From a virus: a stretch of DNA of 64,000 bases. A model generated the notes under the pieces. That model did not search any database. It was not told the origin of the DNA and was given only the letters and a program-made list of their open reading frames with translations. Where the stretch lies: positions 19,202-83,201 of IMG/VR virus record IMGVR_UViG_3300046499_000680; one strand, 5' to 3'. Positions 1 to 64,000 of this stretch are shown here, piece after piece. A program made the position numbers and the translations under genes. Every line of letters begins with the position of its first letter. Within the stretch, counting starts at the first letter, position 1.

Positions 1-87
1 CGACCTACCGCCTATCGCCAGTACACCTGGATCGGGAAAGTGAAACCGAACAACCTGGTCGAAAACGACATCTGGATCGAAGCCTAA
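1..87 (+). CDS. C-terminal end of a probable tail/virion protein (partial)
   Basis: Only the last 28 codons are in the window, ending in the residues IWIEA and TAA. The stop overlaps the next start (TAATG), so it is translationally coupled to the following virion gene. Assignment to the tail module is inferred from position; the fragment itself is too short to place in a family. Confidence 0.5.
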   Translation, partial: RPTAYRQYTWIGKVKPNNLVENDIWIEA

Positions 88-1487
88 TGGTCCGCAATCT
101 CAACTGCAAAGGCTTCAGTCAGAACGCGAAACTCATCACCTCGATGGGGGGGATGGACGTGACCGGGGCGTCCTCCCTCGTCTTCCTGATGAAACCGGAA
201 GAAGAAAGCCGCTTCTACCAGCGGCAGAACGGTGCCAACGGAACGCAGTTCGTAGTCGCAGAAAACGGCGGTGAAGGGAAACCCAGCATCCTTACCGGCG
301 GTGGCACCGTGTTCTGCCCGACCAAATTGTATAAACGAAAAGAATGGGTGTTGCTGATCGTTCAGTTCCCCGGCGGGGCTGAAGCCAAACCGATCTTCCG
401 GGCCTACGGCTTCGCCAGCAAAACCTGGACTCACGCCGAAGGTGCGACCAACCTCAAAGCCCCGAAAACGACGGCGGGCGGCGAAGTCATCTTCGGTACC
501 AGCAAAGAAGTCGGCGGCAACTTCAAGATCGCGGCCTTCGCCCAGTACGCCATCAGCTTCACCCAGGCCGAAGCCGAAGCCTTCTCCTCGATGGCGACCA
601 TCGAAGCGATGGGGACGAAAAGCCCCGTCGCCTTCATCGACTTCGGCCAGCGCGAAGTCGCGCAGGGGATCAAGGACTGGTCCGGTAGCGGCGCGGCGCA
701 GACCTCCCAGGAAAACAGCGAAGTGATCGAAGAAGCGCCGCCGATCTTCTTCTCGCCCAGGATGCAGATCACCTGGCTGATCGTTACCGACAGCCTCAAA
801 CATGCCGCCCTGGAATCCTTCTTCACCGCGATCCCCTGGAACAACGGGGGCACCGGCACCTGGAGCGCGACCCTGGGCTGGGCGCCAGCCTCCTTCCTGA
901 ACTCGCCGACGATCGCCCAGGACCGGAGCGGCATCTACTTCAACACCACGACCTACACCGGCAGCGCGGCCGGGAATGCGGCGGCGGCCCTCCAGATCAG
1001 CACGAACATCGTGGCCGCAGAACGTACGCTCAACACCTGGATATTCCTCAACGCCAGCAAATCAACTCCGACGGGGTACCAGATCAGCGCGGTAGGTACG
1101 AACCCGGCCGTCACCAGCACCTACGACATCTACATCAAAGAGTGGAACGAAGGCGTCGAAGTCAAATCGGTGAAAGTCGCCTCGCAGCTCATCGAACCGA
1201 CGGGTGAATTCGCCATCGCTGTTTTCGGCGGCGTCGTCTACGGCTTCATCAGGAAACTCTCCAGCTCTGACTGGGTGCAGGTCGCGGAATTCAGCTCGAC
1301 CACGTTCACTGAAGGCCGAGCTGGGATCGGCGGCAACGGGTCCAACCCGAAGGTCCTGAACTTCCGGGGGGCGAACCTCGACGGTCCCTCCGGTGCCGCT
1401 GGCAAAACGGTCCAGGTCCTGAAGGAAGGCGCCTTGGTCAAAGCCAAACGGTGGGTTCTGCGAAGCGGCGAACTTGTCAACGCCTGA
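87..1487 (+). CDS. Virion protein with LamG/concanavalin-like halves (466 aa)
   Basis: Ser/Thr/Gly-rich protein without membrane segments. It reads as two beta-sandwich-like halves, about residues 10-220 and 235-445, each with alternating hydrophobic strands and Trp-containing turns of the kind seen in LamG or concanavalin-like carbohydrate-binding modules of phage tails. The ATG overlaps the upstream stop (TAATG) and its own stop overlaps the next ATG (TGATG), so the three leftmost genes form one operon. The likely role is a fibre or minor tail component contacting host surface glycans. The fold call is inference; the structural role is supported mainly by context. Confidence 0.5.
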   Translation: MVRNLNCKGFSQNAKLITSMGGMDVTGASSLVFLMKPEEESRFYQRQNGANGTQFVVAENGGEGKPSILTGGGTVFCPTKLYKRKEWVLLIVQFPGGAEAKPIFRAYGFASKTWTHAEGATNLKAPKTTAGGEVIFGTSKEVGGNFKIAAFAQYAISFTQAEAEAFSSMATIEAMGTKSPVAFIDFGQREVAQGIKDWSGSGAAQTSQENSEVIEEAPPIFFSPRMQITWLIVTDSLKHAALESFFTAIPWNNGGTGTWSATLGWAPASFLNSPTIAQDRSGIYFNTTTYTGSAAGNAAAALQISTNIVAAERTLNTWIFLNASKSTPTGYQISAVGTNPAVTSTYDIYIKEWNEGVEVKSVKVASQLIEPTGEFAIAVFGGVVYGFIRKLSSSDWVQVAEFSSTTFTEGRAGIGGNGSNPKVLNFRGANLDGPSGAAGKTVQVLKEGALVKAKRWVLRSGELVNA

Positions 1488-2950
1488 TGAAATACAACTT
1501 CACGAATGGCACCGACACGCAGAAAGAACAGTGGCGCCAGGCGGCCCACCGTTTGCTGCACCTGCCGTTCGATGAACTGCCTCTCAGCATCGAAGTCACG
1601 TTTGTCCCGTCGAGCAGCCTGAACAAACAGACCACGCTGGCGGAGACCAACTGGTCCTACGGGTCCAGCTTCTCGACCACCGAAGTGCGCAACGACGCGC
1701 CCACCTTCGGCTCCCTTGCCAGCCTGAAGGCCGAGGCGGCGGCCCTGGGTCTCACCTGGTCAACGGAGAAGTTCTACGCCGAGACCTCCGTGCATGAGCT
1801 TGGGCACGCCGCATATGCAGCGCTGCCGGAAGACGCGCGGATCGCGATCGCCAAAATGTTCGGAGCCAAATCGGACGACATCGAAGAACTGTCGGCGCCG
1901 AGCAAATGGCAGAACCGGATCATCGAGGGTATCGCGGAGACCTTCAAGGAGGCGTTCCTGCCTGCTCGCCACCGTGTGTTTCCAAACCGTACGAATAAGA
2001 AGATCGCCTACAGCCGCTTCCCCGAATTCAGGAAACTGTTCCGCTCCTACGAAACGATGGACGGTGGCGAAGGCGGCGAAGGCGGCGGTGGGTGGAAACC
2101 GCTGCCGAAAGCTGACACCGCGCGCATCGGCGACGACCTCCACAATGACCCCCTCGGCTTCGCCACCCCACGGGTCGGACTCTATGACCGCTATGAATGG
2201 GAAGGCAGCCCGATCGGCGGAGTACCGACCGAGCCGGTTCACTACATCTGGGGGTCACGGGCAAGCTCGAACTGGATGGGGCACGCCAACGAAAAACTCG
2301 AAGTGCGGCAGCCGATCGTGCCTCCCAACATGGCGTTCTTCGCCCCGACCGCTGAGTGGGCAGGAGGCTTCACCGAGGGGGAACCACCTGCATTCGGCTG
2401 GGTCAGTTGGAACGCTTGGCAGATGTCGGCCTTCATCGTGATCCGGGATGCCGCTGGCAAAGACTGGAGCATGGAAGTGTCACTCCAGATCATCCCCGAG
2501 GTCGAACAGAAACTCTTTGAATTCCAAACCGAACTGAAATGGTGGCTGGTTGGGCTGCGGAAGCTCCCGTTCCAGGAAACCCCCGAAACGTTGTACGGCT
2601 CCAGTGTCCTCTCGATCATCCTGGACGGTTGGGGGGTCAGCGGCGAGGAAATCTTCCAGGCATGGGAAGCCAAAGGGCAGACCATCACCCGCAACGAAGA
2701 CGGCAGCGACGTGTACTTCATGCGGGCTGGCGCGTTCTGCGCTTGCGGCAACGCAAACCTGCTGGCGCAGGTGCCGCCGCGCCGGACGATCGAAGCCGAG
2801 CCGCTGGAAGAAAACATGCTCGAACTCTGGGCGCGGCCCCTCGAAGCGACTGAAGAAGAAGGCACGAAAGTCAGCATGACCGCGCCCGGCGGATCGCTCG
2901 AACCGACCGGCTCCAAGAGCGGGCGCCACCTGCACCCAGTCGCCTCCTGA
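1487..2950 (+). CDS. Virion-associated protein with zincin-like metallopeptidase motif (487 aa)
   Basis: The ATG at 1487 overlaps the preceding stop; an earlier in-frame ATG at 1451 lies inside the upstream gene and is less likely. Residues 103-107 read HELGH, the HExxH zinc-binding and catalytic motif. About 40 residues later comes an acidic segment, IIEGIAETFKEAF (146-157), where a gluzincin would supply its third zinc ligand. The region from about residue 215 on is a separate Trp-rich beta domain with a run of Gly at 204-212 as linker. It is the last gene before a strong terminator. It may be a tail-borne peptidase or a delivered effector. Peptidase activity is inferred from the motif alone. 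Confidence 0.5.
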   Translation: MKYNFTNGTDTQKEQWRQAAHRLLHLPFDELPLSIEVTFVPSSSLNKQTTLAETNWSYGSSFSTTEVRNDAPTFGSLASLKAEAAALGLTWSTEKFYAETSVHELGHAAYAALPEDARIAIAKMFGAKSDDIEELSAPSKWQNRIIEGIAETFKEAFLPARHRVFPNRTNKKIAYSRFPEFRKLFRSYETMDGGEGGEGGGGWKPLPKADTARIGDDLHNDPLGFATPRVGLYDRYEWEGSPIGGVPTEPVHYIWGSRASSNWMGHANEKLEVRQPIVPPNMAFFAPTAEWAGGFTEGEPPAFGWVSWNAWQMSAFIVIRDAAGKDWSMEVSLQIIPEVEQKLFEFQTELKWWLVGLRKLPFQETPETLYGSSVLSIILDGWGVSGEEIFQAWEAKGQTITRNEDGSDVYFMRAGAFCACGNANLLAQVPPRRTIEAEPLEENMLELWARPLEATEEEGTKVSMTAPGGSLEPTGSKSGRHLHPVAS

Positions 2951-2954
2951 ACGA

Positions 2955-2982
2955 CGAAGGGCCGCCTCTCGGCGGCCCTTCG
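2955..2982 (+). terminator. Perfect 12-bp hairpin terminator, probably bidirectional
   Basis: A perfect inverted repeat with arms 2955-2966 and 2971-2982 and a 4-nt TCTC loop. It begins 5 nt after the tail-gene stop and lies between a rightward operon and a leftward gene that ends at 3004. There is no long T tract on either side, so termination strength is inferred from stem GC content. Confidence 0.7.
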
Positions 2983-3003
2983 ATGCGGCGGGAGAGCGAG
3001 GGG

Positions 3004-3483
3004 CTACGCCGGGGGCGCGCCCTCCGGCGGGGTCTCGCCCTCGGGCGGGGTGCCCTCGGCGGGCGGGGTCTCCCCGGCGGGCGGCTCGCCACCTTCGGCG
3101 GGCGGGACCTCGCCGCCGCCCTCGGGCGGAGCGGGCGGCGCGGCGGCGGTCGCCAGCGCGGTCGCCACGTCGGTCACCTTGCTGGTGATACCGTCGATCT
3201 GCTCCTGCGTGATCTCTCCGGCGGTGAGCTGCGCTACCTCGTCCTTCAGGGCGGTCAGCTCGGCCACGGCCGCGCCCTCCGCCGCCGCGAGGGCGTCCAC
3301 CGCCGCTTCGAGTCCTTCGACGTTTGCCATCAGTCGGTTCACCTTTCTGTGCAGGGCGCCGAGGGACAGCAGGATCAGACGGACCTCGGGGCCAAGGTTG
3401 ATCTCGATGTCGATCTCGATCTCCTCCAGCTCCTCCGACCGGCAACCCAACTGCTCCAGGATGCGCCTCTCGTTGTCGTTCAT
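3004..3483 (-). CDS. Hypothetical coiled-coil protein with Pro/Glu/Gly tail (159 aa)
   Basis: The only leftward gene in the left 20 kb. Residues 1-50 are acidic and helical, the middle (about 52-110) is Ala/Leu-rich with heptad character, and the last about 45 residues are repeats of PP, EG and PAEG type, probably disordered. Possible starts are ATG at 3483, ATG at 3495 (MVPR) or an internal ATG at 3330; 3483 keeps the acidic helix. No family recognised. It converges on the tail operon at the shared terminator and diverges from the recombination operon. Confidence 0.5.
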   Translation of the reverse strand: MNDNERRILEQLGCRSEELEEIEIDIEINLGPEVRLILLSLGALHRKVNRLMANVEGLEAAVDALAAAEGAAVAELTALKDEVAQLTAGEITQEQIDGITSKVTDVATALATAAAPPAPPEGGGEVPPAEGGEPPAGETPPAEGTPPEGETPPEGAPPA

Positions 3484-3615
3484 CCGGGGCACCATACCCC
3501 CTCGCAGCGACGACGCGGTGAACAGCTTGTCGCGATTTGCGGGATCGAGCCTGGTGGCGTCGTGGGCGCCCGCTACTGTCGTCGGCCCAGACAGGCCCAG
3601 CGAAGGAGACAGGCG
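3484..3615. promoter_or_regulatory. Divergent intergenic region before the recombination operon
   Basis: 132 nt separate the leftward gene from the rightward operon and should hold both promoters. A TACTGT (3574-3579) could serve as a rightward -10, but no good -35 stands at the right distance. An AAGGAGA Shine-Dalgarno precedes the ATG at 3616. Confidence 0.35.
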
Positions 3616-4680
3616 ATGGCAGATGCGGTGGATGCGACCCTTGAGCGGCGGATAGGCCAGGAGGGCAGCCGCTGGTACAACGCTCCTCCGACCGGCGCCG
3701 AACTCGCCAAGTGGTTCGAGGAGAACGTCCCGCTGCACGACGGTCTGGTGCCGAAACCTTACGTCCCCGGCGTGACGATGATCCCGGCGACGGAGAAAGC
3801 CAAGACCGTCACCGGCTGGCAGGGCAACACCCCGATCATCCAGCAGATCGAGAACCTGGTTTTCGTCCCGTACGCGAAGGTCGAGACCAGGGTGAAGTAT
3901 TTCCACGACCTCATGGCGAAGCACGACGACTGGCTGGGTGTGATCGAGCCGGTCGCCACCGAGAAACAGGTCGCCACCCTCCCGAAAGGCTTCTTCCGCT
4001 TCCAGGTGCAGACCGACAAGGGGGTCGTGAACTACGTCTGCTGCACCATGAAGGTCACCGTCTTCGACCGCGAGAGCGTAACCGTCAAGGAGAGGTTGAA
4101 CCCCAAGACCGGCGAGCTGGAACGTTGGCGCGACGGAAAGACGATCATCGACTCCGCCCCCGCCACCAAGATGATCGCCACCCTCGATCGCTGGGGCGCC
4201 GATGACTACTCGCTGATGAAGGCCGAGACCGGCGCCGTCGGCCGCGCGCTCGGAATGGCTGGGATGCTCGTCATCCCCGGCACCGGGATCGCGACCGCCG
4301 AGGACATGCAGGAGGCCAGCGCGGCGGAGGGCCGCTCGACCCCGGCGCTCCCGGAGGAGACCGGCGAGGCGGCCCAGGCGCCACCCGTCACCACCCAGGA
4401 GGCGGCCGACCGCGAGGCCCTGACCGACGCCCGCCAGGAAGCCGTGCTGCTCCTCAACACGATCAAAGAGGAGTTCCCGCCGCTGTTCGAGGGCTTCCTG
4501 GAGTGGGCGAAAGAGCGGAAAATCGGCGAGGTCGGCAAACTCGATGACCTGCGCATCCTGCGCGGCATCGTCACCAAAGCCGAGCGCGAGCTGGCGGAGG
4601 CTCGGGAGAAACGGGCCGCCGACGCCAAGGCCGAGGCGCCCACCGTGGAAACTCCGGCCGCCGACGCCGACCAGGGCTGA
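3616..4680 (+). CDS. Candidate ERF-like single-strand annealing recombinase (354 aa)
   Basis: The start at 3616 is fixed by AAGGAGA 8 nt upstream. Residues 203-217 read AETGAVGRALGMAGM, preceded by a (beta-)strand-rich core. Phage ERF/Rad52-type and related DNA-annealing proteins often carry a comparable E-T-x-A-x-G-R-A-L segment. The C-terminal third is acidic, Ala/Glu-rich and probably flexible, as in many phage annealing proteins. Downstream lie a RusA-like resolvase and an AddB/Cas4-type exonuclease, so this would be the annealing partner of an exonuclease-annealase pair. The family call is tentative; a generic DNA-binding protein is the alternative. Confidence 0.5.
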   Translation: MADAVDATLERRIGQEGSRWYNAPPTGAELAKWFEENVPLHDGLVPKPYVPGVTMIPATEKAKTVTGWQGNTPIIQQIENLVFVPYAKVETRVKYFHDLMAKHDDWLGVIEPVATEKQVATLPKGFFRFQVQTDKGVVNYVCCTMKVTVFDRESVTVKERLNPKTGELERWRDGKTIIDSAPATKMIATLDRWGADDYSLMKAETGAVGRALGMAGMLVIPGTGIATAEDMQEASAAEGRSTPALPEETGEAAQAPPVTTQEAADREALTDARQEAVLLLNTIKEEFPPLFEGFLEWAKERKIGEVGKLDDLRILRGIVTKAERELAEAREKRAADAKAEAPTVETPAADADQG

Positions 4681-4687
4681 AACGGGA

Positions 4688-4722
4688 GAGGCCCGATGAC
4701 GAATGAAACGCCACCGGGCCTC
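4688..4722 (+). promoter_or_regulatory. Hairpin with conserved ATGACGA...AAACGC loop
   Basis: Arms GAGGCCCG (4688-4695) and CGGGCCTC (4715-4722) pair perfectly around a 19-nt loop that begins ATGACGAATGAAACGC. A very similar loop sequence recurs at 6698-6717 after the exonuclease gene. The ATG in the loop also starts a 29-codon reading frame coupled to the resolvase gene, so folding could control its translation. Confidence 0.5.
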
Positions 4723-4785
4723 TTGCAGAGCGCAGCCCGCGAAAGCTGCTGGTCGGATCGGAAAGCTATAGGTGCGTTCGGATGA
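4696..4785 (+). CDS. Possible 29-aa leader peptide coupled to the resolvase
   Basis: ATG at 4696 follows a purine-rich GGGAGAGG. The frame (begins MTNETPPGLL) ends with TGA overlapping the resolvase ATG (ATGA). Its start lies in the loop of a hairpin. It may be a real small gene or a translational-coupling leader; there is no recognisable domain. Confidence 0.35.
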   Translation: MTNETPPGLLQSAARESCWSDRKAIGAFG

Positions 4786-5276
4786 ACTTTCGACTGGAGT
4801 TGGCCGAAACGCCGCCGAGCCTCAACCGCTTCGGCTCCGTCGGCGGCGGGACCTACTACCTCTACACCCGGCTGAAGAAGGAATGGCAGCAGACGCTCGG
4901 GGTCGCTCTGATGGCGGCCGGGGTGCCGCGCGGGATGGGGAAGGTCACGGCGACGGCGACGATGCGCTTCAGCACCCGCCGCAAGCGCGACGAGGGCAAC
5001 TTCCGCTTCATGCTGGAGAAGGTCCTGGGCGACACGCTGGTGAACGGCGGCTGGCTGGAGGACGACACCGAGGGCGCCTTCACGTTCGGCGCCGTCACCT
5101 TCGATCCCGAGGTGGGCGATCCGCTGACCATCATCGACCTGGTGGTCGAGTCGCCAGACGAGGCTCGGCAAGCAGCGGCTGCCGTATCACCAAACGCGCA
5201 ACGGGAGTCGGGCGAAAAGCTATCGGCCCCATCAGCTTCGCCGGGCCGCCGCTGGCGCCGGAGGGTCAAGGGGTGA
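4782..5276 (+). CDS. rusA: RusA-like Holliday-junction resolvase (164 aa)
   Basis: PPSLN at 11-15 and the acidic block R-D-E-G-N-F (69-74) through W-L-E-D-D (91-95), spaced by a helix with K80 and D84, match the RusA layout. In that family acidic residues on a dimer bind Mg2+ and cut four-way junctions. The usual second Asp of DxDN is replaced (RDEGN), a mild oddity. The last 35 residues are Ala/Ser/Arg-rich and do not look like RusA; a CAACGGGAGTCG element (5199-5210) lies in that tail. The gene ends in GTGA overlap with the next. It would resolve recombination or replication intermediates before packaging. Confidence 0.7.
   Translation: MNFRLELAETPPSLNRFGSVGGGTYYLYTRLKKEWQQTLGVALMAAGVPRGMGKVTATATMRFSTRRKRDEGNFRFMLEKVLGDTLVNGGWLEDDTEGAFTFGAVTFDPEVGDPLTIIDLVVESPDEARQAAAAVSPNAQRESGEKLSAPSASPGRRWRRRVKG
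5199..5210 (+). repeat. Dispersed 12-bp element CAACGGGAGTCG
   Basis: One copy of the CAAC-N4-GTYG family, within the 3' end of the resolvase gene. It is followed by GGGCGAA, also found after the copy at 7593-7604. Confidence 0.6.
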
Positions 5277-5485
5277 GCAGCTTGTTCCGCATCCCGGAGT
5301 TCGAGCCGCCGCCCGGCGAGCCGAGCTGGGCCGTGATCGGCGGCCTGGTCGCGGCGGCCGTCATCTGCGCGATCGTGATCCTGGTGGTCAGCGGCTGCGG
5401 CAGCCAGGACCCCTGCAAGGAACTGGTCGGCGTCATCAAGGGCATCCCGATCTTCCGCGACAAGCCCGGCTGCGTGGCGCCGTGA
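5273..5485 (+). CDS. Small single-pass membrane protein (70 aa)
   Basis: GTG start in a GTGA overlap with the resolvase stop, with GGAGGG upstream. A proline-rich N-terminus (EFEPPPGEP) precedes one long hydrophobic segment (about residues 20-42) ending VSGCG. This resembles a lipobox, although the N-terminus is not a classic signal peptide. The short Cys-containing C-tail would then be outside. Function unknown; its position between two nucleases is odd. Confidence 0.6.
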   Translation: MSSLFRIPEFEPPPGEPSWAVIGGLVAAAVICAIVILVVSGCGSQDPCKELVGVIKGIPIFRDKPGCVAP

Positions 5486-6639
5486 AGATTCCGAGCAACC
5501 AGGTCGGGATTTCCGACATCAACACCTACCGCGACTGCCCGGTCCGCTTCGAGTATGCGATCCGGCGCTGGACGGAGGGGTCCGAGCCGCCGGAGCGAAA
5601 GCACCCCGACATCATGTACGGCTCGGCGATCCACCACGCGATCCACCTCATGGAGGCCGAGGTCCTGCCGATGGAGGAGGCGGTGCAGCGGGCCTTTGAC
5701 GAGTTCGCGGGCTACCTCGATCCCGAAGACATGCGGCGGCTGGAGGACGACCTGGCGACCTACGTGCGCCGCGACTACAAAGGCGTCCGCACCATCGCCA
5801 ACGAGACCGAAGTGCGGGTCCCGCTGTTCGTCGTCGGCGGCGAGACCATCCACTTCCGGGCGAAGCTCGATCGCGTCTACGAGCGCATCGCCCAGCCCGG
5901 CTCGTTCGTCCACATCGACTACAAGTCGTCCAAGTGGCGGAAGACGGAGCAGGAGGTCCACGAAGACATCCAGATGTGGGCCTACAACATGGCGATCTTC
6001 GAGTGGTGGCCGGAGTGTGATCGGTTGACGCAGGTGTACGACCAGCTCATGTACGGCGCCGTGCCGACGCGGAAGTCGGCGGCGCAGCGAGCGCAGATGA
6101 AAACCTGGCTGAAGCGTCAGGTTCGGGCGATCCTGAACAACACCAACCCCGAGCCGAAGTTCAACCAGTGGTGCCCTTACTGCGCGCTCCTCCCTGACTG
6201 CCCCGAGCCGAAGCGTACGGCGGAGTTTGCGGCAGCGCGGATCGCGGGCCTTGCACCGCCCGACCCGGAGAGCGGTAAGCTCGTCCTCGACCCCGACCTG
6301 ATGGACGTATATGTATCCGAGCTTCCCGAACTCAAAACCGCAAAGAAAGCGATCGAGGAGTTCGAGAAGGCGGTCACCAAAGCCCTCCAGGACATGCCCG
6401 AGGCGGTCCGGGCCTACCACGGCTACCGGCTCAAAGGCGGCCGGAAAATGGACGCCTGGACTCCCGAGGCGATGCGGATTGCGCACGAAGCCCTCGGCGA
6501 TGATTTCTACGCCCTCGTCAAGATGACTAAGACGCGCGCGAAAGAGTACCTGGGGGGGGACAAGGAAAAGCTGGAGCAGTTGCTGAACCTCGCCGAAAAA
6601 GAGGCGGGTAAGCCCTCCCTGGAGAAGCTAGGTGAGTAG
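5482..6639 (+). CDS. PD-(D/E)XK exonuclease with probable 4Fe-4S cluster, AddB/Cas4-like (385 aa)
   Basis: Motifs in order: C19 in RDCPVRFEY, the G-x-x-H helix (G47-H51), D130 in FRAKLDRV, D146-x-K148 in HIDYKSS, and Q164...Y168, then C231, C234 and C240. The single N-terminal Cys plus three C-terminal Cys is the 4Fe-4S arrangement of AddB/Cas4 RecB-family nucleases, and D-DxK-QxxxY are the metal-binding catalytic residues. It overlaps the preceding gene by 4 nt. With the candidate annealing protein upstream it probably forms a phage recombination pair, resecting DNA ends for annealing. The C-terminal 130 residues are helical and of unknown role. Confidence 0.8.
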   Translation: MKIPSNQVGISDINTYRDCPVRFEYAIRRWTEGSEPPERKHPDIMYGSAIHHAIHLMEAEVLPMEEAVQRAFDEFAGYLDPEDMRRLEDDLATYVRRDYKGVRTIANETEVRVPLFVVGGETIHFRAKLDRVYERIAQPGSFVHIDYKSSKWRKTEQEVHEDIQMWAYNMAIFEWWPECDRLTQVYDQLMYGAVPTRKSAAQRAQMKTWLKRQVRAILNNTNPEPKFNQWCPYCALLPDCPEPKRTAEFAAARIAGLAPPDPESGKLVLDPDLMDVYVSELPELKTAKKAIEEFEKAVTKALQDMPEAVRAYHGYRLKGGRKMDAWTPEAMRIAHEALGDDFYALVKMTKTRAKEYLGGDKEKLEQLLNLAEKEAGKPSLEKLGE

Positions 6640-6901
6640 GGCCTGGGACATCTGCTGGGGCGGCTGGAGTAAACGGCCATCGCATCCGAGAGGGGCGCGA
6701 TGACGAGCTAAAACGCAACGAGCCTCCCCGGTCTACTGGCTGGTAGCTGTGGGGAGGCCCGCGCATTGCACCGATCCGGTCGTTCCTTCGCCCTCCCACA
6801 TAGCAGGGTTGAAGCCCCGGCCTTTTCGGTGCCTGAAGGCTATCAGCACGGGTGCAGAAAAGCAGCAAAACGCGAAGAAAACTGGTCAACGGAGGTGCGG
6901 T
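6640..6901 (+). promoter_or_regulatory. 262-nt structured leader before the replication initiator
   Basis: No convincing gene. It holds a second copy of the ATGACGA-N3-AAACGC-N-AC element (6698-6717), the nested hairpin at 6722-6758, and a canonical GGAGGT (6891-6896) serving the ATG at 6902. The length and structure suggest post-transcriptional control of replication initiation. Confidence 0.5.
6722..6758 (+). promoter_or_regulatory. Nested hairpin in the replication leader
   Basis: Outer arms GCCTCCCC (6722-6729) and GGGGAGGC (6751-6758) pair perfectly; inside them CTAC (6733-6736) pairs with GTAG (6743-6746). No T tract follows, so a regulatory fold is more likely than a simple terminator. 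Confidence 0.5.
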
Positions 6902-7825
6902 ATGAGCGCAGAGGCAACGTCCTGGGCCTGGAGCCACGGACACACGGTCGAAGGCTCAGGGCAGCTATTGGTGCTGCTGGCCCTGGCAGAGCATGCAACC
7001 CCCGACGGAGAGTCTTTCCCCAACCGGCGCACGATCGCGCGGATGTGCGGGTTCTCTCCGAAACCGAGCGGGCAGGGCAACGTCACGAAGCACATGAACG
7101 CCCTCGAAGCCCTCGGCCTGATCGCGAAAGCGCCGCGATTTGAAGCCGAAAAAGCTGGTCGGCAGACCTCGAACATCTACCAACTCCAGTTGCAGCAATC
7201 GGGATCGACCCCCAGTGGCGCAGTAGCTACCCCCCCCGTATCTCCTGGGCCACCCCCCCCCGGTGCCCCCAGTAAACCCCTGGAACCCACTGCTTCTAAC
7301 CAAACAACGAACCAACAGACTGTGGGCGAGGATGTGAAAGAGGTGTACGGCCACTTCCTCACGATCTTCAAGCCGGACACGGCTCCAAAGCTCGGCCCTT
7401 CACTGATCCGTCAGATCGAAAAGGGCCTGAAGGAGTACGACGCCACCGCTCTCTGCCGCGCCGTCGAGGGACTGCGCGAGTGGCGGAAGCAGAAGCCGGG
7501 GAAGGAAACCCTGGGGGCCATCTTCGATACCTACCCCGGCGGCAAGCCTCTCACCGAGCAGATCGCGTTCTTCATCTCCCGGGCGAAAGGTTCAACCGGA
7601 GTCGGGCGAAGTTTTCCGTCCGCCGATCGTGCCATCGTCGCGGAGAAGCAGAGGCTGGTGCAGCGAGGCCACCGACTCCAGCAGAACGAGGAAGCGGTGA
7701 AACAGGCGAAGGAAGCAGAGGCATGGCTACGCGAACACGGGATCGGAACGACGCTCAAACCAGACGGCCACCCCGTGTTCGCCCCACTCGCAGCTCCCGA
7801 CGCCGACGCGGGGAGTGCCAGTTGA
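6902..7825 (+). CDS. Replication initiator / helicase loader with winged helix and DnaD-like domain (307 aa)
   Basis: The start at 6902 follows GGAGGT. Residues about 10-95 form a winged-helix domain of phage-replication-protein type (LLVLLALAEHATPDGESFPN, then a recognition helix and LEALGLI). Residues about 100-135 are a Pro/Ser/Thr linker, and residues about 140-230 (VYGHFLTIF ... FFISRA) resemble a DnaD/primosome domain. It is directly followed by a DnaB-type helicase in a TTGA overlap, so it probably binds the origin and loads that helicase. The linker is encoded by C8 and C9 runs (7230-7237, 7253-7261), potential slippage sites. Two dispersed 12-bp elements lie inside the gene. Confidence 0.75.
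   Translation: MSAEATSWAWSHGHTVEGSGQLLVLLALAEHATPDGESFPNRRTIARMCGFSPKPSGQGNVTKHMNALEALGLIAKAPRFEAEKAGRQTSNIYQLQLQQSGSTPSGAVATPPVSPGPPPPGAPSKPLEPTASNQTTNQQTVGEDVKEVYGHFLTIFKPDTAPKLGPSLIRQIEKGLKEYDATALCRAVEGLREWRKQKPGKETLGAIFDTYPGGKPLTEQIAFFISRAKGSTGVGRSFPSADRAIVAEKQRLVQRGHRLQQNEEAVKQAKEAEAWLREHGIGTTLKPDGHPVFAPLAAPDADAGSAS
7181..7192 (+). repeat. Dispersed 12-bp element CAACTCCAGTTG
   Basis: Perfect 5-bp palindromic arms around CC. It is inside the initiator gene, between the DNA-binding and DnaD-like domains. Confidence 0.4.
7593..7604 (+). repeat. Dispersed 12-bp element CAACCGGAGTCG
   Basis: Variant copy followed by GGGCGAA, the same flank as the copy at 5199-5210. Confidence 0.45.
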
Positions 7826-9195
7826 CGCAGGTGAAACCTCCCCACTCCCTGGAGGCGGAGCGCGCCGTCCTCGGCAGGATTCTCGCCTACGGGGTGAAGG
7901 TTGCTGGCGAGGTCATCGAGACCAAGCTGGAGCCTCGACACTTCTACGTGCCCGCCCACCAGGTTCTCTACGAGGCCGTCTACGACGCCTACTACTCCGA
8001 CTCGCCCATCGAGCCGCTGGCGATCGGCGACTCGACCTCGAAGCGGCTGGCGAAGGTGTGGTCGTGCGACGAGCAGGATGCGCAGGTCCGGGTCCGGGAG
8101 CTGGCGACGGGCCAGACCTTCACCGGCTCGATCATCGACCACGCGAAAGTCGTCAAGCGGAAGTGGGACCTGCGGCAAATCCTGGAGGTCGCCGCGACGA
8201 TGCAGCACCAGGTCGCCGAGGAGCAGAAATCGCCCGAGGAAATCGCGGGCATCGCCTCCCAGGAATCCATGAAGATCGCGACCTCGACCCTCCTGACCCA
8301 TGAGCTGATCCAGTTCGGCGAGCTGGGCCGCCGGTTCGTCAAACGCGCCCGGCTGCTCCGCAAGGCCCGCGAAAGCGGCCTGGAGCTGGGCGCCTACACG
8401 GGCCTCGACTTCATCGACAAGTACACGCGCGGCATCCAGCCCGGCGAGCTGGTCATCGGCGGCGGCGAGCCGGGAGTCGGCAAGTCGGCGATCTGGTGGA
8501 AGGCCGGGATGGGCTTCGCCGAACGCCAGATGGCGAAGCCGGAGGAGGACCGGATCGGCACGTTCATCCTCTCACTGGAGATGTCGGAGCCGCCGTCGAG
8601 CGACCGCATCGCCTCCTCCGTCGCGTCGATCGACGGCGGGCGCATCCGCGAAGGCGACGTGGACGAAAACATGATGCGGACGATCATCTACGAGTGGGGG
8701 CGCAGGAAAGACATCCCCCTGATCTTCAACTTCACCTCGATGCTCAGGGCTTCGCAGCTCCGCGCGCTTGTTGTCGAGGCCATCCGCAAGTACAACGTCG
8801 GTCTGGTCGTCATCGACCACTTCCGCTACTTCGACATGGACAAGCGGCACCCGAACCAGGTGCAGGAGGACGAGGAAAAGGCCCGCTTCCTGAAGGAGGC
8901 GATCGCGAAGGAGCTGAACGTCGCCGTCGTCTGCCTCGCCCACACCACCAAGGGGATCGAGAACCAGCCGGACCGGCGGCCGACCCTCTCGCATCTTCGC
9001 GGCTCCGGCCAGGTCGCCGCGCACGCCGACTTCGTGAACTTCATGTACCGGCCTTACGCCTACGCCACCGACGAGCAGAAAGCACTGGGCGAAATCCGCG
9101 AAACCGACGCGGAGCTGATCTGGAAAAAGAACCGCCACGGCCTCGACGGGATCGCACCGTTCCACTTCGAGCCGTCAATCATGCACATCAAATAG
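7822..9195 (+). CDS. dnaB: DnaB-type replicative helicase (457 aa)
   Basis: A TTG start at 7822 overlaps the initiator stop (TTGA); GTG at 7831 is the alternative. The N-terminal domain opens with PPHSLEAERAVLG, the usual DnaB N-terminal signature. The RecA-like domain carries Walker A G-E-P-G-V-G-K-S (215-222), a Walker B strand ending VVIDH, and later HLRGSGQVAAHAD, equivalent to the family's H4 region. Length matches phage and bacterial DnaB. It would unwind DNA at the phage fork, loaded by the preceding protein; no primase is evident nearby. Confidence 0.9.
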   Translation: MTQVKPPHSLEAERAVLGRILAYGVKVAGEVIETKLEPRHFYVPAHQVLYEAVYDAYYSDSPIEPLAIGDSTSKRLAKVWSCDEQDAQVRVRELATGQTFTGSIIDHAKVVKRKWDLRQILEVAATMQHQVAEEQKSPEEIAGIASQESMKIATSTLLTHELIQFGELGRRFVKRARLLRKARESGLELGAYTGLDFIDKYTRGIQPGELVIGGGEPGVGKSAIWWKAGMGFAERQMAKPEEDRIGTFILSLEMSEPPSSDRIASSVASIDGGRIREGDVDENMMRTIIYEWGRRKDIPLIFNFTSMLRASQLRALVVEAIRKYNVGLVVIDHFRYFDMDKRHPNQVQEDEEKARFLKEAIAKELNVAVVCLAHTTKGIENQPDRRPTLSHLRGSGQVAAHADFVNFMYRPYAYATDEQKALGEIRETDAELIWKKNRHGLDGIAPFHFEPSIMHIK

Positions 9196-9210
9196 AGAGG
9201 AAACGACCTG

Positions 9211-10194
9211 ATGGACGACACCGCAACCCACGTCGAGCCGACCCCCCCGGCCGAGGACGCTGCTCCCCCGGCCGAGCCGACCGGCGCCGAACCAGACCCC
9301 TTCGCCGAGATTCCCTCGGACCCGCTCGGCGAGGGCGGCGAGGAGCTGCCGCCCGGCGTCCAGCCCGGCAGTCTCGGGGGCGACAACCCCAGTGCCGAGG
9401 AGGCGGAGCGGGCCGCCCAGGCGGAGGCCGACGCCGCCGCCGAGGCCGAGGCCGACGCGGCGGCGGAGGAGCCGTTGGCCGAGGAGCCGATGGGCGGGGA
9501 GTTCCTGGAGGAACCGCCCGAGCCGGACGACCTCGCCGCCGACCCGCCGCCGGAGCCGGAGGCCGCGCCGCCGGTCGAGGAGCCGACCCCCGAGCCGGAC
9601 CCGCTGGCGGCCACCGACGACACGCCTCCAGCAGAAGCTGCAACTCCCGTTGAGGGTTCAGGGGGTTCCCCCCTTGGGGGGGACCCCCTGGGTTCCGACG
9701 GAGCGGACGTTTCGCCCCCGGCCGCCGAGCCGGACGCGGAGCCGGAGCCGCCCGCCGCGCCGCCCGCTGAGGACCCGCCGCTCCCGGCCAACCCGCCAGG
9801 GGATGGCGGCGAGACCCCGGCGGCGGCTGAGCCGGAGCCGGAGCCGAAACCGGCCAAACGGAAACGGAAACCGCGCAAAAAGAAGGCCGAGAAAGGCCGC
9901 CGGGGCTACGTGGTCCTGCGGCTCTCGGAGCGGACCGAGGCCGTGGTCGATGGGACCTTCTACCCGATCTGGGTCGAGGCGTTCGAGCGGGAGATTCCGA
10001 TCGGCGACGACGGCAGCGAGCCGGTCACGATCGACACGCGGTCGGGCGAAATGGCGCTCCGCAACGCCTACCGCAAACTCACCGAGAACGGTGAGGCCAC
10101 GATGGAGCTGGTCGCGATCCCGGCCAAGCTGTTCAACCCGAAGAAGGTGGAGGGCAAGGTCCCGGACAACGCCCTCACGATCAAAGTCCAGTAG
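9211..10194 (+). CDS. Acidic Pro/Ala-rich protein with basic hinge and small C-terminal domain (327 aa)
   Basis: Residues 1-210 are a low-complexity run of Pro, Ala and Glu, surely disordered. Residues about 213-235 are a strongly basic patch (KPAKRKRKPRKKKAEK), and the last 95 residues (from RRGYVVLRL) look like a compact beta-rich domain. AGAGGAAA precedes the ATG. The region around 9641-9690 carries a dispersed 12-bp element and a near-perfect GC hairpin inside the coding sequence. Function unknown; a nucleic-acid-associated role is suggested by charge and by position after the helicase. Confidence 0.6.
   Translation: MDDTATHVEPTPPAEDAAPPAEPTGAEPDPFAEIPSDPLGEGGEELPPGVQPGSLGGDNPSAEEAERAAQAEADAAAEAEADAAAEEPLAEEPMGGEFLEEPPEPDDLAADPPPEPEAAPPVEEPTPEPDPLAATDDTPPAEAATPVEGSGGSPLGGDPLGSDGADVSPPAAEPDAEPEPPAAPPAEDPPLPANPPGDGGETPAAAEPEPEPKPAKRKRKPRKKKAEKGRRGYVVLRLSERTEAVVDGTFYPIWVEAFEREIPIGDDGSEPVTIDTRSGEMALRNAYRKLTENGEATMELVAIPAKLFNPKKVEGKVPDNALTIKVQ
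9641..9652 (+). repeat. Dispersed 12-bp element CAACTCCCGTTG
   Basis: Canonical copy. The left flank GAAGCTG is shared with the copy at 57496-57507, making a 17-nt identity. Confidence 0.6.
9659..9690 (+). repeat. Long GC hairpin inside a coding region
   Basis: CAGGGGGT-T-CCCCCC (9659-9673) pairs with GGGGGG-G-ACCCCCTG (9676-9690) around TT, about 15 pairs with one T-G wobble. It is in frame, encoding a Gly/Pro/Ser stretch, and flanked by direct GGTTC repeats. Confidence 0.5.
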
Positions 10195-10198
10195 TCGA

Positions 10199-10360
10199 AT
10201 GGGCGCCCGGAAGAAGCGACACACGCGGAAGAAGCGCCGCCAGGGCAACGCGGCGCTGAAGTTCGGCCCCGAGGCCAAGCCGCGTCACCAGCTTCTTTCC
10301 GGGCGCACCGGCAAGGCCCACTCGAAGAAGCTCCAGAGCAGACGACCGAGGAAGCAGTAG
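10199..10360 (+). CDS. Small highly basic protein (53 aa)
   Basis: ATG at 10199, five nt after the previous stop; its TAG is followed immediately by the next ATG. About 40% Lys/Arg, beginning with dense basic clusters. Codon use matches the neighbours. Probably a small nucleic-acid-binding protein; no family recognised. Confidence 0.5.
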   Translation: MGARKKRHTRKKRRQGNAALKFGPEAKPRHQLLSGRTGKAHSKKLQSRRPRKQ

Positions 10361-10729
10361 ATGGAACGGAAACCCTTCAAAAAGAAGATGTGCGTGACCC
10401 ACCAGAAGGTTATCGCTACGTGGCCCAACACTAAGGGTACGAGTGAGACCAATCTGTATGAGATCACGGCGGTTGACGAGCATGGGCAGCCGATCACGGA
10501 GAAGCTGCGTTCGTTCGCTGAAGTGGAGCTAAACATCCTGATCGAGTACGACCTGGAGCCTTACTCGCATCCGCAGCATGGTGAGTCGTGGACGGTGAAA
10601 AAGCCACGCTCGAACACCACCCAGCGAGTCGGCCACCTGGAGAAGCAGGTCGAGGACCTGGGCGACCGGCTGTCGGCGGTCGAAGCCCAGCTCGCCAAGG
10701 TTGCCCCCACCCAAGAGAGGAGCTTTTGA
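10361..10729 (+). CDS. Hypothetical protein with C-terminal coiled coil (122 aa)
   Basis: N-terminal KKKMCVTHQKV then a mixed region; residues about 90-115 (RVGHLEKQVEDLGDRLSAVE) are a clear heptad coiled coil. Codon use in the first half is less GC-biased than that of neighbours, hinting at more recent acquisition. The stop overlaps the next ATG (TGATG) and is preceded by that gene's GAGAGGAG ribosome site. Confidence 0.6.
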   Translation: MERKPFKKKMCVTHQKVIATWPNTKGTSETNLYEITAVDEHGQPITEKLRSFAEVELNILIEYDLEPYSHPQHGESWTVKKPRSNTTQRVGHLEKQVEDLGDRLSAVEAQLAKVAPTQERSF

Positions 10730-11145
10730 TGGAGATCAAATGCAGGCCGATCTCGACCTTCCCCGAGGAGTTCAAGGCGGGGCGCATGGCGAGCAGCCCG
10801 TTTCGCAGCGGCTGGACGGCGACGATGGAATTGCTCGAACGGGAGTTGGACAAGCTCGGCGCGCGCGGCGCGGTCATCGAGCTGGCCCTGACCGAGCGGG
10901 AGATCAGGTTGGACGGCTGGCCGCGCGCCGAAGCCCGGCCGAGTCACCCCGGCGTCGTCATCAGCTTCGACTCCCGCCACGGGCCGCTCCGCTACGGCAC
11001 CGACGCCTTCCCCTACTGGCAGGACAACGTGCGCGCCATCGCGCTCGGCCTGGAGGCCCTGCGCAAGGTCGATCGCTACGGGATCGGCAAGCGCGGCGAG
11101 CAGTACCAGGGCTGGCGCCAGCTCGGCGGGCCGCCCTGGAGCTGA
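10729..11145 (+). CDS. Conserved actinophage-type protein usually linked to J-domain proteins (138 aa)
   Basis: Start 10729 follows GAGAGGAG. Recognisable blocks include SPFRSGWTATMELLERELDK, EIRLDGWPRAEARPSHPG and FPYWQDNVRAIALGLEALRK followed by VDRYGI. This matches my recollection of an actinobacterial phage/plasmid family in which the segment is often followed by a DnaJ J domain; here the J domain is absent and the protein stops after the first module. Immediately downstream is a BCS1-like AAA+ ATPase. Biochemical function unknown. Confidence 0.6.
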   Translation: MEIKCRPISTFPEEFKAGRMASSPFRSGWTATMELLERELDKLGARGAVIELALTEREIRLDGWPRAEARPSHPGVVISFDSRHGPLRYGTDAFPYWQDNVRAIALGLEALRKVDRYGIGKRGEQYQGWRQLGGPPWS

Positions 11146-11149
11146 TCTG

Positions 11150-12406
11150 ATGTCGGCCGAGCCTGCGGCACTGAAGGAGGGCGGCGGTCAGGGGATCAAC
11201 CCCTCACACCTCGCCATCCTGGAGCGCTACGGCGGCAAGCGCGGTGCCCAGGCCCTCGCGCTGGTCAGCGCCGGGCAGCTCCTGTGGCCGATCGCGAAGA
11301 AGCTGCGCGAGCGGCTGAACGCCAAAGAGGACTACTCGATCACCGTCCCCGGCGTCGATCCGCTCTACCCCGACCTCCACGACTGGGTGCTGGAGCGCAT
11401 CCCCGCCGAGGAGCGGAAAGCGATGATCGCCTCCACCGAGACCGAGGGTAACTACGGCCCGGAGGGTGTGACCGAGAAACAGGAACTCCGGTTGCGATAT
11501 GACGGCACGCGCAAACAGGTCGTACGGCTCGACGCTCACCGGATCACCGTCGAAGTGCAGCGGGAGGAGGTGCCGGAACGGGTCAACCTGACCGACAACT
11601 GGCGCCGGTTCACCGAGAAGATCGTCTTCGTCGCCAGCTCGATCCAGGGCCGCGAAGCCATCGTGCAGATGATCGACGGGCTGCTCGCCGCCCGCAAAGG
11701 CGAGCCGGAGCCGCCCGCCCTCTACATGCCCGCGAGCTGGGGACCGGAATGGCGGCGCCGGGGCGACCTGCCGCCGCGCACGCTCGACAGCACGATCTTG
11801 AAGGAGGGCCAGCTAGAGCGGCTGGTAGAGGACCTGGGCGACTTCCTCGCCCGCGAGGAGGAATACGCCCGCTTCTCGCAGCCGTGGCACCGGGGCTATC
11901 TGTTCCACGGGGCGCCGGGCACCGGGAAGACGACGCTCGCGCGGGCGCTCGCCAACCACTTCGACATCCCGACCTATTACCTGCCGCTCGGCGACATCGA
12001 CAAGGACGCCGACCTGACCCAGTACGTCGCCGCGATCGCGCCCCGGTCGATCCTCCTGCTGGAGGACATCGACAACTTTCACTCGGCGACCGAGCGCAGC
12101 GATGACAAGGGCAAGGCATCCCTCGCCGCGCTGCTGAACGCGACCGATGGAGTGTGGACGCCGCATGGGCTGATAACCGTGATGACGACCAATCACCGCG
12201 AAGTGCTGGACGAGGCGCTGGTCCGGCCCGGCCGCATCGACGTGGAGGAGGAATTCACCGTCCTCGACTGGTACCAGGCCACCGGCATCGCTGACTTCTA
12301 TTGCAGCCTGGAGGGCTTCCAACCGCAGGAGTGGGAGGAGCAGCCGCCCGCCAAATTGATCGAGACCCTGATGCGAGAGAGAGGTAAGAAATGCGTGGCA
12401 TCCTGA
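11150..12406 (+). CDS. BCS1-like AAA+ ATPase (418 aa)
   Basis: Walker A G-A-P-G-T-G-K-T-T (254-262), Walker B LLLEDID (302-308) and TTNHREVLDEALVRPGRID follow the BCS1/ClpA-like AAA+ pattern. Residues about 60-215 form a unique N-terminal region with beta strands (LRLRYDGTRKQVVRL and others), comparable to the BCS1-specific domain. No membrane segment is seen, so a soluble remodelling ATPase is likely. Mitochondrial Bcs1 translocates folded protein; the role of phage members is unknown. It overlaps a 41-aa gene at its 3' end. Confidence 0.75.
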   Translation: MSAEPAALKEGGGQGINPSHLAILERYGGKRGAQALALVSAGQLLWPIAKKLRERLNAKEDYSITVPGVDPLYPDLHDWVLERIPAEERKAMIASTETEGNYGPEGVTEKQELRLRYDGTRKQVVRLDAHRITVEVQREEVPERVNLTDNWRRFTEKIVFVASSIQGREAIVQMIDGLLAARKGEPEPPALYMPASWGPEWRRRGDLPPRTLDSTILKEGQLERLVEDLGDFLAREEEYARFSQPWHRGYLFHGAPGTGKTTLARALANHFDIPTYYLPLGDIDKDADLTQYVAAIAPRSILLLEDIDNFHSATERSDDKGKASLAALLNATDGVWTPHGLITVMTTNHREVLDEALVRPGRIDVEEEFTVLDWYQATGIADFYCSLEGFQPQEWEEQPPAKLIETLMRERGKKCVAS

Positions 12407-12516
12407 AACTCGTTGTCCGCGTCGCCGTTGACGCGATGATCCTGGACCTCTACCACTCCTTCGAGCGCGCGGTCCTCCGGCGCCTGAAGCACCGACAGGA
12501 GGAGTGGGGTGGCTGA
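12391..12516 (+). CDS. Small amphipathic protein (41 aa)
   Basis: ATG at 12391, preceded by GAGAGAGGTAAG, inside the end of the AAA+ gene. It ends 5 nt into the next gene. It is a single helix-like run (begins MRGILKLVVRV) with a basic, Glu-rich tail. Too short to classify; the ribosome site and overlaps favour a real gene. Confidence 0.45.
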   Translation: MRGILKLVVRVAVDAMILDLYHSFERAVLRRLKHRQEEWGG

Positions 12517-13480
12517 GACCTCGATCGAGTGGGCCACGGAGGTCTGGAACCCGTTCACCGGGTGCGATCGGGTCTCCCCCGGCTGCGCTCACTGCTACGC
12601 GGCCACCTCCGCCGCCCGCATCCAGAAACAGGAGCGCGGCCGGGTCAAGAAAGCTCGCGCTGAAGGCAAGCCCGACCCGAAGACGCGCTACCAGAACGAC
12701 GGGGACCCGCTGTCGAGCGGCCCCGGCTTCGGCTTCACCGTCCACTGGGACAAGCTGGAGGAACCGCCCCGGTTCAAACCCGGCGCCCGCGTCTTCGTCA
12801 ACTCGATGTCGGACGTGTTCCATGAGGAGGCGCCGGTCGAGGCCATCGCGAAGATGTGGCAGGTCTTCGCCGACCGCCCCGACGTGCAGTTCCTGGTCCT
12901 CACCAAGCGGGCGGAGCGGATGCAGTTCGTCCTCAGCGCCTGGGACGAGATCGACAAGGTGGAGAACCTGCCGCCGATCGGCCCGCTCCCGAACGTCTGG
13001 CTCGGCGTCACGATCGAGAACCGGAAGTTCGTCCACCGCGCTGACCTCCTTCGCGCCACCCCCGCCGCCGTCCGCTTCATCTCGGCGGAGCCGCTGCTGG
13101 GGCCGGTCCTCGACCACCATGAGCATGAGTGGGGGCTGATCTCCGAGGAGGACCCAGACGAAACGGAGCTGTGCGGGAGGTGCGGGCGCCAGCGCGATCG
13201 GGGCGGCATCCTCCGGGAACGCGCCTTCATCACCGGAGGCTGGCCGAACCCCGAACTCAACCTGGAGGGGATCGACTGGGTGATCGTCGGCGGCGAGTCG
13301 GGGCCTGACCACCGGCCGTTCGATGTGGAGTGGGCGCGGGCCATCTACAAGGACTCGCGCTCGACCGGGACGGCGTTCTTCTTCAAGCAGCTCGGCGGGT
13401 CGCATCCGGGCAACGAACTGAGCGAGCTTCCGGCTGGACTTCAGGTCCGCGAGTTCCCGCAACGGGAGTTGGTCGGATGA
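12509..13480 (+). CDS. DUF5131 / phage Gp37-Gp68-type radical-SAM-like protein (323 aa)
   Basis: Opens with IEWATEVWNPFTGC and three Cys (C19, C26, C29; C-x6-C-x2-C in CDRVSPGCAHCYA), the hallmark of the DUF5131 family, whose core resembles radical SAM enzymes. Further family blocks are FVNSMSDVFH, FLVLTKRAERM, VWLGVTIEN, RFISAEPLLG and VIVGGESGP. An inserted zinc-like CGRCGRQ lies near residue 214. The substrate of the family is not established. It is paired with an ASCH-domain gene in an ATGA overlap. Confidence 0.8.
   Translation: MAETSIEWATEVWNPFTGCDRVSPGCAHCYAATSAARIQKQERGRVKKARAEGKPDPKTRYQNDGDPLSSGPGFGFTVHWDKLEEPPRFKPGARVFVNSMSDVFHEEAPVEAIAKMWQVFADRPDVQFLVLTKRAERMQFVLSAWDEIDKVENLPPIGPLPNVWLGVTIENRKFVHRADLLRATPAAVRFISAEPLLGPVLDHHEHEWGLISEEDPDETELCGRCGRQRDRGGILRERAFITGGWPNPELNLEGIDWVIVGGESGPDHRPFDVEWARAIYKDSRSTGTAFFFKQLGGSHPGNELSELPAGLQVREFPQRELVG
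13460..13471 (+). repeat. Dispersed 12-bp element CAACGGGAGTTG
   Basis: Canonical copy at the extreme 3' end of the DUF5131 gene, 6 nt before the next ATG. Confidence 0.6.
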
Positions 13481-13950
13481 TCTTCCAGGCCGATCTGGCT
13501 CGCTCGATCATCCGGGGCGACAAGCGCGCGACCCGGCGCCGCAAGGTCCCCGGCAAGCCGCGCTCGCCCTGGTACAGCCACCGCTGCTCCTACTCGGTCG
13601 GCCAGGTGTTCACCGTCAACCCCGGCCGTGGCATCGCCCGCGTCGCCGAGGCGAAGATCACCGCCGTCTACTCCCAGCAGCTCGGGCAGATGACGGAGAA
13701 AGACGCGAAGCTGGAGGGCTGCAAAAACCTGAAGCACTTCCGCGAAACGTGGAAGGCGATCAACAAGGTCTGGAATCCCGCCGAGGAGGTCTGGGTCATC
13801 GAGTTCGAGCTGGACGGCTCGACCTGCATGGGCTGCGACGGCTGCGGCTGGTGCGAGGGGTCGCCCGCGTTCCTCTGTGACGACTGCTACTCGACCGGCA
13901 TCGAGGTGACGGCGGCTGGTCGCGCGCTGATGGAGGCCGATGAATCTTGA
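13477..13950 (+). CDS. ASCH-domain protein with C-terminal zinc ribbon (157 aa)
   Basis: ATG overlaps the upstream stop (ATGA). The N-terminal about 115 residues follow the ASCH pattern: ARSIIRGDKRATRRR, VGQVFTVNPGRG, AKITAVYSQQLGQMTEKDAK, and FELDG at the end of the fold. Residues about 118-145 add CMGCDGCGWC...CDDC, a likely zinc ribbon. ASCH domains bind RNA or act as small hydrolases. Coupling to the radical-SAM-like gene suggests they act together, for example on modified nucleosides, which is inference. Confidence 0.7.
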   Translation: MIFQADLARSIIRGDKRATRRRKVPGKPRSPWYSHRCSYSVGQVFTVNPGRGIARVAEAKITAVYSQQLGQMTEKDAKLEGCKNLKHFRETWKAINKVWNPAEEVWVIEFELDGSTCMGCDGCGWCEGSPAFLCDDCYSTGIEVTAAGRALMEADES

Positions 13951-14194
13951 AGTCGTCAAACGCCAGTATCCCTGCCGCTGGTTCGCATCCGACCCGAAGT
14001 CAACGAAGTGTCGGTCGTGCCAGCTCCTTCACCACGTCCGGCCCGACGGCACCGACACGACCTACTGCGGGCACCTCTGCCTGGAGGAGAACGGCTGGTA
14101 CGTCCTCGCCGACACGCACCCCGAGGACATCGACCAGCTCCAGCGCTGCACGGTCTGTTACTCGCGGCTCCCAGAGCAGGAGACCATCCTGTGA
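13940..14194 (+). CDS. Small Cys-rich protein (84 aa)
   Basis: ATG at 13940 inside the end of the ASCH gene. Paired cysteines C-R-S-C, C-G-H-L-C and C-T-V-C suggest one or two zinc sites. The TGA overlaps the GTG of the first glycosyltransferase. No family recognised. Confidence 0.55.
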   Translation: MNLEVVKRQYPCRWFASDPKSTKCRSCQLLHHVRPDGTDTTYCGHLCLEENGWYVLADTHPEDIDQLQRCTVCYSRLPEQETIL

Positions 14195-14988
14195 GTAAGC
14201 GACCGAAGCCGCTGGTGGTCATCCCGACCTACCTGACCAACGAGGAGGGCCGTCAGGCCACGGAAGACGCGATCACGTCGGTGCGGAAAACCGCTGGCGA
14301 TGGGGTCGGCATCCTGCTCGTTGACGACGGTTCGCCCGAGCCGGACCTGATGACCGAAATCGAAAACATGCAACTGGAGTTCGAGGTACACAGGAAGTCC
14401 AAAAACTCTGGATTCAGCAAAACCGTCAACGTCGGATTGAGGCGCGCGTTGCAGGAAGGTCGCGACGCGGTGCTGATGAACGCCGACGTGGAGATCATCA
14501 CGCCGGGCTGGGTCCGGCAGTTCCGCTCGACCCAGGACCAAAGCTCCCAACCGGCGGCCGTCGTCGGTGCGCTCCTGCTCTACCCGAGCGGCTTGATCCA
14601 GCACGGCGGCGTCTACTTCTCCCTGCTCACCCGCACCTTCGACCACCTCTACAAGTACGGGCCGATGAACCTGCCGGAGGCGCTGAAGAAAAGCATCTGC
14701 CCGGTCACCGGGGCGCTCCAGTACATCCGCCACCGGACCCTGGAGACCATCGGCCTCTACGACGAGAGCTTCTACATGGGGTGGGAGGACGTTGACTACT
14801 GCCTTCGCGTCTTCGCGCACGGCGAGCAGTGCGTCTACAACCCCAACGTCCGCGCTTACCACTTCGAGTACATGTTCCGGGGCAAGCCTTCGCCGAAAAT
14901 TGCGGACTGGCAGGCGAAATCCTGGATGTACCTGTGCGAGAAGTGGAAGGATCAGAGCTTCAGCGACCTCGTTCCGACGATCTGGTGA
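14191..14988 (+). CDS. Family-2-type glycosyltransferase (265 aa)
   Basis: GTG start in a GTGA overlap. GT-A fold signatures: LVVIPTY, ILLVDDGSPEPD, then VLMNADVEI (the DxD-equivalent strand), LLLYPSGLIQHGGVYF, and an acidic GWEDVDYCLRV block typical of the acceptor side. Soluble, no membrane segment. It is the first of six cassette genes. It would transfer a nucleotide-activated sugar, plausibly to a capsid or tail protein. Confidence 0.85.
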   Translation: MSKRPKPLVVIPTYLTNEEGRQATEDAITSVRKTAGDGVGILLVDDGSPEPDLMTEIENMQLEFEVHRKSKNSGFSKTVNVGLRRALQEGRDAVLMNADVEIITPGWVRQFRSTQDQSSQPAAVVGALLLYPSGLIQHGGVYFSLLTRTFDHLYKYGPMNLPEALKKSICPVTGALQYIRHRTLETIGLYDESFYMGWEDVDYCLRVFAHGEQCVYNPNVRAYHFEYMFRGKPSPKIADWQAKSWMYLCEKWKDQSFSDLVPTIW

Positions 14989-14999
14989 AAGGACAAGCG

Positions 15000-15719
15000 A
15001 TGCCGACCAACAAGAACTGGTGGGAATACGACGAGCTGCCCTCGGGGGAGCCGTACGACTGGGTAGGTCAGTCACACGGGGACTCCGCCGCCGCGCGCGG
15101 TGACTCGCCCTACGACAACCTCGACTTCCACCTCGACCTCGGCTGCGGCACCCTGCCCAAGGCCCGGCTGGGGATCGACCGCTTCCCCGGCAACGGGGTC
15201 GGGATGCTGCTGGACCTCGACGCGATGATCCCGGCGTCCTTCGGGACGCTGGACAGCGACGGCGAGAAGGTCCTTCAGCGCACGCTGGAAATGTTCAACC
15301 AGATGGCGCTCGGCGGCGAGCGGTTCACCACCGGCCTGCCGTTCCCGACCGGCTCGATCGAGTCGATCATCAGCCACCACATGATGGAGCATCTGAGCAG
15401 CCGGGGATTCATCGCCCTGATTGACGAGTGCCACCGCGTGCTGAAACCCGGCGGCATCCTGCGCGCGATCACGCCGCTGTTCCCGTCGCGGTCGGCGGTC
15501 GAGGACCCCGATCACAAGCTCTGGATCATGGAGGGGACGTTCGAGACCTTCTGCGGCGCCCCCGACGGCTCGCACTGGCACGAATCGTTCTCGCGGCCCT
15601 ACACCGAGAGCCGCTTCGAGATGGTGGACAAGGACTTCACCGCGCCCGTGTCGCCGGAGGAAGCCTGGGGCGACAACGACGTGCGGGAGATTCGCGTCGC
15701 GCTAAGGAAATACGAGTAG
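15000..15719 (+). CDS. SAM-dependent methyltransferase (239 aa)
   Basis: ATG at 15000 follows AAAGGA. Class I fold landmarks: FHLDLGCGTLPKA (SAM loop, about 43-55), an Asp-ending second strand (GIDRFP), SHHMMEHL and HRVLKPGGILR. Between two glycosyltransferases, it is the kind of enzyme that O-methylates sugars in phage glycosylation cassettes; the substrate is inferred. Its TAG is followed directly by the next ATG. Confidence 0.8.
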   Translation: MPTNKNWWEYDELPSGEPYDWVGQSHGDSAAARGDSPYDNLDFHLDLGCGTLPKARLGIDRFPGNGVGMLLDLDAMIPASFGTLDSDGEKVLQRTLEMFNQMALGGERFTTGLPFPTGSIESIISHHMMEHLSSRGFIALIDECHRVLKPGGILRAITPLFPSRSAVEDPDHKLWIMEGTFETFCGAPDGSHWHESFSRPYTESRFEMVDKDFTAPVSPEEAWGDNDVREIRVALRKYE

Positions 15720-16460
15720 ATGGACATATCCCTCCTGATAACGACGCACCAGCGCGCCCACCTGCTCGAACAGAGCCTGGACCGCCTGCTGGGGCTGACG
15801 TTGCCCGCCGAGCTGATCGTCGTGGACGACGGCGGCGACGACGCGACGCCGGAGATCGTCGCCGAGTTCGGCACCCGATCGGGAGTGGAGACCACCTACA
15901 TCTACACGCACAACCCCGGCGCCCAGCTCTGCTCGCACGCCCGCAACGTCGGGATCAAACGGGCGAAGTACGACTGGATCGTGACCTCGGAGCCGGAGCT
16001 GTGTTTTCGCACCGACGCGCTGGCGCAGTTCCCGGAACTCCAGTCGCGACATCCGAAGATGGTCATCTCGACCGGCCGAGTCTTCTTCGCCCCGGACGGC
16101 GCGGCGCCGGTCTTCGAGGGCGAGCCGGGCTGGGAGGTGGCCCACGTCTGGACCGCGCCGCACGCCGCGCTCTGGAAGCGGGAGTGGCTGCTGGCGGTCG
16201 GGGGCTGGGACGAGGGCTTCCCCGGCGCCTGGGGCTGGGATGACACCGACCTGCTGACCCGGCTCCGGCTCAGCGGCCACGGCCAGTACATCGCCCCGGA
16301 GATCGAGGCGGTCCACCTTTGGCATCCGCTCGGCGGCGACACCGACTCCCAGAACGAAGAATATTTCCGGGCAAGGTCGTTCATCGTTGACGAGTCAGAC
16401 CTGACCGATCTGGTCGCGAATAAGGAGGGGGAATGGGGAATCGCAAAACCCCGGCCGTAG
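15720..16460 (+). CDS. Family-2-type glycosyltransferase (246 aa)
   Basis: Starts MDISLLITTHQRAHLLEQSL; IVVDDGGDD is the nucleotide-binding strand, SHARNVGIKRAKYDWIV the following helix, and WGWDDTDLLTRL the C-terminal acidic motif. It overlaps the next gene by 28 nt. Second transferase of the cassette. Confidence 0.8.
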   Translation: MDISLLITTHQRAHLLEQSLDRLLGLTLPAELIVVDDGGDDATPEIVAEFGTRSGVETTYIYTHNPGAQLCSHARNVGIKRAKYDWIVTSEPELCFRTDALAQFPELQSRHPKMVISTGRVFFAPDGAAPVFEGEPGWEVAHVWTAPHAALWKREWLLAVGGWDEGFPGAWGWDDTDLLTRLRLSGHGQYIAPEIEAVHLWHPLGGDTDSQNEEYFRARSFIVDESDLTDLVANKEGEWGIAKPRP

Positions 16461-17128
16461 ACCCGGCCGAGAAGTTCTACGCCGACCAGCTTCAGGCGGA
16501 GGTCGATACCTGGTGCATCGAGGACGAGGACCGGCGCCATGAGAAGTTGCAGCGCGAGCGCATCCGGCATCCGAAACTGATCCGGGACCTCAAACTCGAC
16601 CAGCTCGACACCCACCTGATGGACGTGCTGGAGATCGGCGGCGGCCCCTGCCCGGTCACCGACCTGCTGGAGTTCGACACGCGGATGGTGGTCGATCCCA
16701 ACACCGACGACTATGCCCGCTACTTCCCCCTCAGCGAAACCGAACACTTCACGATGCGCGTGGAAGAAATGGGCGACGACTTCGAGGAGCGCTTCGACCT
16801 GATCGTCTGCACCAACGCGCTCGACCACGTTCAGATTCCGGTGGCGGCCGTGGACCGCATCCGCAAGATGGTGAGGCCCGGCGGCTACGTGGCGATCATG
16901 TGCGCCGAGAACAACGCACTCACCAACCCCCACCCCTGCCACACTCACAACCTGACGGCGAAGCAACTGCATCGCTGGTTGGACCCTGAGTTCGAGACCT
17001 GCTGGGAGTTGAACTTCGCCGAGCATGGTTACCGCTACGGGTGGGTGGAATACCAGGGCAAACGCGGCCAGCCAGCCTTCGCCTTGCTGATGCGCAACTG
17101 TGCTGGATACCCCGAGAGGAGACCCTGA
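16433..17128 (+). CDS. SAM-dependent methyltransferase (231 aa)
   Basis: Starts within the previous gene's end. VLEIGGGPCPVTDLL is the SAM loop, MVVDPNTDDYA the second strand, FDLIVCTNALDHVQIP the fourth strand and MVRPGGYVAIM the fifth. The N-terminal about 60 residues are an added charged helix region. It is not closely similar to the cassette's other methyltransferase, so two distinct methyl acceptors are plausible. Confidence 0.8.
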   Translation: MGNRKTPAVDPAEKFYADQLQAEVDTWCIEDEDRRHEKLQRERIRHPKLIRDLKLDQLDTHLMDVLEIGGGPCPVTDLLEFDTRMVVDPNTDDYARYFPLSETEHFTMRVEEMGDDFEERFDLIVCTNALDHVQIPVAAVDRIRKMVRPGGYVAIMCAENNALTNPHPCHTHNLTAKQLHRWLDPEFETCWELNFAEHGYRYGWVEYQGKRGQPAFALLMRNCAGYPERRP

Positions 17129-17868
17129 TGTTTGCCACCGCCTGCGTCCTGAGCTACGAACGGCCCGACTTCCTCAAACAGTCGATCGAGACCATGATCG
17201 CGAACGCCGACTGGCCGCTGGAGATCATCGTCCACGACGACGGCTCCCGCGACCCTCGCGTCAACGCCCTGCTCCAAGCCCTCCTCGCTGAAGGGAAAGT
17301 CTCGACGGTGATGCTCAACGCCCCCGGCCACAACGAGGGCCAGGGCATCGCGCTCAACCGGATGTTCAACGCCGCGCAGGGCGACCCGATCATCAAGCTG
17401 GACCAGGACCTGGTTTACCAGCCGGGCTGGCTGCGCGAGTCGGTCCACGTCCTCGAAGCCAACCGGGCGCGGATGCAGGACCCGAACAACCCGCTGGAGG
17501 GCGAGCCTGCGATCGGCGCGCTCGGCCTGTTCCGGTACCCGGCCGAGCCGGTGCGCTACGAGGACATGTTCATCCAGCACTGGGGCGGCGAGTGGGAGGA
17601 GTGCAAGGATTTCGTCGGCTCGGCGATGGTCATCCCCCGCGATGCCTGGGAGGCATTCGGCCCCTTCGACCACCACTCCGACGCCTTCGCCGAGGACCGC
17701 GAATTCAAGATGAAACTGCGGACTGAAGGGCTGGCGCTGGCGCTCCCGAGCGGCGGCGATCTGGTCGTCAACGTCGGCTTCGGCGTCGGTCCGTCAACCG
17801 TCGTCGTGGACCACGGCACCGTCGCCGGAATCCACCACGGACCACACATCATCGGAGGAGGAGCATGA
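17128..17868 (+). CDS. Family-2-type glycosyltransferase (246 aa)
   Basis: ATG at 17128 after GAGAGGAG, overlapping the upstream TGA. ACVLSYERPDFLKQSIET, IIVHDDGSRDPR and IIKLDQDLVYQPGW (DQD = DxD metal-binding motif) define the GT-A fold; AFAEDREFKMKL is the acidic acceptor motif. It overlaps the next gene (ATGA). Confidence 0.85.
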   Translation: MFATACVLSYERPDFLKQSIETMIANADWPLEIIVHDDGSRDPRVNALLQALLAEGKVSTVMLNAPGHNEGQGIALNRMFNAAQGDPIIKLDQDLVYQPGWLRESVHVLEANRARMQDPNNPLEGEPAIGALGLFRYPAEPVRYEDMFIQHWGGEWEECKDFVGSAMVIPRDAWEAFGPFDHHSDAFAEDREFKMKLRTEGLALALPSGGDLVVNVGFGVGPSTVVVDHGTVAGIHHGPHIIGGGA

Positions 17869-18800
17869 ACACTGCCGTCGTCATCCCGGTGGGGCCGGGC
17901 CGCCTGGAGAACCTGGTGCAGGTCCTTCGCTGCCTCTCCCAGCAGACCGTCAAACCCGATCTCGTCGCCGTCATCTGCGACGGCCCCGAGGCCGCCTTCG
18001 AGGTCGATGGCGCCTATGACATCCCGCTCGCGGTCCTCCAGTCGAGCAAGCATGAGCCGGGCGAGGAGCAGCCACGCAACATCGGCGTCCGGCTCGTCCG
18101 CGATCTGGAAGGCCAGGGCAACCAGACCTTCAGCCACGTCTGGTTCCTCGACAGCGACGTGATCGTGGGGCCTGACTGCCTGGAGATGTACGAGGCGGCG
18201 ATGCAGGCCGAGCCGATCGACCGAGTGATGGTCGGCCCCTACGACTGGATGCCGCCCGGCGTCCGCGAGCCGATGCCCGACCTGAAGAATGACCCGCGCT
18301 GGGTCAGCTTCGACACGCAGGAGCCGTGGGAGATGCTGCGCAACGATCTGTCTGCGGGGCTGGCCTGCTTCTCCGGCAACCTGATCTGGCCGATCGCGGA
18401 GTTCGAGCGGGTCGGCGGCTTCTGGAACGACCTGCACCACGGCCGCTGCGAGGACGGCGAGCTGGGCCTGCGCGCGGTCTCGATGCAGGTCCCGATCAGC
18501 TACGTCAAAGCCGCGCGGGGCTGGCACCTCTACCACGACTTCGACCCGGAGGTGGTAAAGGCTCGCAACGCCCGCGACGTGCCGATGCTCAACGAACGCC
18601 ATCCGTGGGTCGAGGGCGCCGGGCTGTTCGTGGAGGACGCCGACGGCAAACGGTTCTCGGTCAGATGTCCCAACTGCCGTTGCGAGTTCCCGTCGTCGCA
18701 AATCTGGGCGCACAAGGCCGACTGCATCACGCCCGGCGAAGACGAGCCGATCCCGGATGACGCACCTCGCGATTGGGGCGAGGGCGAGGGTCCGAAGTGA
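17865..18800 (+). CDS. Glycosyltransferase with C-terminal zinc-finger-like tail (311 aa)
   Basis: NTAVVIPVGPGRLENL, VAVICDG, a DxD in VWFLDSDVIV and GRCEDGELGLR show a GT-A transferase. After residue about 262 comes CPNCRCEFPSSQIWAHKADC, a Cys2-His-Cys finger-like unit, then an acidic tail; such an appendix is unusual on a glycosyltransferase and may dock it to a partner. Confidence 0.8.
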   Translation: MNTAVVIPVGPGRLENLVQVLRCLSQQTVKPDLVAVICDGPEAAFEVDGAYDIPLAVLQSSKHEPGEEQPRNIGVRLVRDLEGQGNQTFSHVWFLDSDVIVGPDCLEMYEAAMQAEPIDRVMVGPYDWMPPGVREPMPDLKNDPRWVSFDTQEPWEMLRNDLSAGLACFSGNLIWPIAEFERVGGFWNDLHHGRCEDGELGLRAVSMQVPISYVKAARGWHLYHDFDPEVVKARNARDVPMLNERHPWVEGAGLFVEDADGKRFSVRCPNCRCEFPSSQIWAHKADCITPGEDEPIPDDAPRDWGEGEGPK

Positions 18801-19864
18801 ACGAGGAGCTGGACATCTCGCGCGACGTGCTATTCGTCGGCCTCGGGGCCTCGCCGGTCTGTTACTACCGGGCGATGCTCCCGGCGATGGCCCTCGGCGC
18901 CGACTGGATCGGGCTGAACGGCGAGCCGCCGAAACTGGGCTGGGCGACCGGCCTGGCGAAGGACGAGAACGGCGTGCCGCAGTCGGCGATGCCGGACCTG
19001 TTCCGCTACAAGATCGTCGTCCTCCAGCAGCCGCAGGGACCGAACTGGGTGAAGCTGATCCGTGGCCTGCGCGAGGCTGGGGTGAAAGTGATCTTCGAGA
19101 TTGACGACTACCTCCACGGGATCAAGCACCTGGAGGATCACGACTGGTCGGACAAGTTCGACAACGAGGTGCTGAATCGCTACGAGGAAGCGATGAAAGC
19201 GTGCGACGCGCTGATCGCCTCGACGGAGTGGATCAGGGGCAACTACTCCCACTTCAACAAGCACGCCTTCCTCTGCCAGAACGGCATCGACCTGGGCCGC
19301 TACAAACTCACTCGCCCCAAACGCGACACGGTGAACGTCGGGTGGGCGGGGGCGACCGGGCACCTGAAAGCCATCACCCCCTGGCTCCAGCAGCTCGCCA
19401 ACGTGATGCAGGCCAACCCCAACGTCAACTTTGTCAGCATCGGGCAGACCTTCGCCGACGGCTTCAAACCCCACTTTGGCGAGGAGCGGTCGGTGGCGGT
19501 GCCGTGGGCCGCGATCGAGCAGTACCCCAGCGCGATGACCATGTTCGACATCGCGCTGGCGCCGGGCGGCTCCGGCGGCTGGTGGCGCGGCAAGTCCGAC
19601 CTGCGCTGGCTGGAGGCGGGCGCCCTCGGCATCCCCATCATCGCCAACCCGGAGGTCTACCCCGAAATCGAGGACGGCGTGACCGGCATGTTGGCGCGCA
19701 ACCCCGAAGACGTGGCGGAAAAGCTGTTCGGCCTGATCGGCGACAAGAGGCTGCGAGAGAAGGTCGGCGAGCAGGCCCGCGAGTTCATCACCGAGAACCG
19801 GAGCATGAAACAGGTCCGGGAGCAGTGGGTGCAGGCGTTTATGGCCGTCGTCAGCGCTGAGTAA
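18797..19864 (+). CDS. GT-B-type glycosyltransferase (355 aa)
   Basis: GTG at 18797 overlaps the previous TGA. The C-terminal half has VNVGWAGATGH, FDIALAPGG and LRWLEAGALGIPIIANPEVYPE followed by DGVTGMLA, the nucleotide-sugar-binding half of GT4-like enzymes. The N-terminal half has IVVLQQPQGPNW and VIFEIDDYLHG. It ends the sugar cassette. Together with the three GT-A type enzymes it could build a short branched or methylated glycan. Confidence 0.85.
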   Translation: MNEELDISRDVLFVGLGASPVCYYRAMLPAMALGADWIGLNGEPPKLGWATGLAKDENGVPQSAMPDLFRYKIVVLQQPQGPNWVKLIRGLREAGVKVIFEIDDYLHGIKHLEDHDWSDKFDNEVLNRYEEAMKACDALIASTEWIRGNYSHFNKHAFLCQNGIDLGRYKLTRPKRDTVNVGWAGATGHLKAITPWLQQLANVMQANPNVNFVSIGQTFADGFKPHFGEERSVAVPWAAIEQYPSAMTMFDIALAPGGSGGWWRGKSDLRWLEAGALGIPIIANPEVYPEIEDGVTGMLARNPEDVAEKLFGLIGDKRLREKVGEQAREFITENRSMKQVREQWVQAFMAVVSAE

Positions 19865-19875
19865 GGTCCAGGGCC

Positions 19876-20043
19876 ATGCCAGTTCCGATCCTCGACCCCG
19901 GCGCCGACCCGCAGGAGAAGAAGCGGCTGGAGATGCTGCGTGGCCTCGCCTCCCAGAGCAAGGACGAGCAGAAGAAGAAGCGCCCGCCGCCTCCGCCGCG
20001 CAAGAAGAAGAAGCTGATCCTCCCCGGCGGCGGCGGGTACTAG
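19876..20043 (+). CDS. Small basic proline-rich protein (55 aa)
   Basis: ATG at 19876. A central helix-like EKKRLEMLRGLASQSKDEQ and a Lys/Pro-rich tail ending GGGGY. Codon use fits. It may be a nucleic-acid-binding or structural peptide; it closes the cassette operon 90 nt before a terminator. Confidence 0.5.
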   Translation: MPVPILDPGADPQEKKRLEMLRGLASQSKDEQKKKRPPPPPRKKKKLILPGGGGY

Positions 20044-20099
20044 CCGAACATACGTTCTGGGGATTTTTGTCCAGCGCCTGGGCAGAAATCGCGATCGTC

Positions 20100-20111
20100 C
20101 GACCGGAGTTG
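20100..20111 (+). repeat. Dispersed 12-bp element CGACCGGAGTTG
   Basis: Variant copy in the short intergenic region upstream of the sigma-like gene, ahead of the terminator. Confidence 0.45.
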
Positions 20112-20134
20112 CTACCTTTCCCATGCTGCGAAAC

Positions 20135-20194
20135 GGGCTGTGGCCTCGTCCCTCCGAAGGTGGGGGGCATCCGAGGCTGACGGCCCCTTTTTTT
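20135..20194 (+). terminator. Intrinsic terminator/attenuator abutting the sigma-like gene
   Basis: Arm 20135-20148 (GGGCTGTGGCCTCG) pairs with 20172-20186 (CGAGGCTGACGGCCC) with small bulges, and is followed by seven T (20188-20194). The ATG of the sigma-like gene follows the T tract with no gap, so the element could end the sugar operon and also gate transcription of the sigma-like gene. Confidence 0.7.
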
Positions 20195-20815
20195 ATGCAC
20201 GCTCAGACCGCATCAGACCCGAAGCTAATCCGCCGCTATGAAGGTGTGGTGCGAACGACCGCCTCGATGACTGTGGAACGGTGCGAGGAAGAATTCGAGG
20301 ACATCTGCCAGCTCTTTCGGATCAAGGTGTGGATGGCCTTACTGAGCTATGACCCTGCGAAGCTGACCAACGAAAAACCTGACGCCAAGGGTCGTACTCC
20401 TCTGGACAGGTACGTCTTCGCCTGCATCAAAAATCAGCAGAAGGACCTCGAAAAGAAAGTGAAGCACGCCCACCGAGTGACCTATATCGAGGGTCTGGAC
20501 AAGGGGCACGGTGAGCGGTTCGAGGCAGAGTTCCTGGCGGTCTCCGACGAAACGATGTTCATCGCCGCCGAAGACATCGCCCCGCTGATCCCCTCGACGC
20601 TGGACGAGCGCGAGCGCCGGATCGTCACCCTGCTCTACATGGACTTCGACAACGGTGAGATCGGCGACCGGCTCGGCATCAAACGGAAGCAGGTCGCGAC
20701 GATCATCCGGGGCATCCGGGAGAAGCTGGCCGACTGGGCGCCCACGGGCTGGCGGTCGGCGACGGAGCCGCCCCCGCTGGCCCCCGCGTCCGAGCCGATG
20801 CCGATCGCCGCCTAG
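20195..20815 (+). CDS. Sigma-70-like factor (206 aa)
   Basis: The N-terminal part (EEEFEDICQLFRIKVWMALL ... RYVFACIKNQQKDL) fits sigma region 2 helices. Residues about 142-185 (LDERERRIVTLLYMDFDNGE, then IGDRLGIKRKQVATIIRGI) are a region-4 helix-turn-helix. The tail is Pro/Ala-rich. No Shine-Dalgarno is visible because the T tract of a terminator abuts ATG 20195; a later start near the GTG codons at about 20249 is possible. It may direct phage late transcription. The stop shares CTAG with the convergent gene. Confidence 0.65.
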   Translation: MHAQTASDPKLIRRYEGVVRTTASMTVERCEEEFEDICQLFRIKVWMALLSYDPAKLTNEKPDAKGRTPLDRYVFACIKNQQKDLEKKVKHAHRVTYIEGLDKGHGERFEAEFLAVSDETMFIAAEDIAPLIPSTLDERERRIVTLLYMDFDNGEIGDRLGIKRKQVATIIRGIREKLADWAPTGWRSATEPPPLAPASEPMPIAA

Positions 20816-21657
20816 GGCTTCCCGAGCTGCGCGATCCGGTCGTGAACGTCGTGGCCCCGCCGCCGCGCCAGCTCCGCCTTCCGGCGCCGCACGCGGTCCT
20901 TCTCGGCGGCCTTGCGGCCCACCAGGTCCCCGACGCTGTACCCCAGCTCTTTCATCGACTTCAGGGTGTCGGCCATCGCCTCGTCGGTCATCGGGTCGCG
21001 TGCCGAGCGCGCCGGAGGTAGGTCCGGCAGGTCGGGCAGCTCCTCCACGTCCTCGTAGATGCCGATCAGGCCGTGCGTCTTCGCCATCACCGAGTCGTAG
21101 AGGCCGTCGCCGGGGTGAGAGTCTTCCCAGTCGGAGCAGGTTCGGTAGGTCACCACGTCTGGGTGCGCTTCGTAGGTGAGCATCCCGCCCTCCGGGAGCA
21201 GGAAGCCCTGGCGCACGCCGTCGTAGAGCCACGTTTCGAGCTGGTCGTCGTCCTCGAACTCAATCATCGTGGGCCTGACGTGGTAGTCGTAGTCGGCCCG
21301 CGCGAACTGGTCGGCGCTGGGGTCGAGCATGAACCGCCCGCCCGCGATCAGCACAAGGTGGCCCGGCCAGTTCGTGCCTTCTGGGTCTTCGCTGTCGGGG
21401 TCAACCTTGCAGCGCGCGCCGAACGCCCGCTCGTCTGGGTCGGTGGCATCGAATTCTTCGCCCTTCTGTTCCTTCTCCAGCGCGACCTGGTTCAAGCCGA
21501 TGACATCGACGGCGACCGGCATCGCCTTGACCCCGAGCTGGTTCATCAGGTCGCACAGAAGTTTGGTGCTGAGGATGCACGACTCCCGCGTCGAATGGCG
21601 AAGAATCTCACACCTCGCATGCCACATCGCGAAGTACATCAGCGTCGGTTCGTCCAT
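20812..21657 (-). CDS. Transglutaminase/papain-fold-like protein (281 aa)
   Basis: C27 starts a helix in RESCILSTKLLCDLMNQLG, then H100 in WPGHLVLIAGG and D112 in FMLDPSADQ. The Cys-His-Asp order and spacing match the transglutaminase-like cysteine-enzyme fold. The C-terminal 60 residues are charged and helical (AEKDRVRRRKAELARRRGH). ATGA overlap with the upstream gene; its stop shares CTAG with the convergent sigma-like gene. It may be a protease, amidase or inactive relative; activity is not shown by sequence alone. Confidence 0.55.
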   Translation of the reverse strand: MDEPTLMYFAMWHARCEILRHSTRESCILSTKLLCDLMNQLGVKAMPVAVDVIGLNQVALEKEQKGEEFDATDPDERAFGARCKVDPDSEDPEGTNWPGHLVLIAGGRFMLDPSADQFARADYDYHVRPTMIEFEDDDQLETWLYDGVRQGFLLPEGGMLTYEAHPDVVTYRTCSDWEDSHPGDGLYDSVMAKTHGLIGIYEDVEELPDLPDLPPARSARDPMTDEAMADTLKSMKELGYSVGDLVGRKAAEKDRVRRRKAELARRRGHDVHDRIAQLGKP

Positions 21658-22190
21658 CAGGGTGAAGCCTTCCGGTCGGAATGGATACGTTCGATCAGCG
21701 CGTGGCCGTGGCGCTTGAACAACACGCTGTACGTCCCGGTTTCTTCCAGGACTTCGTTCAGACCCTCGAAGTCAGCGACCCGAACGCCGAAATAGGTAAC
21801 GGTCTCCTCGGTCGTGCGATCCTGGAGGGTGGGATCGACCAGGGTGCCGTCGTCGGTCACGCACCAGGCATGGTGGATGGGGATTGGGAGACCCGAGGAC
21901 AAGACGTAGCCCTCGCAGTAAGTCAGGTCGGGCACGTCCTCACCGAGCAGGCCGCCGACCTGTTCATCGACAAGGATGAAGGCGTTCATAAAGCACATCT
22001 TTGGCGTCATCTGCTCAACCCACTCCGGGCGGGCATTGGCCGTGAACTCCTCGCCGTACTCCAGAAGGAACGCCTCGACGCTGACGGTATTTCCTCCGTG
22101 CGAGCTGTGGAAGTACGCCATCATTTCGCAGTTCCCTTTGGCGGTGGCGGGGAAGCTCGGGCCGTCGGCTACTTCGATCTTGTCGCTCAT
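21657..22190 (-). CDS. Second transglutaminase-like protein (177 aa)
   Basis: C66 in KMCFMNAFIL, YCEGYV, H106-H107 in PIHHAWCVTDDG and D119 in TLVDPTLQD make a clear Cys-His-Asp set in the order of transglutaminase-like proteins. Shorter than its neighbour and not obviously homologous outside the motif. Starts in an ATGA overlap with the zinc-ribbon gene. Part of the integrase operon, so possibly a lysogeny-associated gene. Confidence 0.55.
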   Translation of the reverse strand: MSDKIEVADGPSFPATAKGNCEMMAYFHSSHGGNTVSVEAFLLEYGEEFTANARPEWVEQMTPKMCFMNAFILVDEQVGGLLGEDVPDLTYCEGYVLSSGLPIPIHHAWCVTDDGTLVDPTLQDRTTEETVTYFGVRVADFEGLNEVLEETGTYSVLFKRHGHALIERIHSDRKASP

Positions 22191-22465
22191 AGTGGGATCA
22201 GGAGGAAGCGTTTGGTGTGGTTCAGCTCGATCCCCGGCGCGCACTGGCCGCAGAAGATCACCAGCTTGCCGCTCTCCAGGTCGCGGAACATGAACGCGCC
22301 TGCCGTCTTCTCCTCGTCCAGCTCCTGCTGGCAGGTGGAGTTGGCGCAGAGCTTGATCCCGCCGTAGGGCGGCAGCAGCTTCCCGAGCTGGGACCCCGGC
22401 TCGGCGTCGTAATCCTCGGGGACGTGAATCTGGAAGCCGTCGGCGAATCCGTCGTCGGGGGTCAT
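22187..22465 (-). CDS. Zinc-ribbon protein (92 aa)
   Basis: C-A-N-S-T-C and C-G-Q-C, about 30 residues apart, form a four-Cys ribbon around residues 40-75. ATGA overlaps on both sides tie it to the integrase and to the transglutaminase-like gene. Function unknown. Confidence 0.6.
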   Translation of the reverse strand: MTPDDGFADGFQIHVPEDYDAEPGSQLGKLLPPYGGIKLCANSTCQQELDEEKTAGAFMFRDLESGKLVIFCGQCAPGIELNHTKRFLLIPL

Positions 22466-23469
22466 CGCGCACCTACCGCTTCTTCAAACTCCCGTTCGGA
22501 CTTCGCGATCGCCTCGTGCAGGTCGTCGCGGACCAGCTTGGTGTAGGCGAGGGTCTGCTGGAGGTTCGAGTGCCCGAGCAGTTTCTGCACGATCTCCAGC
22601 CGCCGCGTCGTCCGCAGCCACTCGGTCCCGGCGGTGTGCCGGAAGCGGTGGAGCTGCCACTGGCTGGGCTGGTGCGGGATCGGGTGGCCGATCGTCCGCA
22701 TGAGACCTTTGAATCGGGTGTAGCGCATCGGTTTCAGCGCGTGGACCTTGTTCGCCAGCGACAGCCAAGGGGTGTCGTGGGTCGGCCCGAGCTGGGTGCG
22801 CAGCTCGATCCAAGCTCGGACGGCGGCGCGGCTCGTCGCGGTGTGCGGCACCTCCCGTTGCTTGTCGCCGTCGTTGTCACCCTTGGCGTGCTTCACCACG
22901 ATGTAGGCGTTGTCGTAGTGGATGTCATCGAGGCTGGCCCGGAAAATCTCCTGGCGCCGGAGACCACAGTGCAGGGCGAGGGCGATGATCGCCTCCATCT
23001 GCACCCGCATCGCGTGGGTCCTGATCCGGCGGAACGGCGAGGTCCCCCGGCCGAATCGCGCCCAGAATTTCTCGTCCACCTTCGGCCACGCTTCATCGAA
23101 CTCCTTCCAGAACTGGGCGAGTTCTTTCTTCGAGTACGGGCGCGGCTTCGACTTGCCGGTGGACTGCCGGGGGGCGCCGATCTGCTGCACCGCGACCAGC
23201 CGCTCGGCGTCGATCACTTTGGCGCCCCATCCCCAGGAGAACCACGGCCGGAGCATGTTCAGCTCCTTGCGGATCGTGTTGACGTGGCAGCCTTCGTCGG
23301 CGCGGTGGGCGAGGAAAGCGCGCACGTCCTGGTCGTCGCAATCCTCCGGTGCTTTGCCCGCGAGGTCGCCCATGCCGGTGATCGCCCGAATCTGTTCCTG
23401 GCGACGGCCGGGGCTGATCCCTTCGTACTGCTGATAGTCGCGCTCGAAGCGTTCGATCGTGGTGGTCAT
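22462..23469 (-). CDS. int: Tyrosine integrase (335 aa)
   Basis: Start at 23469 chosen for GGAGA five nt upstream; an ATG at 23517 is possible. An N-terminal SAM-like core-binding region (NTIRKELNMLRPWFSWGW) is followed by the catalytic domain: R171 in HCGLRRQEI, H274 and R277 in LHRFRH, H300 in LLGHSN and nucleophile Y309 in TLAYTKL. All key residues are present, so it should be active and the phage temperate. No excisionase was recognised. Confidence 0.93.
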   Translation of the reverse strand: MTTTIERFERDYQQYEGISPGRRQEQIRAITGMGDLAGKAPEDCDDQDVRAFLAHRADEGCHVNTIRKELNMLRPWFSWGWGAKVIDAERLVAVQQIGAPRQSTGKSKPRPYSKKELAQFWKEFDEAWPKVDEKFWARFGRGTSPFRRIRTHAMRVQMEAIIALALHCGLRRQEIFRASLDDIHYDNAYIVVKHAKGDNDGDKQREVPHTATSRAAVRAWIELRTQLGPTHDTPWLSLANKVHALKPMRYTRFKGLMRTIGHPIPHQPSQWQLHRFRHTAGTEWLRTTRRLEIVQKLLGHSNLQQTLAYTKLVRDDLHEAIAKSEREFEEAVGAR

Positions 23470-23558
23470 GGTCTTCTCCAAGTGTCGGGTCATCCTACAC
23501 ATAGGGCCGCCGAGCAATGACGCCCGACGGCCCTGGAACTGCGGTATTTGCGCCCGGC
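23470..23558 (-). promoter_or_regulatory. Integrase upstream region with hairpin
   Basis: On the leftward strand a TAGGAT -10-like hexamer (23498-23493) precedes the integrase. AGGGCCG (23503-23509) pairs with CGGCCCT (23528-23534), which may end the upstream winged-helix gene or be an operator. Confidence 0.35.
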
Positions 23559-23927
23559 CTATTTGGCGGGCGGCGAGTAGTTCCGGCCGTTCTTATCGAC
23601 GCGGCCTTCCTTCTCCAGGTCGCCGAGGACCCGGTAGAGGTAGTTCGGCTTGATCTTCATCGCCTTCGCGATGTCCGAGGCCGAGATGCCCGGCTTCTTC
23701 TCAATCAGCGCGACGGCCTGGTCGGCACGCTTGCCTCCCCGGCGTTTGCGGCGGGCTTTTTTCGGCCCCGCCGGGAGGGCCTTCGGCTTCGGCCTCCGCG
23801 ACTTCGGCGCCTTGCCGTTGAAGATCGCGATCGAGTCGGTGACCTTCTCGCGTTCCTCGTCCAACGTGGCGAGGCGCCGTTCGAGGAACGCCAGCGGCGA
23901 CTCCTCGACCTGCGGTTCTGCGTTCAT
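23559..23927 (-). CDS. Winged-helix DNA-binding protein (122 aa)
   Basis: An N-terminal coiled coil (about 10-38), a basic Lys/Arg/Pro hinge (40-68), then a winged helix: ADQAVALIEKKPG, ISASDIAKAMKIKPNYLYRV, LGDLEKEGRVDKNGR. It lies immediately upstream of the integrase, a usual place for a lysogeny regulator. It is the best candidate in this window to bind the dispersed 12-bp elements, which is inference. Confidence 0.65.
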   Translation of the reverse strand: MNAEPQVEESPLAFLERRLATLDEEREKVTDSIAIFNGKAPKSRRPKPKALPAGPKKARRKRRGGKRADQAVALIEKKPGISASDIAKAMKIKPNYLYRVLGDLEKEGRVDKNGRNYSPPAK

Positions 23928-24154
23928 CCTGATCCTTTCTTTGACCTGGTGCGTTTCTTACGCCAGTGGTCAACGATCTGTTGGGGGGTGACACTATAGG
24001 TAGAAACGTGACTACCTGGAAGTGGTTGGATGGAGAGGACCCGCCGCTTGGTCATCGAGTCGATGTGTGACTCCTCCGTGACCAGCGCGTAGAAGGTTTG
24101 ACCGCGAACGTCGCACTTCACGATGTCGCCCTCACGAATCCCCGTGGTCTGCAT
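23924..24154 (-). CDS. Hypothetical protein (76 aa)
   Basis: Beta-rich N-terminus (IREGDIVKCDVRGQTFYALV) reminiscent of small SH3-like domains, with a basic C-tail. 4-nt overlap with the winged-helix gene. No family recognised. Confidence 0.55.
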   Translation of the reverse strand: MQTTGIREGDIVKCDVRGQTFYALVTEESHIDSMTKRRVLSIQPLPGSHVSTYSVTPQQIVDHWRKKRTRSKKGSG

Positions 24155-24559
24155 CTACTCGCCCCCTCCCGCCAGCGTCGTGTGCATCTGGTCCAGCGCT
24201 TCGCACAGGACCACGGCGCCCGTGTTCGGGCCATCGGCGCAGGAGAACAGAGCGTCCCCCGTGATGATGATGAACCCGAGGTGGGTGTCGGTCGGGAAGT
24301 TGTCGAGGAAGGGCCGAACGTCGGCGGTGACCAGCCGCGCGCCCTGATCCCCGGACTCCAGTTGCGGGTACTGTGCCTGCGCTCGCACGCCAAGCGCGCG
24401 GGTCGCGGACTTCAGGTCCTCGACGGCCGAGTGGTCGAACATCAGCATCGTCGTCACCAGGTCCACCCAGTTGCGGACCTTCTCGGTGTCGGCGCGCGAG
24501 TAGAGGCCGCCATCGACTTCGACCAGCTCACCAACGGGGTCGGTTGACACGGTGTTCAC
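24155..24559 (-). CDS. Hypothetical protein (134 aa)
   Basis: GTG at 24559 is chosen; GTG at 24550 has better spacing to AAGGGAG, and a TTG at 24640 would add a Ser/Arg-rich extension. The body is mixed alpha/beta (FLDNFPTDTHLGFIIITGDA). Adjacent to the next gene without overlap. Function unknown. Confidence 0.5.
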   Translation of the reverse strand: MNTVSTDPVGELVEVDGGLYSRADTEKVRNWVDLVTTMLMFDHSAVEDLKSATRALGVRAQAQYPQLESGDQGARLVTADVRPFLDNFPTDTHLGFIIITGDALFSCADGPNTGAVVLCEALDQMHTTLAGGGE

Positions 24560-24667
24560 GCTCCCTTCTGCGGACTTCGAGGTTGATGTCGTGCGACGAT
24601 CGCCGCCGACCCGGCTCTGCTGGCGAGAACGCGCGGCCAACCGCCGCGAGCGCCCGCCGTACCCGGC

Positions 24668-24919
24668 TCATTTCGATTTCCTCCGATCGTTCGGGTCTTC
24701 CGTCATCGCCTCGCCCACCATGTCGGCGACGAACTTCGCGTCCGTGGTGCCAAGGTGCGGCTCCAGCACCTCGAAGACCTGTTTGGCGTCGTCCATGCCC
24801 TCCTCGGCGTAGATCGCGAACGCCTCGACCAGGGCCTCGTACTCGGAGAACTGGACGAACGTTCCGGTCTCATGCTCGGCAAGCGGCGAGGGCGACGTGA
24901 ACCGTTTCGGCCCGGTCAT
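24668..24919 (-). CDS. Hypothetical acidic protein (83 aa)
   Basis: ATG at 24919 overlaps the upstream stop (ATGA). Helical and acidic (EYEALVEAFAIYAEEGMDDA). No family recognised. Confidence 0.5.
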   Translation of the reverse strand: MTGPKRFTSPSPLAEHETGTFVQFSEYEALVEAFAIYAEEGMDDAKQVFEVLEPHLGTTDAKFVADMVGEAMTEDPNDRRKSK

Positions 24920-25371
24920 GGCTGCACCTTGGCGACTACCGGCTCGGCAATCGCCGCGCAGGCATCTTCGATCGTCTGCGAACGGCTCAGCAGGTCGGCG
25001 CCGCTCATGCCCGTGGCCTTGTCCTCGGCGCGGTCGCGGAGCAGCTTGGCCTTGTTCTCCAGGTAGGTCAGGGCCTGCTGTTCGAGGACCTGCTGGTAGG
25101 CGATCGTCAGGCCGTAGACCAGCATCCCCATCGCTTTGCCGGTCTGCAAGATGCCATCGGCGACCAGCTCGTCCAGCACCGTCGAGTGCCGGTCGTACCA
25201 CTCCTGGGGCGGCAGTTCGTCGTCGTCGGGCGTCGCGTGGTCGGGACCAAAGACGACCTCCTCGGTCACGGCGGGCGCGTTCAGGATGCGAGCGGTGTGG
25301 GGCATCTCGCGGGTGAACACCGCCAGCACCACTTCGCGGTCGTTCTGGCGTAGCTTCGGTGCGTCGGTCAT
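24916..25371 (-). CDS. Hypothetical helical protein (151 aa)
   Basis: ATG at 25371. Two long helical stretches; ATGA overlaps on both sides place it in the same leftward operon. No catalytic motif seen. Confidence 0.55.
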   Translation of the reverse strand: MTDAPKLRQNDREVVLAVFTREMPHTARILNAPAVTEEVVFGPDHATPDDDELPPQEWYDRHSTVLDELVADGILQTGKAMGMLVYGLTIAYQQVLEQQALTYLENKAKLLRDRAEDKATGMSGADLLSRSQTIEDACAAIAEPVVAKVQP

Positions 25372-25697
25372 CGGATCGACTCCGGGAAGCGCGCGGCCTC
25401 GTTGGGCGCGAAGGTCTCGACCCAGGCTTTCAGGACCTCGCTGCCGCGCAGGACCGCTCGGCGGCTGTCGTCGCCTTCGCCCCACTCCAGCTCGATGAAG
25501 TCCGTGCCGAGACCGGCGCCGACCGACACGCTGCCCATGCCGTCGCCGATCTCCAGCATGTTCTGGCGGAAGCCGAGGACGATCGACTGGCTGACGCTGA
25601 TCGGCTCCCGGATCGGGACCAGCAGCTTCGCTGGCTCCAGTGCGATCACGTCGGCCGTGCTGATGCCGCCCTTCTCGTCTTTGGTCGTGGCTCTCAT
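25368..25697 (-). CDS. Hypothetical protein (109 aa)
   Basis: ATG at 25697, 4-nt overlaps. Begins with a segment ending ADVIALEPAKLLVPI and has a beta-rich middle. Function unknown. Confidence 0.5.
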   Translation of the reverse strand: MRATTKDEKGGISTADVIALEPAKLLVPIREPISVSQSIVLGFRQNMLEIGDGMGSVSVGAGLGTDFIELEWGEGDDSRRAVLRGSEVLKAWVETFAPNEAARFPESIR

Positions 25698-26149
25698 AGG
25701 AAGTCCTGCCAGGGCCGAACGCGAACCCGCCCGGCCGCGATGCCGTGTTTGCGCAGCACTTTCCGAGCGGCGGCGACGAAGCTCTTGGCCTCGTCTTTGG
25801 TCTGGCCGTTGAACAGGTCCGACCCCTTGCGGCTCACGGTGATCTCGTTCTCGCCATCGAGGGGCGGCAAGCCGCGCAGTCCGTCGTCGTCCCACCCTGC
25901 CTTCCGCAGGTCCTCGCGCAGGCTCTCGTACTCCTTGCCTTCGCCGTCGGGCCAGTACAGCACCAGCCATACCGACACACGGTTTTCTTTACGTTGGAAC
26001 TCGGCTCTCACTTTTTCGCCTCTCGGTAGTAGTTGCTTAAGGTGCCCGACCTCGCCCCGAACTTCGGCTACCTCATCCCGGAACTGTTCGAGGGCGAGGT
26101 TGGCGACCTCCTGGCGAATGTCATCGGGATCGAACCCCACCCCGGTCAC
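25694..26149 (-). CDS. Hypothetical protein (151 aa)
   Basis: GTG at 26149 without a clear ribosome site, so the start is uncertain. N-terminal helices then a beta-rich, Trp-containing region (RVSVWLVLYWPDGEG) and a basic C-terminus. No family recognised. Confidence 0.45.
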   Translation of the reverse strand: MTGVGFDPDDIRQEVANLALEQFRDEVAEVRGEVGHLKQLLPRGEKVRAEFQRKENRVSVWLVLYWPDGEGKEYESLREDLRKAGWDDDGLRGLPPLDGENEITVSRKGSDLFNGQTKDEAKSFVAAARKVLRKHGIAAGRVRVRPWQDFL

Positions 26150-26194
26150 GTACGTCTGGATGCACTGACCGCAGAAGGTGGCGTCCTCGGGGGC

Positions 26195-26380
26195 CTAGCC
26201 GGTGGTGTCTACGAAGATGCCCGCCTGCCCGGTGAACCCGCCGCACCGTTCGCAGGGTTTGAGCGGGTCGGGGATCGGGTGCCATCCCAGCGCCCAAGAC
26301 TCCGGGCTGCCGATCAGCTCGGCGCAGAGCAGGCGAGCCTCCCCGTGAAGCTGCTGGGGGGTCAGGGTGGTCGCTCTCAC
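26195..26380 (-). CDS. Small protein with CxxC (61 aa)
   Basis: GTG start in a GTGA overlap. C-E-R-C plus an upstream Cys in LLCAELIG; begins MRATTLTPQQL. Function unknown. Confidence 0.45.
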   Translation of the reverse strand: MRATTLTPQQLHGEARLLCAELIGSPESWALGWHPIPDPLKPCERCGGFTGQAGIFVDTTG

Positions 26381-26583
26381 TTCCGCCCCTTCGGGTAGGT
26401 GTGGAGCCTGTCAGTCGGTATGTCGGCGGCGTAGGCGGCTCTCCGGTTGTCGAGGTAGGTGATCCTCGCCCGGCGGTAGCGGGACTCTCCGTAGCCGAAG
26501 CTGTAGACGTAATCGACCCGCGCTGAGCGACCGTCGTGCCTGACCTTCCTGCCCTTCCGAATTCGCGATTCCTTGGTCGTCAC
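26377..26583 (-). CDS. Small basic protein (68 aa)
   Basis: Arg/Tyr-rich and beta-like (RVDYVYSFGYGESRYRRARI). ATGA overlaps with both neighbours; just downstream of the RuvB-like gene in the same transcript. Confidence 0.5.
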   Translation of the reverse strand: MTTKESRIRKGRKVRHDGRSARVDYVYSFGYGESRYRRARITYLDNRRAAYAADIPTDRLHTYPKGRK

Positions 26584-27722
26584 GGTCGTTCTCCTAGTAG
26601 CTCGCGGGCGCGCTCGACGCCCTGGTCGGTGAGGGTGCGACCGCCGTGGCCCACCTGCACGAAGCCACGCTCGATCAGGTACGGCTCCACGCGCAGCGCG
26701 ATCGCCTTGCTGTCTCGGCTCTTGCCGATCGCGGTGGCGATGGTGCCGACGCTGGCCTGGTAGCGAATCTCGTCCTTCACTTTGCGACCGGCGCGGGTGT
26801 AGAGGAAGGTCAGCATCCCCTGCATGTCGGCGGTCAGGCCGTCGGCGGTGACGCCGCTCACGTCCAGCACCTCGTCGGCGACGGCCACGCTGATCGTGTT
26901 GTCGGGGCCGACCAGGGATTCGCCGTTCAGGATGAAGTTATTCACCTCGCGCGGCACGCCACGGGAGGCGTTGGCGAGCCTCACCGCCGCCGAGACCGTG
27001 ATCTGCACACCCAGCCGTTCAGCGTTCCAGACCGCCATAACGGCGATGTCGTCGGCGCTGTAGCGCTCCAGCCGAGGCCGGATCGGGAAGCGGTTGATGA
27101 AGGCGTCCGGCAGCATGCCCTCGTCGGTGGTGGTGCCGACGATCGTGATCGACGGGTAGGGCAGCACGCCGGTCCCGGTGGTGATCGTTCGATCCTCCAT
27201 CACCTCGTACAGGACCTCCGGCGTCATCGCCGAGCTGCGCCCGCGCCGGTCGCCCGCACCCTGCTGGTGAATCTCCTCGATCCGCAGCAGGTCGCCGTCC
27301 TTCATGGTCTCGCGCAGGAGGAGCAGCGTTTCATGGGAAACGGGGGCCTCGACGGCGAACACATCCACGTCGAGTTCGTTGGCGATGACGTGCGAGAAGG
27401 TGGACTTGCCGGTGCCGCTCGGCCCGATCAGGAGGATGTGGTCGAGCGGACGGTCCCGGTTCGCGGCGGCGGCGACGAACCGCTGCATCGTCCTCACCGC
27501 CCGTTCCTGCCCGACGATCTCAGCGAACGTGGCGGGCCGCAGGGGGTTGGAGGTCCGTTCGGCGGCCGTGACGGGCGACGGGGCCGCTGAGGGCGCCTGG
27601 TGGCCTCCCAGCGGTGCTACACCGTACGCCGTAGCACCTGGCGCGAAGTCAGCACGGCGAGCCGCGAGTGCGGCGCCGTCAGCAAGTGCAGAAGTGACCG
27701 TGCGGTGGGGCAAAGTTCTCAC
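26580..27722 (-). CDS. RuvB-like AAA+ branch-migration ATPase (380 aa)
   Basis: GTG at 27722 is given; a TTG at 27713 has ideal spacing from the AGGAGGT at 27727-27721. LRPATFAEIVGQERAVR opens the domain; Walker A G-P-S-G-T-G-K-S (100-107); the Walker B strand reads RIEEIH where RuvB has DEIH; sensor TTTDEGMLPDAFINRFPI. The C-terminal 60 residues (SKAIALRVEPYLIERGFVQV ... LTDQGVERA) match the RuvB winged helix. No RuvA or RuvC gene is evident. It may act in recombination or be repurposed within the leftward module. Confidence 0.75.
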   Translation of the reverse strand: MRTLPHRTVTSALADGAALAARRADFAPGATAYGVAPLGGHQAPSAAPSPVTAAERTSNPLRPATFAEIVGQERAVRTMQRFVAAAANRDRPLDHILLIGPSGTGKSTFSHVIANELDVDVFAVEAPVSHETLLLLRETMKDGDLLRIEEIHQQGAGDRRGRSSAMTPEVLYEVMEDRTITTGTGVLPYPSITIVGTTTDEGMLPDAFINRFPIRPRLERYSADDIAVMAVWNAERLGVQITVSAAVRLANASRGVPREVNNFILNGESLVGPDNTISVAVADEVLDVSGVTADGLTADMQGMLTFLYTRAGRKVKDEIRYQASVGTIATAIGKSRDSKAIALRVEPYLIERGFVQVGHGGRTLTDQGVERARELLGERP

Positions 27723-27895
27723 CTCCTACGGAAGTTTACGCAGGTTCCAAGGAAACATGCGTTAGATGGGCGAAAGGATGTAGGCTCGAACAGCGCCGAG
27801 CCGGTTAGGAACAGCGAGCAGCCGGGGTTCGACTCCCCGGTGGGGCGGTGGGCTACCGTTGCCAGCTCGACCAGTACGGTCGGCTCGGCGTCCAG
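27723..27895. promoter_or_regulatory. Intergenic region with tandem hairpins, one resembling a tRNA T-arm
   Basis: A leftward TTGGAA with a -10-like TAGGAG precedes the RuvB-like gene. GGCTCG (27783-27788) pairs with CGAGCC (27797-27802). CCGGGG (27822-27827) and CCCCGG (27835-27840) flank the 7-nt loop TTCGACT, as in a tRNA T-arm. No full cloverleaf fits. It may be a tRNA-derived attachment core or a terminator for the gene ending at 27896. Confidence 0.4.
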
Positions 27896-28870
27896 CTAGT
27901 CGTTGGTCCGCAGCACCAGGGCCTCTAGCTGCTGATCGAGCAGGCCCAGCTTGATCTCCATCTCCTCCAGCGAGGTGCCGAGGAGGCCGACGTAGCGTTC
28001 ACGATGCTCGCCGAGGAATTTGCGCTGGGCGAGGATGTTGCCGACGCGATCCTTGCGCATTTTCCGTTCGTCGTTCTTCAGCGCCTCGGTCACGTCGGCC
28101 ATCAGCTCGTCTATCTCCGAGCTGACGTTGGCGTTGAAGTGGCGTTCGATCAGTTCGCGCTGGCCCTCCGCCGACACCGTGGGGATCAGGTGCAGCTCGG
28201 CCCTGTCGATGCCGTACAGCTCGGTGATGACGGTTTCGAGGGAGTCGAGGTCGTCCTTGCCCGCCTTCGGCACGAAGTAGACGCCGCTGCCGCCGCTCCG
28301 CTTGCGGATGTTGACGGCGCCGATCTCTTTCAGCAGCTTGCGGATGCCGGAGCGGACCCGCGAGCCGGGCACCTTTTTCGCGTTGCGATCGAAGTGGTTC
28401 TGGATCAGGTCGAACAGGCCGGAGAGGTCCGAGGCATCCATGTCGGTCAGCCTGTCGATCGGCTCCCAGGACATCAGTTCGGTGTTCTTGTCGAAGGTCA
28501 GCTTCATCGCCTTCGGGTGGTCGATCAGCTCGTTGCGCGCGTCACGGGCGAGCTTGGTCACCTGGTAGACGACGCGATCTTTGTCCTCGACCACGGGGTC
28601 CACCTCGATCTCGATGCGCCGACTCTGCGCGTCGGTTCGACGGCTTCGGCTCTCGATCGACCGCGCCGCGACCTGGAATGCGTTCTTCGCGGAACGGGAG
28701 TTGGGGATTATGTCGTGCGGCAGTCCCTCCGAAATCCACAGCCGGTTGAGCTTGCTGGCGGACACGGGTTCGTCGGGCACGGTGAACAGGGCGTAGAAGC
28801 CCATGATGTGATCCAGGGTGATCTCGCCGCCGGGGGTGACAGCGACCACACCTTTCGGTACGCGAGCCAC
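27896..28870 (-). CDS. Hypothetical protein of the MoxR/VWA gene set (324 aa)
   Basis: Starts MARVPKGVVAVTPGGEITL. Mixed fold in the first 230 residues and a C-terminal coiled coil (about 240-320). No enzymatic motif. One-nt overlap with the next gene upstream. Its placement beside the VWA and AAA+ genes suggests a dedicated partner or substrate adaptor. Confidence 0.6.
   Translation of the reverse strand: MARVPKGVVAVTPGGEITLDHIMGFYALFTVPDEPVSASKLNRLWISEGLPHDIIPNSRSAKNAFQVAARSIESRSRRTDAQSRRIEIEVDPVVEDKDRVVYQVTKLARDARNELIDHPKAMKLTFDKNTELMSWEPIDRLTDMDASDLSGLFDLIQNHFDRNAKKVPGSRVRSGIRKLLKEIGAVNIRKRSGGSGVYFVPKAGKDDLDSLETVITELYGIDRAELHLIPTVSAEGQRELIERHFNANVSSEIDELMADVTEALKNDERKMRKDRVGNILAQRKFLGEHRERYVGLLGTSLEEMEIKLGLLDQQLEALVLRTND
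28692..28703 (+). repeat. Dispersed 12-bp element GAACGGGAGTTG
   Basis: Variant copy (first base G) inside the leftward gene. Confidence 0.4.
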
Positions 28871-29319
28871 TATGGGCCTCCTTCGGTTGATGGTTCGGGG
28901 ACGATTTCCTTACCGCATTCGGGGCAGTTGTCCGATTCGCGGTTGACGATGGACTCCACCGTCGTCATAAAGCCGTGGTTGCAGTGCGGGCACGAACACC
29001 AGACCAGTGCGATGCCGCCTTCGGGCGGCTGCTGGCCTGGTTTGAGGCTGCCGGATGCAAGCGACCGCACCGTGCTGGCAGAGGCGAGGATCGGCCGTGA
29101 CGCCTGTTCGGCGCCGGGCTGGGGCAGGGTCACGTTGCCGAGACCGATGCGTTCCATCACCTTGTCGATCATCGGGCCGACGGCGAGTTCGTAAAGCGCC
29201 TCGGGTCCCACGGTGAGCATCAAGTCCTCGATGACCTCGCGATCCCAGTCGTCCGCGCGGTCGGCGATGACCGCTGCGATCTCGTCGTAGATCGTCCAGC
29301 CGTCGCCGAACCGGCCCAT
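28870..29319 (-). CDS. Hypothetical protein with C-terminal zinc ribbon (149 aa)
   Basis: ATG at 29319. Acidic helical N-half; the C-terminus has C-S-C-P-H-C and C-P-E-C, about 25 residues apart, a probable zinc ribbon. Same leftward operon. Confidence 0.6.
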   Translation of the reverse strand: MGRFGDGWTIYDEIAAVIADRADDWDREVIEDLMLTVGPEALYELAVGPMIDKVMERIGLGNVTLPQPGAEQASRPILASASTVRSLASGSLKPGQQPPEGGIALVWCSCPHCNHGFMTTVESIVNRESDNCPECGKEIVPEPSTEGGP

Positions 29320-29320
29320 G

Positions 29321-29818
29321 TCAGGCGCCCTCGACCTGCGTGAAGCGCACCCACGGCGAGTTCGATGCGCCGGGCGCAATTTTGAAGTCGGTCTCGGGGT
29401 CGGCGATGCACTGCGCGGCGACGTGCATGATCTGTTCCTTACGTTCGGCGGAGACTCGCTCGCCTTCCGCAAACATGCCGTGGATCAGCGCATCCAAGTT
29501 GGCGTACGCGGTGATCTTCCGACTGGGGCGGATGACCATGAAGATGTACTCGGGTGACAGTGGGCTGATCGGGAACTTCGCCCGCAGGTCGCGGCCTATG
29601 TCGGAGTCGGACATGTCGGTCGATCCGACAAGTTTCACCCACTCCGTATCCCAGGCGTCACCCTCGGGGTTGTTCTCCGTATCCGTCTTCGGGGACATGA
29701 CCAGGATCGTGCTGTCCTCGTCGTCGCCGGTCAGCACGACGCCCATCACCTTGCCGCTGCCATCCCACTTCGGGCCTTCGAGAACGTCGCCCGGTGCCAG
29801 CTCGTCGCGCCAGCTCAT
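29321..29818 (-). CDS. Hypothetical protein (165 aa)
   Basis: The N-terminal half is beta-rich (PGDVLEGPKWDGSGKVMGVV), the C-terminal half helical. TGATG-type overlap with the VWA gene stop. No motif recognised; a module member by position. Confidence 0.6.
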   Translation of the reverse strand: MSWRDELAPGDVLEGPKWDGSGKVMGVVLTGDDEDSTILVMSPKTDTENNPEGDAWDTEWVKLVGSTDMSDSDIGRDLRAKFPISPLSPEYIFMVIRPSRKITAYANLDALIHGMFAEGERVSAERKEQIMHVAAQCIADPETDFKIAPGASNSPWVRFTQVEGA

Positions 29819-31449
29819 CAGGTAATCGCCTCAGCGAGGTGCTGGGTTGCGTCATTCGTTCCGGCCAGGTCCCAAGCCGCAACCGTGTCGTCGCACATCT
29901 GCTCCAGGTAGGCGTTGGATTTCATGCCGATGGCGACACCGTGCAGCCGCACGCCGCGTTCCCGCAGCTCGTCGCGCAGGGCTACGTCGTCCTCCTGGAA
30001 GTAGTCCATGCCGTCCGTCATCAGTACGATGTCGGCGGTCTTGAACTCGGGCACCATGTCGATCAGCTCTTTTGCTTTCTCGACGCCGCCGGTCACATCG
30101 GTGCCGCCGTGGAACATGTGCGATGCGAAGTCCACGATGCGCAGCGGGTTGATCGGCTCTTTTGCCATGAAGTCCCACCGCTTGGTCTGGCCGTACGAGC
30201 TGAACTCGACGGCGGCGGCGTCACGTTTCTCCCGCTTGGCGATCGCGATGAAGCTGATTGCCAGCGAGCGCGCCCAGACGTTGGGCATGCCGTTCATCGA
30301 CCCTGAGCCGTCCAGGCAGACGATGATCGGCCCGCGCCCGGCCTCGGCGTAGCCACGGGTCTCATACTGGACCAGCGACCGTTCGTAGAAGCGCCGGATG
30401 AAGTCGCGGCGAAGTACCGGATGGCGCAGCTTCACCTTCTCGCTCGGGAGCAAGAGCGGCAGGTCGTCGCCGAGCTTCACGTCGATGATCTCCTCGCGAC
30501 CACCAACAACACGGTTCGTTCGCCGGTAGCGGATGTCACGTTGCATCCGGCCGATCATTTTCGCCATGTCAAACAGCTCGGGATTTTCCTTCCACTTCTG
30601 CGCCAGTTCGATCATTTCGTCGGGCGACAGCTTCTGCCCGCTGCCCGGCTCGGTGCCGGGCAGGCTGCCGATGGCGTCAGTGGCTTCCTGCGCGCCTTCG
30701 AGTGCCTGGTCGATCGCTTCGATGGCACCGACGCCGATGCCTTTCTGCTGCTGTTCGGCCTGTTCTTCGGCGAGGCCCTGGCGCGCTTGCGTCTTCTGCT
30801 GCGCCTGTTCCTTGATCGCCTGCTTAAGTTCGGGGTTGACTTCGCCGCTTTCCTGGTGTTCCTGCGCGGCCTGCTGGCGCATCTGTTCGAGGGCTTCCTG
30901 CGCCCCCGTGATCTGCTGCTCCTGGTCGGACATCCTCTTGGCGCCGACCACCATCTCTTTCATCTGCTCCTGAAGCGACTCGCGCAGACCCTCAGACATG
31001 TTGATCGTGGCGAACGCGGCCGAGATTTCGTCGTGGCGCGTGTCGGGCCGCATCGCCTGGAATTTCTCGCTGGCGATGATCTGCTGAAGGATGCGCCGGT
31101 TCAGGTCGCGCGAGGGCTTGAACTCGCCCTGGTTCTTCAGCTCCGGCTCCTGAAGCGTGTGCAATGCGCGGAAGGTGTCGCCGAACAGGTTCTGCCAAGC
31201 GACGTACTCCAGAACCTTCTCGCGTTCCTCGTCGCTCAGTTCGATGGCTTTGCCCTCGTCGTCCGTGAGGTTGTCAAGGTCCACCTCGGGCACATCGAAC
31301 ATGGCGCCGCGAAAGTGTGACGCGCGTTCGGTCATGTCTTCCAGCACCCCGTCATCAAGGCGGTCGTGCCGGACTACGCTGTCGCTCAGCGCGGGAAGGT
31401 TCTTGGTGCGCTTGAACAGGTCATACACACGCTGCGACATGTCCGTCAT
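29818..31449 (-). CDS. VWA-domain protein, CoxE/ViaA-like (543 aa)
   Basis: Residues 1-175 are a helical N-terminal domain, 175-300 a Gln/Glu-rich coiled coil and linker, and 370-540 a von Willebrand A domain with an intact MIDAS: D380-x-S382-x-S384, T450 and D479. VWA proteins of this layout work with MoxR AAA+ ATPases as chaperone-like complexes; a MoxR gene lies 0.6 kb upstream in the same operon. The presence of all metal ligands argues for function. The client is unknown. Confidence 0.85.
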   Translation of the reverse strand: MTDMSQRVYDLFKRTKNLPALSDSVVRHDRLDDGVLEDMTERASHFRGAMFDVPEVDLDNLTDDEGKAIELSDEEREKVLEYVAWQNLFGDTFRALHTLQEPELKNQGEFKPSRDLNRRILQQIIASEKFQAMRPDTRHDEISAAFATINMSEGLRESLQEQMKEMVVGAKRMSDQEQQITGAQEALEQMRQQAAQEHQESGEVNPELKQAIKEQAQQKTQARQGLAEEQAEQQQKGIGVGAIEAIDQALEGAQEATDAIGSLPGTEPGSGQKLSPDEMIELAQKWKENPELFDMAKMIGRMQRDIRYRRTNRVVGGREEIIDVKLGDDLPLLLPSEKVKLRHPVLRRDFIRRFYERSLVQYETRGYAEAGRGPIIVCLDGSGSMNGMPNVWARSLAISFIAIAKREKRDAAAVEFSSYGQTKRWDFMAKEPINPLRIVDFASHMFHGGTDVTGGVEKAKELIDMVPEFKTADIVLMTDGMDYFQEDDVALRDELRERGVRLHGVAIGMKSNAYLEQMCDDTVAAWDLAGTNDATQHLAEAIT

Positions 31450-32041
31450 CCGGCGCTCCTTTGTAGTTCGATTTGTGCGGGTCGAAGCCCGGCAGGATCA
31501 GCTCGTAAGCGTCCTCGTCGGGCATCGTGAAGCTGAAGTCGATGACGATGGGGATGCCCGTTCGCTCGGCACCAACAGCGTCGGTCAGGTACTCACGGTA
31601 CAGTTCCGCCGCGCGCCAACGCGGCAGGGGCAGGAAGTACGTTGCGCGATCGGCCCAGAGCTTCGAGAACTCGGGGATCGCCTCGCCGAAAATCTTCTCG
31701 ACATCGAACGGCTGGTCGCACGTTCGGCGCAGGACCACGATGCGATCGGGATCGGCGCCCGCGTCCTCGGGGTCCGGCTCCACGCAGTCGTCACAGTCGC
31801 AGTCTTCGGTGGTGCAATCCTCGTCTAGCGACGATCCGCTCCAGCCGCACGCCTGGCACTCGTAGCCGTCGTCCGTGACATCGACGTTGCCCTGGTAATC
31901 GGGTTCGGCGTTGCGGTCAACCTCGCCGTCGTCATCAAGCGTGTAGCGGATCAACTCCGTCGCCAGCTCGCGCTGGACCAGCGAGCCGCTGTCTGCTGGC
32001 TCCGAGCAGTGCGGGCAGCCGACAAAGGCGCGTTCGCACAT
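31421..32041 (-). CDS. Zinc-ribbon protein between MoxR and VWA (206 aa)
   Basis: ATG at 32041, four nt after the MoxR stop. C-E-R-A-F-V-G-C-P-H-C and later C-Q-A-C-G-W make a ribbon; then a very acidic Asp/Glu/Cys stretch (residues about 70-95, with CDCDDC) and an alpha/beta C-terminal half. It overlaps the VWA start by 29 nt. A likely structural partner of the ATPase complex. Confidence 0.65.
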   Translation of the reverse strand: MCERAFVGCPHCSEPADSGSLVQRELATELIRYTLDDDGEVDRNAEPDYQGNVDVTDDGYECQACGWSGSSLDEDCTTEDCDCDDCVEPDPEDAGADPDRIVVLRRTCDQPFDVEKIFGEAIPEFSKLWADRATYFLPLPRWRAAELYREYLTDAVGAERTGIPIVIDFSFTMPDEDAYELILPGFDPHKSNYKGAPDDGHVAACV

Positions 32042-32045
32042 CGGA

Positions 32046-33257
32046 TCAGCTCCCGATGCCGAGCAGCTTCTTGACGCTCTCGCGCGAGCCGGTGATGTCC
32101 TGGGCGAGCTGGTCGAGTTCGGCGGTCTCATGTCCTTCCTCTTTGCCGTTGTCGATCGCATCGCCGACGCGCTGGCTCAGCTTCTTGAGCATGTTCGACA
32201 CCACGCCGATGTTGCCCATCAGTTCGCTGTCGGGCACGCTGCCGTCGGCGGGCATTTTCTGCTGCAAGTCGCTCAGCGCGGCCTGCTGCTCGTCAAACTC
32301 GCCGCGCAGTTTGGCCGCCTTCTTGGCGACGGCGCCTGCGTAGTCCAGCGTCAGCTCGTACGCAGTGCTGTGATCTTCGGGGTCGCTCCAAAGCACATGC
32401 TCGAAGACCTTCATGTCCTCGACCGACACCTCAGTGCGGCCGGTCAGCGCCGCCGCCGCGAGCATCAGCTTGACACCCTCGAACAGGCGCCTGGCGCTGA
32501 TCGTCAGGTTCTCCGACTCAGCGCGGGAGCGCAGTTCGACCAGCGCCTTTTTCACGTTCGGCGGGACTTCGACCTCCGTGGCCGTCGCCTGTATGGCCGC
32601 GATCTCCTCGGAGGTGACCAGCGTGGGCTTGGCGACGATCGGCTCGCCGCGTCCACGGGCGAGCTGGCCGTCGAGTACCTGCGTCAGTCCTTCGCTGGTG
32701 CGGACATGCTCGACCATCTTGGTGATGCCGAAGCGGTCGCGGAAGGCCCGCAGGTCGTCGCGGTCGGTGCCGGGCAGCTCGTTCGATGCACCCACGCAGG
32801 TCCACAGCGGGACGGTCATCGAGTGCCCGTTGTTGTGGAAGATGCGCTCGTTGATGATCGACAGAAGCGCGTTCAGCACGGTGCTGTTCGCCTTGAAAAT
32901 CTCGTCCAGGAAGGCGACGTTCGCCTCCGGGAGCTTGTCGCGCGTGATCCGCCGGAATTCGTCGTTCTCCAGCGCCGCGAGCGAGACCGGGCCGAGGACC
33001 TGATCGCTCGGGGTGTCCTTCGCCAGCAGCACCTCGAAAAGCGAGGCGTCGGCGATGTGCGACATGAATTCGCGGATCAGGAGGGACTTCGCCACCCCTG
33101 GTTCGCCGATGAACAGCGGGTGCGAGCGGGCGATGATCGAACGGACCAGCAGGTCGATCTCGACTTCGCGCTCGGGCAGCCCAGCTTTCAGCTCGGCGAT
33201 GACGTTCTGGAGTTTGTCGGCGGGCGTCACCTTCGTCTTCGTCGCGGTCGCGGCCAT
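32046..33257 (-). CDS. MoxR/RavA-like AAA+ ATPase (403 aa)
   Basis: Walker A G-E-P-G-V-A-K-S (51-58), Walker B VAFLDEIFK (114-122) and sensor region GASNELPGTDRDDLRAFRDRF are diagnostic for the MoxR family. The C-terminal 100 residues are a helical/coiled extension. MoxR proteins partner with VWA proteins to remodel or assemble complexes; the VWA gene is in the same operon. Confidence 0.9.
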   Translation of the reverse strand: MAATATKTKVTPADKLQNVIAELKAGLPEREVEIDLLVRSIIARSHPLFIGEPGVAKSLLIREFMSHIADASLFEVLLAKDTPSDQVLGPVSLAALENDEFRRITRDKLPEANVAFLDEIFKANSTVLNALLSIINERIFHNNGHSMTVPLWTCVGASNELPGTDRDDLRAFRDRFGITKMVEHVRTSEGLTQVLDGQLARGRGEPIVAKPTLVTSEEIAAIQATATEVEVPPNVKKALVELRSRAESENLTISARRLFEGVKLMLAAAALTGRTEVSVEDMKVFEHVLWSDPEDHSTAYELTLDYAGAVAKKAAKLRGEFDEQQAALSDLQQKMPADGSVPDSELMGNIGVVSNMLKKLSQRVGDAIDNGKEEGHETAELDQLAQDITGSRESVKKLLGIGS

Positions 33258-33263
33258 AGTGTG

Positions 33264-34013
33264 TTAATTCCTTCCGTTCGTTCGGGTCAACTGCGGATAA
33301 GGGAAGTCGGGTACCAAGCGCTTGACCGCGAGCTGCGTCAGCTCTTTCAGGTCGGTGCGCAGTTCTTCGCGGCCCTGCTCAATCAGCTTGTCACCATAGG
33401 CGCCGCCGTTCGAGGTCGGGCTACGCATGAAGGTCCCAAAGACCGGCGGAATCACGACCTCGCCGCGCTCGAAGTGATCGAGCTGGTGCGGCCAGTGTTC
33501 CTGCTCGGCATTGGCTTTCGAGCAGCACTCGCGCGGCTGCTCCCAGTTCTGCCATGCGGTGATGATCTTGTCCGCGTGGCGTCGAAGTTTCGCCGGATAG
33601 GTGGCGACGACTCGGGCGACGGCCGCGAGGAGCGCGGGGTCGATAGGCATCTCGCAACTCCCGTTGGGATTTACGTGCGCGCCGTGTGCGTACGGCACCA
33701 ACCCGTTCGCGGGATCGACCAACCAGGTCAATCCGCCCGCGCGCTCGATGCGCGCCGGAGTGAAGGTCGCTATTCGATCCAGGGTCACGTTCGTGAACCA
33801 GCCCTGATCGTTCGGCGAGCCTGGCCCGCGAAGGTCGATGGTCACGCCGTCGGGCCGGTACATGGCGATGATCGTGTCGTGCAGCTTCAGCCCGACCAGC
33901 TCGTCGGCGTAGTAGACCAGGCGCGTGTTCCGCGCGATCTTCTTGGTCGCCAACACCTCGCCGGACCGTTTGTGCTTCAGGGTCTCGACGGCATCGTTCG
34001 CAGTGGCAATCAT
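33264..34013 (-). CDS. Hypothetical protein (249 aa)
   Basis: Begins MIATANDAVETLKHKRSGEV. The N-terminal half is beta-rich (LVYYADELVGLKLHDTIIAM); there is a Cys pair ECC near residue 162. Contains a dispersed 12-bp element. First large gene upstream of MoxR; no family recognised. Confidence 0.6.
   Translation of the reverse strand: MIATANDAVETLKHKRSGEVLATKKIARNTRLVYYADELVGLKLHDTIIAMYRPDGVTIDLRGPGSPNDQGWFTNVTLDRIATFTPARIERAGGLTWLVDPANGLVPYAHGAHVNPNGSCEMPIDPALLAAVARVVATYPAKLRRHADKIITAWQNWEQPRECCSKANAEQEHWPHQLDHFERGEVVIPPVFGTFMRSPTSNGGAYGDKLIEQGREELRTDLKELTQLAVKRLVPDFPYPQLTRTNGRN
33655..33666 (+). repeat. Dispersed 12-bp element CAACTCCCGTTG
   Basis: Canonical copy inside the leftward gene. 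Confidence 0.6.
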
Positions 34014-34189
34014 GCGCCACCGCTCACGTCTTCAAAGGTCGGTTCGCTGTCTTCGATCGAGAGCTGCACGTCCTCGGGGCCGTCCGTCAGCCCGCTGGCG
34101 ATTTCCTCGGCGCGTTCGCGGGCCTGCTTCTCAGAGTCAGCGCCGACGCGAAGCCAGCACTTGAACTCGTAGACGCCTGCGCCGGTCAT
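34010..34189 (-). CDS. Hypothetical protein (59 aa)
   Basis: ATG at 34189, ATGA overlaps at both ends. Begins MTGAGVYEFKCWLRVGADSE, a strand-helix pattern typical of tiny phage adaptor proteins. Function unknown. Confidence 0.55.
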   Translation of the reverse strand: MTGAGVYEFKCWLRVGADSEKQARERAEEIASGLTDGPEDVQLSIEDSEPTFEDVSGGA

Positions 34190-34521
34190 CGTTCGGCCGC
34201 CTCTCGCAGCTCGCGCTCGGTCAGTTCGATGTCATCGGCCGGACGGGCGCGAAGCTGGTTGCACAGCTCGGCGAAGGCTCGGAAATACTCGGGGTTCCCA
34301 TCCAGCTCGCCCGGCTCCAGCAGCGAGCCTGCCACCTCGATCACGTCGCTCGCGCTCAGCACGCGCTCAGACTCGAAGTCGTCCTCTCTAAGCCCGTCTT
34401 CGATGGCGTCGGTGTCGCTGACGATCGCCTCGGGCACATAGCGCACCGTGCAGCCTTCGCTGCCCGTGAAGGTCTCGCCGTCGTTCAGCACGACGATCTC
34501 CGAATGGTCGGGGTGGTGCAT
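34186..34521 (-). CDS. Hypothetical acidic protein (111 aa)
   Basis: ATG at 34521 overlaps the upstream stop (TGATG); GGAGG lies upstream. Asp/Glu-rich, helical. Function unknown. Confidence 0.55.
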   Translation of the reverse strand: MHHPDHSEIVVLNDGETFTGSEGCTVRYVPEAIVSDTDAIEDGLREDDFESERVLSASDVIEVAGSLLEPGELDGNPEYFRAFAELCNQLRARPADDIELTERELREAAER

Positions 34522-34919
34522 CAGCGGAACCTCCGTTCGAGGTAGTGAGGATGGTTGAGCAGGAAAAGGTCGTGCATGAGGCACGTTCGCGGGAGGCGGG
34601 TGGAAGGTTCGCGCCCGTCGAAGATGCGCAGCAGGTCGGTGAAGACTTTGCACGACTTTGCAAAGTGGCCGCCGTCGGCGAGTTCGCGGCTCAGCCCGAT
34701 CGAGCAGGTCGCCAAATCGTATTCGGCGACGATCGACGGCGAGGCGAAGGCCGGGACGATCTGAGCTTCGACAGCACAGGCCGGGGGCGTTGCGTTCGCT
34801 GCCACGTTGTAGGCGAACTGAGCCGACGGCGACAGCGGCGCGGCGCGGGCCGTCGTCGCCAGCAGCAAGAGCATGAAGGCGCAGGCGCCTAGCGCGAAGA
34901 ATCGCTTGGCGGGCAGCAT
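34521..34919 (-). CDS. Secreted protein with Sec signal peptide (132 aa)
   Basis: MLPAKRFFALGACAFMLLLL followed by ATTARA-APL is a textbook Sec signal with an A-x-A cleavage site near residue 26. The mature about 106 residues have four Cys (in PACAV, ATCSI, KSCKV, RTCLM), suiting two disulfides outside the cytoplasm. TGATG coupling with both neighbours. An exported protein among phage intracellular genes suggests a surface or exclusion role in the lysogen or infected cell. Confidence 0.7.
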   Translation of the reverse strand: MLPAKRFFALGACAFMLLLLATTARAAPLSPSAQFAYNVAANATPPACAVEAQIVPAFASPSIVAEYDLATCSIGLSRELADGGHFAKSCKVFTDLLRIFDGREPSTRLPRTCLMHDLFLLNHPHYLERRFR

Positions 34920-35131
34920 CAGCGCGTCACCTGCTCGCGCGGCTCGCGGCGGCCGGAGATCGTCACAGATCGGCCGAAAACGCAGAAGCTGAGGTTCGCC
35001 GACAAGTGCGTCGGCGGCGCGAATTCGCCGTCGTCCAGATACCGGCAGATGACGAGGTGCGGACGCTGAAACCAGACACGCCGAATCCGCCCCTGACGCT
35101 GCCGTTCGAGCGTCCCGATGTTGACGGCCAT
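34919..35131 (-). CDS. Small basic protein (70 aa)
   Basis: ATG at 35131 overlaps the upstream stop. Arg-rich with one central strand-rich region (RVWFQRPHLVICRYLDDGEF). Function unknown. Confidence 0.5.
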   Translation of the reverse strand: MAVNIGTLERQRQGRIRRVWFQRPHLVICRYLDDGEFAPPTHLSANLSFCVFGRSVTISGRREPREQVTR

Positions 35132-35424
35132 CAGTTGAACACCGCCCGGCCGAGCCGATTCAGGTGCTGGCCGAGCCGTTCGTGGAAGACCTCGACCTCT
35201 GGGTCGTCGTCCGCCAGGGCGGCCGTGACGGACCTGGGAATCTCGAAGACCCTGGAGGTGCCGTTCGCCGTGTCGTGGGCGCAGACGATGGCTGAGCCGT
35301 CGCCGTCGGCAGCGAGCGCGTGATGCTCGGTGAAGTCGGGCAGCTCGGCGACCATCCCGAGGGCGTCCATGCCAGCCATCGCGGCGAAAGCCTCGTCGGT
35401 GTCGATGATCGGGAACGTCTGCAC
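35131..35424 (-). CDS. Hypothetical acidic protein, promoter-proximal (97 aa)
   Basis: GTG at 35424 behind GGAGGT. Begins MQTFPIIDTDEAFAAM. Probably the first gene of the long leftward operon running to about 27896. No family recognised. Confidence 0.55.
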   Translation of the reverse strand: MQTFPIIDTDEAFAAMAGMDALGMVAELPDFTEHHALAADGDGSAIVCAHDTANGTSRVFEIPRSVTAALADDDPEVEVFHERLGQHLNRLGRAVFN

Positions 35425-35608
35425 GGCTCACCTCCATTCGTTCGTAGGATCGGGCAACTCTAACCCTGTTCGTAGAAGACTTGCGACCAGGGGGTCAAAA
35501 GATCGTTCGATGCGCCGCCGCGTCGCGTTTTAACCCTGCGCTAGCACGGGCGTCCCCGCTGATGAACAGGACTGGCCGACTCGACGGCGCATCCAACGAT
35601 CCGACCTT
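35425..35608 (-). promoter_or_regulatory. Leftward promoter region of the MoxR/VWA operon
   Basis: On the leftward strand TTGACC (35498-35493) is followed 18 nt on by TACGAA (35474-35469), or 17 nt on by CTACGA. TAACCCTG occurs twice (about 35461 and 35531), and TTCGTAG also repeats nearby, possible operators. Confidence 0.5.
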
Positions 35609-35803
35609 TCAGGGTCGCTTGTCGGCGAGCTGGTCGAACCCGTAGCCTCCAACGGTGGTCCCGTTTTCGTCCCGGATGCGACCGCTTTGCTCGCCCATCA
35701 CCTCTAGTTCGTGCGCAGCTCGGCGAAGGGCATCCGCCACATGCTGAGCCGTTGACATGAGTTCGTTGCCCATGTCGATGTCGAGGCTGAAGTTCTCGGG
35801 CAT
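35609..35803 (-). CDS. Small helical protein (64 aa)
   Basis: ATG at 35803 behind GGAAAGGA. Begins MPENFSLDIDMGNELMSTAQ, mostly helical, with a Gly-rich end. Function unknown. Confidence 0.5.
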   Translation of the reverse strand: MPENFSLDIDMGNELMSTAQHVADALRRAAHELEVMGEQSGRIRDENGTTVGGYGFDQLADKRP

Positions 35804-35830
35804 CGGGGATTCCTTTCCGCGTTGTAGAGC

Positions 35831-36203
35831 CATGTTCGTCACCACGCGCAAACACGTAATGAGGGAGGCTCGGATTAAGGTCTTCCGCACGGCTTACGTC
35901 CCGTTCGCCATCGCGATCGTGGACTGCATGCGGGAAGGTCTTCCCCGAGGCCAGATCGGCGCGTTCGCAGGGAGCAACAGAGCTTTGCTACTGGCGACGT
36001 ACATCCTGGCGCTGCGGGGAGAATCGGCGCGCTACTCGGCTCGCTCGCAAGCGGCCGATCGCACGCGCCTAAAGTCTGAACTGGAGTTGCAAGTTCGTAA
36101 CGCCCGCCTGTTCGCTCTCGGGCCGCAGCGGGCTTCGTGCCATCCAAGCACGGCCCCAGTGACGTACTTACCCTTGGTCCAGGCTTTGCACGTCCGTTCG
36201 TAG
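35831..36203 (+). CDS. Possible rightward gene (123 aa), uncertain
   Basis: ATG at 35831; the codons have moderate GC3 in the middle. Contains MREGLPRGQIGAFAGSNRAL, which could be a short helix-turn-helix. No ribosome site is visible and the C-terminus is low quality. It may be a non-coding interval instead. Confidence 0.3.
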
Positions 36204-36210
36204 ACTTACA

Positions 36211-36236
36211 CGCAACGAGTGATTCTGTTCGTTGCG
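36211..36236. repeat. 8-bp inverted repeat
   Basis: CGCAACGA (36211-36218) and TCGTTGCG (36229-36236) with a 10-nt AT-rich spacer, lying between genes; an operator-like or hairpin element. Confidence 0.4.
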
Positions 36237-36337
36237 AAGCGCAAACTTACGCTCCCGGAGGATGTGTGGGTCTGTGCTGAACGCTTGCTTTCGCGCCCGG
36301 CCGCTCGCTGTTCGCTACAGGCGGGGCGGATGGCACG

Positions 36338-36381
36338 AAAACAAGCGGCGGCGCGGGCACCCTTGCGGGCACCCGCGCCGC
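36338..36381 (-). terminator. Leftward intrinsic terminator
   Basis: Arms 36348-36357 and 36372-36381 form a perfect 10-bp GC stem; on the leftward strand it is followed by CGCTTGTTTTCG. It begins just after the stop of the gene ending at 36386. Confidence 0.65.
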
Positions 36382-36385
36382 GCGC

Positions 36386-36661
36386 CTACTCTTTCGGCGG
36401 GGTGAGCAGATGCGGGAACAGCGCGGTCACAGCGGTGAGCTGGACGCGCTTCATGCGACCGCCGCCGCGCGGCCTGTACTCGACGTACTCGACGCCCGAG
36501 GGCGACTGCACGATGTAGGCGTCCCCGTGTCCGCCCGCGACCTCGCAAGGCCCGAACAGCTCTTTGTACTGCGGGGACGCTTTGGCGGGCTGCGCCTGCG
36601 TGGCCGCGCGCTCCTGCGCGGCCTGGGCGATGTCCAAAGCGCTCTTGACGCTTGAAGCCAT
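36386..36661 (-). CDS. Hypothetical protein (91 aa)
   Basis: ATG at 36661 behind GGAGGT. The N-terminal 30 residues are Ala/Gln helical; the C-terminal half is beta-like (DAYIVQSPSGVEYVEYRPRG). Transcribed away from the iteron region, so it may be autoregulated with it. Function unknown. Confidence 0.6.
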   Translation of the reverse strand: MASSVKSALDIAQAAQERAATQAQPAKASPQYKELFGPCEVAGGHGDAYIVQSPSGVEYVEYRPRGGGRMKRVQLTAVTALFPHLLTPPKE

Positions 36662-36694
36662 GTTGCGATACCTCCATGTCGGGTTTCACGGGGT

Positions 36695-36971
36695 CAACCG
36701 CGAGTGTTCACCCCCACCCGTTAGCCCATGTCGGGCAACGGGCAAGGTTCTACCGTCGGGGATACAACCGCCAGCATTCACCCCCCGCCGTGGCCGCCGT
36801 GCCTAGCCCACGCCTAGGGGTGAACACTGCCGGTTATCCCACTGAGGCCGGTACAGCACCACCGGCCCACCGGGATCACCCCCCGCCGTGACCAACCGGC
36901 GGCGGCCAACCCTTCCTAGAGAATCGACCCGATCCAGCCTGAGAACGGCGGGGGGTGAACACTCCCGGTTG
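36695..36971. repeat. Array of five iteron-like repeats, candidate origin/partition site
   Basis: Copies at 36695-36717, 36765-36790 and 36868-36888 read (C)AACCGnnAGTGTTCACCCCCCGCCG, the third being shortened to ACCGGGATCACCCC. Copies at 36812-36835 and 36946-36971 are inverted. The core AGTGTTCACCCC is exact in three copies. They lie between divergent genes and upstream of the 37040/37270 pair. Iterons of this size are usual binding sites for replication initiators or repressors. Confidence 0.7.
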
Positions 36972-37005
36972 ACGTAGTGACCCTAGAACATCCGTCTACG
37001 CGCAC

Positions 37006-37033
37006 TTGCGCGCGGGGGGAGTAGGTTTAACAT
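37006..37033 (+). promoter_or_regulatory. Promoter for a leaderless gene
   Basis: TTGCGC (37006-37011), 16-nt spacer, TAACAT (37028-37033); then six nt to the ATG at 37040, so transcription would begin at or next to the start codon. Confidence 0.55.
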
Positions 37034-37039
37034 GGGGTC

Positions 37040-37273
37040 ATGGTCACTTCTACGAAAGGTGCTGACATGGTTTCCAAGAGGCAGCTACTCCAAGAGCTTC
37101 AGCGGCGGATTGACGCCGCCCGCGATGCCGCCGACTGGCGCATGGCCGAGCTTTACACCTGCACCGCGCTGAGGATTCAGCGCGCGCCGAACCTTGCGGT
37201 AGCGGGCCAGACGGCCCGCGAAGTCGCCGCCACCGATGCCCGAATCAGCCTCACGGATCGGATCGGCCGATGA
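37040..37273 (+). CDS. Hypothetical helical protein next to the iterons (77 aa)
   Basis: ATG at 37040 (leaderless) or ATG at 37067 behind GAAAGG. Helical: KRQLLQELQRRIDAARDAAD. ATGA overlap with the following larger gene, so the two are a unit. Possibly a regulator or co-factor for the iteron array; inference only. Confidence 0.55.
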   Translation: MVTSTKGADMVSKRQLLQELQRRIDAARDAADWRMAELYTCTALRIQRAPNLAVAGQTAREVAATDARISLTDRIGR

Positions 37274-38346
37274 TCTCCGCAAGCAAAGCTGAGGCCCAAG
37301 CGGCCAAGGATGGCGCCAAGGCTGGCGCCCAGCAGCGGGACCGGGAACTAGACGAGGCCGCCGCCCAGCATGAGGCGGTACGGCTCGCCGAAGTCTCCGG
37401 GCACGCCGCTACGTGGACCCGCTCCTACAGGGCGGGCACCACTGAGGATGGCAAATCTGACCGGCGCACCGTCACTATGCGGGAGACCGCAAGGCGGGAA
37501 GCCGACGCCGCCACCCTGCTAGCCCTCACGGGCGAAGCGGTCCGCCTAGCAGCGGGTCGCCTACGGGGTAGGCACGGCATACCTGAGCTATCGGGTGACG
37601 AGCGCGCGGACCTGCGGTCCGCCCTAGTCACCAAGCTGCTCAGTGAGTGCGAGCCGGGCAAGTTGCCCGACCGCAACAAGCTGACCCGCGCCTACCTGGT
37701 GAAGCGCGCTGAGGGTCTGGTCCTCAACGACCCCGACCGCAAGCGCGCCGATGCCAGTGACGACGGCATGTCCCCCGAAGACATCGCCGCCGCCGCTGAG
37801 AGCAAGGCCCGCGATCGGCACGACCGCCACGATCCGATGCTGAACCGTGGCGTTGACGGCACCTGGCCCGAAGTAGAGGCCGGCTGTGCCGCCCTCGCCG
37901 ACGCGGGCGAAGCGATCAGCCAGAAGGCAGCCCGGACGGCCGCCTACCTGGTCGCGGGCGGGTCGGTCAGGAACGACTGGTCCGACGCATGGGGGACCAG
38001 CGAGGGCTACGCCGCTACGCGGCTAGTGCCAGAGGGCGCGGCCCAACTGCGCGACGCACTGAGCGCGCTAACCGATTCCCCTCTCTACCTAGCCATAGAA
38101 GCAGCCCGCCTCCAGGACACGGACACGCTGGATCACCTGGAGGCTGCTCGCCGATGGCTCGCAGCGGGACTGAGCGAGTCGCCGGACCGAGCGCGCGCCC
38201 TGGTCGAACGCAGATGGCGGACCGAGCTTCCGCCCGACGAGCATGCGCCAGTGCAAAGCCGGACCGACAAACGGATCATCGTCACCTCGGATCGGTCGCG
38301 CGCTGTCGCCGCCGAGCGAGGCGGTTGGACCAGCCGTCCCAGCTAG
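37270..38346 (+). CDS. Possible iteron-associated DNA-binding protein (358 aa)
   Basis: The N-terminus is an Ala-rich charged helix. Residues about 195-250 (AISQKAARTAAYLVAGGSVR followed by a WGTSEG turn and a further helix) resemble a sigma-region-4-like helix-turn-helix; residues about 115-155 are another helical block. No replication initiator, polymerase or ParB signature could be named. Its location after five iterons makes a repeat-binding role plausible. Confidence 0.5.
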   Translation: MISASKAEAQAAKDGAKAGAQQRDRELDEAAAQHEAVRLAEVSGHAATWTRSYRAGTTEDGKSDRRTVTMRETARREADAATLLALTGEAVRLAAGRLRGRHGIPELSGDERADLRSALVTKLLSECEPGKLPDRNKLTRAYLVKRAEGLVLNDPDRKRADASDDGMSPEDIAAAAESKARDRHDRHDPMLNRGVDGTWPEVEAGCAALADAGEAISQKAARTAAYLVAGGSVRNDWSDAWGTSEGYAATRLVPEGAAQLRDALSALTDSPLYLAIEAARLQDTDTLDHLEAARRWLAAGLSESPDRARALVERRWRTELPPDEHAPVQSRTDKRIIVTSDRSRAVAAERGGWTSRPS

Positions 38347-38358
38347 TAGGTGGCAAGC

Positions 38359-38384
38359 GGGATCGTCCAAGATCGGACGGTCCC
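38359..38384 (+). terminator. Hairpin terminator
   Basis: GGGATCGTCC and GGACGGTCCC pair with one wobble around AAGATC, 13 nt after the stop at 38346. A C8-T3 tract, not a T tract, follows shortly after. Confidence 0.5.
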
Positions 38385-38700
38385 GGCCACCCCCCCCTTT
38401 CTCACGCCTGGCCGCCCGGCGCTCGAAACGAGTACAACAGACACCCACGCTCAGTACCCCCAAAAAATTCGGCTCTGGAAGTGGGATTGCGGGGAATCCC
38501 CGGAAATCGACCCTCCACCTCCCCAGCCTGACCCCCTCCAGACCCCCTGGTAACCCTCCGATATGCCCCGGAAAGGGTCCCATCCCGAGGGGGAGAGGGC
38601 CTAGACCCCCCTGGAACCCCTCAGAAGGGACGAGAAGACGGCTACGCCGGAAGTAGCGAGCAATTTCCGACGAAAATGTCGCCGTAAGCGTCGCAAGGTC

Positions 38701-38709
38701 TGGTAGGGT
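38701..38709 (+). promoter_or_regulatory. Extended -10 element TGGTAGGGT
   Basis: TGn plus TAGGGT, shared with elements at 57542 and 61974. No -35 is recognisable. Placed 41 nt before the first array gene, it is the likely promoter of the array. Confidence 0.5.
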
Positions 38710-38749
38710 CCCGCCTCGGCCCAGATCAGCGACGACCAGGAGGCTCCAG

Positions 38750-39088
38750 ATGGCGAAAGCAGGACCAGCCCGCGCAGCGGGCAGACTCGCTCCCCCGGCG
38801 ACCGGCCGGGTGGTCCCGAGGCAGCGGACGGTCAGGATCGAGACCAGGAGCGGCACCGTCCGCACCAAGAAGGGCGCCGACACGCCGTCGGTCGAGCTGG
38901 AGCTGGGCGGGAGCGAGCGGCTGCTGGACTTCGTGATCGGCGCCGAGGGCGGGCCGGGGCTGCTGGCCTCGATCGAGGCGCGGGTCGCGTTCGAGAAGCG
39001 GAAGACGATCGACTGGAGCTGGGAGGCGACGGTCGAGGTCGAACTGCCGGGCCTGAAACCCGCCCGCCGCCGCAAGGCGGCCTCCTGA
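38750..39088 (+). CDS. Array gene 1, hypothetical (112 aa)
   Basis: AGGAGG at 38738-38743 gives ideal spacing. The N-terminal 30 residues are basic and Ala/Pro-rich; the core has VELELGGSERLLDFVIGAEG; the C-terminus is basic again. First of 36 co-directional small genes. Unknown function. Confidence 0.6.
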   Translation: MAKAGPARAAGRLAPPATGRVVPRQRTVRIETRSGTVRTKKGADTPSVELELGGSERLLDFVIGAEGGPGLLASIEARVAFEKRKTIDWSWEATVEVELPGLKPARRRKAAS

Positions 39089-39561
39089 TGCCGGAGGCGC
39101 GCTCGATCCTGTTCATCCCCGACGCCGACACTGACGACGCCGCCAGCATCGAGCTAGCCAAGGTGGACATCGCGGTCGCCGGGAATCGCGGCGTCATCAA
39201 GGACCGCCACGGCGACGCCGACCAGGTGCTGCTGGCGCTGCGGGCCGGGCTGGCGGCCCGCGACCTCTCCTCGGAGCCGGAGGCGCCGACCCTGCTCGGC
39301 GTCCCCCTGACCGAGATCGCGGCGCTGACGATCGACGGCGCCCACTGGTTCGAGGTCTTCGGCCCGACCCTCCAGCTCTCGGCCCCCTCCGGCGGCCCGG
39401 TGCTGCGGTTCCGCATCGCCCAGACGCCCGGCGGGAAGAAGGGCAGGTTCGGGGTCTCCCAGGGCGACACGATCGCGGTGCGCGAGATCGCCGTTCGCGG
39501 CGTCCAGCGCAAAGGCGGCGAGCCGCTGACGCCCGATCCTCGCGATCCGGGGCAGCGCTGA
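39088..39561 (+). CDS. Array gene 2, hypothetical (157 aa)
   Basis: TGATG overlap with gene 1. Alternating hydrophobic strands (LLGVPLTEIAALTIDGAHWF) suggest a beta-rich fold. No family recognised. Confidence 0.55.
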   Translation: MPEARSILFIPDADTDDAASIELAKVDIAVAGNRGVIKDRHGDADQVLLALRAGLAARDLSSEPEAPTLLGVPLTEIAALTIDGAHWFEVFGPTLQLSAPSGGPVLRFRIAQTPGGKKGRFGVSQGDTIAVREIAVRGVQRKGGEPLTPDPRDPGQR

Positions 39562-39941
39562 TGGCGACCACCTGGGATCAGCTCCTGGGCGAGTCGGCGC
39601 TGCTGGTCCGACTGGGCCAGCTCGTCTTCATCTGGTCGAAGGACACCTCGATCGTCAAGGTGGTCCGCGCCGCGCCCAGCGAGGGCGAGGCCGAGCTGTC
39701 GGAGGCGATCGCCACCCTCGACGTGGCCCTGGAAGTCGAGGTCCCGCCGGGCCTCGTCTATGACGGCGACCCGTTCGCCGCCTTCTGCCGGAAGTTCGTC
39801 GGCGCCGAGGGCGGCTCGATCACCGCCGAGGAGGCGGTCAACCTGTTCGCCTGCTTCTCCGGCGGCCAGGTGGACGGCGACCTGCTGAACTCGGTCACGC
39901 CGAAGCTCGAAGCCATCGCCGAGCGGGAACTGGTGGCCTGA
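39561..39941 (+). CDS. Array gene 3, hypothetical (126 aa)
   Basis: TGATG overlap. Mixed alpha/beta with a C-terminal helical region (SITAEEAVNLFACFSGGQVD). No motif recognised. Confidence 0.55.
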   Translation: MATTWDQLLGESALLVRLGQLVFIWSKDTSIVKVVRAAPSEGEAELSEAIATLDVALEVEVPPGLVYDGDPFAAFCRKFVGAEGGSITAEEAVNLFACFSGGQVDGDLLNSVTPKLEAIAERELVA

Positions 39942-40420
39942 TGTCGATGATCCGCAGGATCAACCTGCTCGACGGGCCAGAGGGACTGGAGCTGCACAAA
40001 CACGACAACGGGATCATCGTCTACGGGTCCCGGCACGCCAAAGAGCCGGTGCGGGTCGGCATCTTCTCGGCGACCGACGAGCAGTGGGACGGCCTGGTCG
40101 ATCACTTCGTCCACGGCGAGCGGCCGATCCCCCAGCAGCCCCCGGCGCCGGTCACCGAGACCTGGCTGGAGCTGCTGGCGCCGGTCGCGGAGATCGCGAT
40201 GTACCAGGCCGCCACCTGGTGGGGCATCCGCCGCGCCGTTCGCAAGGCGGGCGGGCCGCCGTGGGCCGTCAAGCTCGCGGGTCGCCTCGGCCTGCTGATC
40301 GCGTCCCCGCAGAGCTTCAAGGCCGCCGAGGTCGAGCCGAAGGAGCTGGGCGCCAAGATCGGCCAGAAGCTCACCGACTCGATCATCAGCGACGACGGCG
40401 AGTTCGAGGTGCCGCGATGA
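39941..40420 (+). CDS. Array gene 4, hypothetical (159 aa)
   Basis: TGATG overlap. The N-terminal half is strand-rich (GIIVYGSRHAKEPVRVGIFS), the C-terminal half helical. ATGA overlap with gene 5. Unknown. Confidence 0.55.
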   Translation: MSMIRRINLLDGPEGLELHKHDNGIIVYGSRHAKEPVRVGIFSATDEQWDGLVDHFVHGERPIPQQPPAPVTETWLELLAPVAEIAMYQAATWWGIRRAVRKAGGPPWAVKLAGRLGLLIASPQSFKAAEVEPKELGAKIGQKLTDSIISDDGEFEVPR

Positions 40421-40944
40421 TCGAGGCCCCGACCCCCAACGAAACCGTCCTGGTCGGCGAGGCCGACGGCCACACCCTGCCGCCTGTCCTCGAAGGCCGG
40501 GAGCTGCCGATCACGGCCACCGTCGTCGGCCCGGCCGGTTCCGGCGACGAGCTGTTCGTCGTCACCCTCGCCGAGAAGCACCAGCAGCGCATCCAGGTCC
40601 ACCGCGCCCAGCTCTACCCGCCGACGATGAAGTTTCGGTCGGGCAAAATCAGCCTGGAACTGGTCAAGCAGGCGGCCGTGGTCATCCTCGAACACGACGG
40701 CTCGAACGGCAACGGCCTGGCGATCGACGTGCCGCTCGGCTGGATGCCCGACCTGGAGCAGTTCACCCTCTGGTGCTGCCGCTTCCTGGGGATGGTGATG
40801 GAGGACAAGCCGGTCTTCACCGTCGTCAGTGACCCGACGGCGCGCGGCGACGAGGAGGACTCGTTCTCGGTCGCGCTGACGGGTCCCATCGGCGACATCG
40901 AGCGCGGCACCGTGCTGGCGGCGGTCCCGGAGGCGTCCCCCTGA
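40417..40944 (+). CDS. Array gene 5, hypothetical (175 aa)
   Basis: ATG at 40417 in an ATGA overlap. Two beta-rich parts around FRSGKISLELVKQAAVVILE. TGATG to the next gene. Unknown. Confidence 0.55.
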   Translation: MIEAPTPNETVLVGEADGHTLPPVLEGRELPITATVVGPAGSGDELFVVTLAEKHQQRIQVHRAQLYPPTMKFRSGKISLELVKQAAVVILEHDGSNGNGLAIDVPLGWMPDLEQFTLWCCRFLGMVMEDKPVFTVVSDPTARGDEEDSFSVALTGPIGDIERGTVLAAVPEASP

Positions 40945-41351
40945 TGGCCGACGACCGGAAGGTGGCCGGGTTCTGCCCGGCGTGCGGCCACGGGACCCTG
41001 TTCCTCGCCGAGGAGGGCCACGTCACCTGTTCGTTCGCCGACTGCCTGAATCCGACCGGAGCAGACGAGCTTCTGGAGGGGGGCGACAAGTTTCACGCGG
41101 CCCTGAAACAGATCAACGTCATCCGCAACAGCATCATCGGGCGGCAGACGATGAACATGTCCCTCCACGTCTACCCGCTGGTGCAGGCCCTGGGCGAGGC
41201 CGGGTTCGACGGCATGGACTACGACGATGCCAGGGAGAAGTTCGGCGTGAAGAAGGGGTCGAACAGCGGCTACGAGGCCGAGCGGGTCGCGCTGGAGGCC
41301 GAGGGCCTGTTCTGCGGCTCGCTCGGCAGCAAACCGAGGGAGGGAAGCTGA
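40944..41351 (+). CDS. Array gene 6, zinc-binding protein (135 aa)
   Basis: C-P-A-C-G-H then C-S-F-A-D-C within residues 11-35 form a zinc knuckle, followed by a helical domain. The arrangement recalls small actinophage zinc proteins with unknown role. TGATG overlaps. Confidence 0.6.
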   Translation: MADDRKVAGFCPACGHGTLFLAEEGHVTCSFADCLNPTGADELLEGGDKFHAALKQINVIRNSIIGRQTMNMSLHVYPLVQALGEAGFDGMDYDDAREKFGVKKGSNSGYEAERVALEAEGLFCGSLGSKPREGS

Positions 41352-41683
41352 TGGCCGACTCGATCAACCTGGTCGGCCGCCGGATGTGCGAGGAGTGCGA
41401 CGCCTTCCTCGGCCACGCCCACAAGGACACCTGCTCGAAACGGGGGAGGGTGGTAGAGAACGCCGACGCCACCGAAAAGTTCACCTCCATCGAGCATGCC
41501 GAACGCGAGGAGCCGCTGATCGGCATCGACCGCCAGGGCGCCGAGCTGCTGGTGAAGTGGCTGGGCGAACTCGACCTGGACGACCCGGCGGAGGTCGAGA
41601 AGGTCCAGGCGATGATCGACGGCCTGACCACCTTCATCGCCGCCGCTCGCGAAGTCGAAGACGCGCCGGAGGACCCGAGCTGA
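41351..41683 (+). CDS. Array gene 7, zinc-binding protein (110 aa)
   Basis: ATG at 41351. MCEECDAFLGHAHKDTC near the N-terminus is a compact Cys/His site like those in genes 14 and 24; the rest is acidic helical (EVEKVQAMIDGLTTF). Unknown. Confidence 0.55.
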   Translation: MADSINLVGRRMCEECDAFLGHAHKDTCSKRGRVVENADATEKFTSIEHAEREEPLIGIDRQGAELLVKWLGELDLDDPAEVEKVQAMIDGLTTFIAAAREVEDAPEDPS

Positions 41684-42381
41684 TGGCCGAGCGCGAGCGG
41701 CACTTCATCATCAGCGAGGCCGACCTGCGGGAGTTCGCCAGCCAGGGCAGCGCCGCGACGATGACCACGCTGGTCACCCTGTACGGGTTCAGCGTCGATT
41801 CCGAGGGCGCCGAGGCGATCGGCCAGGGCCAGGGTGACTTTTTCCAGCAGATGGCGGGCTGGATGAACGACCGGGAGATCGGCAAGGGGGTCGAGCTTCT
41901 TCCCGACGCCGACGCACTTCTCCCACCCGCCCTGAGAAAGGTCGCAGTGGACTCTCTATACGCGGCCCGCGAAGACAACAAGGTCATGGACCAGGCCGCG
42001 ATCATCGTCGCCATCAACGTGCTGCGCGGCGCCGATCTCGCCGAGGTCATCCGAGAGGTGGCGATCCCCAGCCTGCGGTACTGCGAGGAGAAGTACGGCC
42101 ATGACGACCAGGCCCGGCTCAACCTCGAAGCGGCGATCGGCGAACGGGACGGCGAAGTCGCCCTGCCCGGCCCCGAGGAGTCGATCCGCAACCAGATCAT
42201 CGGCTACCTCCGTGGCCGCGCCGCCGCCGACCAGGCCGAGGCGCTGGAGGTCGAGAACGGCAACGACGCCAACCGCCTGCTCGCCAACGTCGCGATCTTC
42301 GAGTCGGCCGCCGATGCGTTGGCCGCGACGGAAAAGCCTAACCCTGATCCGGCAACTGGAGTAGGAGGAACTGACGCATGA
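41683..42381 (+). CDS. Array gene 8, hypothetical helical protein (232 aa)
   Basis: ATG at 41683, TGATG. Helical throughout (AAIIVAINVLRGADLAEVIR). The 3' end carries a dispersed 12-bp variant at 42353 and the AGGAGG used by the next gene. Confidence 0.6.
   Translation: MAERERHFIISEADLREFASQGSAATMTTLVTLYGFSVDSEGAEAIGQGQGDFFQQMAGWMNDREIGKGVELLPDADALLPPALRKVAVDSLYAAREDNKVMDQAAIIVAINVLRGADLAEVIREVAIPSLRYCEEKYGHDDQARLNLEAAIGERDGEVALPGPEESIRNQIIGYLRGRAAADQAEALEVENGNDANRLLANVAIFESAADALAATEKPNPDPATGVGGTDA
42353..42364 (+). repeat. Dispersed 12-bp element CAACTGGAGTAG
   Basis: Variant copy at the 3' end of array gene 8, 14 nt before the next start. Confidence 0.4.
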
Positions 42382-42872
42382 CCCGACGCGAAGCTCTTGA
42401 TCTGATCGCCGACCAGGCGGCTGCCCGCTACGACTCGGTGGACTGGGCCGTCGCCGTCGCCACCGCGATCGACGGAACCGACCAGGACGCCGCCACCCGC
42501 GAGAAGGTGGTCGAGGCCGTCGGCGTGCTGCTCTCGATGCCCGTGGGTGAGCGCCGCTCGATCGGCGACGCCGTGCTGGCGCCCGCGACCGCCGGGGTCC
42601 CCGCCGACACCGGCTCGCTGGTGCTGCTGACGACCGGCCACAGCAAAGTCATCAACCTGGCGCCGGAGGAGTTGGCCGAGAAGATTCAGGACAAGATCGA
42701 GGAGGGCGGGATGCTGCGGATCGCGAGCAGCGAAGACAACACCTGGATCGGCTTCATCAACCCGCTGGAGGTGTCGGGCATCCTCCCCCACCGTGTCACG
42801 CGGCTTGGGGGCGATTCCGCCGGGGAGCCGATCGTCGTCGCCGACGAGGCCGATGCCGGAGGTGCGTCCTGA
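42378..42872 (+). CDS. Array gene 9, hypothetical (164 aa)
   Basis: ATGA overlap, AGGAGG upstream. A helical N-half and beta-rich C-half (GMLRIASSEDNTWIGFINPL). Unknown. Confidence 0.55.
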   Translation: MTRREALDLIADQAAARYDSVDWAVAVATAIDGTDQDAATREKVVEAVGVLLSMPVGERRSIGDAVLAPATAGVPADTGSLVLLTTGHSKVINLAPEELAEKIQDKIEEGGMLRIASSEDNTWIGFINPLEVSGILPHRVTRLGGDSAGEPIVVADEADAGGAS

Positions 42873-43228
42873 TGGACCCACAGTCGAAGATGCTGGCGGC
42901 CCTCAACCGCCTGACCAAATGGAGGACGGTCTTCACCGGCTGGCAGCTCGGCTCCCGTGCAAAGGGCGACCCCGAGGGCGATGCCGTTCGTGACCACCGC
43001 GAGGTGACGATGATCGTCCGCGCCGAGGTGACTGCACTCGTCGGTCTGCTGGTCGAGAAAGGTGTCATCACTATCGAGGAGTTCCAGGAGGCGGTCGCGA
43101 AAGAGGCCGACCTGCTCAGCGAGGACTTCGCCCGGCGGTTTCCCGGCATCAAGGCCACCGACGAGGGAATCGAAATGAACGCCGCCGAGCTGGCCCGCCA
43201 CGGCACGATGGAGGGGTGGAAGCCGTAA
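42872..43228 (+). CDS. Array gene 10, hypothetical helical protein (118 aa)
   Basis: TGATG overlap. One long helical domain (VTALVGLLVEKGVITIEEFQ). Its TAA overlaps the next ATG. Unknown. Confidence 0.55.
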   Translation: MDPQSKMLAALNRLTKWRTVFTGWQLGSRAKGDPEGDAVRDHREVTMIVRAEVTALVGLLVEKGVITIEEFQEAVAKEADLLSEDFARRFPGIKATDEGIEMNAAELARHGTMEGWKP

Positions 43229-43557
43229 TGCTCGGCAGGACCGTCAGCGGGCCTTACTACGACCTGCGGATCGCGCTGCCCGACACCCTCGCGCGGCTCG
43301 ACAACGTGGAGGGCCTGATCTCGATCAACATGGAACCGCCCGCGTCGGGGCCGGAGATCGAGCTGACGATCGGCACGATTGATGGCGTCGAACGCACCGA
43401 GGAGTACGTGCGTCGTCAGGTCGAGATCGTCACCAAGTCCTCGATCCTCGCCTCCCGCCGCCGCGACAGTGACCCCGCCGACGGCTTCGAGCTGGAGGAC
43501 CCAGGCTGGTTCTCTCGCACCAAACTCGGCCGCGCGCTCGGGCTGGGTGAGAATTGA
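43228..43557 (+). CDS. Array gene 11, hypothetical (109 aa)
   Basis: ATG at 43228 (TAATG) is preferred over GTG at 43216 because GAGGGG sits upstream. Beta-rich N-terminus (YYDLRIALPDTLARLDNVEG). Unknown. Confidence 0.55.
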   Translation: MLGRTVSGPYYDLRIALPDTLARLDNVEGLISINMEPPASGPEIELTIGTIDGVERTEEYVRRQVEIVTKSSILASRRRDSDPADGFELEDPGWFSRTKLGRALGLGEN

Positions 43558-43781
43558 TGGGCGACCTCCTCAAATACCTCGATCGCATCCCGGACGGCTA
43601 CCGGATCGAGGAGACCGACGAACGGGTGCAGTCGCTGGGCACTCGTTACCTGCGCTCGCGCGCGGAGGCATGGGCGCGGCGCTATGCACCGGAGACCCCC
43701 AGCTATCACCTCCGTGTCGAGAAGGTCGGCTTTCTGCTCTACGAGATCGTCGTCTACCAGAACAAGCTGGTGAAAATCTGA
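43557..43781 (+). CDS. Array gene 12, hypothetical (74 aa)
   Basis: ATG at 43557 in TGATG; an adjacent TTG is possible. Small alpha/beta with a Tyr/Val-rich C-terminus (VGFLLYEIVVYQNKLVKI). Unknown. Confidence 0.5.
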   Translation: MGDLLKYLDRIPDGYRIEETDERVQSLGTRYLRSRAEAWARRYAPETPSYHLRVEKVGFLLYEIVVYQNKLVKI

Positions 43782-44284
43782 TGGCGATCACCCACGGCCG
43801 ACACACCCTTGTCCCCGAGGACGTGAGCTGCCACATCGACCTGGTGTTCGGTCACTTCTGTTCGATCGCGTCGGGCCTGACCGTCGTTTCCGGCCAGCAC
43901 CCCGGCGTCGATTACCGGGCGGCGGTCTCGAACTTCCCCTTCGCCGAGCATGAATGGGGCGAGTACCCGCCGAGCCGGATGGAGGGCCGCGTCGAGGTGT
44001 GTAATGACGTGTGGATCGGGCAGAACGTGACCATCCTCGACGGCCTGACCATCCAGAGCGGCGCGGTGATCGGCGCGGGCGCCGTGGTCACCCGGAGCGT
44101 GCGCCCCTACGCCACGGTCGTCGGCAACCCCGCGCGCGAGACCGGCCGCCGCCGCTTCCAGGACCACCAGGTCCAGCAGCTCCTCCAGGTTGGCTGGTGG
44201 GACTGGACCGACGACGAGATCAAGGCGGCGCTACCGTTGATGGCGCACGTCGGCAACTTCCTGATGAAGCACGGAGCGCGCTGA
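43781..44284 (+). CDS. Array gene 13, left-handed beta-helix acyltransferase, CatB/Vat-like (167 aa)
   Basis: ATG at 43781. G-Q-H-P-G-V-D (38-44; H40) followed ten residues on by FPF matches the catalytic-His signature of xenobiotic acetyltransferases. Residues about 73-118 are hexapeptide repeats (VWIGQNVTILDGLTIQSGAV, then IGAGAVVT and a PYATVVGNPAR cap). It should use acetyl-CoA or a similar donor on a small hydroxyl-bearing substrate. An enzyme of this type in an unknown-gene array may modify a sugar, nucleotide or defence signal. Confidence 0.8.
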   Translation: MAITHGRHTLVPEDVSCHIDLVFGHFCSIASGLTVVSGQHPGVDYRAAVSNFPFAEHEWGEYPPSRMEGRVEVCNDVWIGQNVTILDGLTIQSGAVIGAGAVVTRSVRPYATVVGNPARETGRRRFQDHQVQQLLQVGWWDWTDDEIKAALPLMAHVGNFLMKHGAR

Positions 44285-45051
44285 TGGCCGTTCCCCAGCC
44301 AGGCATCTGCACCCGCTGCAAACACCCCCAGGCTCTGCACCCGGCCGACCGGAGCCGCCGCTGTATTTCGCCGCTGTGCGAGTGCGAGGGGTTCGAGGGC
44401 GAGGAAATCAAGTCCACCCTCGATATGCAGGTCGGCGGCCACGCGCCCCTGGAGACCGACGACCCGCTCGTCGTCCTCGTCTACGTGCTGCTGCGCGACC
44501 ACATCCAGGCCGGGGTGTTCGAGCGGCTAGTCGCCGAAATGGTCGCGGCGCCGGTCGCCCTCACCAACGCCTTCCTCGGCGGCTATGCGATCAACATCGC
44601 CGAGCGGATGCGGCTGCTGAACCCACCCGCCGCCGCCTTCGTGCTGACGACGACCGAGCGGGAGGCGATCGAGGACTGCATATCGGTCGCGGGCCGGATG
44701 GCGAGCAGCTACGAGTGCTACGGCGGCGTCGAGCTGCCCGGCGCGATCCAGGGCGCCCAGGATGCGCTGACCCGGATGGACCAGGAGCTGCCGCTGCCCG
44801 TCGATCCGCCCGAGGACCCAGAACAGGTTCGGCTGAAGCTGGCCGATCTGCTCGTCGCGGGCCGGACCGACCTGCTGAAGAAGATCGCGATCGAGACCCG
44901 CGAGCCTGCGCGCGAAGTGCTGATGCAGGCCGACGAACTGCTCCAGTCGATCTTTGACGCCTTCTGCCCGGAGCGGTGGAAAGAGGAGCTGGCCGAGTGG
45001 GATCGGCGCCACGGGGATACCCCCAAACCTGCAACGGGAGTCGAGGGATAA
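44284..45051 (+). CDS. Array gene 14, zinc-microdomain protein (255 aa)
   Basis: The N-terminal C-T-R-C-K-H-P ... H ... C ... C-E-C-E-G (residues 9-36) is a Cys/His microdomain shared with gene 24. Then a long helical domain of unknown role. A dispersed 12-bp element lies 9 nt before its stop. Confidence 0.6.
   Translation: MAVPQPGICTRCKHPQALHPADRSRRCISPLCECEGFEGEEIKSTLDMQVGGHAPLETDDPLVVLVYVLLRDHIQAGVFERLVAEMVAAPVALTNAFLGGYAINIAERMRLLNPPAAAFVLTTTEREAIEDCISVAGRMASSYECYGGVELPGAIQGAQDALTRMDQELPLPVDPPEDPEQVRLKLADLLVAGRTDLLKKIAIETREPAREVLMQADELLQSIFDAFCPERWKEELAEWDRRHGDTPKPATGVEG
45032..45043 (+). repeat. Dispersed 12-bp element CAACGGGAGTCG
   Basis: Canonical-type copy at the end of array gene 14, followed by AGGGAT and the next ATG 8 nt on. 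Confidence 0.6.
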
Positions 45052-45375
45052 ATGACCATCCGAGATGCCGCCATCGCCAAGCTCCGGGGGATCGCCCACG
45101 ATCCCGACGGGAAACTGTCGATCCCGAAAGTCATCCGCCACGCCTTCCAGACGGCGGCGATGCTCCGCGACGAGGGCATGTCGATCGAAGTCGAGACCGC
45201 GATCGAGGTCCTGCTGGAGGAGACCCCGAAGTGCAGCTCGGCGCCCCCTGCCGTCGGCTACCTTCGAGGCAGGGCGCAGGCGAAGCGCGACGAGGCCCCG
45301 AACTCGCCGAAACCCAACGAGCTGACCGACGAGGCGGACGTGCTGGAGCGCGCCGCCGCGATCTTGGAGGACTGA
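45052..45375 (+). CDS. Array gene 15, hypothetical helical protein (107 aa)
   Basis: Adjacent to the previous stop. Helical, acidic C-terminus. Unknown. Confidence 0.5.
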   Translation: MTIRDAAIAKLRGIAHDPDGKLSIPKVIRHAFQTAAMLRDEGMSIEVETAIEVLLEETPKCSSAPPAVGYLRGRAQAKRDEAPNSPKPNELTDEADVLERAAAILED

Positions 45376-45377
45376 CC

Positions 45378-45863
45378 GTGCCGAAAGCTGTTGTCATCGG
45401 AATCTGCGTCGTCGTCATCTTGGTCGCGATCGGCGTCATCTGGAAGCGCGAGGGCGAGGCCCGGCGCCGCCGAATCCGGGAGGAGGCCGCGCTGGATGGT
45501 CGGCCCCCCGCCGAGCTGATCTGCAAGTTCGGCAACTTCCGGTTCAAGTGGCCGTACGGTCAGTCCACGATCGACATCTACCTGATCCTCGAAATGGGCA
45601 TCCCCGACAGGTTGATGGGGCACCTGGAGACTGTGACCCCCGAGGGTGAATTCATCGACTACCACTGGGAGCCGTTCAACACCTGGTGCAGGAGGTTCGT
45701 CGCCGAAATGGGGCGGGCCAAGCTGCCGTCCGACCTACCCGCGTGTCGAGAGTGCGGTAATCAGATCGGCGAGTTGCACACCCTGGAATGTCCAAACAGC
45801 GGTATCGGTCCTCACGACCACCCGCCGAAGAAGCCGCGAGTCGTGGAAACGAGGGAGACCTGA
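45378..45863 (+). CDS. Array gene 16, membrane-anchored zinc-site protein (161 aa)
   Basis: GTG at 45378. AVVIGICVVVILVAIGVIW is a single N-terminal membrane segment, followed by a basic stop (KREGEARRRR). The C-terminal C-R-E-C ... H ... C ... H may bind zinc. The soluble part would face the cytoplasm. Unknown function. Confidence 0.6.
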   Translation: MPKAVVIGICVVVILVAIGVIWKREGEARRRRIREEAALDGRPPAELICKFGNFRFKWPYGQSTIDIYLILEMGIPDRLMGHLETVTPEGEFIDYHWEPFNTWCRRFVAEMGRAKLPSDLPACRECGNQIGELHTLECPNSGIGPHDHPPKKPRVVETRET

Positions 45864-46069
45864 TGACCGTCGCTGAGTGGCCCACCGTCGAGGAGGTCTC
45901 GGCCTGCGAGAACGTCGAAACCTGCCTGCGCTGGAACCGCTTTCTGCCGAGGCCGGAGAACGACGAGCATGTCGCGATCATCAACGCCGTCGTCCGGCGG
46001 CTCGGCATCCTCCGCTCGCGCGACAACGATGCCTATGTCCGTGCCTCGAAGTCGCTGGGATGGGACTGA
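45863..46069 (+). CDS. Array gene 17, hypothetical (68 aa)
   Basis: TGATG overlap. Helical (MTVAEWPTVEEVSACENVET). Unknown. Confidence 0.5.
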   Translation: MTVAEWPTVEEVSACENVETCLRWNRFLPRPENDEHVAIINAVVRRLGILRSRDNDAYVRASKSLGWD

Positions 46070-46070
46070 C

Positions 46071-46400
46071 ATGAGCAACGATCCACAGCCGCAGAAGTGC
46101 CTCGACTACAACCTCGCCCGCGAAATCCAGCGCGACATCGAGGAGCTGCCCGGAGCCTGGTCCTCCTCGCTGGTCTCCCTGGCCGAGCGCGAGCCGAACG
46201 CCTACCGCATCGAACTCAACGTCAGTGGTCTGAGCGGTGAGGCCGCCGCCAGCTTCCAGGTGATCGCCGAGGCCCACGGGGTCTGGCTGAGCATCGCGCC
46301 CGACCCCGATCGCAGCGTCGCCACCAACCTCCGTGTCGTCTTCAACCGCCCCGGCCAGTGGTACGCCGAAGGCAACCAGCACCGTCTGGAGCAGTCGTGA
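46071..46400 (+). CDS. Array gene 18, hypothetical (109 aa)
   Basis: ATG one nt after the previous stop. Alpha/beta with FQVIAEAHGVWLSIAPDPDR. GTGA overlap with the next gene. Unknown. Confidence 0.5.
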   Translation: MSNDPQPQKCLDYNLAREIQRDIEELPGAWSSSLVSLAEREPNAYRIELNVSGLSGEAAASFQVIAEAHGVWLSIAPDPDRSVATNLRVVFNRPGQWYAEGNQHRLEQS

Positions 46401-46597
46401 GCGCGCCGCCTCCCAAGAAGCTGCTGAAGCTCACCCGGTCGATGTCGCGCTACGACTTCTCGAAAGCCCCGCTGGCGGAAGCCGACGTGGTGATCGACAA
46501 GACCGGCCGCATCTGCAAGCACCGGACGGGCAAGGCTGGGGATGACGCGACGGCGGAGCAATCGGCCGCCGCCGCCCCGGTCGGCCCGAACCGCTGA
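46397..46597 (+). CDS. Array gene 19, hypothetical (66 aa)
   Basis: GTG at 46397. Basic N-terminus, Ala-rich end. The region 46598-46651 after it holds a dispersed 12-bp element. Confidence 0.45.
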   Translation: MSAPPPKKLLKLTRSMSRYDFSKAPLAEADVVIDKTGRICKHRTGKAGDDATAEQSAAAAPVGPNR

Positions 46598-46626
46598 GCC
46601 GTTAATCCCACAAGTTATGGAAGTCC

Positions 46627-46638
46627 CGACTCCCGTTA
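46627..46638 (+). repeat. Dispersed 12-bp element CGACTCCCGTTA
   Basis: Variant copy in a 54-nt intergenic gap, directly followed by the GGAG ribosome site of the next gene. Confidence 0.5.
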
Positions 46639-46651
46639 GGAGAACAGCCGA

Positions 46652-47209
46652 ATGACCGACCCCGACGCCATGAAACGACTCGCCTTCTTCCTGGAGAAGC
46701 GGCACGTCGAAGCCCTGCTCGACCCCGAGAGCGCCCGCGCCGACGTGGTGCAGGAAGCTCGCGACCTCCTGCGCGGCGTCCTCGGCGGCGACAAGCTCGG
46801 CCTCCAGACCGACGACCCCCGCGCCGCTGGCGGCACGATCGTCGGCGACTCCGGGCCTCACGACCGCGACTCGATCCTGTTCGACACGCGCAAGGCCATC
46901 CTGCCGGAGGAAATGGAGTTCGCCATCGCCAACGGCACCTCCGACGGCTCCGCGATGCCCGAGTCGGTCGCGATGCTGGTCCGGGGCCGGATCAACCGGC
47001 CGCCCGACCATGAGGCGACCCGCGAGGCCCCCGCTGAGCAGGTCGAACACCTGCATCTTTTCGGCTGGGAGACCGCCGCCGACATCGTGGTGGACATCCA
47101 GGCCCTGGCGGGCCGGAACGGGACGATGCCGGAGCTGCGCGCGCTCCTGGAGGGCAAGTGGGCCGACATGCAGGCGAAAGGGCTGACGACGCCGGGGGAG
47201 GGATCGTGA
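46652..47209 (+). CDS. Array gene 20, hypothetical (185 aa)
   Basis: ATG at 46652 behind AGGAGA. Helical ends and a Gly/Asp-rich middle. One of the few array genes with its own short intergenic region, which may let it be regulated separately. Unknown. Confidence 0.55.
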   Translation: MTDPDAMKRLAFFLEKRHVEALLDPESARADVVQEARDLLRGVLGGDKLGLQTDDPRAAGGTIVGDSGPHDRDSILFDTRKAILPEEMEFAIANGTSDGSAMPESVAMLVRGRINRPPDHEATREAPAEQVEHLHLFGWETAADIVVDIQALAGRNGTMPELRALLEGKWADMQAKGLTTPGEGS

Positions 47210-47553
47210 AGCCGTTCATCGTCGTCATCTACTCGCTGCTTACCGTCGTCGCCATCGGCTTGTTCCTCGGCCACGGCTTGTTCGTCGCCGTCGTCTTCAT
47301 CATCGGCACCGCGCTCGCGGGCGGCTCGAACTACACGCTCGGCTGGATGGCCCGAAACCGCATCGCCTCGGCGCCAGACCCCCTCCGCGACGGGATGCGG
47401 GTCACTCCGCCGCTGGAGCTGCGCCACATCGACGCGCTGGTCGCGTTCGGGGAGAACTCCTTCGGCCCGATGGAGCTGGACGACGACCACGACGACGCCC
47501 TGGCGATCCTGCGGGAACACCGCCCGATCACCCAGAGAGAGGACCCACGATGA
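47206..47553 (+). CDS. Array gene 21, two-pass membrane protein (115 aa)
   Basis: GTG at 47206, GTGA overlap. FIVVIYSLLTVVAIGLFLG and LFVAVVFIIGTALAGG are two membrane helices near the N-terminus, followed by an acidic cytoplasmic or periplasmic tail. Unknown; membrane action in the infected cell is likely. Confidence 0.6.
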   Translation: MKPFIVVIYSLLTVVAIGLFLGHGLFVAVVFIIGTALAGGSNYTLGWMARNRIASAPDPLRDGMRVTPPLELRHIDALVAFGENSFGPMELDDDHDDALAILREHRPITQREDPR

Positions 47554-48014
47554 CCCAGAAGTTCTCCCCGATCGTGCTGATCGAGCGCACCCTTGGCAAG
47601 GGGATCGACCAGCGCGCAGTCAACCGGCTCATGGAGCTTTGCCCGACGGCGGTGGTGCGCGTCTATCACACCCGACCGATCGAAAAGAAGCCCGTGAAAC
47701 AGATCGTCACTATGCGCGGCAAGAAGGAGTACCTGGAGCGGCTGCGCGCGTCGAGCTTGATGTCGAAACGTGAGGATCAGGTGAAAGAGTTCGTCTTCGC
47801 CCAGTTCGGCGGGACGACGGAAGTAACGATCGCGGAAGGCCCCGATCTTCCCCCCACCGCGAAGGCGATCGCGAACTGCCGCTGGGACGAGCAGTTCAGC
47901 CGGGAGATCGGCCGGTCCCTGGCCTTCAATCGTGCCCTGGAGCGCTTCAAAGAGGTCAGCGTGTTCCAGGAAGAAGATGCGCGCGGCATCGGACCGGCGC
48001 TGGGCGACGACTAG
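47550..48014 (+). CDS. Array gene 22, hypothetical (154 aa)
   Basis: ATGA overlap. Basic middle (RPIEKKPVKQIVTMRGKKEY), helical C-terminus. Unknown. Confidence 0.55.
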   Translation: MTQKFSPIVLIERTLGKGIDQRAVNRLMELCPTAVVRVYHTRPIEKKPVKQIVTMRGKKEYLERLRASSLMSKREDQVKEFVFAQFGGTTEVTIAEGPDLPPTAKAIANCRWDEQFSREIGRSLAFNRALERFKEVSVFQEEDARGIGPALGDD

Positions 48015-48024
48015 GGAGCTGTGA

Positions 48025-48384
48025 GTGGCGAAGCGCAAACCCGAGTCGATCCAGGTCGGCGGCTTCACCTGGTTCAGCCAGCCGCCGCTGTCGGACCCTG
48101 CCCGCGAGCGCTGGATGCTCCACATCGCCGCCATCCACGTTTGCGTCAGCGACTACGGCCCGGACGATCCACGCGGCGGCTACTTCAGCGGCTGGCGGAT
48201 CGTGGCCGGGGCGCCGCTGAAAGAGGAGTTCCCGACGCGGGACGCTGCCATGATGGCCGCCCGCGACACGATCAAGAACGAGGTGCTGGGCCAGATGAAG
48301 TACGCCAGCGAAGTCGCCGAACGTACCCGCGCCGCGATGAAAACCTGCGAAGCGGCGGGCATCGAGCTGGTGAAGAAGAAATGA
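48025..48384 (+). CDS. Array gene 23, hypothetical (119 aa)
   Basis: GTG start ten nt after the previous stop. Alpha/beta with Trp-rich beta part (QVGGFTWFSQPPLSD). Unknown. Confidence 0.55.
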   Translation: MAKRKPESIQVGGFTWFSQPPLSDPARERWMLHIAAIHVCVSDYGPDDPRGGYFSGWRIVAGAPLKEEFPTRDAAMMAARDTIKNEVLGQMKYASEVAERTRAAMKTCEAAGIELVKKK

Positions 48385-48394
48385 GGTGTTTCTG

Positions 48395-49087
48395 ATGGAC
48401 GGCAAAGCGAGCTGCACCACCTGCAACCACCCCGCCTCCGAGCATTCGGAGATCGAGGGCCTGGACGGACGCGGCCACTGCAAAGTGCCCGGCTGCGAAT
48501 GCGGCGCGTTCGTCCTCGGCGCCGAGCAGCCATCGTCGCCGCCCCAAGGCGCGCGCCACACGCTGATCGCGCGCGCGACCGATGCCGAGGGGATGAAAGG
48601 GATCAACCTGGTCGCTGCTGGCGGGCCGGGAATCTCGGTTGAAATCCCCGAGGACGTGGCGATGGAGCTTGGCAAACAGGCCCAGCGTGAGTACCGCAAC
48701 CTGTTCGGCGAGGACGCCGTTCACGTCGGCGTCGCCGGGCTGCCTTTCCTCCACGACCAAGACAAAGAACCGGGCGGCTACAACATGCCCGCGTCCCCAG
48801 GCATCTACCTGAAGGACGGCGGCACGCTGGAGGACGCGATCGAGGCCATCGAGGAGTGTGGCCCGATCATCGAAAAAGTCCCGACCGAAAATCTGCGGCC
48901 GAGGGACAAGCTGCTCGCCGCCCTCTACCCGATCGACAAGGTACTCGCCGCCAGGGTGCTGATGGACGAGTACGAGACTCAGGGCGCCCTGGTCACCCTC
49001 GCGATCAAGCTGGCGGAACTGGGAACGACGCAGGCGATCGAGGTGTCGAACCGGATCAGGGCCGGAGAGTTCGACGGTGAATCTTGA
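48395..49087 (+). CDS. Array gene 24, zinc-microdomain protein (230 aa)
   Basis: ATG at 48395. C-T-T-C-N-H-P-x-x-E-H ... C ... C-E-C-G (7-36) repeats the microdomain of gene 14. The rest has an EIPEDVAMELGKQAQREYRN helix and a long helical end. The overlap with the next gene is 11 nt. Confidence 0.6.
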   Translation: MDGKASCTTCNHPASEHSEIEGLDGRGHCKVPGCECGAFVLGAEQPSSPPQGARHTLIARATDAEGMKGINLVAAGGPGISVEIPEDVAMELGKQAQREYRNLFGEDAVHVGVAGLPFLHDQDKEPGGYNMPASPGIYLKDGGTLEDAIEAIEECGPIIEKVPTENLRPRDKLLAALYPIDKVLAARVLMDEYETQGALVTLAIKLAELGTTQAIEVSNRIRAGEFDGES

Positions 49088-49352
49088 ACGCTACCGCTGC
49101 CCCAAGTGCAACACGTACGTCCTCGCCCATGAGGTCGATGAAGTCGTGGAAGTGTGGCCGCCGGATGTCGAGCCGAACTCGTCCGAGCATGGGCTGGTGA
49201 AGGTCGTCGTGAGGCCAGGCCCGCTGTTCTGCCACTCCGAGCATCACCCGCATCCGGTGGGGATGAAACGCGAGTCGTTCGAGTTCGACCAAAGCTCGAT
49301 GGTCGGACGCGGGCTGCTGCGCAAGATCGTGAGGCGGGAGTCGAATGGCTAA
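49077..49352 (+). CDS. Array gene 25, CxxC protein (91 aa)
   Basis: GTG at 49077. C-P-K-C near the start and Cys/His-rich CHSEHHPHP later may bind metal. Unknown. Confidence 0.5.
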   Translation: MNLERYRCPKCNTYVLAHEVDEVVEVWPPDVEPNSSEHGLVKVVVRPGPLFCHSEHHPHPVGMKRESFEFDQSSMVGRGLLRKIVRRESNG

Positions 49353-49794
49353 GGACGCCAGCGACCTGAATCAGCGGCTCACCCTGGAGCAGGTCGAACG
49401 GTTCGTCGGCTTCCTACCCGACGACGTGATCGACCTGCTCTGCCTCGGCGCCGTCCCCGACCTAACTCCCGAGCAGCCCGAGTATTGGCTGAAGGGGAAC
49501 AAGGACTGCCGTGTCTGCCAGGCGCTCGAATCCATCGAGCCGATGCAGGGACCGGCGAACGCCCTCTACGAATGGCACTCGTTCGTCGGCGCCTCCTTCG
49601 AGATGCTGCAAGAGGTCGCGAAGTCCCCGAAGATCGGCGAGGACCTGGAGCGCGAGCTGCAAGATGAACTGCTGAGCCTGTTCGGGACCCTCGCCTTCTC
49701 GCGGTGCATCGTCATCTACTCGGTCGCCCGAGCCGAGCGGATGAGGCGCGATGCCAAAGCCGCAACTCCGGTTGGGGGAAAAGATGTCAGCTAA
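49345..49794 (+). CDS. Array gene 26, hypothetical (149 aa)
   Basis: Overlaps the previous gene by 8 nt. Helical; has C-R-V-C in the middle. A dispersed 12-bp element lies at its 3' end. Confidence 0.55.
   Translation: MAKDASDLNQRLTLEQVERFVGFLPDDVIDLLCLGAVPDLTPEQPEYWLKGNKDCRVCQALESIEPMQGPANALYEWHSFVGASFEMLQEVAKSPKIGEDLERELQDELLSLFGTLAFSRCIVIYSVARAERMRRDAKAATPVGGKDVS
49763..49774 (+). repeat. Dispersed 12-bp element CAACTCCGGTTG
   Basis: Near-canonical copy with AAAGCCG to its left, close to the GAAGCTG flank of other copies; 18 nt before the gene's stop. Confidence 0.5.
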
Positions 49795-49833
49795 AACCGG
49801 CGCCGCACGGCGCCAGCGAAAAGGAGGCTCGAA

Positions 49834-50223
49834 GTGAGAGAACAGAATCGACTGAACAGGGTCGGACCAGGAGGGGCGGTCATCGGCGGGGTGATCGTGC
49901 TGGTAGTCCTCGCAGTGATCGCGGCATGTGCCGTCAGCCTCTACAGCGTCTATGGCACCCAGCGGACCGTCACCTTCAAGGTGAATCACCGCGAGCGCAC
50001 GGGCGGAGACAGCGGCAAGTATCTGATCTACACCGACGAAGAAGGCGTCTTCCAGGACACCGACGCCATCTGGTACTTCAAGTTCGATAGCTCCGACGTT
50101 TACAACCAGCTTCGCGAAGGCGGCGAATACGAATGCGAAGTGTACGGGTGGAGGGTGCCGTTCTTCTCCTGGTATCCGAACATCAAGAGCTGCGTGACGC
50201 TGAAGGAAGGCCACGATGGCTGA
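49834..50223 (+). CDS. Array gene 27, DUF1523-like membrane protein (129 aa)
   Basis: GTG at 49834 behind AAGGAGG. One membrane segment (VIGGVIVLVVLAVIAACAV) then a soluble domain with KYLIYTDEEGVFQDTDAIWY, FDSSDVYNQLREGG and WYPNI, the pattern of the DUF1523 family. The function of that family is unknown. Confidence 0.65.
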   Translation: MREQNRLNRVGPGGAVIGGVIVLVVLAVIAACAVSLYSVYGTQRTVTFKVNHRERTGGDSGKYLIYTDEEGVFQDTDAIWYFKFDSSDVYNQLREGGEYECEVYGWRVPFFSWYPNIKSCVTLKEGHDG

Positions 50224-50404
50224 CAAACGGAGAGCGGTCGTCTTCGACCGCGATCCCCGCGAACGGACCGGCGACTACATGGGCAACATGCAGAAGCTGG
50301 CCGACGCCGACCTGGCGCTGGTGGTCAAGGGCGACACCGCCGAGATCATCAAGCTGCGCTGGGCGGAGCCGGAGGACTACGAGGTGGAGGTGGTGCGGCC
50401 GTGA
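50216..50404 (+). CDS. Array gene 28, hypothetical (62 aa)
   Basis: Overlaps the previous gene by 8 nt. Small alpha/beta (KLADADLALVVKGDTAEIIK). GTGA overlap with the next. Confidence 0.5.
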   Translation: MADKRRAVVFDRDPRERTGDYMGNMQKLADADLALVVKGDTAEIIKLRWAEPEDYEVEVVRP

Positions 50405-50739
50405 GCGACGACGATCGACTGAGGGTGCAGAGCCTCGCGGCGGAGATCGCGGCGATGGCCGAGGAGAATTTCCCTATGCACCGTAGGGATATTGCCGTCG
50501 CCGCCAAAACGATCATTGAATGCGCCGACCCCTCCGGCGCCGAGGAGACCGCCGAGCTGGTCATCCGGCTCTCGCCCTACGTGCCCTCGGCCGATCGGGT
50601 CGAGCTGCGCAACGGCACGCTGGTCAAGGGCGTCAAAGCGATCGAGATCAAGGACGACTACGGCGAGCGCCGGGAGGCCCGGATCACGATCGCGGGTCTG
50701 CCCGTCCTCGGCCAGACCGAGCTGAGGCCGCAGGCGTAG
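50401..50739 (+). CDS. Array gene 29, hypothetical (112 aa)
   Basis: GTG at 50401. A helical N-half, then a beta-rich half. Unknown. Confidence 0.5.
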   Translation: MSDDDRLRVQSLAAEIAAMAEENFPMHRRDIAVAAKTIIECADPSGAEETAELVIRLSPYVPSADRVELRNGTLVKGVKAIEIKDDYGERREARITIAGLPVLGQTELRPQA

Positions 50740-50742
50740 ACG

Positions 50743-51279
50743 ATGGCGGGCGGTCTCAAACCAGGGCAGGTCCCCGACTGGCGCCCCGGCGCCGAGTTCT
50801 GGAAGCCGCTCGCCGACGGCCGCGAGGTCACGGTCTACCCCCTCCTGCACGGAAAGGGCCGCCTCTGCGTCGGGCCGCTCGCCGACCCCAACGGCTACGA
50901 CATCGCCTACCGCTACAAGTCGGTCGCGGAAGCGGTCACTGCGGCGAAGGTCTGGGACGGCGAGAGGAGCGAGCATCCGCCGAACTACGAGGAGATCGAA
51001 TTCGGCGGCGGCACGATCCCTGGCTCTGCGCCGATCCACTCCCAGGCATTTCAGCCGGGGGCCAAAGTCGAACTGAACGAGACCTTCATGCGCGGCTTCA
51101 CGGTGACGGAAGAACGCAAAGCGCCCGATCAGACCAGTTGGTACAGCCTGGAGGGTGTCACCGAAGATGGCAAGCAGGTCGAGGTGAAGGCGATCCGACA
51201 CACTGGCGATCCAGTGGGAGCGAACGGAACTCCGATCGTCACCGTCCTGTCCGTAACTGCAAACTCGATCGAGCGGTGA
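50743..51279 (+). CDS. Array gene 30, hypothetical (178 aa)
   Basis: ATG three nt after the previous stop. Trp/Tyr-rich beta regions (DIAYRYKSVAEAVTAAKVWD). GTGA overlap with the next gene. Unknown. Confidence 0.55.
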   Translation: MAGGLKPGQVPDWRPGAEFWKPLADGREVTVYPLLHGKGRLCVGPLADPNGYDIAYRYKSVAEAVTAAKVWDGERSEHPPNYEEIEFGGGTIPGSAPIHSQAFQPGAKVELNETFMRGFTVTEERKAPDQTSWYSLEGVTEDGKQVEVKAIRHTGDPVGANGTPIVTVLSVTANSIER

Positions 51280-51671
51280 AGCGATGCTACTACTGCGGGT
51301 TTGCCATCAAGAACGGTCAGAAGCCGGTAGTGGTCTTGGCGACCGGCGACTACTACCACAAACCCTGCGCACGACTGAGAGATAATCGAATGGCGAAAGC
51401 ACAAGCTGACAGTAGGTACGGGAACATCACCAGCAGCAAGGTGAAGTTCCGCGAGGGCGAGCCGGTCTTCCTGATCCGAGGCACCGATCCCCTTGCCGCC
51501 AAAGCGATGATCGACTACGCGCGCCAGGCCGAGAAAGACGGTGCCGCGAAAGCTGCCGTGGACGAGGTGTTCGACCACGCGATGCTGATCGCGCAGTGGC
51601 AGCGGAACAACCCCGAGCTGGTCAAGCCCCTGCCCGAGACCGAGGAGGCGCCCGATGGCGACTCTGGCTGA
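51276..51671 (+). CDS. Array gene 31, zinc-finger protein (131 aa)
   Basis: GTG at 51276. C-Y-Y-C-G ... H-K-P-C within residues 4-31 resembles a LIM-like or treble-clef half-site; the remainder is helical. Unknown. Confidence 0.55.
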   Translation: MKRCYYCGFAIKNGQKPVVVLATGDYYHKPCARLRDNRMAKAQADSRYGNITSSKVKFREGEPVFLIRGTDPLAAKAMIDYARQAEKDGAAKAAVDEVFDHAMLIAQWQRNNPELVKPLPETEEAPDGDSG

Positions 51672-52101
51672 GACCGGCGAGCGGATCGGCATCCCGACCG
51701 ACCTGCTCGAAGACCTGATCGAGCTTCCCGTCGTCGCCGAGGCGCTGCATAGCGCGGCGGCGAATCCGAACTGGGCGCCGAAGTCGATATGGAAGGGAGT
51801 CGGTCGCCCGACGATCTTTGAACGGGAGAAGCTGAAGGTCGAGCAGTTGCAGATGGAGCTGGTCAAACGGCGCGAGCTGGCGACCCGGACCACCGATGGC
51901 AGGATCATCCCGGAGCGGCACGGCAGTCCAATCTCGACCGGGCGACTCCAGAAAGCCGAGACCATCGCCCGGCGGCGGCTCCAGGTGATCGTGAAGCTGA
52001 GCGAATTGATGAAGCGCCCGCATGAACCGAGGGCCATGAAGGAAATGGACGATTGGGTGAAGGCGGAGCTGGAGAAAGCGAAAGGAGCTGGGGAACTATG
52101 A
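51655..52101 (+). CDS. Array gene 32, hypothetical helical protein (148 aa)
   Basis: Overlaps gene 31 by 17 nt. Charged helices (EREKLKVEQLQMELVKRREL). Unknown. Confidence 0.55.
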   Translation: MATLAETGERIGIPTDLLEDLIELPVVAEALHSAAANPNWAPKSIWKGVGRPTIFEREKLKVEQLQMELVKRRELATRTTDGRIIPERHGSPISTGRLQKAETIARRRLQVIVKLSELMKRPHEPRAMKEMDDWVKAELEKAKGAGEL

Positions 52102-52304
52102 GAGTCACGAACGAGGAGATGTTGTCGCCGCGCGACTTTGGAAGGTCCCCGGCCGGACACCTCGATCGGCTGGAGGCTGGTGACGTGGAGAAGCTGGTCC
52201 TCACGCGCGCGAGCGAGATGCGGTTCGTCGTCATCACCGTCGATCGGTTCGAGGAACTGGAGCTGGCCGAGCAGGCGATGAAAGCCCAGGGGGAAACGCC
52301 GTGA
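52098..52304 (+). CDS. Array gene 33, solitary Phd/YefM-like antitoxin (68 aa)
   Basis: ATG at 52098 (ATGA). EEMLSPRDFGRSPAGHLDRL-EAGDVEKLVLTR-ASEMRFVVITVDRFEELE follows the Phd/YefM N-terminal fold: helix, dimer strand, T-R turn and a final strand-helix. Length fits. Neither neighbour looks like a Doc, RelE or PIN toxin. It may be an antitoxin against a host toxin, or a small repressor. Confidence 0.55.
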   Translation: MRVTNEEMLSPRDFGRSPAGHLDRLEAGDVEKLVLTRASEMRFVVITVDRFEELELAEQAMKAQGETP

Positions 52305-52492
52305 CGCGGCCGATGCTGGCGGTCGTCCGGGTCAGCGAAGAACCCGAGCCGCCGATCCCGTCGGTCGAGAAGACGTGCGGTTCCTGCGAAAAGCCGGTGT
52401 GGGTCTCGAAGGGCAACGACAAGCTCTCCGACCGCTGCGACATCATCTGCCCTCCCTGCCTCGCGGCGCTGGCAACCACCTCCCAGAACTGA
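52301..52492 (+). CDS. Array gene 34, zinc-ribbon protein (63 aa)
   Basis: GTG at 52301 (GTGA overlap). C-G-S-C and C-D-I-I-C-P-P-C form a ribbon around residues 26-54. Unknown. Confidence 0.55.
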   Translation: MTRPMLAVVRVSEEPEPPIPSVEKTCGSCEKPVWVSKGNDKLSDRCDIICPPCLAALATTSQN

Positions 52493-52863
52493 TGCGACCC
52501 CTCATGGCCCAGAAGGTGGCGACGCCTCCGCAGATCGAAGAACAGCTCGGCGGCGCGCTGCATATCGAGTGCTACCGGATCGGGAACTGCGCCGTGATCC
52601 TGAGCCGAGCGGACGTTGCTGATGGGCGGAACAGAACTCGCGACTTCCGTTGGCACTTAGAGTTGTCGCATTCCGAGCGCTCGCCGACCTGGGACGAGAT
52701 CGAGATCGCCCGCGAGCTGCTTCCCGAGGAGGTCCACTTCTGCCTGCCCTTCCCCCGAGCTGGCTTTCGCCCCAAAGAGGGGCTTTCCCTCCACTTCTGG
52801 GAGGTCAAGGACACCAATCTGACCGAACAGTGGGAGTACGATTCGGTCGTTCACCGTGACTAG
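52492..52863 (+). CDS. Array gene 35, DUF7694-like protein (123 aa)
   Basis: ATG at 52492 in TGATG; an ATG at 52504 is possible. WHLELSHSERSPTWDEIEIA ... RELLPEEVHFCLPFP ... LHFWEV recalls the DUF7694 pattern found in phage proteins. Function unknown. Confidence 0.5.
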   Translation: MRPLMAQKVATPPQIEEQLGGALHIECYRIGNCAVILSRADVADGRNRTRDFRWHLELSHSERSPTWDEIEIARELLPEEVHFCLPFPRAGFRPKEGLSLHFWEVKDTNLTEQWEYDSVVHRD

Positions 52864-53119
52864 CAGCACTGCCCTCAATCTCGAAGCGATCGACAAGGCG
52901 CTGGATGACCACGCCGCTCGCTGCATCGGCGAGATCGTGGAGATCACCCTGAATCCGTTCGAGGTCGAGCGGCTGGGCTTCACCGAGTTCAAAGGCATCC
53001 CGATCGTCGCCGACGACAAGATCGGGACCGGGCGCTTCCGCCTGGTTTGCGCACGGGAGCAGGCGGGTGGGGACCTCGCCGAGACCGCCGACGCGAAATC
53101 GGTCCCCGCAGCGGCGTAG
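52856..53119 (+). CDS. Array gene 36, hypothetical (87 aa)
   Basis: GTG at 52856 overlaps the previous stop by 8 nt. Alpha/beta with an Ala-rich end. Its TAG is part of a TAGGCT that may be a -10 for the lysis genes. Confidence 0.5.
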   Translation: MTSSTALNLEAIDKALDDHAARCIGEIVEITLNPFEVERLGFTEFKGIPIVADDKIGTGRFRLVCAREQAGGDLAETADAKSVPAAA

Positions 53120-53130
53120 GCTGCTCGATC

Positions 53131-53910
53131 ATGGCGGAGAAGACGACGAAGAAAAGCCTGCGCGAACGAGTCACGGCGGCCGTACATCGCTTCTCGTTCT
53201 TCGGCAAGGTCGAACAGGTCGCCGACAACCGGCGCCACACCTTCAACCAGCAGGTGCTGGCCGCGCGGGGCAAGGTCGCCGCTGCCAGGAAAGCCGTCGG
53301 CGAAGCGGAAGCGACCGGCCATCTGGGGCGGATCGAAGACGAGAACCAGGTCCTCGCGATCGCGGAAGGTGTCCTCCGTCGCAAGCTGAAAAAGCGGGAA
53401 TTCTGGCGGGACCGCTACACCTGGGCGGAGGCTCGACACAAGCACTGGGGCACCGTCCTGAAGCACCGCCGCGACCGCATCCGCCGCTGGATTCGACAGC
53501 ACGAAGATTTCCAGCCGTTCATGGCGAACGGCAAGCCCTGGGAGAAGCTGACGCCGGAGGCCAAGCACGCGATCTACCTCGACTTCCGCGACGGCAATTT
53601 CGTCACCTCCACCTACGAGGGCTTCCCCGGCGATGGGGTCCACGCGACCAGCTCCTACCACTACATCCAGAACCAGCCGGACGGCAAGGCGCGGTGCTGG
53701 GATGCGGGCGCCGGGACGCGCGGGCCGATGGTCAAGGCCCAGGTGCGCGAAGCCCGCCGCTGCCCCTCCTTCCTGATCGAGATGTTCGGCCCGGAAAACT
53801 CCTTCGCCTTCAAGAACGGTGTCCAGTTCAGCCTGGTCGAGGGCACCGAACTGGAGAACATGCACGACAACCACAAGCACACCTGCATACGGGACGGAGC
53901 GCCGAAATGA
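53131..53910 (+). CDS. Endolysin, probable M15-like peptidase (259 aa)
   Basis: ATG at 53131. Residues 1-125 are a charged coiled coil. From about 160, H171-A-T-S-S-Y-H177 ... C-W-D191 and H245-D-N-H248-K-H250 supply the His/Asp zinc ligands expected of an M15-type D-Ala or L-Ala-D-Glu peptidase. The next gene is a muramidase, so the pair would cut both glycan and peptide of peptidoglycan. Family placement is tentative because the S-x-H-x-x-G-x-A-x-D motif is altered. Confidence 0.6.
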   Translation: MAEKTTKKSLRERVTAAVHRFSFFGKVEQVADNRRHTFNQQVLAARGKVAAARKAVGEAEATGHLGRIEDENQVLAIAEGVLRRKLKKREFWRDRYTWAEARHKHWGTVLKHRRDRIRRWIRQHEDFQPFMANGKPWEKLTPEAKHAIYLDFRDGNFVTSTYEGFPGDGVHATSSYHYIQNQPDGKARCWDAGAGTRGPMVKAQVREARRCPSFLIEMFGPENSFAFKNGVQFSLVEGTELENMHDNHKHTCIRDGAPK

Positions 53911-54533
53911 ACCGCCTTGGCATCGACGTGAGCAACAACAACGGCACGGTCTCCTGGGCCGCCGTTGCCCCGCACATCAGCTTCGCGCTGCTGAAGTCGA
54001 GCGAGGGGTTGTCGTTCGTGGACAGCTTCCTGCACGGCAACATCAAGGGCTGCCGGGAGAACCACATCCCCTGCGGCCCCTACCACTTCGCCAGCAACGA
54101 AGGCGCCAGCGGCAAGGCCGAGTGCGACCACTTCCTCGACACCGCGCTGAAGGCCGGGTGGGGGAAGGTCGGCGATCTGCCCGGCACCCTCGACATCGAG
54201 CATGGGCAGGGCGGCCGTCCCGGCGTCCGGTTCGTCCGCGAATTCGCCCGCCGGTACCGCCAGCGCACCGGCCACAGGGTGATGGTCTACACCGGCTCCT
54301 TCTGGCGCGACATCCTGCTGAACCCGGTCGTCCTCGGCCGGTCGAAGCTGATCCTCGCCGCCTACACCTCGACCTGGCACGGCTGGTCCCCGCGCGCCTG
54401 GAAGAAACCCTGGATATGGCAGTACACCGACCAGGGCACGCTGCCGGGTCTCAGCGGCAACGTGGACCACGACCGCTTCCTGCGGAGTGAGAAGAAATTC
54501 CAGCGCATGAGGCTGAAGGAGGCCGTCCGTTGA
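53907..54533 (+). CDS. GH25 muramidase endolysin (208 aa)
   Basis: ATGA overlap. RLGIDVSNNNGTVSWAAV with D7, KSSEGLSFVD, GPYHFAS, and LDIEHG with D96 and E98 are the GH25 lysozyme motifs; IWQYTDQG closes the barrel. No cell-wall-binding domain. It cleaves the MurNAc-GlcNAc bond. Confidence 0.92.
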   Translation: MNRLGIDVSNNNGTVSWAAVAPHISFALLKSSEGLSFVDSFLHGNIKGCRENHIPCGPYHFASNEGASGKAECDHFLDTALKAGWGKVGDLPGTLDIEHGQGGRPGVRFVREFARRYRQRTGHRVMVYTGSFWRDILLNPVVLGRSKLILAAYTSTWHGWSPRAWKKPWIWQYTDQGTLPGLSGNVDHDRFLRSEKKFQRMRLKEAVR

Positions 54534-54799
54534 ACCTGAAAGAAATCTCGCCGAAGGTCTACGTTCCCGTCGCCGTCGCCGTCCTCGCGGGCGTCGCGCT
54601 CTACTTGCTGACCGGCGACAAAACGTTCCTGATCTCCGTCCTGGTCAGCCTCGCTGCCGGGGGCGCCGGAGTCGCGGCCAAACCCGCGCCGGGCGTCACC
54701 CAGAAGGAAGTCGCGGCGTTGTCGCGGGTGCGGCAGATGCCCAAGCCCCCGCCCGCGCCGCCGACCGGCCCGACGCCTCCCGCGCCGCCCTCCTCGTAG
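54530..54799 (+). CDS. Holin-like membrane protein (89 aa)
   Basis: TTG at 54530 overlaps the lysozyme stop. VPVAVAVLAGVALYLL and FLISVLVSLAAGGAGVAA are two membrane helices, followed by a Pro-rich tail. Position after two endolysins and size fit a class II holin. TAG 54797-54799 lies inside TCGTAGATTAGG. Confidence 0.75.
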   Translation: MNLKEISPKVYVPVAVAVLAGVALYLLTGDKTFLISVLVSLAAGGAGVAAKPAPGVTQKEVAALSRVRQMPKPPPAPPTGPTPPAPPSS

Positions 54800-54805
54800 A
54801 TTAGG
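54794..54805 (+). promoter_or_regulatory. Conserved motif TCGTAGATTAGG, copy 1
   Basis: Exact 12-nt match to copies at 56501 and 62156. Here it spans the holin stop and lies 20 nt before the next ATG. Confidence 0.55.
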
Positions 54806-54825
54806 AAGGACGGAAGGAGAAGTCG

Positions 54826-55128
54826 ATGTCAGACGAGTCACAGGCCCAGACGCCAGCACCCGAGGGTTCCCAGCCCGACGCAGCCCAGACGGACGCGGCC
54901 ACGCCGCAGCCCGACGAGCAGCCGACGGTCGAGAGCGCGGAGGAGCAGGCGCCCGAGGCTCAGCCCCAGGCTGGAGGGGATGTCTCCACGACTCCCGCCA
55001 CCGCGCCAGTACCGCTGCCGGGCGTTCCGGCGGCTCCGGTGAATGCCGAGGCCAACGTCGGGGACATCCCCGGCGCTCGGATGGAGCCGGGGCGCATCGG
55101 CGAGGCCCTGCGGTCTCCCGAGGCATAG
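54826..55128 (+). CDS. Acidic disordered protein (100 aa)
   Basis: ATG behind GGAAGGAGA. Almost wholly Pro, Ala, Glu, Gln and Thr with no predicted structure. It may be a lysis or virion accessory linker; no family. Confidence 0.5.
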   Translation: MSDESQAQTPAPEGSQPDAAQTDAATPQPDEQPTVESAEEQAPEAQPQAGGDVSTTPATAPVPLPGVPAAPVNAEANVGDIPGARMEPGRIGEALRSPEA

Positions 55129-55201
55129 CCCTCCCACCTGATCCACCATCGCGGAGGCTGCCCTAGCGGGTGGCCGCCGCGATGTGTAGGATGCCCCTAC
55201 A

Positions 55202-55753
55202 GTGTCGCCGTTGGCCAACATCCCCTCGCTGGACAACCGGCCGGACATGAAAACGGCGATGGAGCTGATCGAGGCCGCCATCGAGGCGATGGAGCCGGAC
55301 GGCCAGCTCGCGGAACGCTGGGACGAGTACAAGGGCACGATCCTCTCCTGGGTCCGCTACGAGGAGGCGATCAGCCCCCAGGCTCTGCACGGCCTCCGGC
55401 TCAGCCTGGAGGGCATGGCCGGAGACAGCGAGACCGGCGAGATGCTGGTCGCCGCCGTCAAGCTCGGCATCTCGGCCGTCCTCACGGCGGCGCCGAACCC
55501 CTACTGCGTTCTGCTCCACGATCGGGACCCGATGCACGACGACATCGCGCCGCTGATCGAAAAGGCGATCAACCTGCTCCACAAAGCGAAGGTCCAGGAG
55601 CCGTTCGATCCGATCGTCCGCGTGGACTACGACATCCAGGATCGGCTGGAGGCGAAGCGCACGGAGATCGCGGCCGAAGCCGTCGAAGACCAGAAGAAGG
55701 ACTGGGTGACCGAGCTGATCGAGAACGCGGTCCGCCCGGAGAACCAGAACTAA
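55202..55753 (+). CDS. Hypothetical helical protein (183 aa)
   Basis: GTG at 55202, 9 nt after a TAGGAT (55187-55192), so probably nearly leaderless. All-helical (MKTAMELIEAAIEAMEPDGQ). The next ATG overlaps its TAA. Unknown. Confidence 0.55.
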   Translation: MSPLANIPSLDNRPDMKTAMELIEAAIEAMEPDGQLAERWDEYKGTILSWVRYEEAISPQALHGLRLSLEGMAGDSETGEMLVAAVKLGISAVLTAAPNPYCVLLHDRDPMHDDIAPLIEKAINLLHKAKVQEPFDPIVRVDYDIQDRLEAKRTEIAAEAVEDQKKDWVTELIENAVRPENQN

Positions 55754-55953
55754 TGATCGAGCCGACCTGCGGACGATGCGGTCGGCCTGTGCGCTGGGTC
55801 GAGGTCGATGGTGACCGGGTGGCCCTCGATCCGACGCCGACGAACGACGGCCGCTTCCGCCTCGTCGCCGAAGATGCCGGGAAGGCCGAACGGATCGACC
55901 GCCCCGGCCATCAGGGTTACCAGCCCCACGACGAGACCTGCTCCAGGGCATGA
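55753..55953 (+). CDS. CxxC zinc-site protein (66 aa)
   Basis: C-G-R-C-G near the N-terminus with a distal H...C may bind zinc. TAATG start, ATGA end. Unknown. Confidence 0.55.
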   Translation: MIEPTCGRCGRPVRWVEVDGDRVALDPTPTNDGRFRLVAEDAGKAERIDRPGHQGYQPHDETCSRA

Positions 55954-56150
55954 ACGCCACCGTCGCCCGGCAACGACTCCGTGCGATCGGGTCCCGGCGG
56001 AAACGCTGGCGCCGGAGTGGGGAGCAGCTAGCCGAGGACACCGAGCAGGTGCTGCGCGAGACCCGCGATGTGGTCCCGGTCACCGAGGCCGCCAAGCTCG
56101 CCGACATCCACCGCACCACGGCGCATGAGTACCTGAAAGCCAGCAACTGA
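55950..56150 (+). CDS. Small helix-turn-helix protein (66 aa)
   Basis: A basic N-terminus then VPVTEAAKLADIHRTTAHEY, a helix-turn-helix of the MerR/Xis-like class. It may be a regulator of the lysis/packaging genes or a DNA-binding part of packaging. Confidence 0.55.
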   Translation: MNATVARQRLRAIGSRRKRWRRSGEQLAEDTEQVLRETRDVVPVTEAAKLADIHRTTAHEYLKASN

Positions 56151-56152
56151 AG

Positions 56153-56506
56153 TTGGAGGATCGCGTCCGGTTCAGCGAGTGGCCGCCGCGCGACAGCTCC
56201 GGCGCCATCGAATTTCATCGGCACAACGGGATCACCTCGTTCCGGGCGCTGCCCTGGATGATTAGGGCGTTCGACCTGGTGGTACCTCCCGAGTTCTGGC
56301 ATCGGTACGTTGACCCCGAGCGCGACGAGCCGATCGCGGTCATCGAGTGTGGGTGCGGTGTCTGCCCGTGGGTCAGCGGCGCCAAGATCATCGAGTGCGA
56401 CTGCCACCGCTTCTTCATCTTCATCGGCGACCAGGTGCGCTGCTACCGTCCAGGCGACGAGGCGATTGCGGCCCTTTTGGAGCTTGACGACGGTACCGAG
56501 TCGTAG
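56153..56506 (+). CDS. Hypothetical Cys-rich protein (117 aa)
   Basis: TTG at 56153, two nt after the upstream stop. Cys-rich C-G-C-G-V-C-P-W and a later C-D-C-H. Its TAG sits in the second TCGTAGATTAGG. Unknown. Confidence 0.5.
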   Translation: MEDRVRFSEWPPRDSSGAIEFHRHNGITSFRALPWMIRAFDLVVPPEFWHRYVDPERDEPIAVIECGCGVCPWVSGAKIIECDCHRFFIFIGDQVRCYRPGDEAIAALLELDDGTES

Positions 56507-56512
56507 ATTAGG
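56501..56512 (+). promoter_or_regulatory. Conserved motif TCGTAGATTAGG, copy 2
   Basis: Spans a stop codon; only 3 nt separate it from the GTG at 56516, so transcripts from a -10 TAGATT would be leaderless. Confidence 0.55.
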
Positions 56513-56515
56513 TCC

Positions 56516-56797
56516 GTGGGACCGCCGCCCGATCACGACCAATTGATAGACGCACAGAAGGCGGCGATCGAGCTTGCGCGCTGGCAGGGGGAAATGGACG
56601 AGCGAATGAAGGCCGGAGACAAACGCTTCGGCGAGGTCCAAGAGTCCATCCAGCGCATCGAGAAGAATCAGGGAGACATGCAGGTTGAGCTTGCGACTGT
56701 CAAGACGAAGGTGGCCTTCTACGGGGCGCTCGGCGGGATGGCCGGTAGCGTGATCGTCGGCCTGGTGATCGCGATCGGGACGAGGGCGTTCGGGTGA
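56516..56797 (+). CDS. Coiled-coil protein with C-terminal membrane helix (93 aa)
   Basis: GTG at 56516. Heptads from about residue 20 to 65 ([20 protein letters not shown]), then [19 protein letters not shown]. This is a common layout of phage accessory holin-like or tail-anchored proteins. GTGA overlap with the collagen-like gene. Confidence 0.6.
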
Positions 56798-57432
56798 GCC
56801 GCCGGGACAAGATCAGGATCGGGGCTGCCGGTGCGGTCCTGCTGGTGCTGGTCGCCGCGCTGGCCCTGGTGCTGCGCGGCTCGACGGACTCCAAGCAGCA
56901 GGAAGCGACGGAAACGAAACACACCGCCAACGAGGCCCACCGGCAGTCTCAGGCGAACAAAACCAAAATCACGGCGGTCACCAAGTACCTGCGAGGCGAA
57001 CGCGGCTTCCCCGGCGCTCCCGGCTCGAAGGGGAAGCCCGGCGAACCGGGTCCCGTCGGTCTTCCGGGTCTGATCGGCCCGCAGGGGAAACTCGGCCTGG
57101 TTGGTCCCGATGGCCCCCCTGGTCCCACTGGTCCGCCCGGCGAAAACGGCAACCCCGGCCAGATCGGTCCGCCCGGCCCAGAAGGCACCGTCGGCCCCGA
57201 GGGACCCAAAGGCGATCGCGGCGACAACGGCGCGCAGGGAGAAGCTGGGGCGCCCGGCGTTCCCGGTGCCGAAGGGGCTGCCGGTCCCGCTGGTCCTCCC
57301 GGCCCTGAAGGTCCCCCTGGCCCGCAAGGACCGCCTGGGCCGCCGGGACCCGAAGGCGCTCCTGGTGCTGGGCCGACGACGCTGCTCTGCTCGCCCAACG
57401 GCGACGGCACCTTCACCTGCACCCCGGCCTGA
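56794..57432 (+). CDS. Membrane-anchored collagen-like protein (212 aa)
   Basis: GTG at 56794. [19 protein letters not shown] is an N-terminal membrane anchor, then a short helix. Residues about 68-190 are near-uninterrupted Gly-X-Y repeats rich in Pro, Lys and Glu; the C-terminus has two Cys ([16 protein letters not shown]). It should trimerise into a collagen-like rod outside the membrane, or form a virion fibre if the N-terminus is not an anchor. Confidence 0.8.
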
Positions 57433-57495
57433 CATATCACAGGTTTTAGGGCGGGTCGGATTTCTGCCAGGTTTCGCCAAGCTCGGCCGAAGCTG

Positions 57496-57507
57496 CAACT
57501 CCCGTCA
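57496..57507 (+). repeat. Dispersed 12-bp element CAACTCCCGTCA
   Basis: Copy with left flank GAAGCTG, 14 nt upstream of a promoter -35. Confidence 0.6.
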
Positions 57508-57521
57508 GGCGAAGATAGTTT

Positions 57522-57550
57522 TTGACCGTCCTCGACCCCGGTGCTAGGGT
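57522..57550 (+). promoter_or_regulatory. Sigma-70-type promoter, leaderless start
   Basis: TTGACC, 17 nt, TAGGGT with extended TGC. ATG 57557 follows after six nt, so the transcript would start at the initiator codon. Confidence 0.75.
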
Positions 57551-57556
57551 CGTCAA

Positions 57557-57971
57557 ATGGCTGGTAGCGACCCTTGGACCCTCGGTGAGCTTACGAGCTA
57601 ACTGGGGTCTCCAATCCCTCGACTCGGACGACCCCGACCAGGGCGAATCCTCAGTCGATCCGTTCGGCAAGGCACAATTGGCGGCCATGAACCTCGTCGC
57701 CCCCGCCGCCTCCGACTGGATGTTCGACGTGTCGATCGAGACCCCGATGGAGGAGCTGCTTCGCCTCCACGGACTGACGGCACGCTCGAACGGGCGCCTC
57801 TACAACGAGGGCCAGGACTGCCACCTTCGATGGCGTAGCGATGTGAGCTGCGCCACCTGCCCGCTGAGCGACGCCGAGAACCCCGGCGCGCCGAAGTGTC
57901 AACTCTGCCGAACGAGCCTCCAGGAAGAACGACTTGAGACCTTCCTGGTAGCAAAATCCGGTGGGGTCTAG
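57557..57971 (+). CDS. Zinc-ribbon phage protein, probably needing +1 frameshift near 57599 (about 138 aa)
   Basis: The promoter places ATG 57557 as the start, but that frame stops at TAA 57599-57601 after MAGSDPWTLGELTS. The +1 frame continues without a break as NWGLQSLDSDDPDQG through DCHLRWRSDVSCATCP and CQLCRTSLQEE to TAG. The conserved CHLR...SC-x2-CP...LCR pattern lies wholly in the second frame. Either the ribosome shifts +1 at AGC-TAA-C, there is an assembly indel, or translation starts at GTG 57585. GTGG overlap with the next gene. Function unknown. Confidence 0.55.
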
Positions 57972-58443
57972 CGGCTCCCACGGGCCGCGACCCTTCACCC
58001 AGCGTCGCGCCTCCACCATCTTCCTGCGCGTCCCGCCCAACGAGTGGGTGGACATCACTCGCGGGATCAAGACCGAGTTCCGCGCATCGCCGAACGCGGT
58101 GACTCAAGCGCTGCACATCGAACCCCCGACTCCAGTTGTGGCTTATCGCTATGTCCGAGGCCGCAGTGCGGATTCCTCCCACGACTCGGCGCTGATGATG
58201 TTGGAGGAGACCTGGCAGGAGCCGCTGGCGGCGATCTCCCCGGAGTCGCTGCGGCGGGAGTGCCAGCCCGACATGGCGCACTTCCGCCGCTACTGGATGG
58301 GCCGCACCCGACGCCGGTTTACGCCGACTAGGATGGTGCGCGTCTTCCGCGTCCGTCCGTGGGCGGAGGGAGACTGGCAGGCAGGAGCTGAGACCCTGAT
58401 GAACCGACTGTACGGAGAATTCCGTGAAGCGAAGCCGACTTAG
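57961..58443 (+). CDS. ASCH-like conserved phage protein (160 aa)
   Basis: GTG at 57961. WVDITRGIKTEFRASPN, PTPVVAYRYV, MLEETWQEPLAAISPESL and HFRRYWMGRTRRRF resemble ASCH-related phage proteins found near terminase genes. A dispersed element lies at 58127. Coupled to the HNH gene. Confidence 0.6.
   Translation: MGSSGSHGPRPFTQRRASTIFLRVPPNEWVDITRGIKTEFRASPNAVTQALHIEPPTPVVAYRYVRGRSADSSHDSALMMLEETWQEPLAAISPESLRRECQPDMAHFRRYWMGRTRRRFTPTRMVRVFRVRPWAEGDWQAGAETLMNRLYGEFREAKPT
58127..58138 (+). repeat. Dispersed 12-bp element CGACTCCAGTTG
   Basis: Variant copy inside the ASCH-like gene. Confidence 0.35.
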
Positions 58444-58858
58444 GCGCAAGCCTCGGGCGCAGATCAGCGAGGCCGAGCGGCTGTCGCACGAACTGTTCCG
58501 GGAAGCCGCCCAGCGCCAGCGTTGCTGCCAGATGTGCGGGAACGCGCGCGCGTCCTGGCACCCGCACCACGTCGTCTACGCCCAGCACCTGCGCCGCGCC
58601 GGGCACCCGGTCTACGACACTCGGAACGCGATGCGGCTCTGCGTCGATTGCCACGCCTCTCACCACAGCCGCTCGATCGTCATCCCCTTGCTGAAACTGA
58701 CCCTCCAGCACATCGAGTACGCATTCCAGACACTCGGGGCCGGAGCCGACTACTACCTGCGCCAGCGCTACGGGGGCGAGGACCCCAGGGTGGACGAGTG
58801 CCTGGGCAGGTTCGAGGGAGGTGAGCTAGATGGGCGAATCGCCAGCGCCGAGGTATGA
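58424..58858 (+). CDS. HNH endonuclease (144 aa)
   Basis: GTG at 58424. C35-x2-C38, H48-H49, N68, C73-x2-C76-H and H80-H81 form a zinc-supported HNH site. Adjacent to terminase, where phage HNH proteins assist genome packaging by nicking DNA with the large terminase. Confidence 0.85.
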   Translation: MKRSRLRRKPRAQISEAERLSHELFREAAQRQRCCQMCGNARASWHPHHVVYAQHLRRAGHPVYDTRNAMRLCVDCHASHHSRSIVIPLLKLTLQHIEYAFQTLGAGADYYLRQRYGGEDPRVDECLGRFEGGELDGRIASAEV

Positions 58859-59489
58859 AGTCAGCCGTCCCGGCGGCGGCAAACTGATCCTGGTCTCGCA
58901 GGACGAGGTGGAAGTCTGGGACGAGCTGCGTGACAAATACATCAAGGACTACTCGCTGGCGAAAGCGAACGACCTGGCGCTCCTGGGGACGATCCTCTCG
59001 CAGCATCTGGTGATCTTCCGCGCCGAGCAGAAGCTGAACGGGATGGAACCCGAGCTGGACCACGGCAACGTTCCGACCGGGCGCTACAAACACAACCCGC
59101 CGAAAGACGCGGACATAACCTCGGCGCACAAAGCGATCAACAGCGCCTCGAAAGAGATTCGCGAGCTGGAGTCATCCTTGGGGGTGGACAAGAAGACTCG
59201 CGAGGCCGGGGGGCAGCACACCGTCGCCGACTACGTGACGAAACTGAAGAAAGCCGGGCACCAAATGGGTGTCCACATCTCGAAGCGGGTCCTGGAGTAT
59301 GAAGCGTTCTGTATGGAGCTGAAGTGGAAAGTGCGGCTCCTGGAAAACGGGGATGCGGAGGACAAGGCGTACCATGACCTCTCGCCGGAGAAGATTCTGG
59401 AGTGGGCTGGTAGGGAGCTTGCACGCCTTGAAGAAGTGGACAAGAAATACGCGAAAGAGAAAGGTCAGGTCTTCATTGGAGCGCTCTAA
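58830..59489 (+). CDS. Probable small terminase subunit (219 aa)
   Basis: Overlaps the HNH gene by 29 nt. Helical with a central coiled coil (SAHKAINSASKEIRELESSL) and a C-terminal charged helix. Position between HNH and large terminase is the main support; no unambiguous helix-turn-helix is seen. Confidence 0.55.
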   Translation: MGESPAPRYEVSRPGGGKLILVSQDEVEVWDELRDKYIKDYSLAKANDLALLGTILSQHLVIFRAEQKLNGMEPELDHGNVPTGRYKHNPPKDADITSAHKAINSASKEIRELESSLGVDKKTREAGGQHTVADYVTKLKKAGHQMGVHISKRVLEYEAFCMELKWKVRLLENGDAEDKAYHDLSPEKILEWAGRELARLEEVDKKYAKEKGQVFIGAL

Positions 59490-59613
59490 GCGACGAAAGA
59501 TCACCTGGCAGTTCGTCGGCGACTGCATCATCACCTTCCTCTGGCTCTCGGTGCTGACGCTGGCGGAGTTCGACTTCTGGGTCGTGGTGCTGAAGGGCAC
59601 CGGCATCTTGTAA
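59476..59613 (+). CDS. Small membrane protein (45 aa)
   Basis: TTG at 59476 with AAAGG upstream. A basic start (ERSKRRK) then IITFLWLSVLTLAEFDFWVV, one membrane helix. Its stop is followed by ATG. Unexpected inside a packaging operon. Confidence 0.45.
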   Translation: MERSKRRKITWQFVGDCIITFLWLSVLTLAEFDFWVVVLKGTGIL

Positions 59614-59736
59614 ATGCTCGACGTTCGCCGAGCCGCCCCACCTCGCTGTCCTCGCTGCCCGTGCCCGGCGATGCTCTGGATGGGGTCGGCCTGGCAGTGC
59701 CCGGAGTGCCAGTGGAGGGACGGCTGCTGTGGCTGA
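59614..59736 (+). CDS. Zinc-ribbon micro-protein overlapping terL (40 aa)
   Basis: TAA-ATG start, C-P-R-C-P-C-P and C-P-E-C-Q-W, a minimal zinc ribbon. It ends 8 nt into terL, whose GGAGGG ribosome site lies inside it. Confidence 0.5.
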   Translation: MLDVRRAAPPRCPRCPCPAMLWMGSAWQCPECQWRDGCCG

Positions 59737-61501
59737 AGTCGTCAACCTCCAGGAACAGCGGGCGAAGAAGGGTCTCGGCGAGATCGTCGGCCTGGGCGTC
59801 GGGGCCGCGATCAACTGGACTGAGGGCATCTGGAACCTGGACGAGGATGACTTCCTGGTCCTGGCCCTCTTGCAGGACGAGATTTTCGCGCCGGAGCTGT
59901 GCTGGTTCGACCCGGCCAACCGCGAGTACGGCGGCTGCTATCGGGTCCGCGACTACCAGTACCCACTGTTCAGGGTTGACGAGCGCTACGCGGGCGCGGC
60001 GTGCGCGCGGTCGGTGGGGAAGACCGAGAGCATCAAGTCGCGCGCGTTCACCCACGCCTTCCGGCGCCAGTCCGAGAACCTGCTGGTCACGGCGCCCGAG
60101 CTGATCCACCTCCTGCCGCTGACCGACGCGATCGAGGAGCGCATCCTGGACACCCGGATCACGCGCGAGTTCCTGGACACGCGCGGCGGCAAAACCGGCT
60201 TCACCCACCGGCCCTTCGGCGTCGAGTTCCAGGACGGCACCAAGATCGTCGGCCGCATCCCGAAGATCACCGGGACCGGCGTGAAGGGTCAGCACCAGCC
60301 GGACCTGATCGTGGAGGAGGCCCAGGACTACCCCGAGCGGGGCTGGACTGAGGTGCATGAGACCGTGGAAAAGGACCACACCGACGCGGAAGGCGAAGCC
60401 GACTTCAGCTACCACTTCTACGGGGTTCACTCCGGCGCCCGCGACTCCGGCTTCTTCAAGCGAGTGAACGAGGGTGTGTTCAAGCTGATCCAGATCACCG
60501 CGATGCAGCGGCCGGGCTGGTCGGCGCAGGAGAAGGAGGCGGCGAAGGCGGCCTACGGCGGCACCTCCTCGCCGGACTACCGCCGCAACATCTACGGCGA
60601 GCCGGGGTCGGCCGCGTCGCCCTACTTCGTCACCTCCCGGCTCATTGCCTGCGTTGACCAGGAGCGCGAATCGACCTACAACGAGATCGAGTACGTCCAC
60701 CAGGAACTGCGCGCCGAGGAGGTGGACGAGATGCGGATGCCGATCACCGATGTCCTCGACCTGCCCACCCAGTTCGGCGAGATTTTCTGCGGCGCCGACA
60801 TCGGCCTCACGGTGGCGCCGACGGTGATCTCCGTCTTCAGCCGCGAGACCATCGGCAAAGTCCCCCGCCTGAAGCTGCTCCGGCGCTACACCCTGGAGCG
60901 CTTCCGCGAGCGCTCGATCCGCGAGGCCATGTACGCGCTCGGCTGGCACTTCGGCGGCAGGCTCCAGGCGTTCGGCATCGACGCCACGGGCCTCGGCGCC
61001 CCGATCTTCCAGGCGATGGAGGACGACGAGACCGCGCCGGGCCGCCTGCTCGAAGTCCAGCGCGGCTACAAATTCAACGCGCTGGTGCCGGTCAACGTGG
61101 ACCAGACCTTCGTGACCACCGACTCGCGCGGCCAGCTCCGGGACCAGTTCGGCGCCGCCGTGAAGATGGAGCTGGACCCCGACACCGGAGTCGAGCGGCC
61201 GGTCACCTACATGCCGATGATCGAGGCCAGCACGCGCTACCTCCGCGACTTCGTGGACAGCGGCTTCCTCCTGCTCCCCTTCGACACCGCCATCACCAGC
61301 GACATGCAGGGCGAGACCCAGCAGCGGGTGAAAGCGATCGGCGAGCGGAAAAGCAAGCCGCAGATGTTCCACATCCTCGACTCGTTCCGGGCGATGGCGA
61401 TGGCCCTGAAGTCGGGGGAGATCGAGGAGCAGCTTCAGGGCGCTCCGGCGCCGGTCCTCGACATGGCGCTCGACCTCTCCGACCCGATGGGGCCGATGTG
61501 A
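59729..61501 (+). CDS. terL: Large terminase subunit (590 aa)
   Basis: GTG at 59729 behind GTGGAGGGA. ATPase: Walker A C-A-R-S-V-G-K-T (92-99), Walker B DLIVEE (192-197) with the catalytic Glu. Nuclease: CGADIGL (D357) and GIDATGLG (D418) give RNase-H-like metal ligands. Length is typical. It cuts and pumps DNA into the prohead through the portal encoded just downstream. Confidence 0.93.
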   Translation: MAEVVNLQEQRAKKGLGEIVGLGVGAAINWTEGIWNLDEDDFLVLALLQDEIFAPELCWFDPANREYGGCYRVRDYQYPLFRVDERYAGAACARSVGKTESIKSRAFTHAFRRQSENLLVTAPELIHLLPLTDAIEERILDTRITREFLDTRGGKTGFTHRPFGVEFQDGTKIVGRIPKITGTGVKGQHQPDLIVEEAQDYPERGWTEVHETVEKDHTDAEGEADFSYHFYGVHSGARDSGFFKRVNEGVFKLIQITAMQRPGWSAQEKEAAKAAYGGTSSPDYRRNIYGEPGSAASPYFVTSRLIACVDQERESTYNEIEYVHQELRAEEVDEMRMPITDVLDLPTQFGEIFCGADIGLTVAPTVISVFSRETIGKVPRLKLLRRYTLERFRERSIREAMYALGWHFGGRLQAFGIDATGLGAPIFQAMEDDETAPGRLLEVQRGYKFNALVPVNVDQTFVTTDSRGQLRDQFGAAVKMELDPDTGVERPVTYMPMIEASTRYLRDFVDSGFLLLPFDTAITSDMQGETQQRVKAIGERKSKPQMFHILDSFRAMAMALKSGEIEEQLQGAPAPVLDMALDLSDPMGPM

Positions 61502-61947
61502 GCGGAGGCGCGCTGGACGAGTGCCGCGAGGTCCTGCGCGCCGTCAGCCTGGTGAAGATGCCGAACCTCCGGGAGCGGCCCGGCGACGAGGAGCTGCCCA
61601 GCGGGATGTCATTCGGCACCTGGAAGATCGACCAACTGGAGTCGTACCTTCTGGAAACCGCCATCGCTCGGCAGGAAGCGCATCTGGCCCGGCTGGTCGT
61701 GCAGGAATCGCTCGATGTTCTCCAGGGAAAGTGGGACGACATCGAGGGCTGGGAGGTCGAGCTGCCGAGCGGCGGGCGCCGGACCCAGGGCGATGTGGTC
61801 GATGCCAAGCGCCGGATCGACCCCGACCTCTACAGCTCGATCCAGACCGGCAAGCGCCTGGTCGATCGCCTCGGCGAGCAGATCAAGCGGCTGGAGAAGG
61901 ACGACGCCGCCACGTCCCGCGTCTACACGATCATCACGGGTGGCTAA
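61498..61947 (+). CDS. Hypothetical protein between terminase and portal (149 aa)
   Basis: GTG at 61498 overlaps the terL stop. Helical with an acidic C-terminal coiled region (RLVDRLGEQIKRLEKDD). The position suggests a packaging or head-assembly role. Unknown family. Confidence 0.6.
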   Translation: MSGGALDECREVLRAVSLVKMPNLRERPGDEELPSGMSFGTWKIDQLESYLLETAIARQEAHLARLVVQESLDVLQGKWDDIEGWEVELPSGGRRTQGDVVDAKRRIDPDLYSSIQTGKRLVDRLGEQIKRLEKDDAATSRVYTIITGG

Positions 61948-61973
61948 ACCTTCGCCGGGGGGCCGTAAAGTTC

Positions 61974-61982
61974 TGCTAGGGT
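61974..61982 (+). promoter_or_regulatory. Extended -10 element TGCTAGGGT
   Basis: Same nine bases as the -10 of the promoter at 57542; no -35 at standard spacing. Confidence 0.45.
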
Positions 61983-62065
61983 AGTGAGCGCCTGCCCCAC
62001 CCGGCCTCTCGGAGAAGCCAGATAGTGCGCCAGGTGAAGTGACCTAGGGGTCGATCGCCCCCGCT

Positions 62066-62093
62066 AGCGCCCCCAAGTCAGTCCGGGGGCGCT
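62066..62093 (+). terminator. 9-bp GC hairpin, possible terminator
   Basis: AGCGCCCCC and GGGGGCGCT pair fully around a 10-nt loop. Followed by GGTCGTT, without a T tract. Confidence 0.5.
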
Positions 62094-62155
62094 GGTCGTT
62101 AAGGCGCGAAATCTCCGGGCTAAGACGGCCAGCAACGGGCGACAGCCGGGCGGAC

Positions 62156-62167
62156 TCGTAGATTAGG
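62156..62167 (+). promoter_or_regulatory. Conserved motif TCGTAGATTAGG, copy 3
   Basis: Not part of a stop codon here; four nt before the portal ATG (62172), as expected for a leaderless promoter -10. Confidence 0.6.
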
Positions 62168-62171
62168 GACG

Positions 62172-64000
62172 ATGGAGACCGAGACCGGGATCGTCTTGCC
62201 GCCGGGTGTCCAGCGGCCCAGCGCCGCCGAGGAGATGCCCGATCGGGTCATCATCGACAACCGGACGCCGCTGCCGGACGCCGACATTCAGGAGGCCGTC
62301 CGCGACATGTTCGTGGAGAACGCCTCCCTCGCCGGGGTCGAACGCTCGACCTTCCAGACCTACGCCGCCGAGGGGTCGATGCTCGCCCGGCGGAGGTATC
62401 AGACCCCGGCCAACGTCATAGACGAGATCAGGCTGGCCCGCTCGCTCGCCGAACGTGACGACGACGTGGCCGCCGTCCTCGGCGAGACCGTCGCGATCGC
62501 CTTCGGCGACGGCTACGAACACCAGGGCGACGACGAGGCCACCGTCGAGCTGTTCACCGAGATGGCGAAGGCGAAGTACATGAACCTCTCGCACGCGCTC
62601 CAGGAGATGTACCGGGAGCTGCTGATCTCCTCGCAGGTGAACACCGCGATCCTGTTCACCAGGGAAACGATCAACTACACCCTCCAGGGAAGCGACCGTC
62701 GGCTGAGCAAAAGCGTGGCGGTCCCGCTGATAGGTGTGTTGCACGCCGAGAACATCAGGGTGATCGGCAACGACATGTTCGGTACGGGTCAGCTCGCTTA
62801 CTACCCGGAACAGGACCGGCTGCGCCGCTGGCTGGAGAAATACTTCAACCCTCGCACCGAGCCTGCGGTGAAAGCACAGATGGGCCGCGAGGACAGGGTG
62901 TCGGCCAACATGTTCACCGGCAAGGTGCCCCAGGGATTGATCGAGGCGGAATCCAGCAACTGGGGTGAACGGTGGAGCGCCGACAACCTCTACTTCCTCA
63001 ACCCGAAGATGGTCCACCGCTCGACCTTCCCCAAGGGCCAGTGGAAGTACCCGCGCCCGCTTCTCACCCGCGACTTCTCGCTGCTGGAGGCCAAGCGGCT
63101 GCTGAACATCATGGACTACGCCCTCCTCCAGGGCGGCTCGAACTTCATCGTCGTGGCGAAGAAGGGCAGCGACAAACGCCCGGCCCAGAAAGAGGAGATC
63201 GAAAACCTCCAGAACGTCGTCCGCACCGCCTCGAAAACCGGAGTGATCGTCGGCGACCACCGGCTGGAGTTTGAAGTCATCACTCCGAAAATGGAGGCGC
63301 TGCTGAACCCGGAGAAGCGGCGGCTCCTCGGCCGCAAGATCGTCCAGGGCATGCTCCGCATTCCCGAGACCGCGCAGGAACAGCCCGCGCGCAGCTCGAC
63401 GGCGAACCCCGAGCTGGAGAGCAAGGCCCGCGTCATCACCTCGGACCGGAAAATGCTGAAAGCCCACACCGAGGATTACATCTACGACGAGATCGTCAAC
63501 CGCAACCCCAACGTCTTCAAAAAAGAGGCGCCGTGCATCGCCTTCCCGAAAATCGTTCTCCAGGGCACCCAGTTCTTCACCGACTACATGCTGAAGCTCC
63601 GGGACCGTGGCGACATCCCCCGCAAGTGGGCCGTCGAGTACGCGGGCTTCGACTTCGATGCGGCTGTCGAGCAGCGCAAACTGGAGAAGGAATCCGGCGC
63701 CGACGACATCCTGACCCCGGCCGAAGTTCCCTTCTCGACCAACGAATCCGGCCCGCAGGACAACCAGCCGGGTCGGCCGCCGGGCAGCCCCGACAAACCG
63801 CCGGGATCGCCGCCGGGCCTGCCCGCGCCGAAAACCTTCACCCACCAGAACCCCGGCGAAACGATCCACTCCTGGTACGAGGACGACCTGGATGCCGTCT
63901 GCCGGATGGGCGAGGTCACCTACGCCGTCCTCGACCAGTACCCGAAACGGGCCGTCGGCCGGATGACCGAGACCGAGCGCCGGGTCCTGGAGGACGGCGG
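62172..64000 (+). CDS. Portal protein (partial, 609 aa in window)
   Basis: ATG at 62172; open through the window end, so the C-terminus is missing. The order terminase then portal, the length, and a central region with NLSHALQEMYRELLISSQVN and MDYALLQGGSNFIVVAKKGS, followed by KIVQGMLRIPETAQEQPARS (clip/wing-like), fit a portal. A Pro/Gly-rich linker (about residues 525-555) precedes a C-terminal part with HSWYEDD. It would form the dodecameric DNA channel of the head. The portal call rests on synteny and general pattern. Confidence 0.75.
   Translation, partial: METETGIVLPPGVQRPSAAEEMPDRVIIDNRTPLPDADIQEAVRDMFVENASLAGVERSTFQTYAAEGSMLARRRYQTPANVIDEIRLARSLAERDDDVAAVLGETVAIAFGDGYEHQGDDEATVELFTEMAKAKYMNLSHALQEMYRELLISSQVNTAILFTRETINYTLQGSDRRLSKSVAVPLIGVLHAENIRVIGNDMFGTGQLAYYPEQDRLRRWLEKYFNPRTEPAVKAQMGREDRVSANMFTGKVPQGLIEAESSNWGERWSADNLYFLNPKMVHRSTFPKGQWKYPRPLLTRDFSLLEAKRLLNIMDYALLQGGSNFIVVAKKGSDKRPAQKEEIENLQNVVRTASKTGVIVGDHRLEFEVITPKMEALLNPEKRRLLGRKIVQGMLRIPETAQEQPARSSTANPELESKARVITSDRKMLKAHTEDYIYDEIVNRNPNVFKKEAPCIAFPKIVLQGTQFFTDYMLKLRDRGDIPRKWAVEYAGFDFDAAVEQRKLEKESGADDILTPAEVPFSTNESGPQDNQPGRPPGSPDKPPGSPPGLPAPKTFTHQNPGETIHSWYEDDLDAVCRMGEVTYAVLDQYPKRAVGRMTETERRVLEDG

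Follow-up and report, generated by a model that had tools for sequence, protein, structure and literature searches.

The locus described here raises the question of whether a run of leftward phage genes, built around a MoxR ATPase and a VWA protein, is one working system, and what that system may do. The window, i.e., the whole stretch of DNA analysed, comprises 64 kb (positions 19202-83201) of an IMG/VR virus record of 83,201 bp. The original prediction had placed a leftward module at 26580-34013 of the window. In the ORF list of the window every ORF that it named was real and intact, in one orientation and tightly packed or overlapping (all window genes given below lie on the minus strand). 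A tyrosine integrase gene at 22462-23517 (Phage_integrase, E = 1.4e-19) fits a temperate phage. However, the true module is smaller than proposed. As judged from sequence comparison, its core is a three-gene unit of MoxR, VWA and DUF6744, conserved in phages and plasmids, encoded on the same strand and with intact ATPase and MIDAS motifs.

The predicted motor of this trio is the MoxR AAA+ ATPase (32046-33257). Its product matched bpMoxR (E = 1.6e-44) and AAA_lid_8 (5.7e-12) in Pfam, and phrog_19600 in PHROG (1.6e-78). Walker A (GEPGVAKS, K57), Walker B (DE, residues 118-119) and sensor-1 (N159) were intact, as were the Arg finger R175 and sensor-2 (S254/R256), and these catalytic motifs were invariant among seven relatives, in agreement with the complete MoxR that had been claimed. 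The nearest solved relative of the MoxR profile in the PDB was RavA (9.9e-80), the next MoxR reaching only 5e-12, and a second profile comparison of the AAA domain plus lid with RavA gave 1.6e-51; the AAA domain of the window MoxR is of RavA type. In E. coli, RavA has the homologous AAA domain and lid, and its gene likewise adjoins a VWA gene. However, E. coli RavA also has LARA and a C-terminal domain, and the phage MoxR has neither: Pfam recovered both in Salmonella RavA and none in the window protein, which fell far under the NCBIfam RavA equivalog cut-off (151.1 against 681 bits). The phage pair further differs from E. coli RavA-ViaA in being linked to DUF6744 and carried by phages and plasmids.

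The VWA protein (29818-31449) is ViaA-like, with a helical N-terminal half and a C-terminal VWA domain. It matched VWA_CoxE in Pfam (2.6e-8), phrog_24053 in PHROG (7.9e-56) and the ViaA profile (2.8e-25), and its C-terminal half was homologous to ViaA at 1.4e-27; its score was far under the NCBIfam ViaA equivalog cut-off (89.5 against 500 bits). All five MIDAS residues (D380, S382, S384, T450 and D479) were invariant in 38 relatives, so the MIDAS is intact as described. A single-sequence query with this protein returned no close relative from IMG/VR. The best solved fold matches of its structure model (pLDDT 86) in a PDB fold search were the VWA domain of NorD in NorQD and the MIDAS domain of Rea1. 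NorQ-NorD and Midasin (Rea1/MDN1) share the full MIDAS with the phage protein, but their clients are nitric oxide reductase and ribosome assembly factors, respectively, and DUF6744 is absent from both. The chaperone-type character that had been suggested for the MoxR-VWA pair is supported by the RavA/ViaA homology, the intact motifs and adjacency in 77 loci.

Among the unknown partners of the prediction, the product of 27896-28870 belongs to a named, uncharacterised family, PF20529 DUF6744 (1.6e-30; 106.6 bits against a gathering threshold of 27, covering model positions 17-312 of 314), whereas the products starting at 29321 and 33264 are indeed without a significant family. The structure model of the DUF6744 protein was confident (pLDDT 90), with a winged-helix-like segment and a long helical C-terminal part. 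Its fold had no relative in the PDB at E <= 1e-3 and matched only uncharacterised proteins among viral models; by sequence, the PDB gave only helical or weak matches. DNA contact by DUF6744 stays putative, because the winged-helix-like segment was read from the order of secondary-structure elements and is on average not net basic. The family was absent from the papers found in the literature library searched.

Linkage of the three genes was observed from three starting points, as would be expected of the conserved, undescribed system that had been postulated. Of the 70 viral loci collected with VWA, about 45 had the trio, as did 35 of the 41 collected with MoxR. With DUF6744 as the starting point, a Pfam-model search of whole genomes gave 14 independent bacterial genomes with enough flank, and 9 of these carried the trio. 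The carriers were phages, prophages and conjugative-type plasmids from several bacterial phyla. All 77 trios checked lay on one strand, in four different gene orders, with a median gap of 4 nt between MoxR and VWA and of 65 nt to DUF6744. A same-strand unit whose gene order is shuffled across elements points to a real functional complex, apparently undescribed, and gives DUF6744 its first functional context. Among the genes proposed earlier, sequence comparison leaves DUF6744 as the only conserved third partner of MoxR-VWA. Two joined ORFs, DUF6744-MoxR in L058 and DUF6744-VWA in L072, were discounted as fusion evidence because they join truncated domains and are explained by internal deletions.

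Three related phages indicated which of the remaining genes travel with the trio. The cassette order in this family is MoxR-VWA-DUF6744-RuvB-like-integrase, with the integrase at the far end, and a survey of gene neighbourhoods found it conserved in L207 and L204, contrary to the lack of conservation that would have refuted the prediction. In L207 the RuvB-like gene (26580-27722) comes after DUF6744, in L204 its position is also downstream, and integrase homologues stand beside it in L204, L205 and L207. Its product matched RuvB_N (5.2e-26) and RuvB_C (1.1e-6) above the Pfam cut-offs, as expected for the RuvB-like ATPase that had been named. It is a divergent RuvB-like AAA+ ATPase. The Pfam lid was below cut-off, two NCBIfam models gave 174.8 against 282 and 138.8 against 299 bits, and identity to the L204 and L205 homologues was 56-59%. 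In L205 only the trio is missing and the RuvB-like gene is kept; the homologue of the flanking gene 34521-34919 (L205:9435-10019, E 4e-14 to 9.4e-14) directly abuts it and marks the left edge of the missing trio. The trio is accessory. This phage family keeps the RuvB-like gene, which is nevertheless separable from the trio, because L205 carries the one without the other.

The four small proteins of the run behaved differently from DUF6744, in that no homologue of any of them was found in L204, L207 or any other locus collected, which speaks against their being members of the system. The first, between MoxR and VWA (31421-32041), is Cys-rich; its ORF probably begins at an internal ATG near 32041, immediately beyond the stop codon of MoxR, and it had no match in Pfam, PHROG or PADLOC. 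The 149-aa protein encoded at 28870-29319 has a CxxC...CxxC zinc ribbon with weak Pfam matches (DUF4379, 4.6e-4). These are the two Cys-ribbon proteins that had been recognised. The 165-aa product of 29321-29818 had no Pfam or PHROG match, and the 249-aa product at the head of the operon (33264-34013) had a weak match to phrog_19389 (7.1e-4) and is missing from L205 as well. All four are probably additions of this phage lineage. The co-oriented, overlapping genes of the window, and the position of the RuvB-like gene in L207 and L204, would suit a single working system made up of the whole leftward run. However, we consider this unlikely, given the absence of the four small genes elsewhere, an IMG/VR scan that returned no relatives of the two proteins scanned (the 29321 and 33264 products), and the persistence of the RuvB-like gene in L205.

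What the trio does is a more tentative matter. The reading that we prefer, with somewhat less than even confidence, is that it may be a RavA-ViaA-type AAA+ remodelling chaperone of mobile elements that has DUF6744 as its third subunit and some nucleoprotein complex of the element as its target. If the analogy with RavA-ViaA, NorQ-NorD and Midasin holds, ATP hydrolysis by the MoxR ring would act through the VWA protein, and the metal site in the MIDAS of the latter would bind an acidic residue of the client. DUF6744 would be a dedicated adaptor or client, and the machine might pull on or reconfigure a nucleoprotein complex needed for DNA replication, recombination or maintenance of the element. 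The RavA-ViaA family, which is poorly understood, would in this way be tied to mobile DNA. In the raw neighbour listing the trio often stood beside replication and recombination genes, and its neighbours were mostly of DNA metabolism: PD-(D/E)XK exonuclease, ligase, Sak4-type ATPase, UDG, DNA polymerase A, DnaB/primase, SNF2 helicase, SSB, dnaN and Rad52. Early phage regions commonly hold replication genes. This commonness, and the distance of about 13 kb or more between the window cassette and the DnaB-like gene, were counted against the chaperone reading.

Two other chaperone roles were weighed. Many cellular MoxR-VWA pairs serve metal insertion or enzyme maturation, as NorQD or CoxDE do, and ribonucleotide reductase, a conceivable client, adjoins DUF6744 in Moorella phage MTATph1 and in HCTV-1. 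However, this enzyme is not a recurrent neighbour of the trio, and a metal-binding DUF6744 was rejected, as the family has no His/Cys column conserved at >=40%; a maturation role seems highly improbable. Haloviruses such as HCTV-1 carry DUF6744 without this MoxR, an observation that was also counted against the preferred remodelling role. Virion assembly has published precedents, having been proposed for the MoxR-vWA pairs of Acidianus two-tailed virus and of group 2.2 jumbo phages (PMC7824862). The jumbo-phage VWA protein carries a fused metallopeptidase and DUF6744 is unmentioned, whereas the window trio has DUF6744. The earlier suggestion of such a role is argued against by two plasmids, Nocardia NZ_CP133581 and Pseudanabaena NZ_CP112878, which have the trio and conjugation genes but no annotated terminase, portal, capsid or tail genes. 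Furthermore, the trio has only scattered virion or lysis genes as neighbours, and for phage 0305phi8-36 the MoxR pair is listed under non-structural genes (PMC2147016). We hold virion assembly to be very unlikely. Haloviruses Hardycor1/HVTV-1 encode a MoxR/AAA and VWA pair too (PMC7911831); in the passages on these two viral pairs, no third partner is recognised and no function assigned.

The main rival is a conflict system, in which MoxR-VWA would set a threshold and DUF6744 would sense or execute, so as to shield the lysogen, or the host of the plasmid, against other elements, or to counter host defence. The accessory nature of the trio suits it, and so do the bacterial MoxR-vWA ternary conflict systems, which share with the trio a MoxR with a bpMoxR match, a VWA protein and a third conserved protein (Kaur et al., 2020, PMC7159879). 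This match is not diagnostic, because RavA itself matches bpMoxR. Moreover, the third component of the four published systems is VMAP, iSTAND, FtsH or a beta-propeller and never DUF6744; the trio proteins have none of these four, and the trio resides mainly on mobile elements. Pfam and PADLOC revealed no effector domain (nuclease, TIR, peptidase or membrane) in MoxR, VWA or DUF6744, and the neighbourhood is mostly one of replication and recombination. A known defence system was rejected, PADLOC yielding just generic AAA and coiled-coil matches. We regard a conflict role as possible but doubtful.

A sister viral clade without the trio has a retron-type reverse transcriptase in the third-gene place beside the same kind of MoxR-VWA pair, with RT_XIII as the nearest PADLOC type. 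A hidden DUF6744 was rejected there, since the gene encodes a reverse transcriptase and comparing profiles did not connect it with DUF6744; neither the window nor three loci of the retron type gave an Rfam match. Retrons count among the classes of defence, which favours the conflict role, and the reverse transcriptase is another nucleic-acid protein, which was counted for the remodelling chaperone. With rather low confidence, the RavA-ViaA-type core might take a swappable third subunit, mostly DUF6744 and in this clade the reverse transcriptase, and might act in general as an ATP-driven switch or loader for phage and plasmid proteins that handle nucleic acids; it would then form a fifth MoxR-VWA ternary class, possibly an inter-element conflict system. 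The retron-type variant offers a testable case for MoxR-VWA pairs as exchangeable drivers of different nucleic-acid-handling partners. In record L056 (218,948 bp), which is by its size probably phage 0305phi8-36, DUF6744 is about 8.5 kb from the MoxR-VWA pair.

The original prediction had described a leftward MoxR, zinc-ribbon, VWA and RuvB-like module at 26580-34013, and all of its named genes were present in the window, leftward and close-packed. The window itself covers positions 19202-83201 of an IMG/VR virus record of 83,201 bp. MoxR (32046-33257) and the VWA protein (29818-31449) were intact as claimed, with the full AAA+ motif set in the former and a complete MIDAS in the latter. However, the leftward gene at 27896-28870, whose product had been listed as unknown, encodes a protein with a strong match to Pfam PF20529 (DUF6744; 1.6e-30). 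By its family matches the product of 26580-27722 (leftward) is probably a divergent RuvB, a small zinc ribbon is encoded leftward at 28870-29319, and the 29321, 31421 and 33264 products matched no known family. The RuvB-like ATPase has an N-terminal extension of about 60 aa and EE, not DE, in its Walker B motif (IEEIHQ). Scans with this protein and with MoxR recovered three close relatives of the window phage, L204, L205 and L207; EE is common to L204 and L205, whereas L207 has DE. MoxR, VWA, DUF6744 and RuvB-like genes lie back to back in L207, followed by an integrase, and in L204 the trio (MoxR, VWA and DUF6744) is followed by the RuvB-like gene and integrase. The proposal of a single module thus stood for the MoxR-VWA-DUF6744 neighbourhood, conserved in both, but not for the genes of the Cys protein (31421), 29321, the zinc ribbon and 33264, which are absent from both; these four small genes are therefore additions of the window's lineage. 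L205 carries the RuvB-like gene and integrase, but neither MoxR nor DUF6744 was found anywhere in its 71 kb contig, and a homologue of window gene 34521-34919 directly adjoins its RuvB-like gene. The presence of the trio in L204 and L207, and its absence with abutting flanks in L205, indicated a discrete accessory cassette, the absence resting mainly on those flanks as the relatives' contigs are possibly incomplete. Distant RuvB-like relatives also occur near trios in two other loci (L050 and L015).

A conserved RavA/ViaA-like MoxR-VWA-DUF6744 trio was found on phages and plasmids. An IMG/VR search with the VWA alignment gave 70 loci; in about 45 of them the retrieved flanking sequence also contained MoxR and DUF6744, a few partial matches (contig ends or deletions) included. 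Starting from MoxR, 35 of 41 loci held all three genes, a dozen of these contigs overlapping the VWA-start set. DUF6744 itself is rare, occurring in 5/397 Actinomycetota, 14/399 Bacillota and 5/244 Cyanobacteria (E <= 0.001; about 1,040 genomes from three phyla). Where the match exceeded the cut-off and flanking sequence sufficed, MoxR and VWA lay within 10 kb of DUF6744 in 9 of 14 genomes, three seed genomes being left out; as we estimate a random expectation of roughly half a percent per genome of 3-5 Mb, the linkage is not due to chance. The three genes shared one strand in 77/77 trios, with median spacings of 4 nt between MoxR and VWA and 65 nt for DUF6744, while four orders were observed (D-M-V 41, M-V-D 28, M-D-V 6 and V-M-D 2; initials of the three genes). 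Linkage retained despite shuffled order argues for a common function over common ancestry alone, and we infer that the three proteins form a physical complex. DUF6744 was joined to MoxR or VWA in single ORFs at L058:6955-7803 and L072:9161-10891; the domains are truncated and one in-frame deletion explains each, so these are probably decay or assembly errors, not true fusions.

The nearest solved relative of the MoxR profile was RavA (9.9e-80; next MoxR 5e-12), and ViaA aligned with the C-terminal half of the VWA protein (1.4e-27). However, the LARA and RavA C-terminal domains, detected in Salmonella RavA as a yardstick, are absent from the window MoxR, and both proteins scored far below the RavA/ViaA equivalog cut-offs. 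These results point to a pair that would work like RavA-ViaA and share its stock by descent, yet is not RavA-ViaA itself. For the VWA model (pLDDT 86), the best fold matches were the NorD VWA domain of NorQD and the Rea1 MIDAS domain, both of which partner MoxR-type or Midasin AAA+ proteins. MoxR-VWA pairs were noted earlier in phage 0305phi8-36 (PMC2147016), haloviruses (PMC7911831) and jumbo phages (PMC7824862). None of the four MoxR-vWA ternary systems in print has DUF6744 as its third component (PMC7159879). DUF6744 did not appear in a search of 5.39 million papers, subscription papers and preprints excluded.

The DUF6744 model was of high confidence (pLDDT 90, pTM 0.84): two helices at the N terminus and three long ones at the C terminus enclose a region of five strands and a helix-helix-hairpin segment. 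No solved structure matched at E <= 1e-3, and its strong viral matches were only uncharacterised proteins, one from halovirus HVTV-1. The helix-helix-hairpin segment (residues 146-201) is winged-helix-like and holds the conserved R173, R189 and GGxYFVP motif. Among 101 members there was no conserved His or Cys and this segment was not net basic, so that DUF6744 resembles an adaptor or client rather than an enzyme, with DNA binding no more than possible. DUF6744 also occurs in haloarchaeal tailed viruses, for example as gene 29 of Haloarcula virus HCTV-1 (L009:6890-8071), whose whole genome had no detectable trio-type MoxR; the adjoining gene 30 gave two HTH-like matches.

Named trio carriers include Moorella phage MTATph1 and plasmids or plasmid-like contigs of Alicyclobacillus, Streptomyces, Nocardia, Prauserella and Pseudanabaena, with further loci in Heliorestis, one Planctomycetota and one Gemmatimonadota assembly. 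Other phage MoxR-VWA pairs have been proposed to act in virion assembly (PMC7824862). However, the Nocardia (NZ_CP133581) and Pseudanabaena (NZ_CP112878) plasmids both carry conjugation genes and no annotated terminase, portal, capsid or tail gene in their incomplete PLSDB gene tables (all but the last kilobase of each), so virion assembly cannot be the general role. Recurrent trio neighbours were exonuclease, ligase, Sak4-like ATPase, UDG, DNA polymerase, primase-helicase, SNF2 helicase and SSB, with dnaN, Rad52 and a resolvase each seen in individual records or lineages. Such surroundings speak for a part in the replication, recombination or maintenance of DNA, although genes of this kind abound in early phage regions in any case. 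The trio might remodel a nucleoprotein complex of the element in an ATP-driven manner, a reading we hold tentatively, at slightly below even chances; a conflict role, less likely, ranks next.

In a quick MoxR tree, of low deep support and with the window on a long branch, the DUF6744 label required 11 changes versus about 41 after shuffling. DUF6744 was missing from three sizeable clades: Streptomyces, Myxococcota and viral. The Streptomyces loci (L122-L158, e.g. L152 and L156), some on contigs of >10 Mb (chromosomes), are nested within the plasmid-borne actinobacterial trio lineage, and no conserved third gene was found adjoining MoxR-VWA; the pair was possibly domesticated from a plasmid. 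The viral-clade contigs, together with two recovered afterwards (L042:8646-14975; L011, L014, L016, L017, L018, L019, L020, L023, L028, L043, L225 and L227), all combine a RavA/ViaA-like MoxR-VWA pair with a retron-type reverse transcriptase 0.2-1.3 kb downstream of VWA, the stretch between being possibly coding. The YADD motif of the reverse transcriptase is intact (RVT_1 8e-23; PADLOC RT_XIII 1e-70). DUF6744 was not found in five such records searched whole, and we found no publication in which retron, MoxR and vWA are linked into one system. Further downstream, eleven of these loci (all except L225 and L227) encode a glycosyltransferase-like protein of about 450 aa.

Elsewhere in the window, a small sigma-factor-like protein (20123-20815; Sigma70_r4 2.1e-5), kept in L204 and L205, adjoins the cassette at its integrase end. 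By eye, a run of glycosyltransferase/methyltransferase-like genes, mostly shared with L204 and unusually dense for an 83-kb phage, occupies 13951-19864 on the + strand, the opposite strand to the cassette. A DUF5131 protein (3.5e-71), of a phage-associated family, is encoded at 12509-13480, and the collagen-like G-x-y repeat protein at 56794-57432 (+ strand) is probably a virion fibre component.
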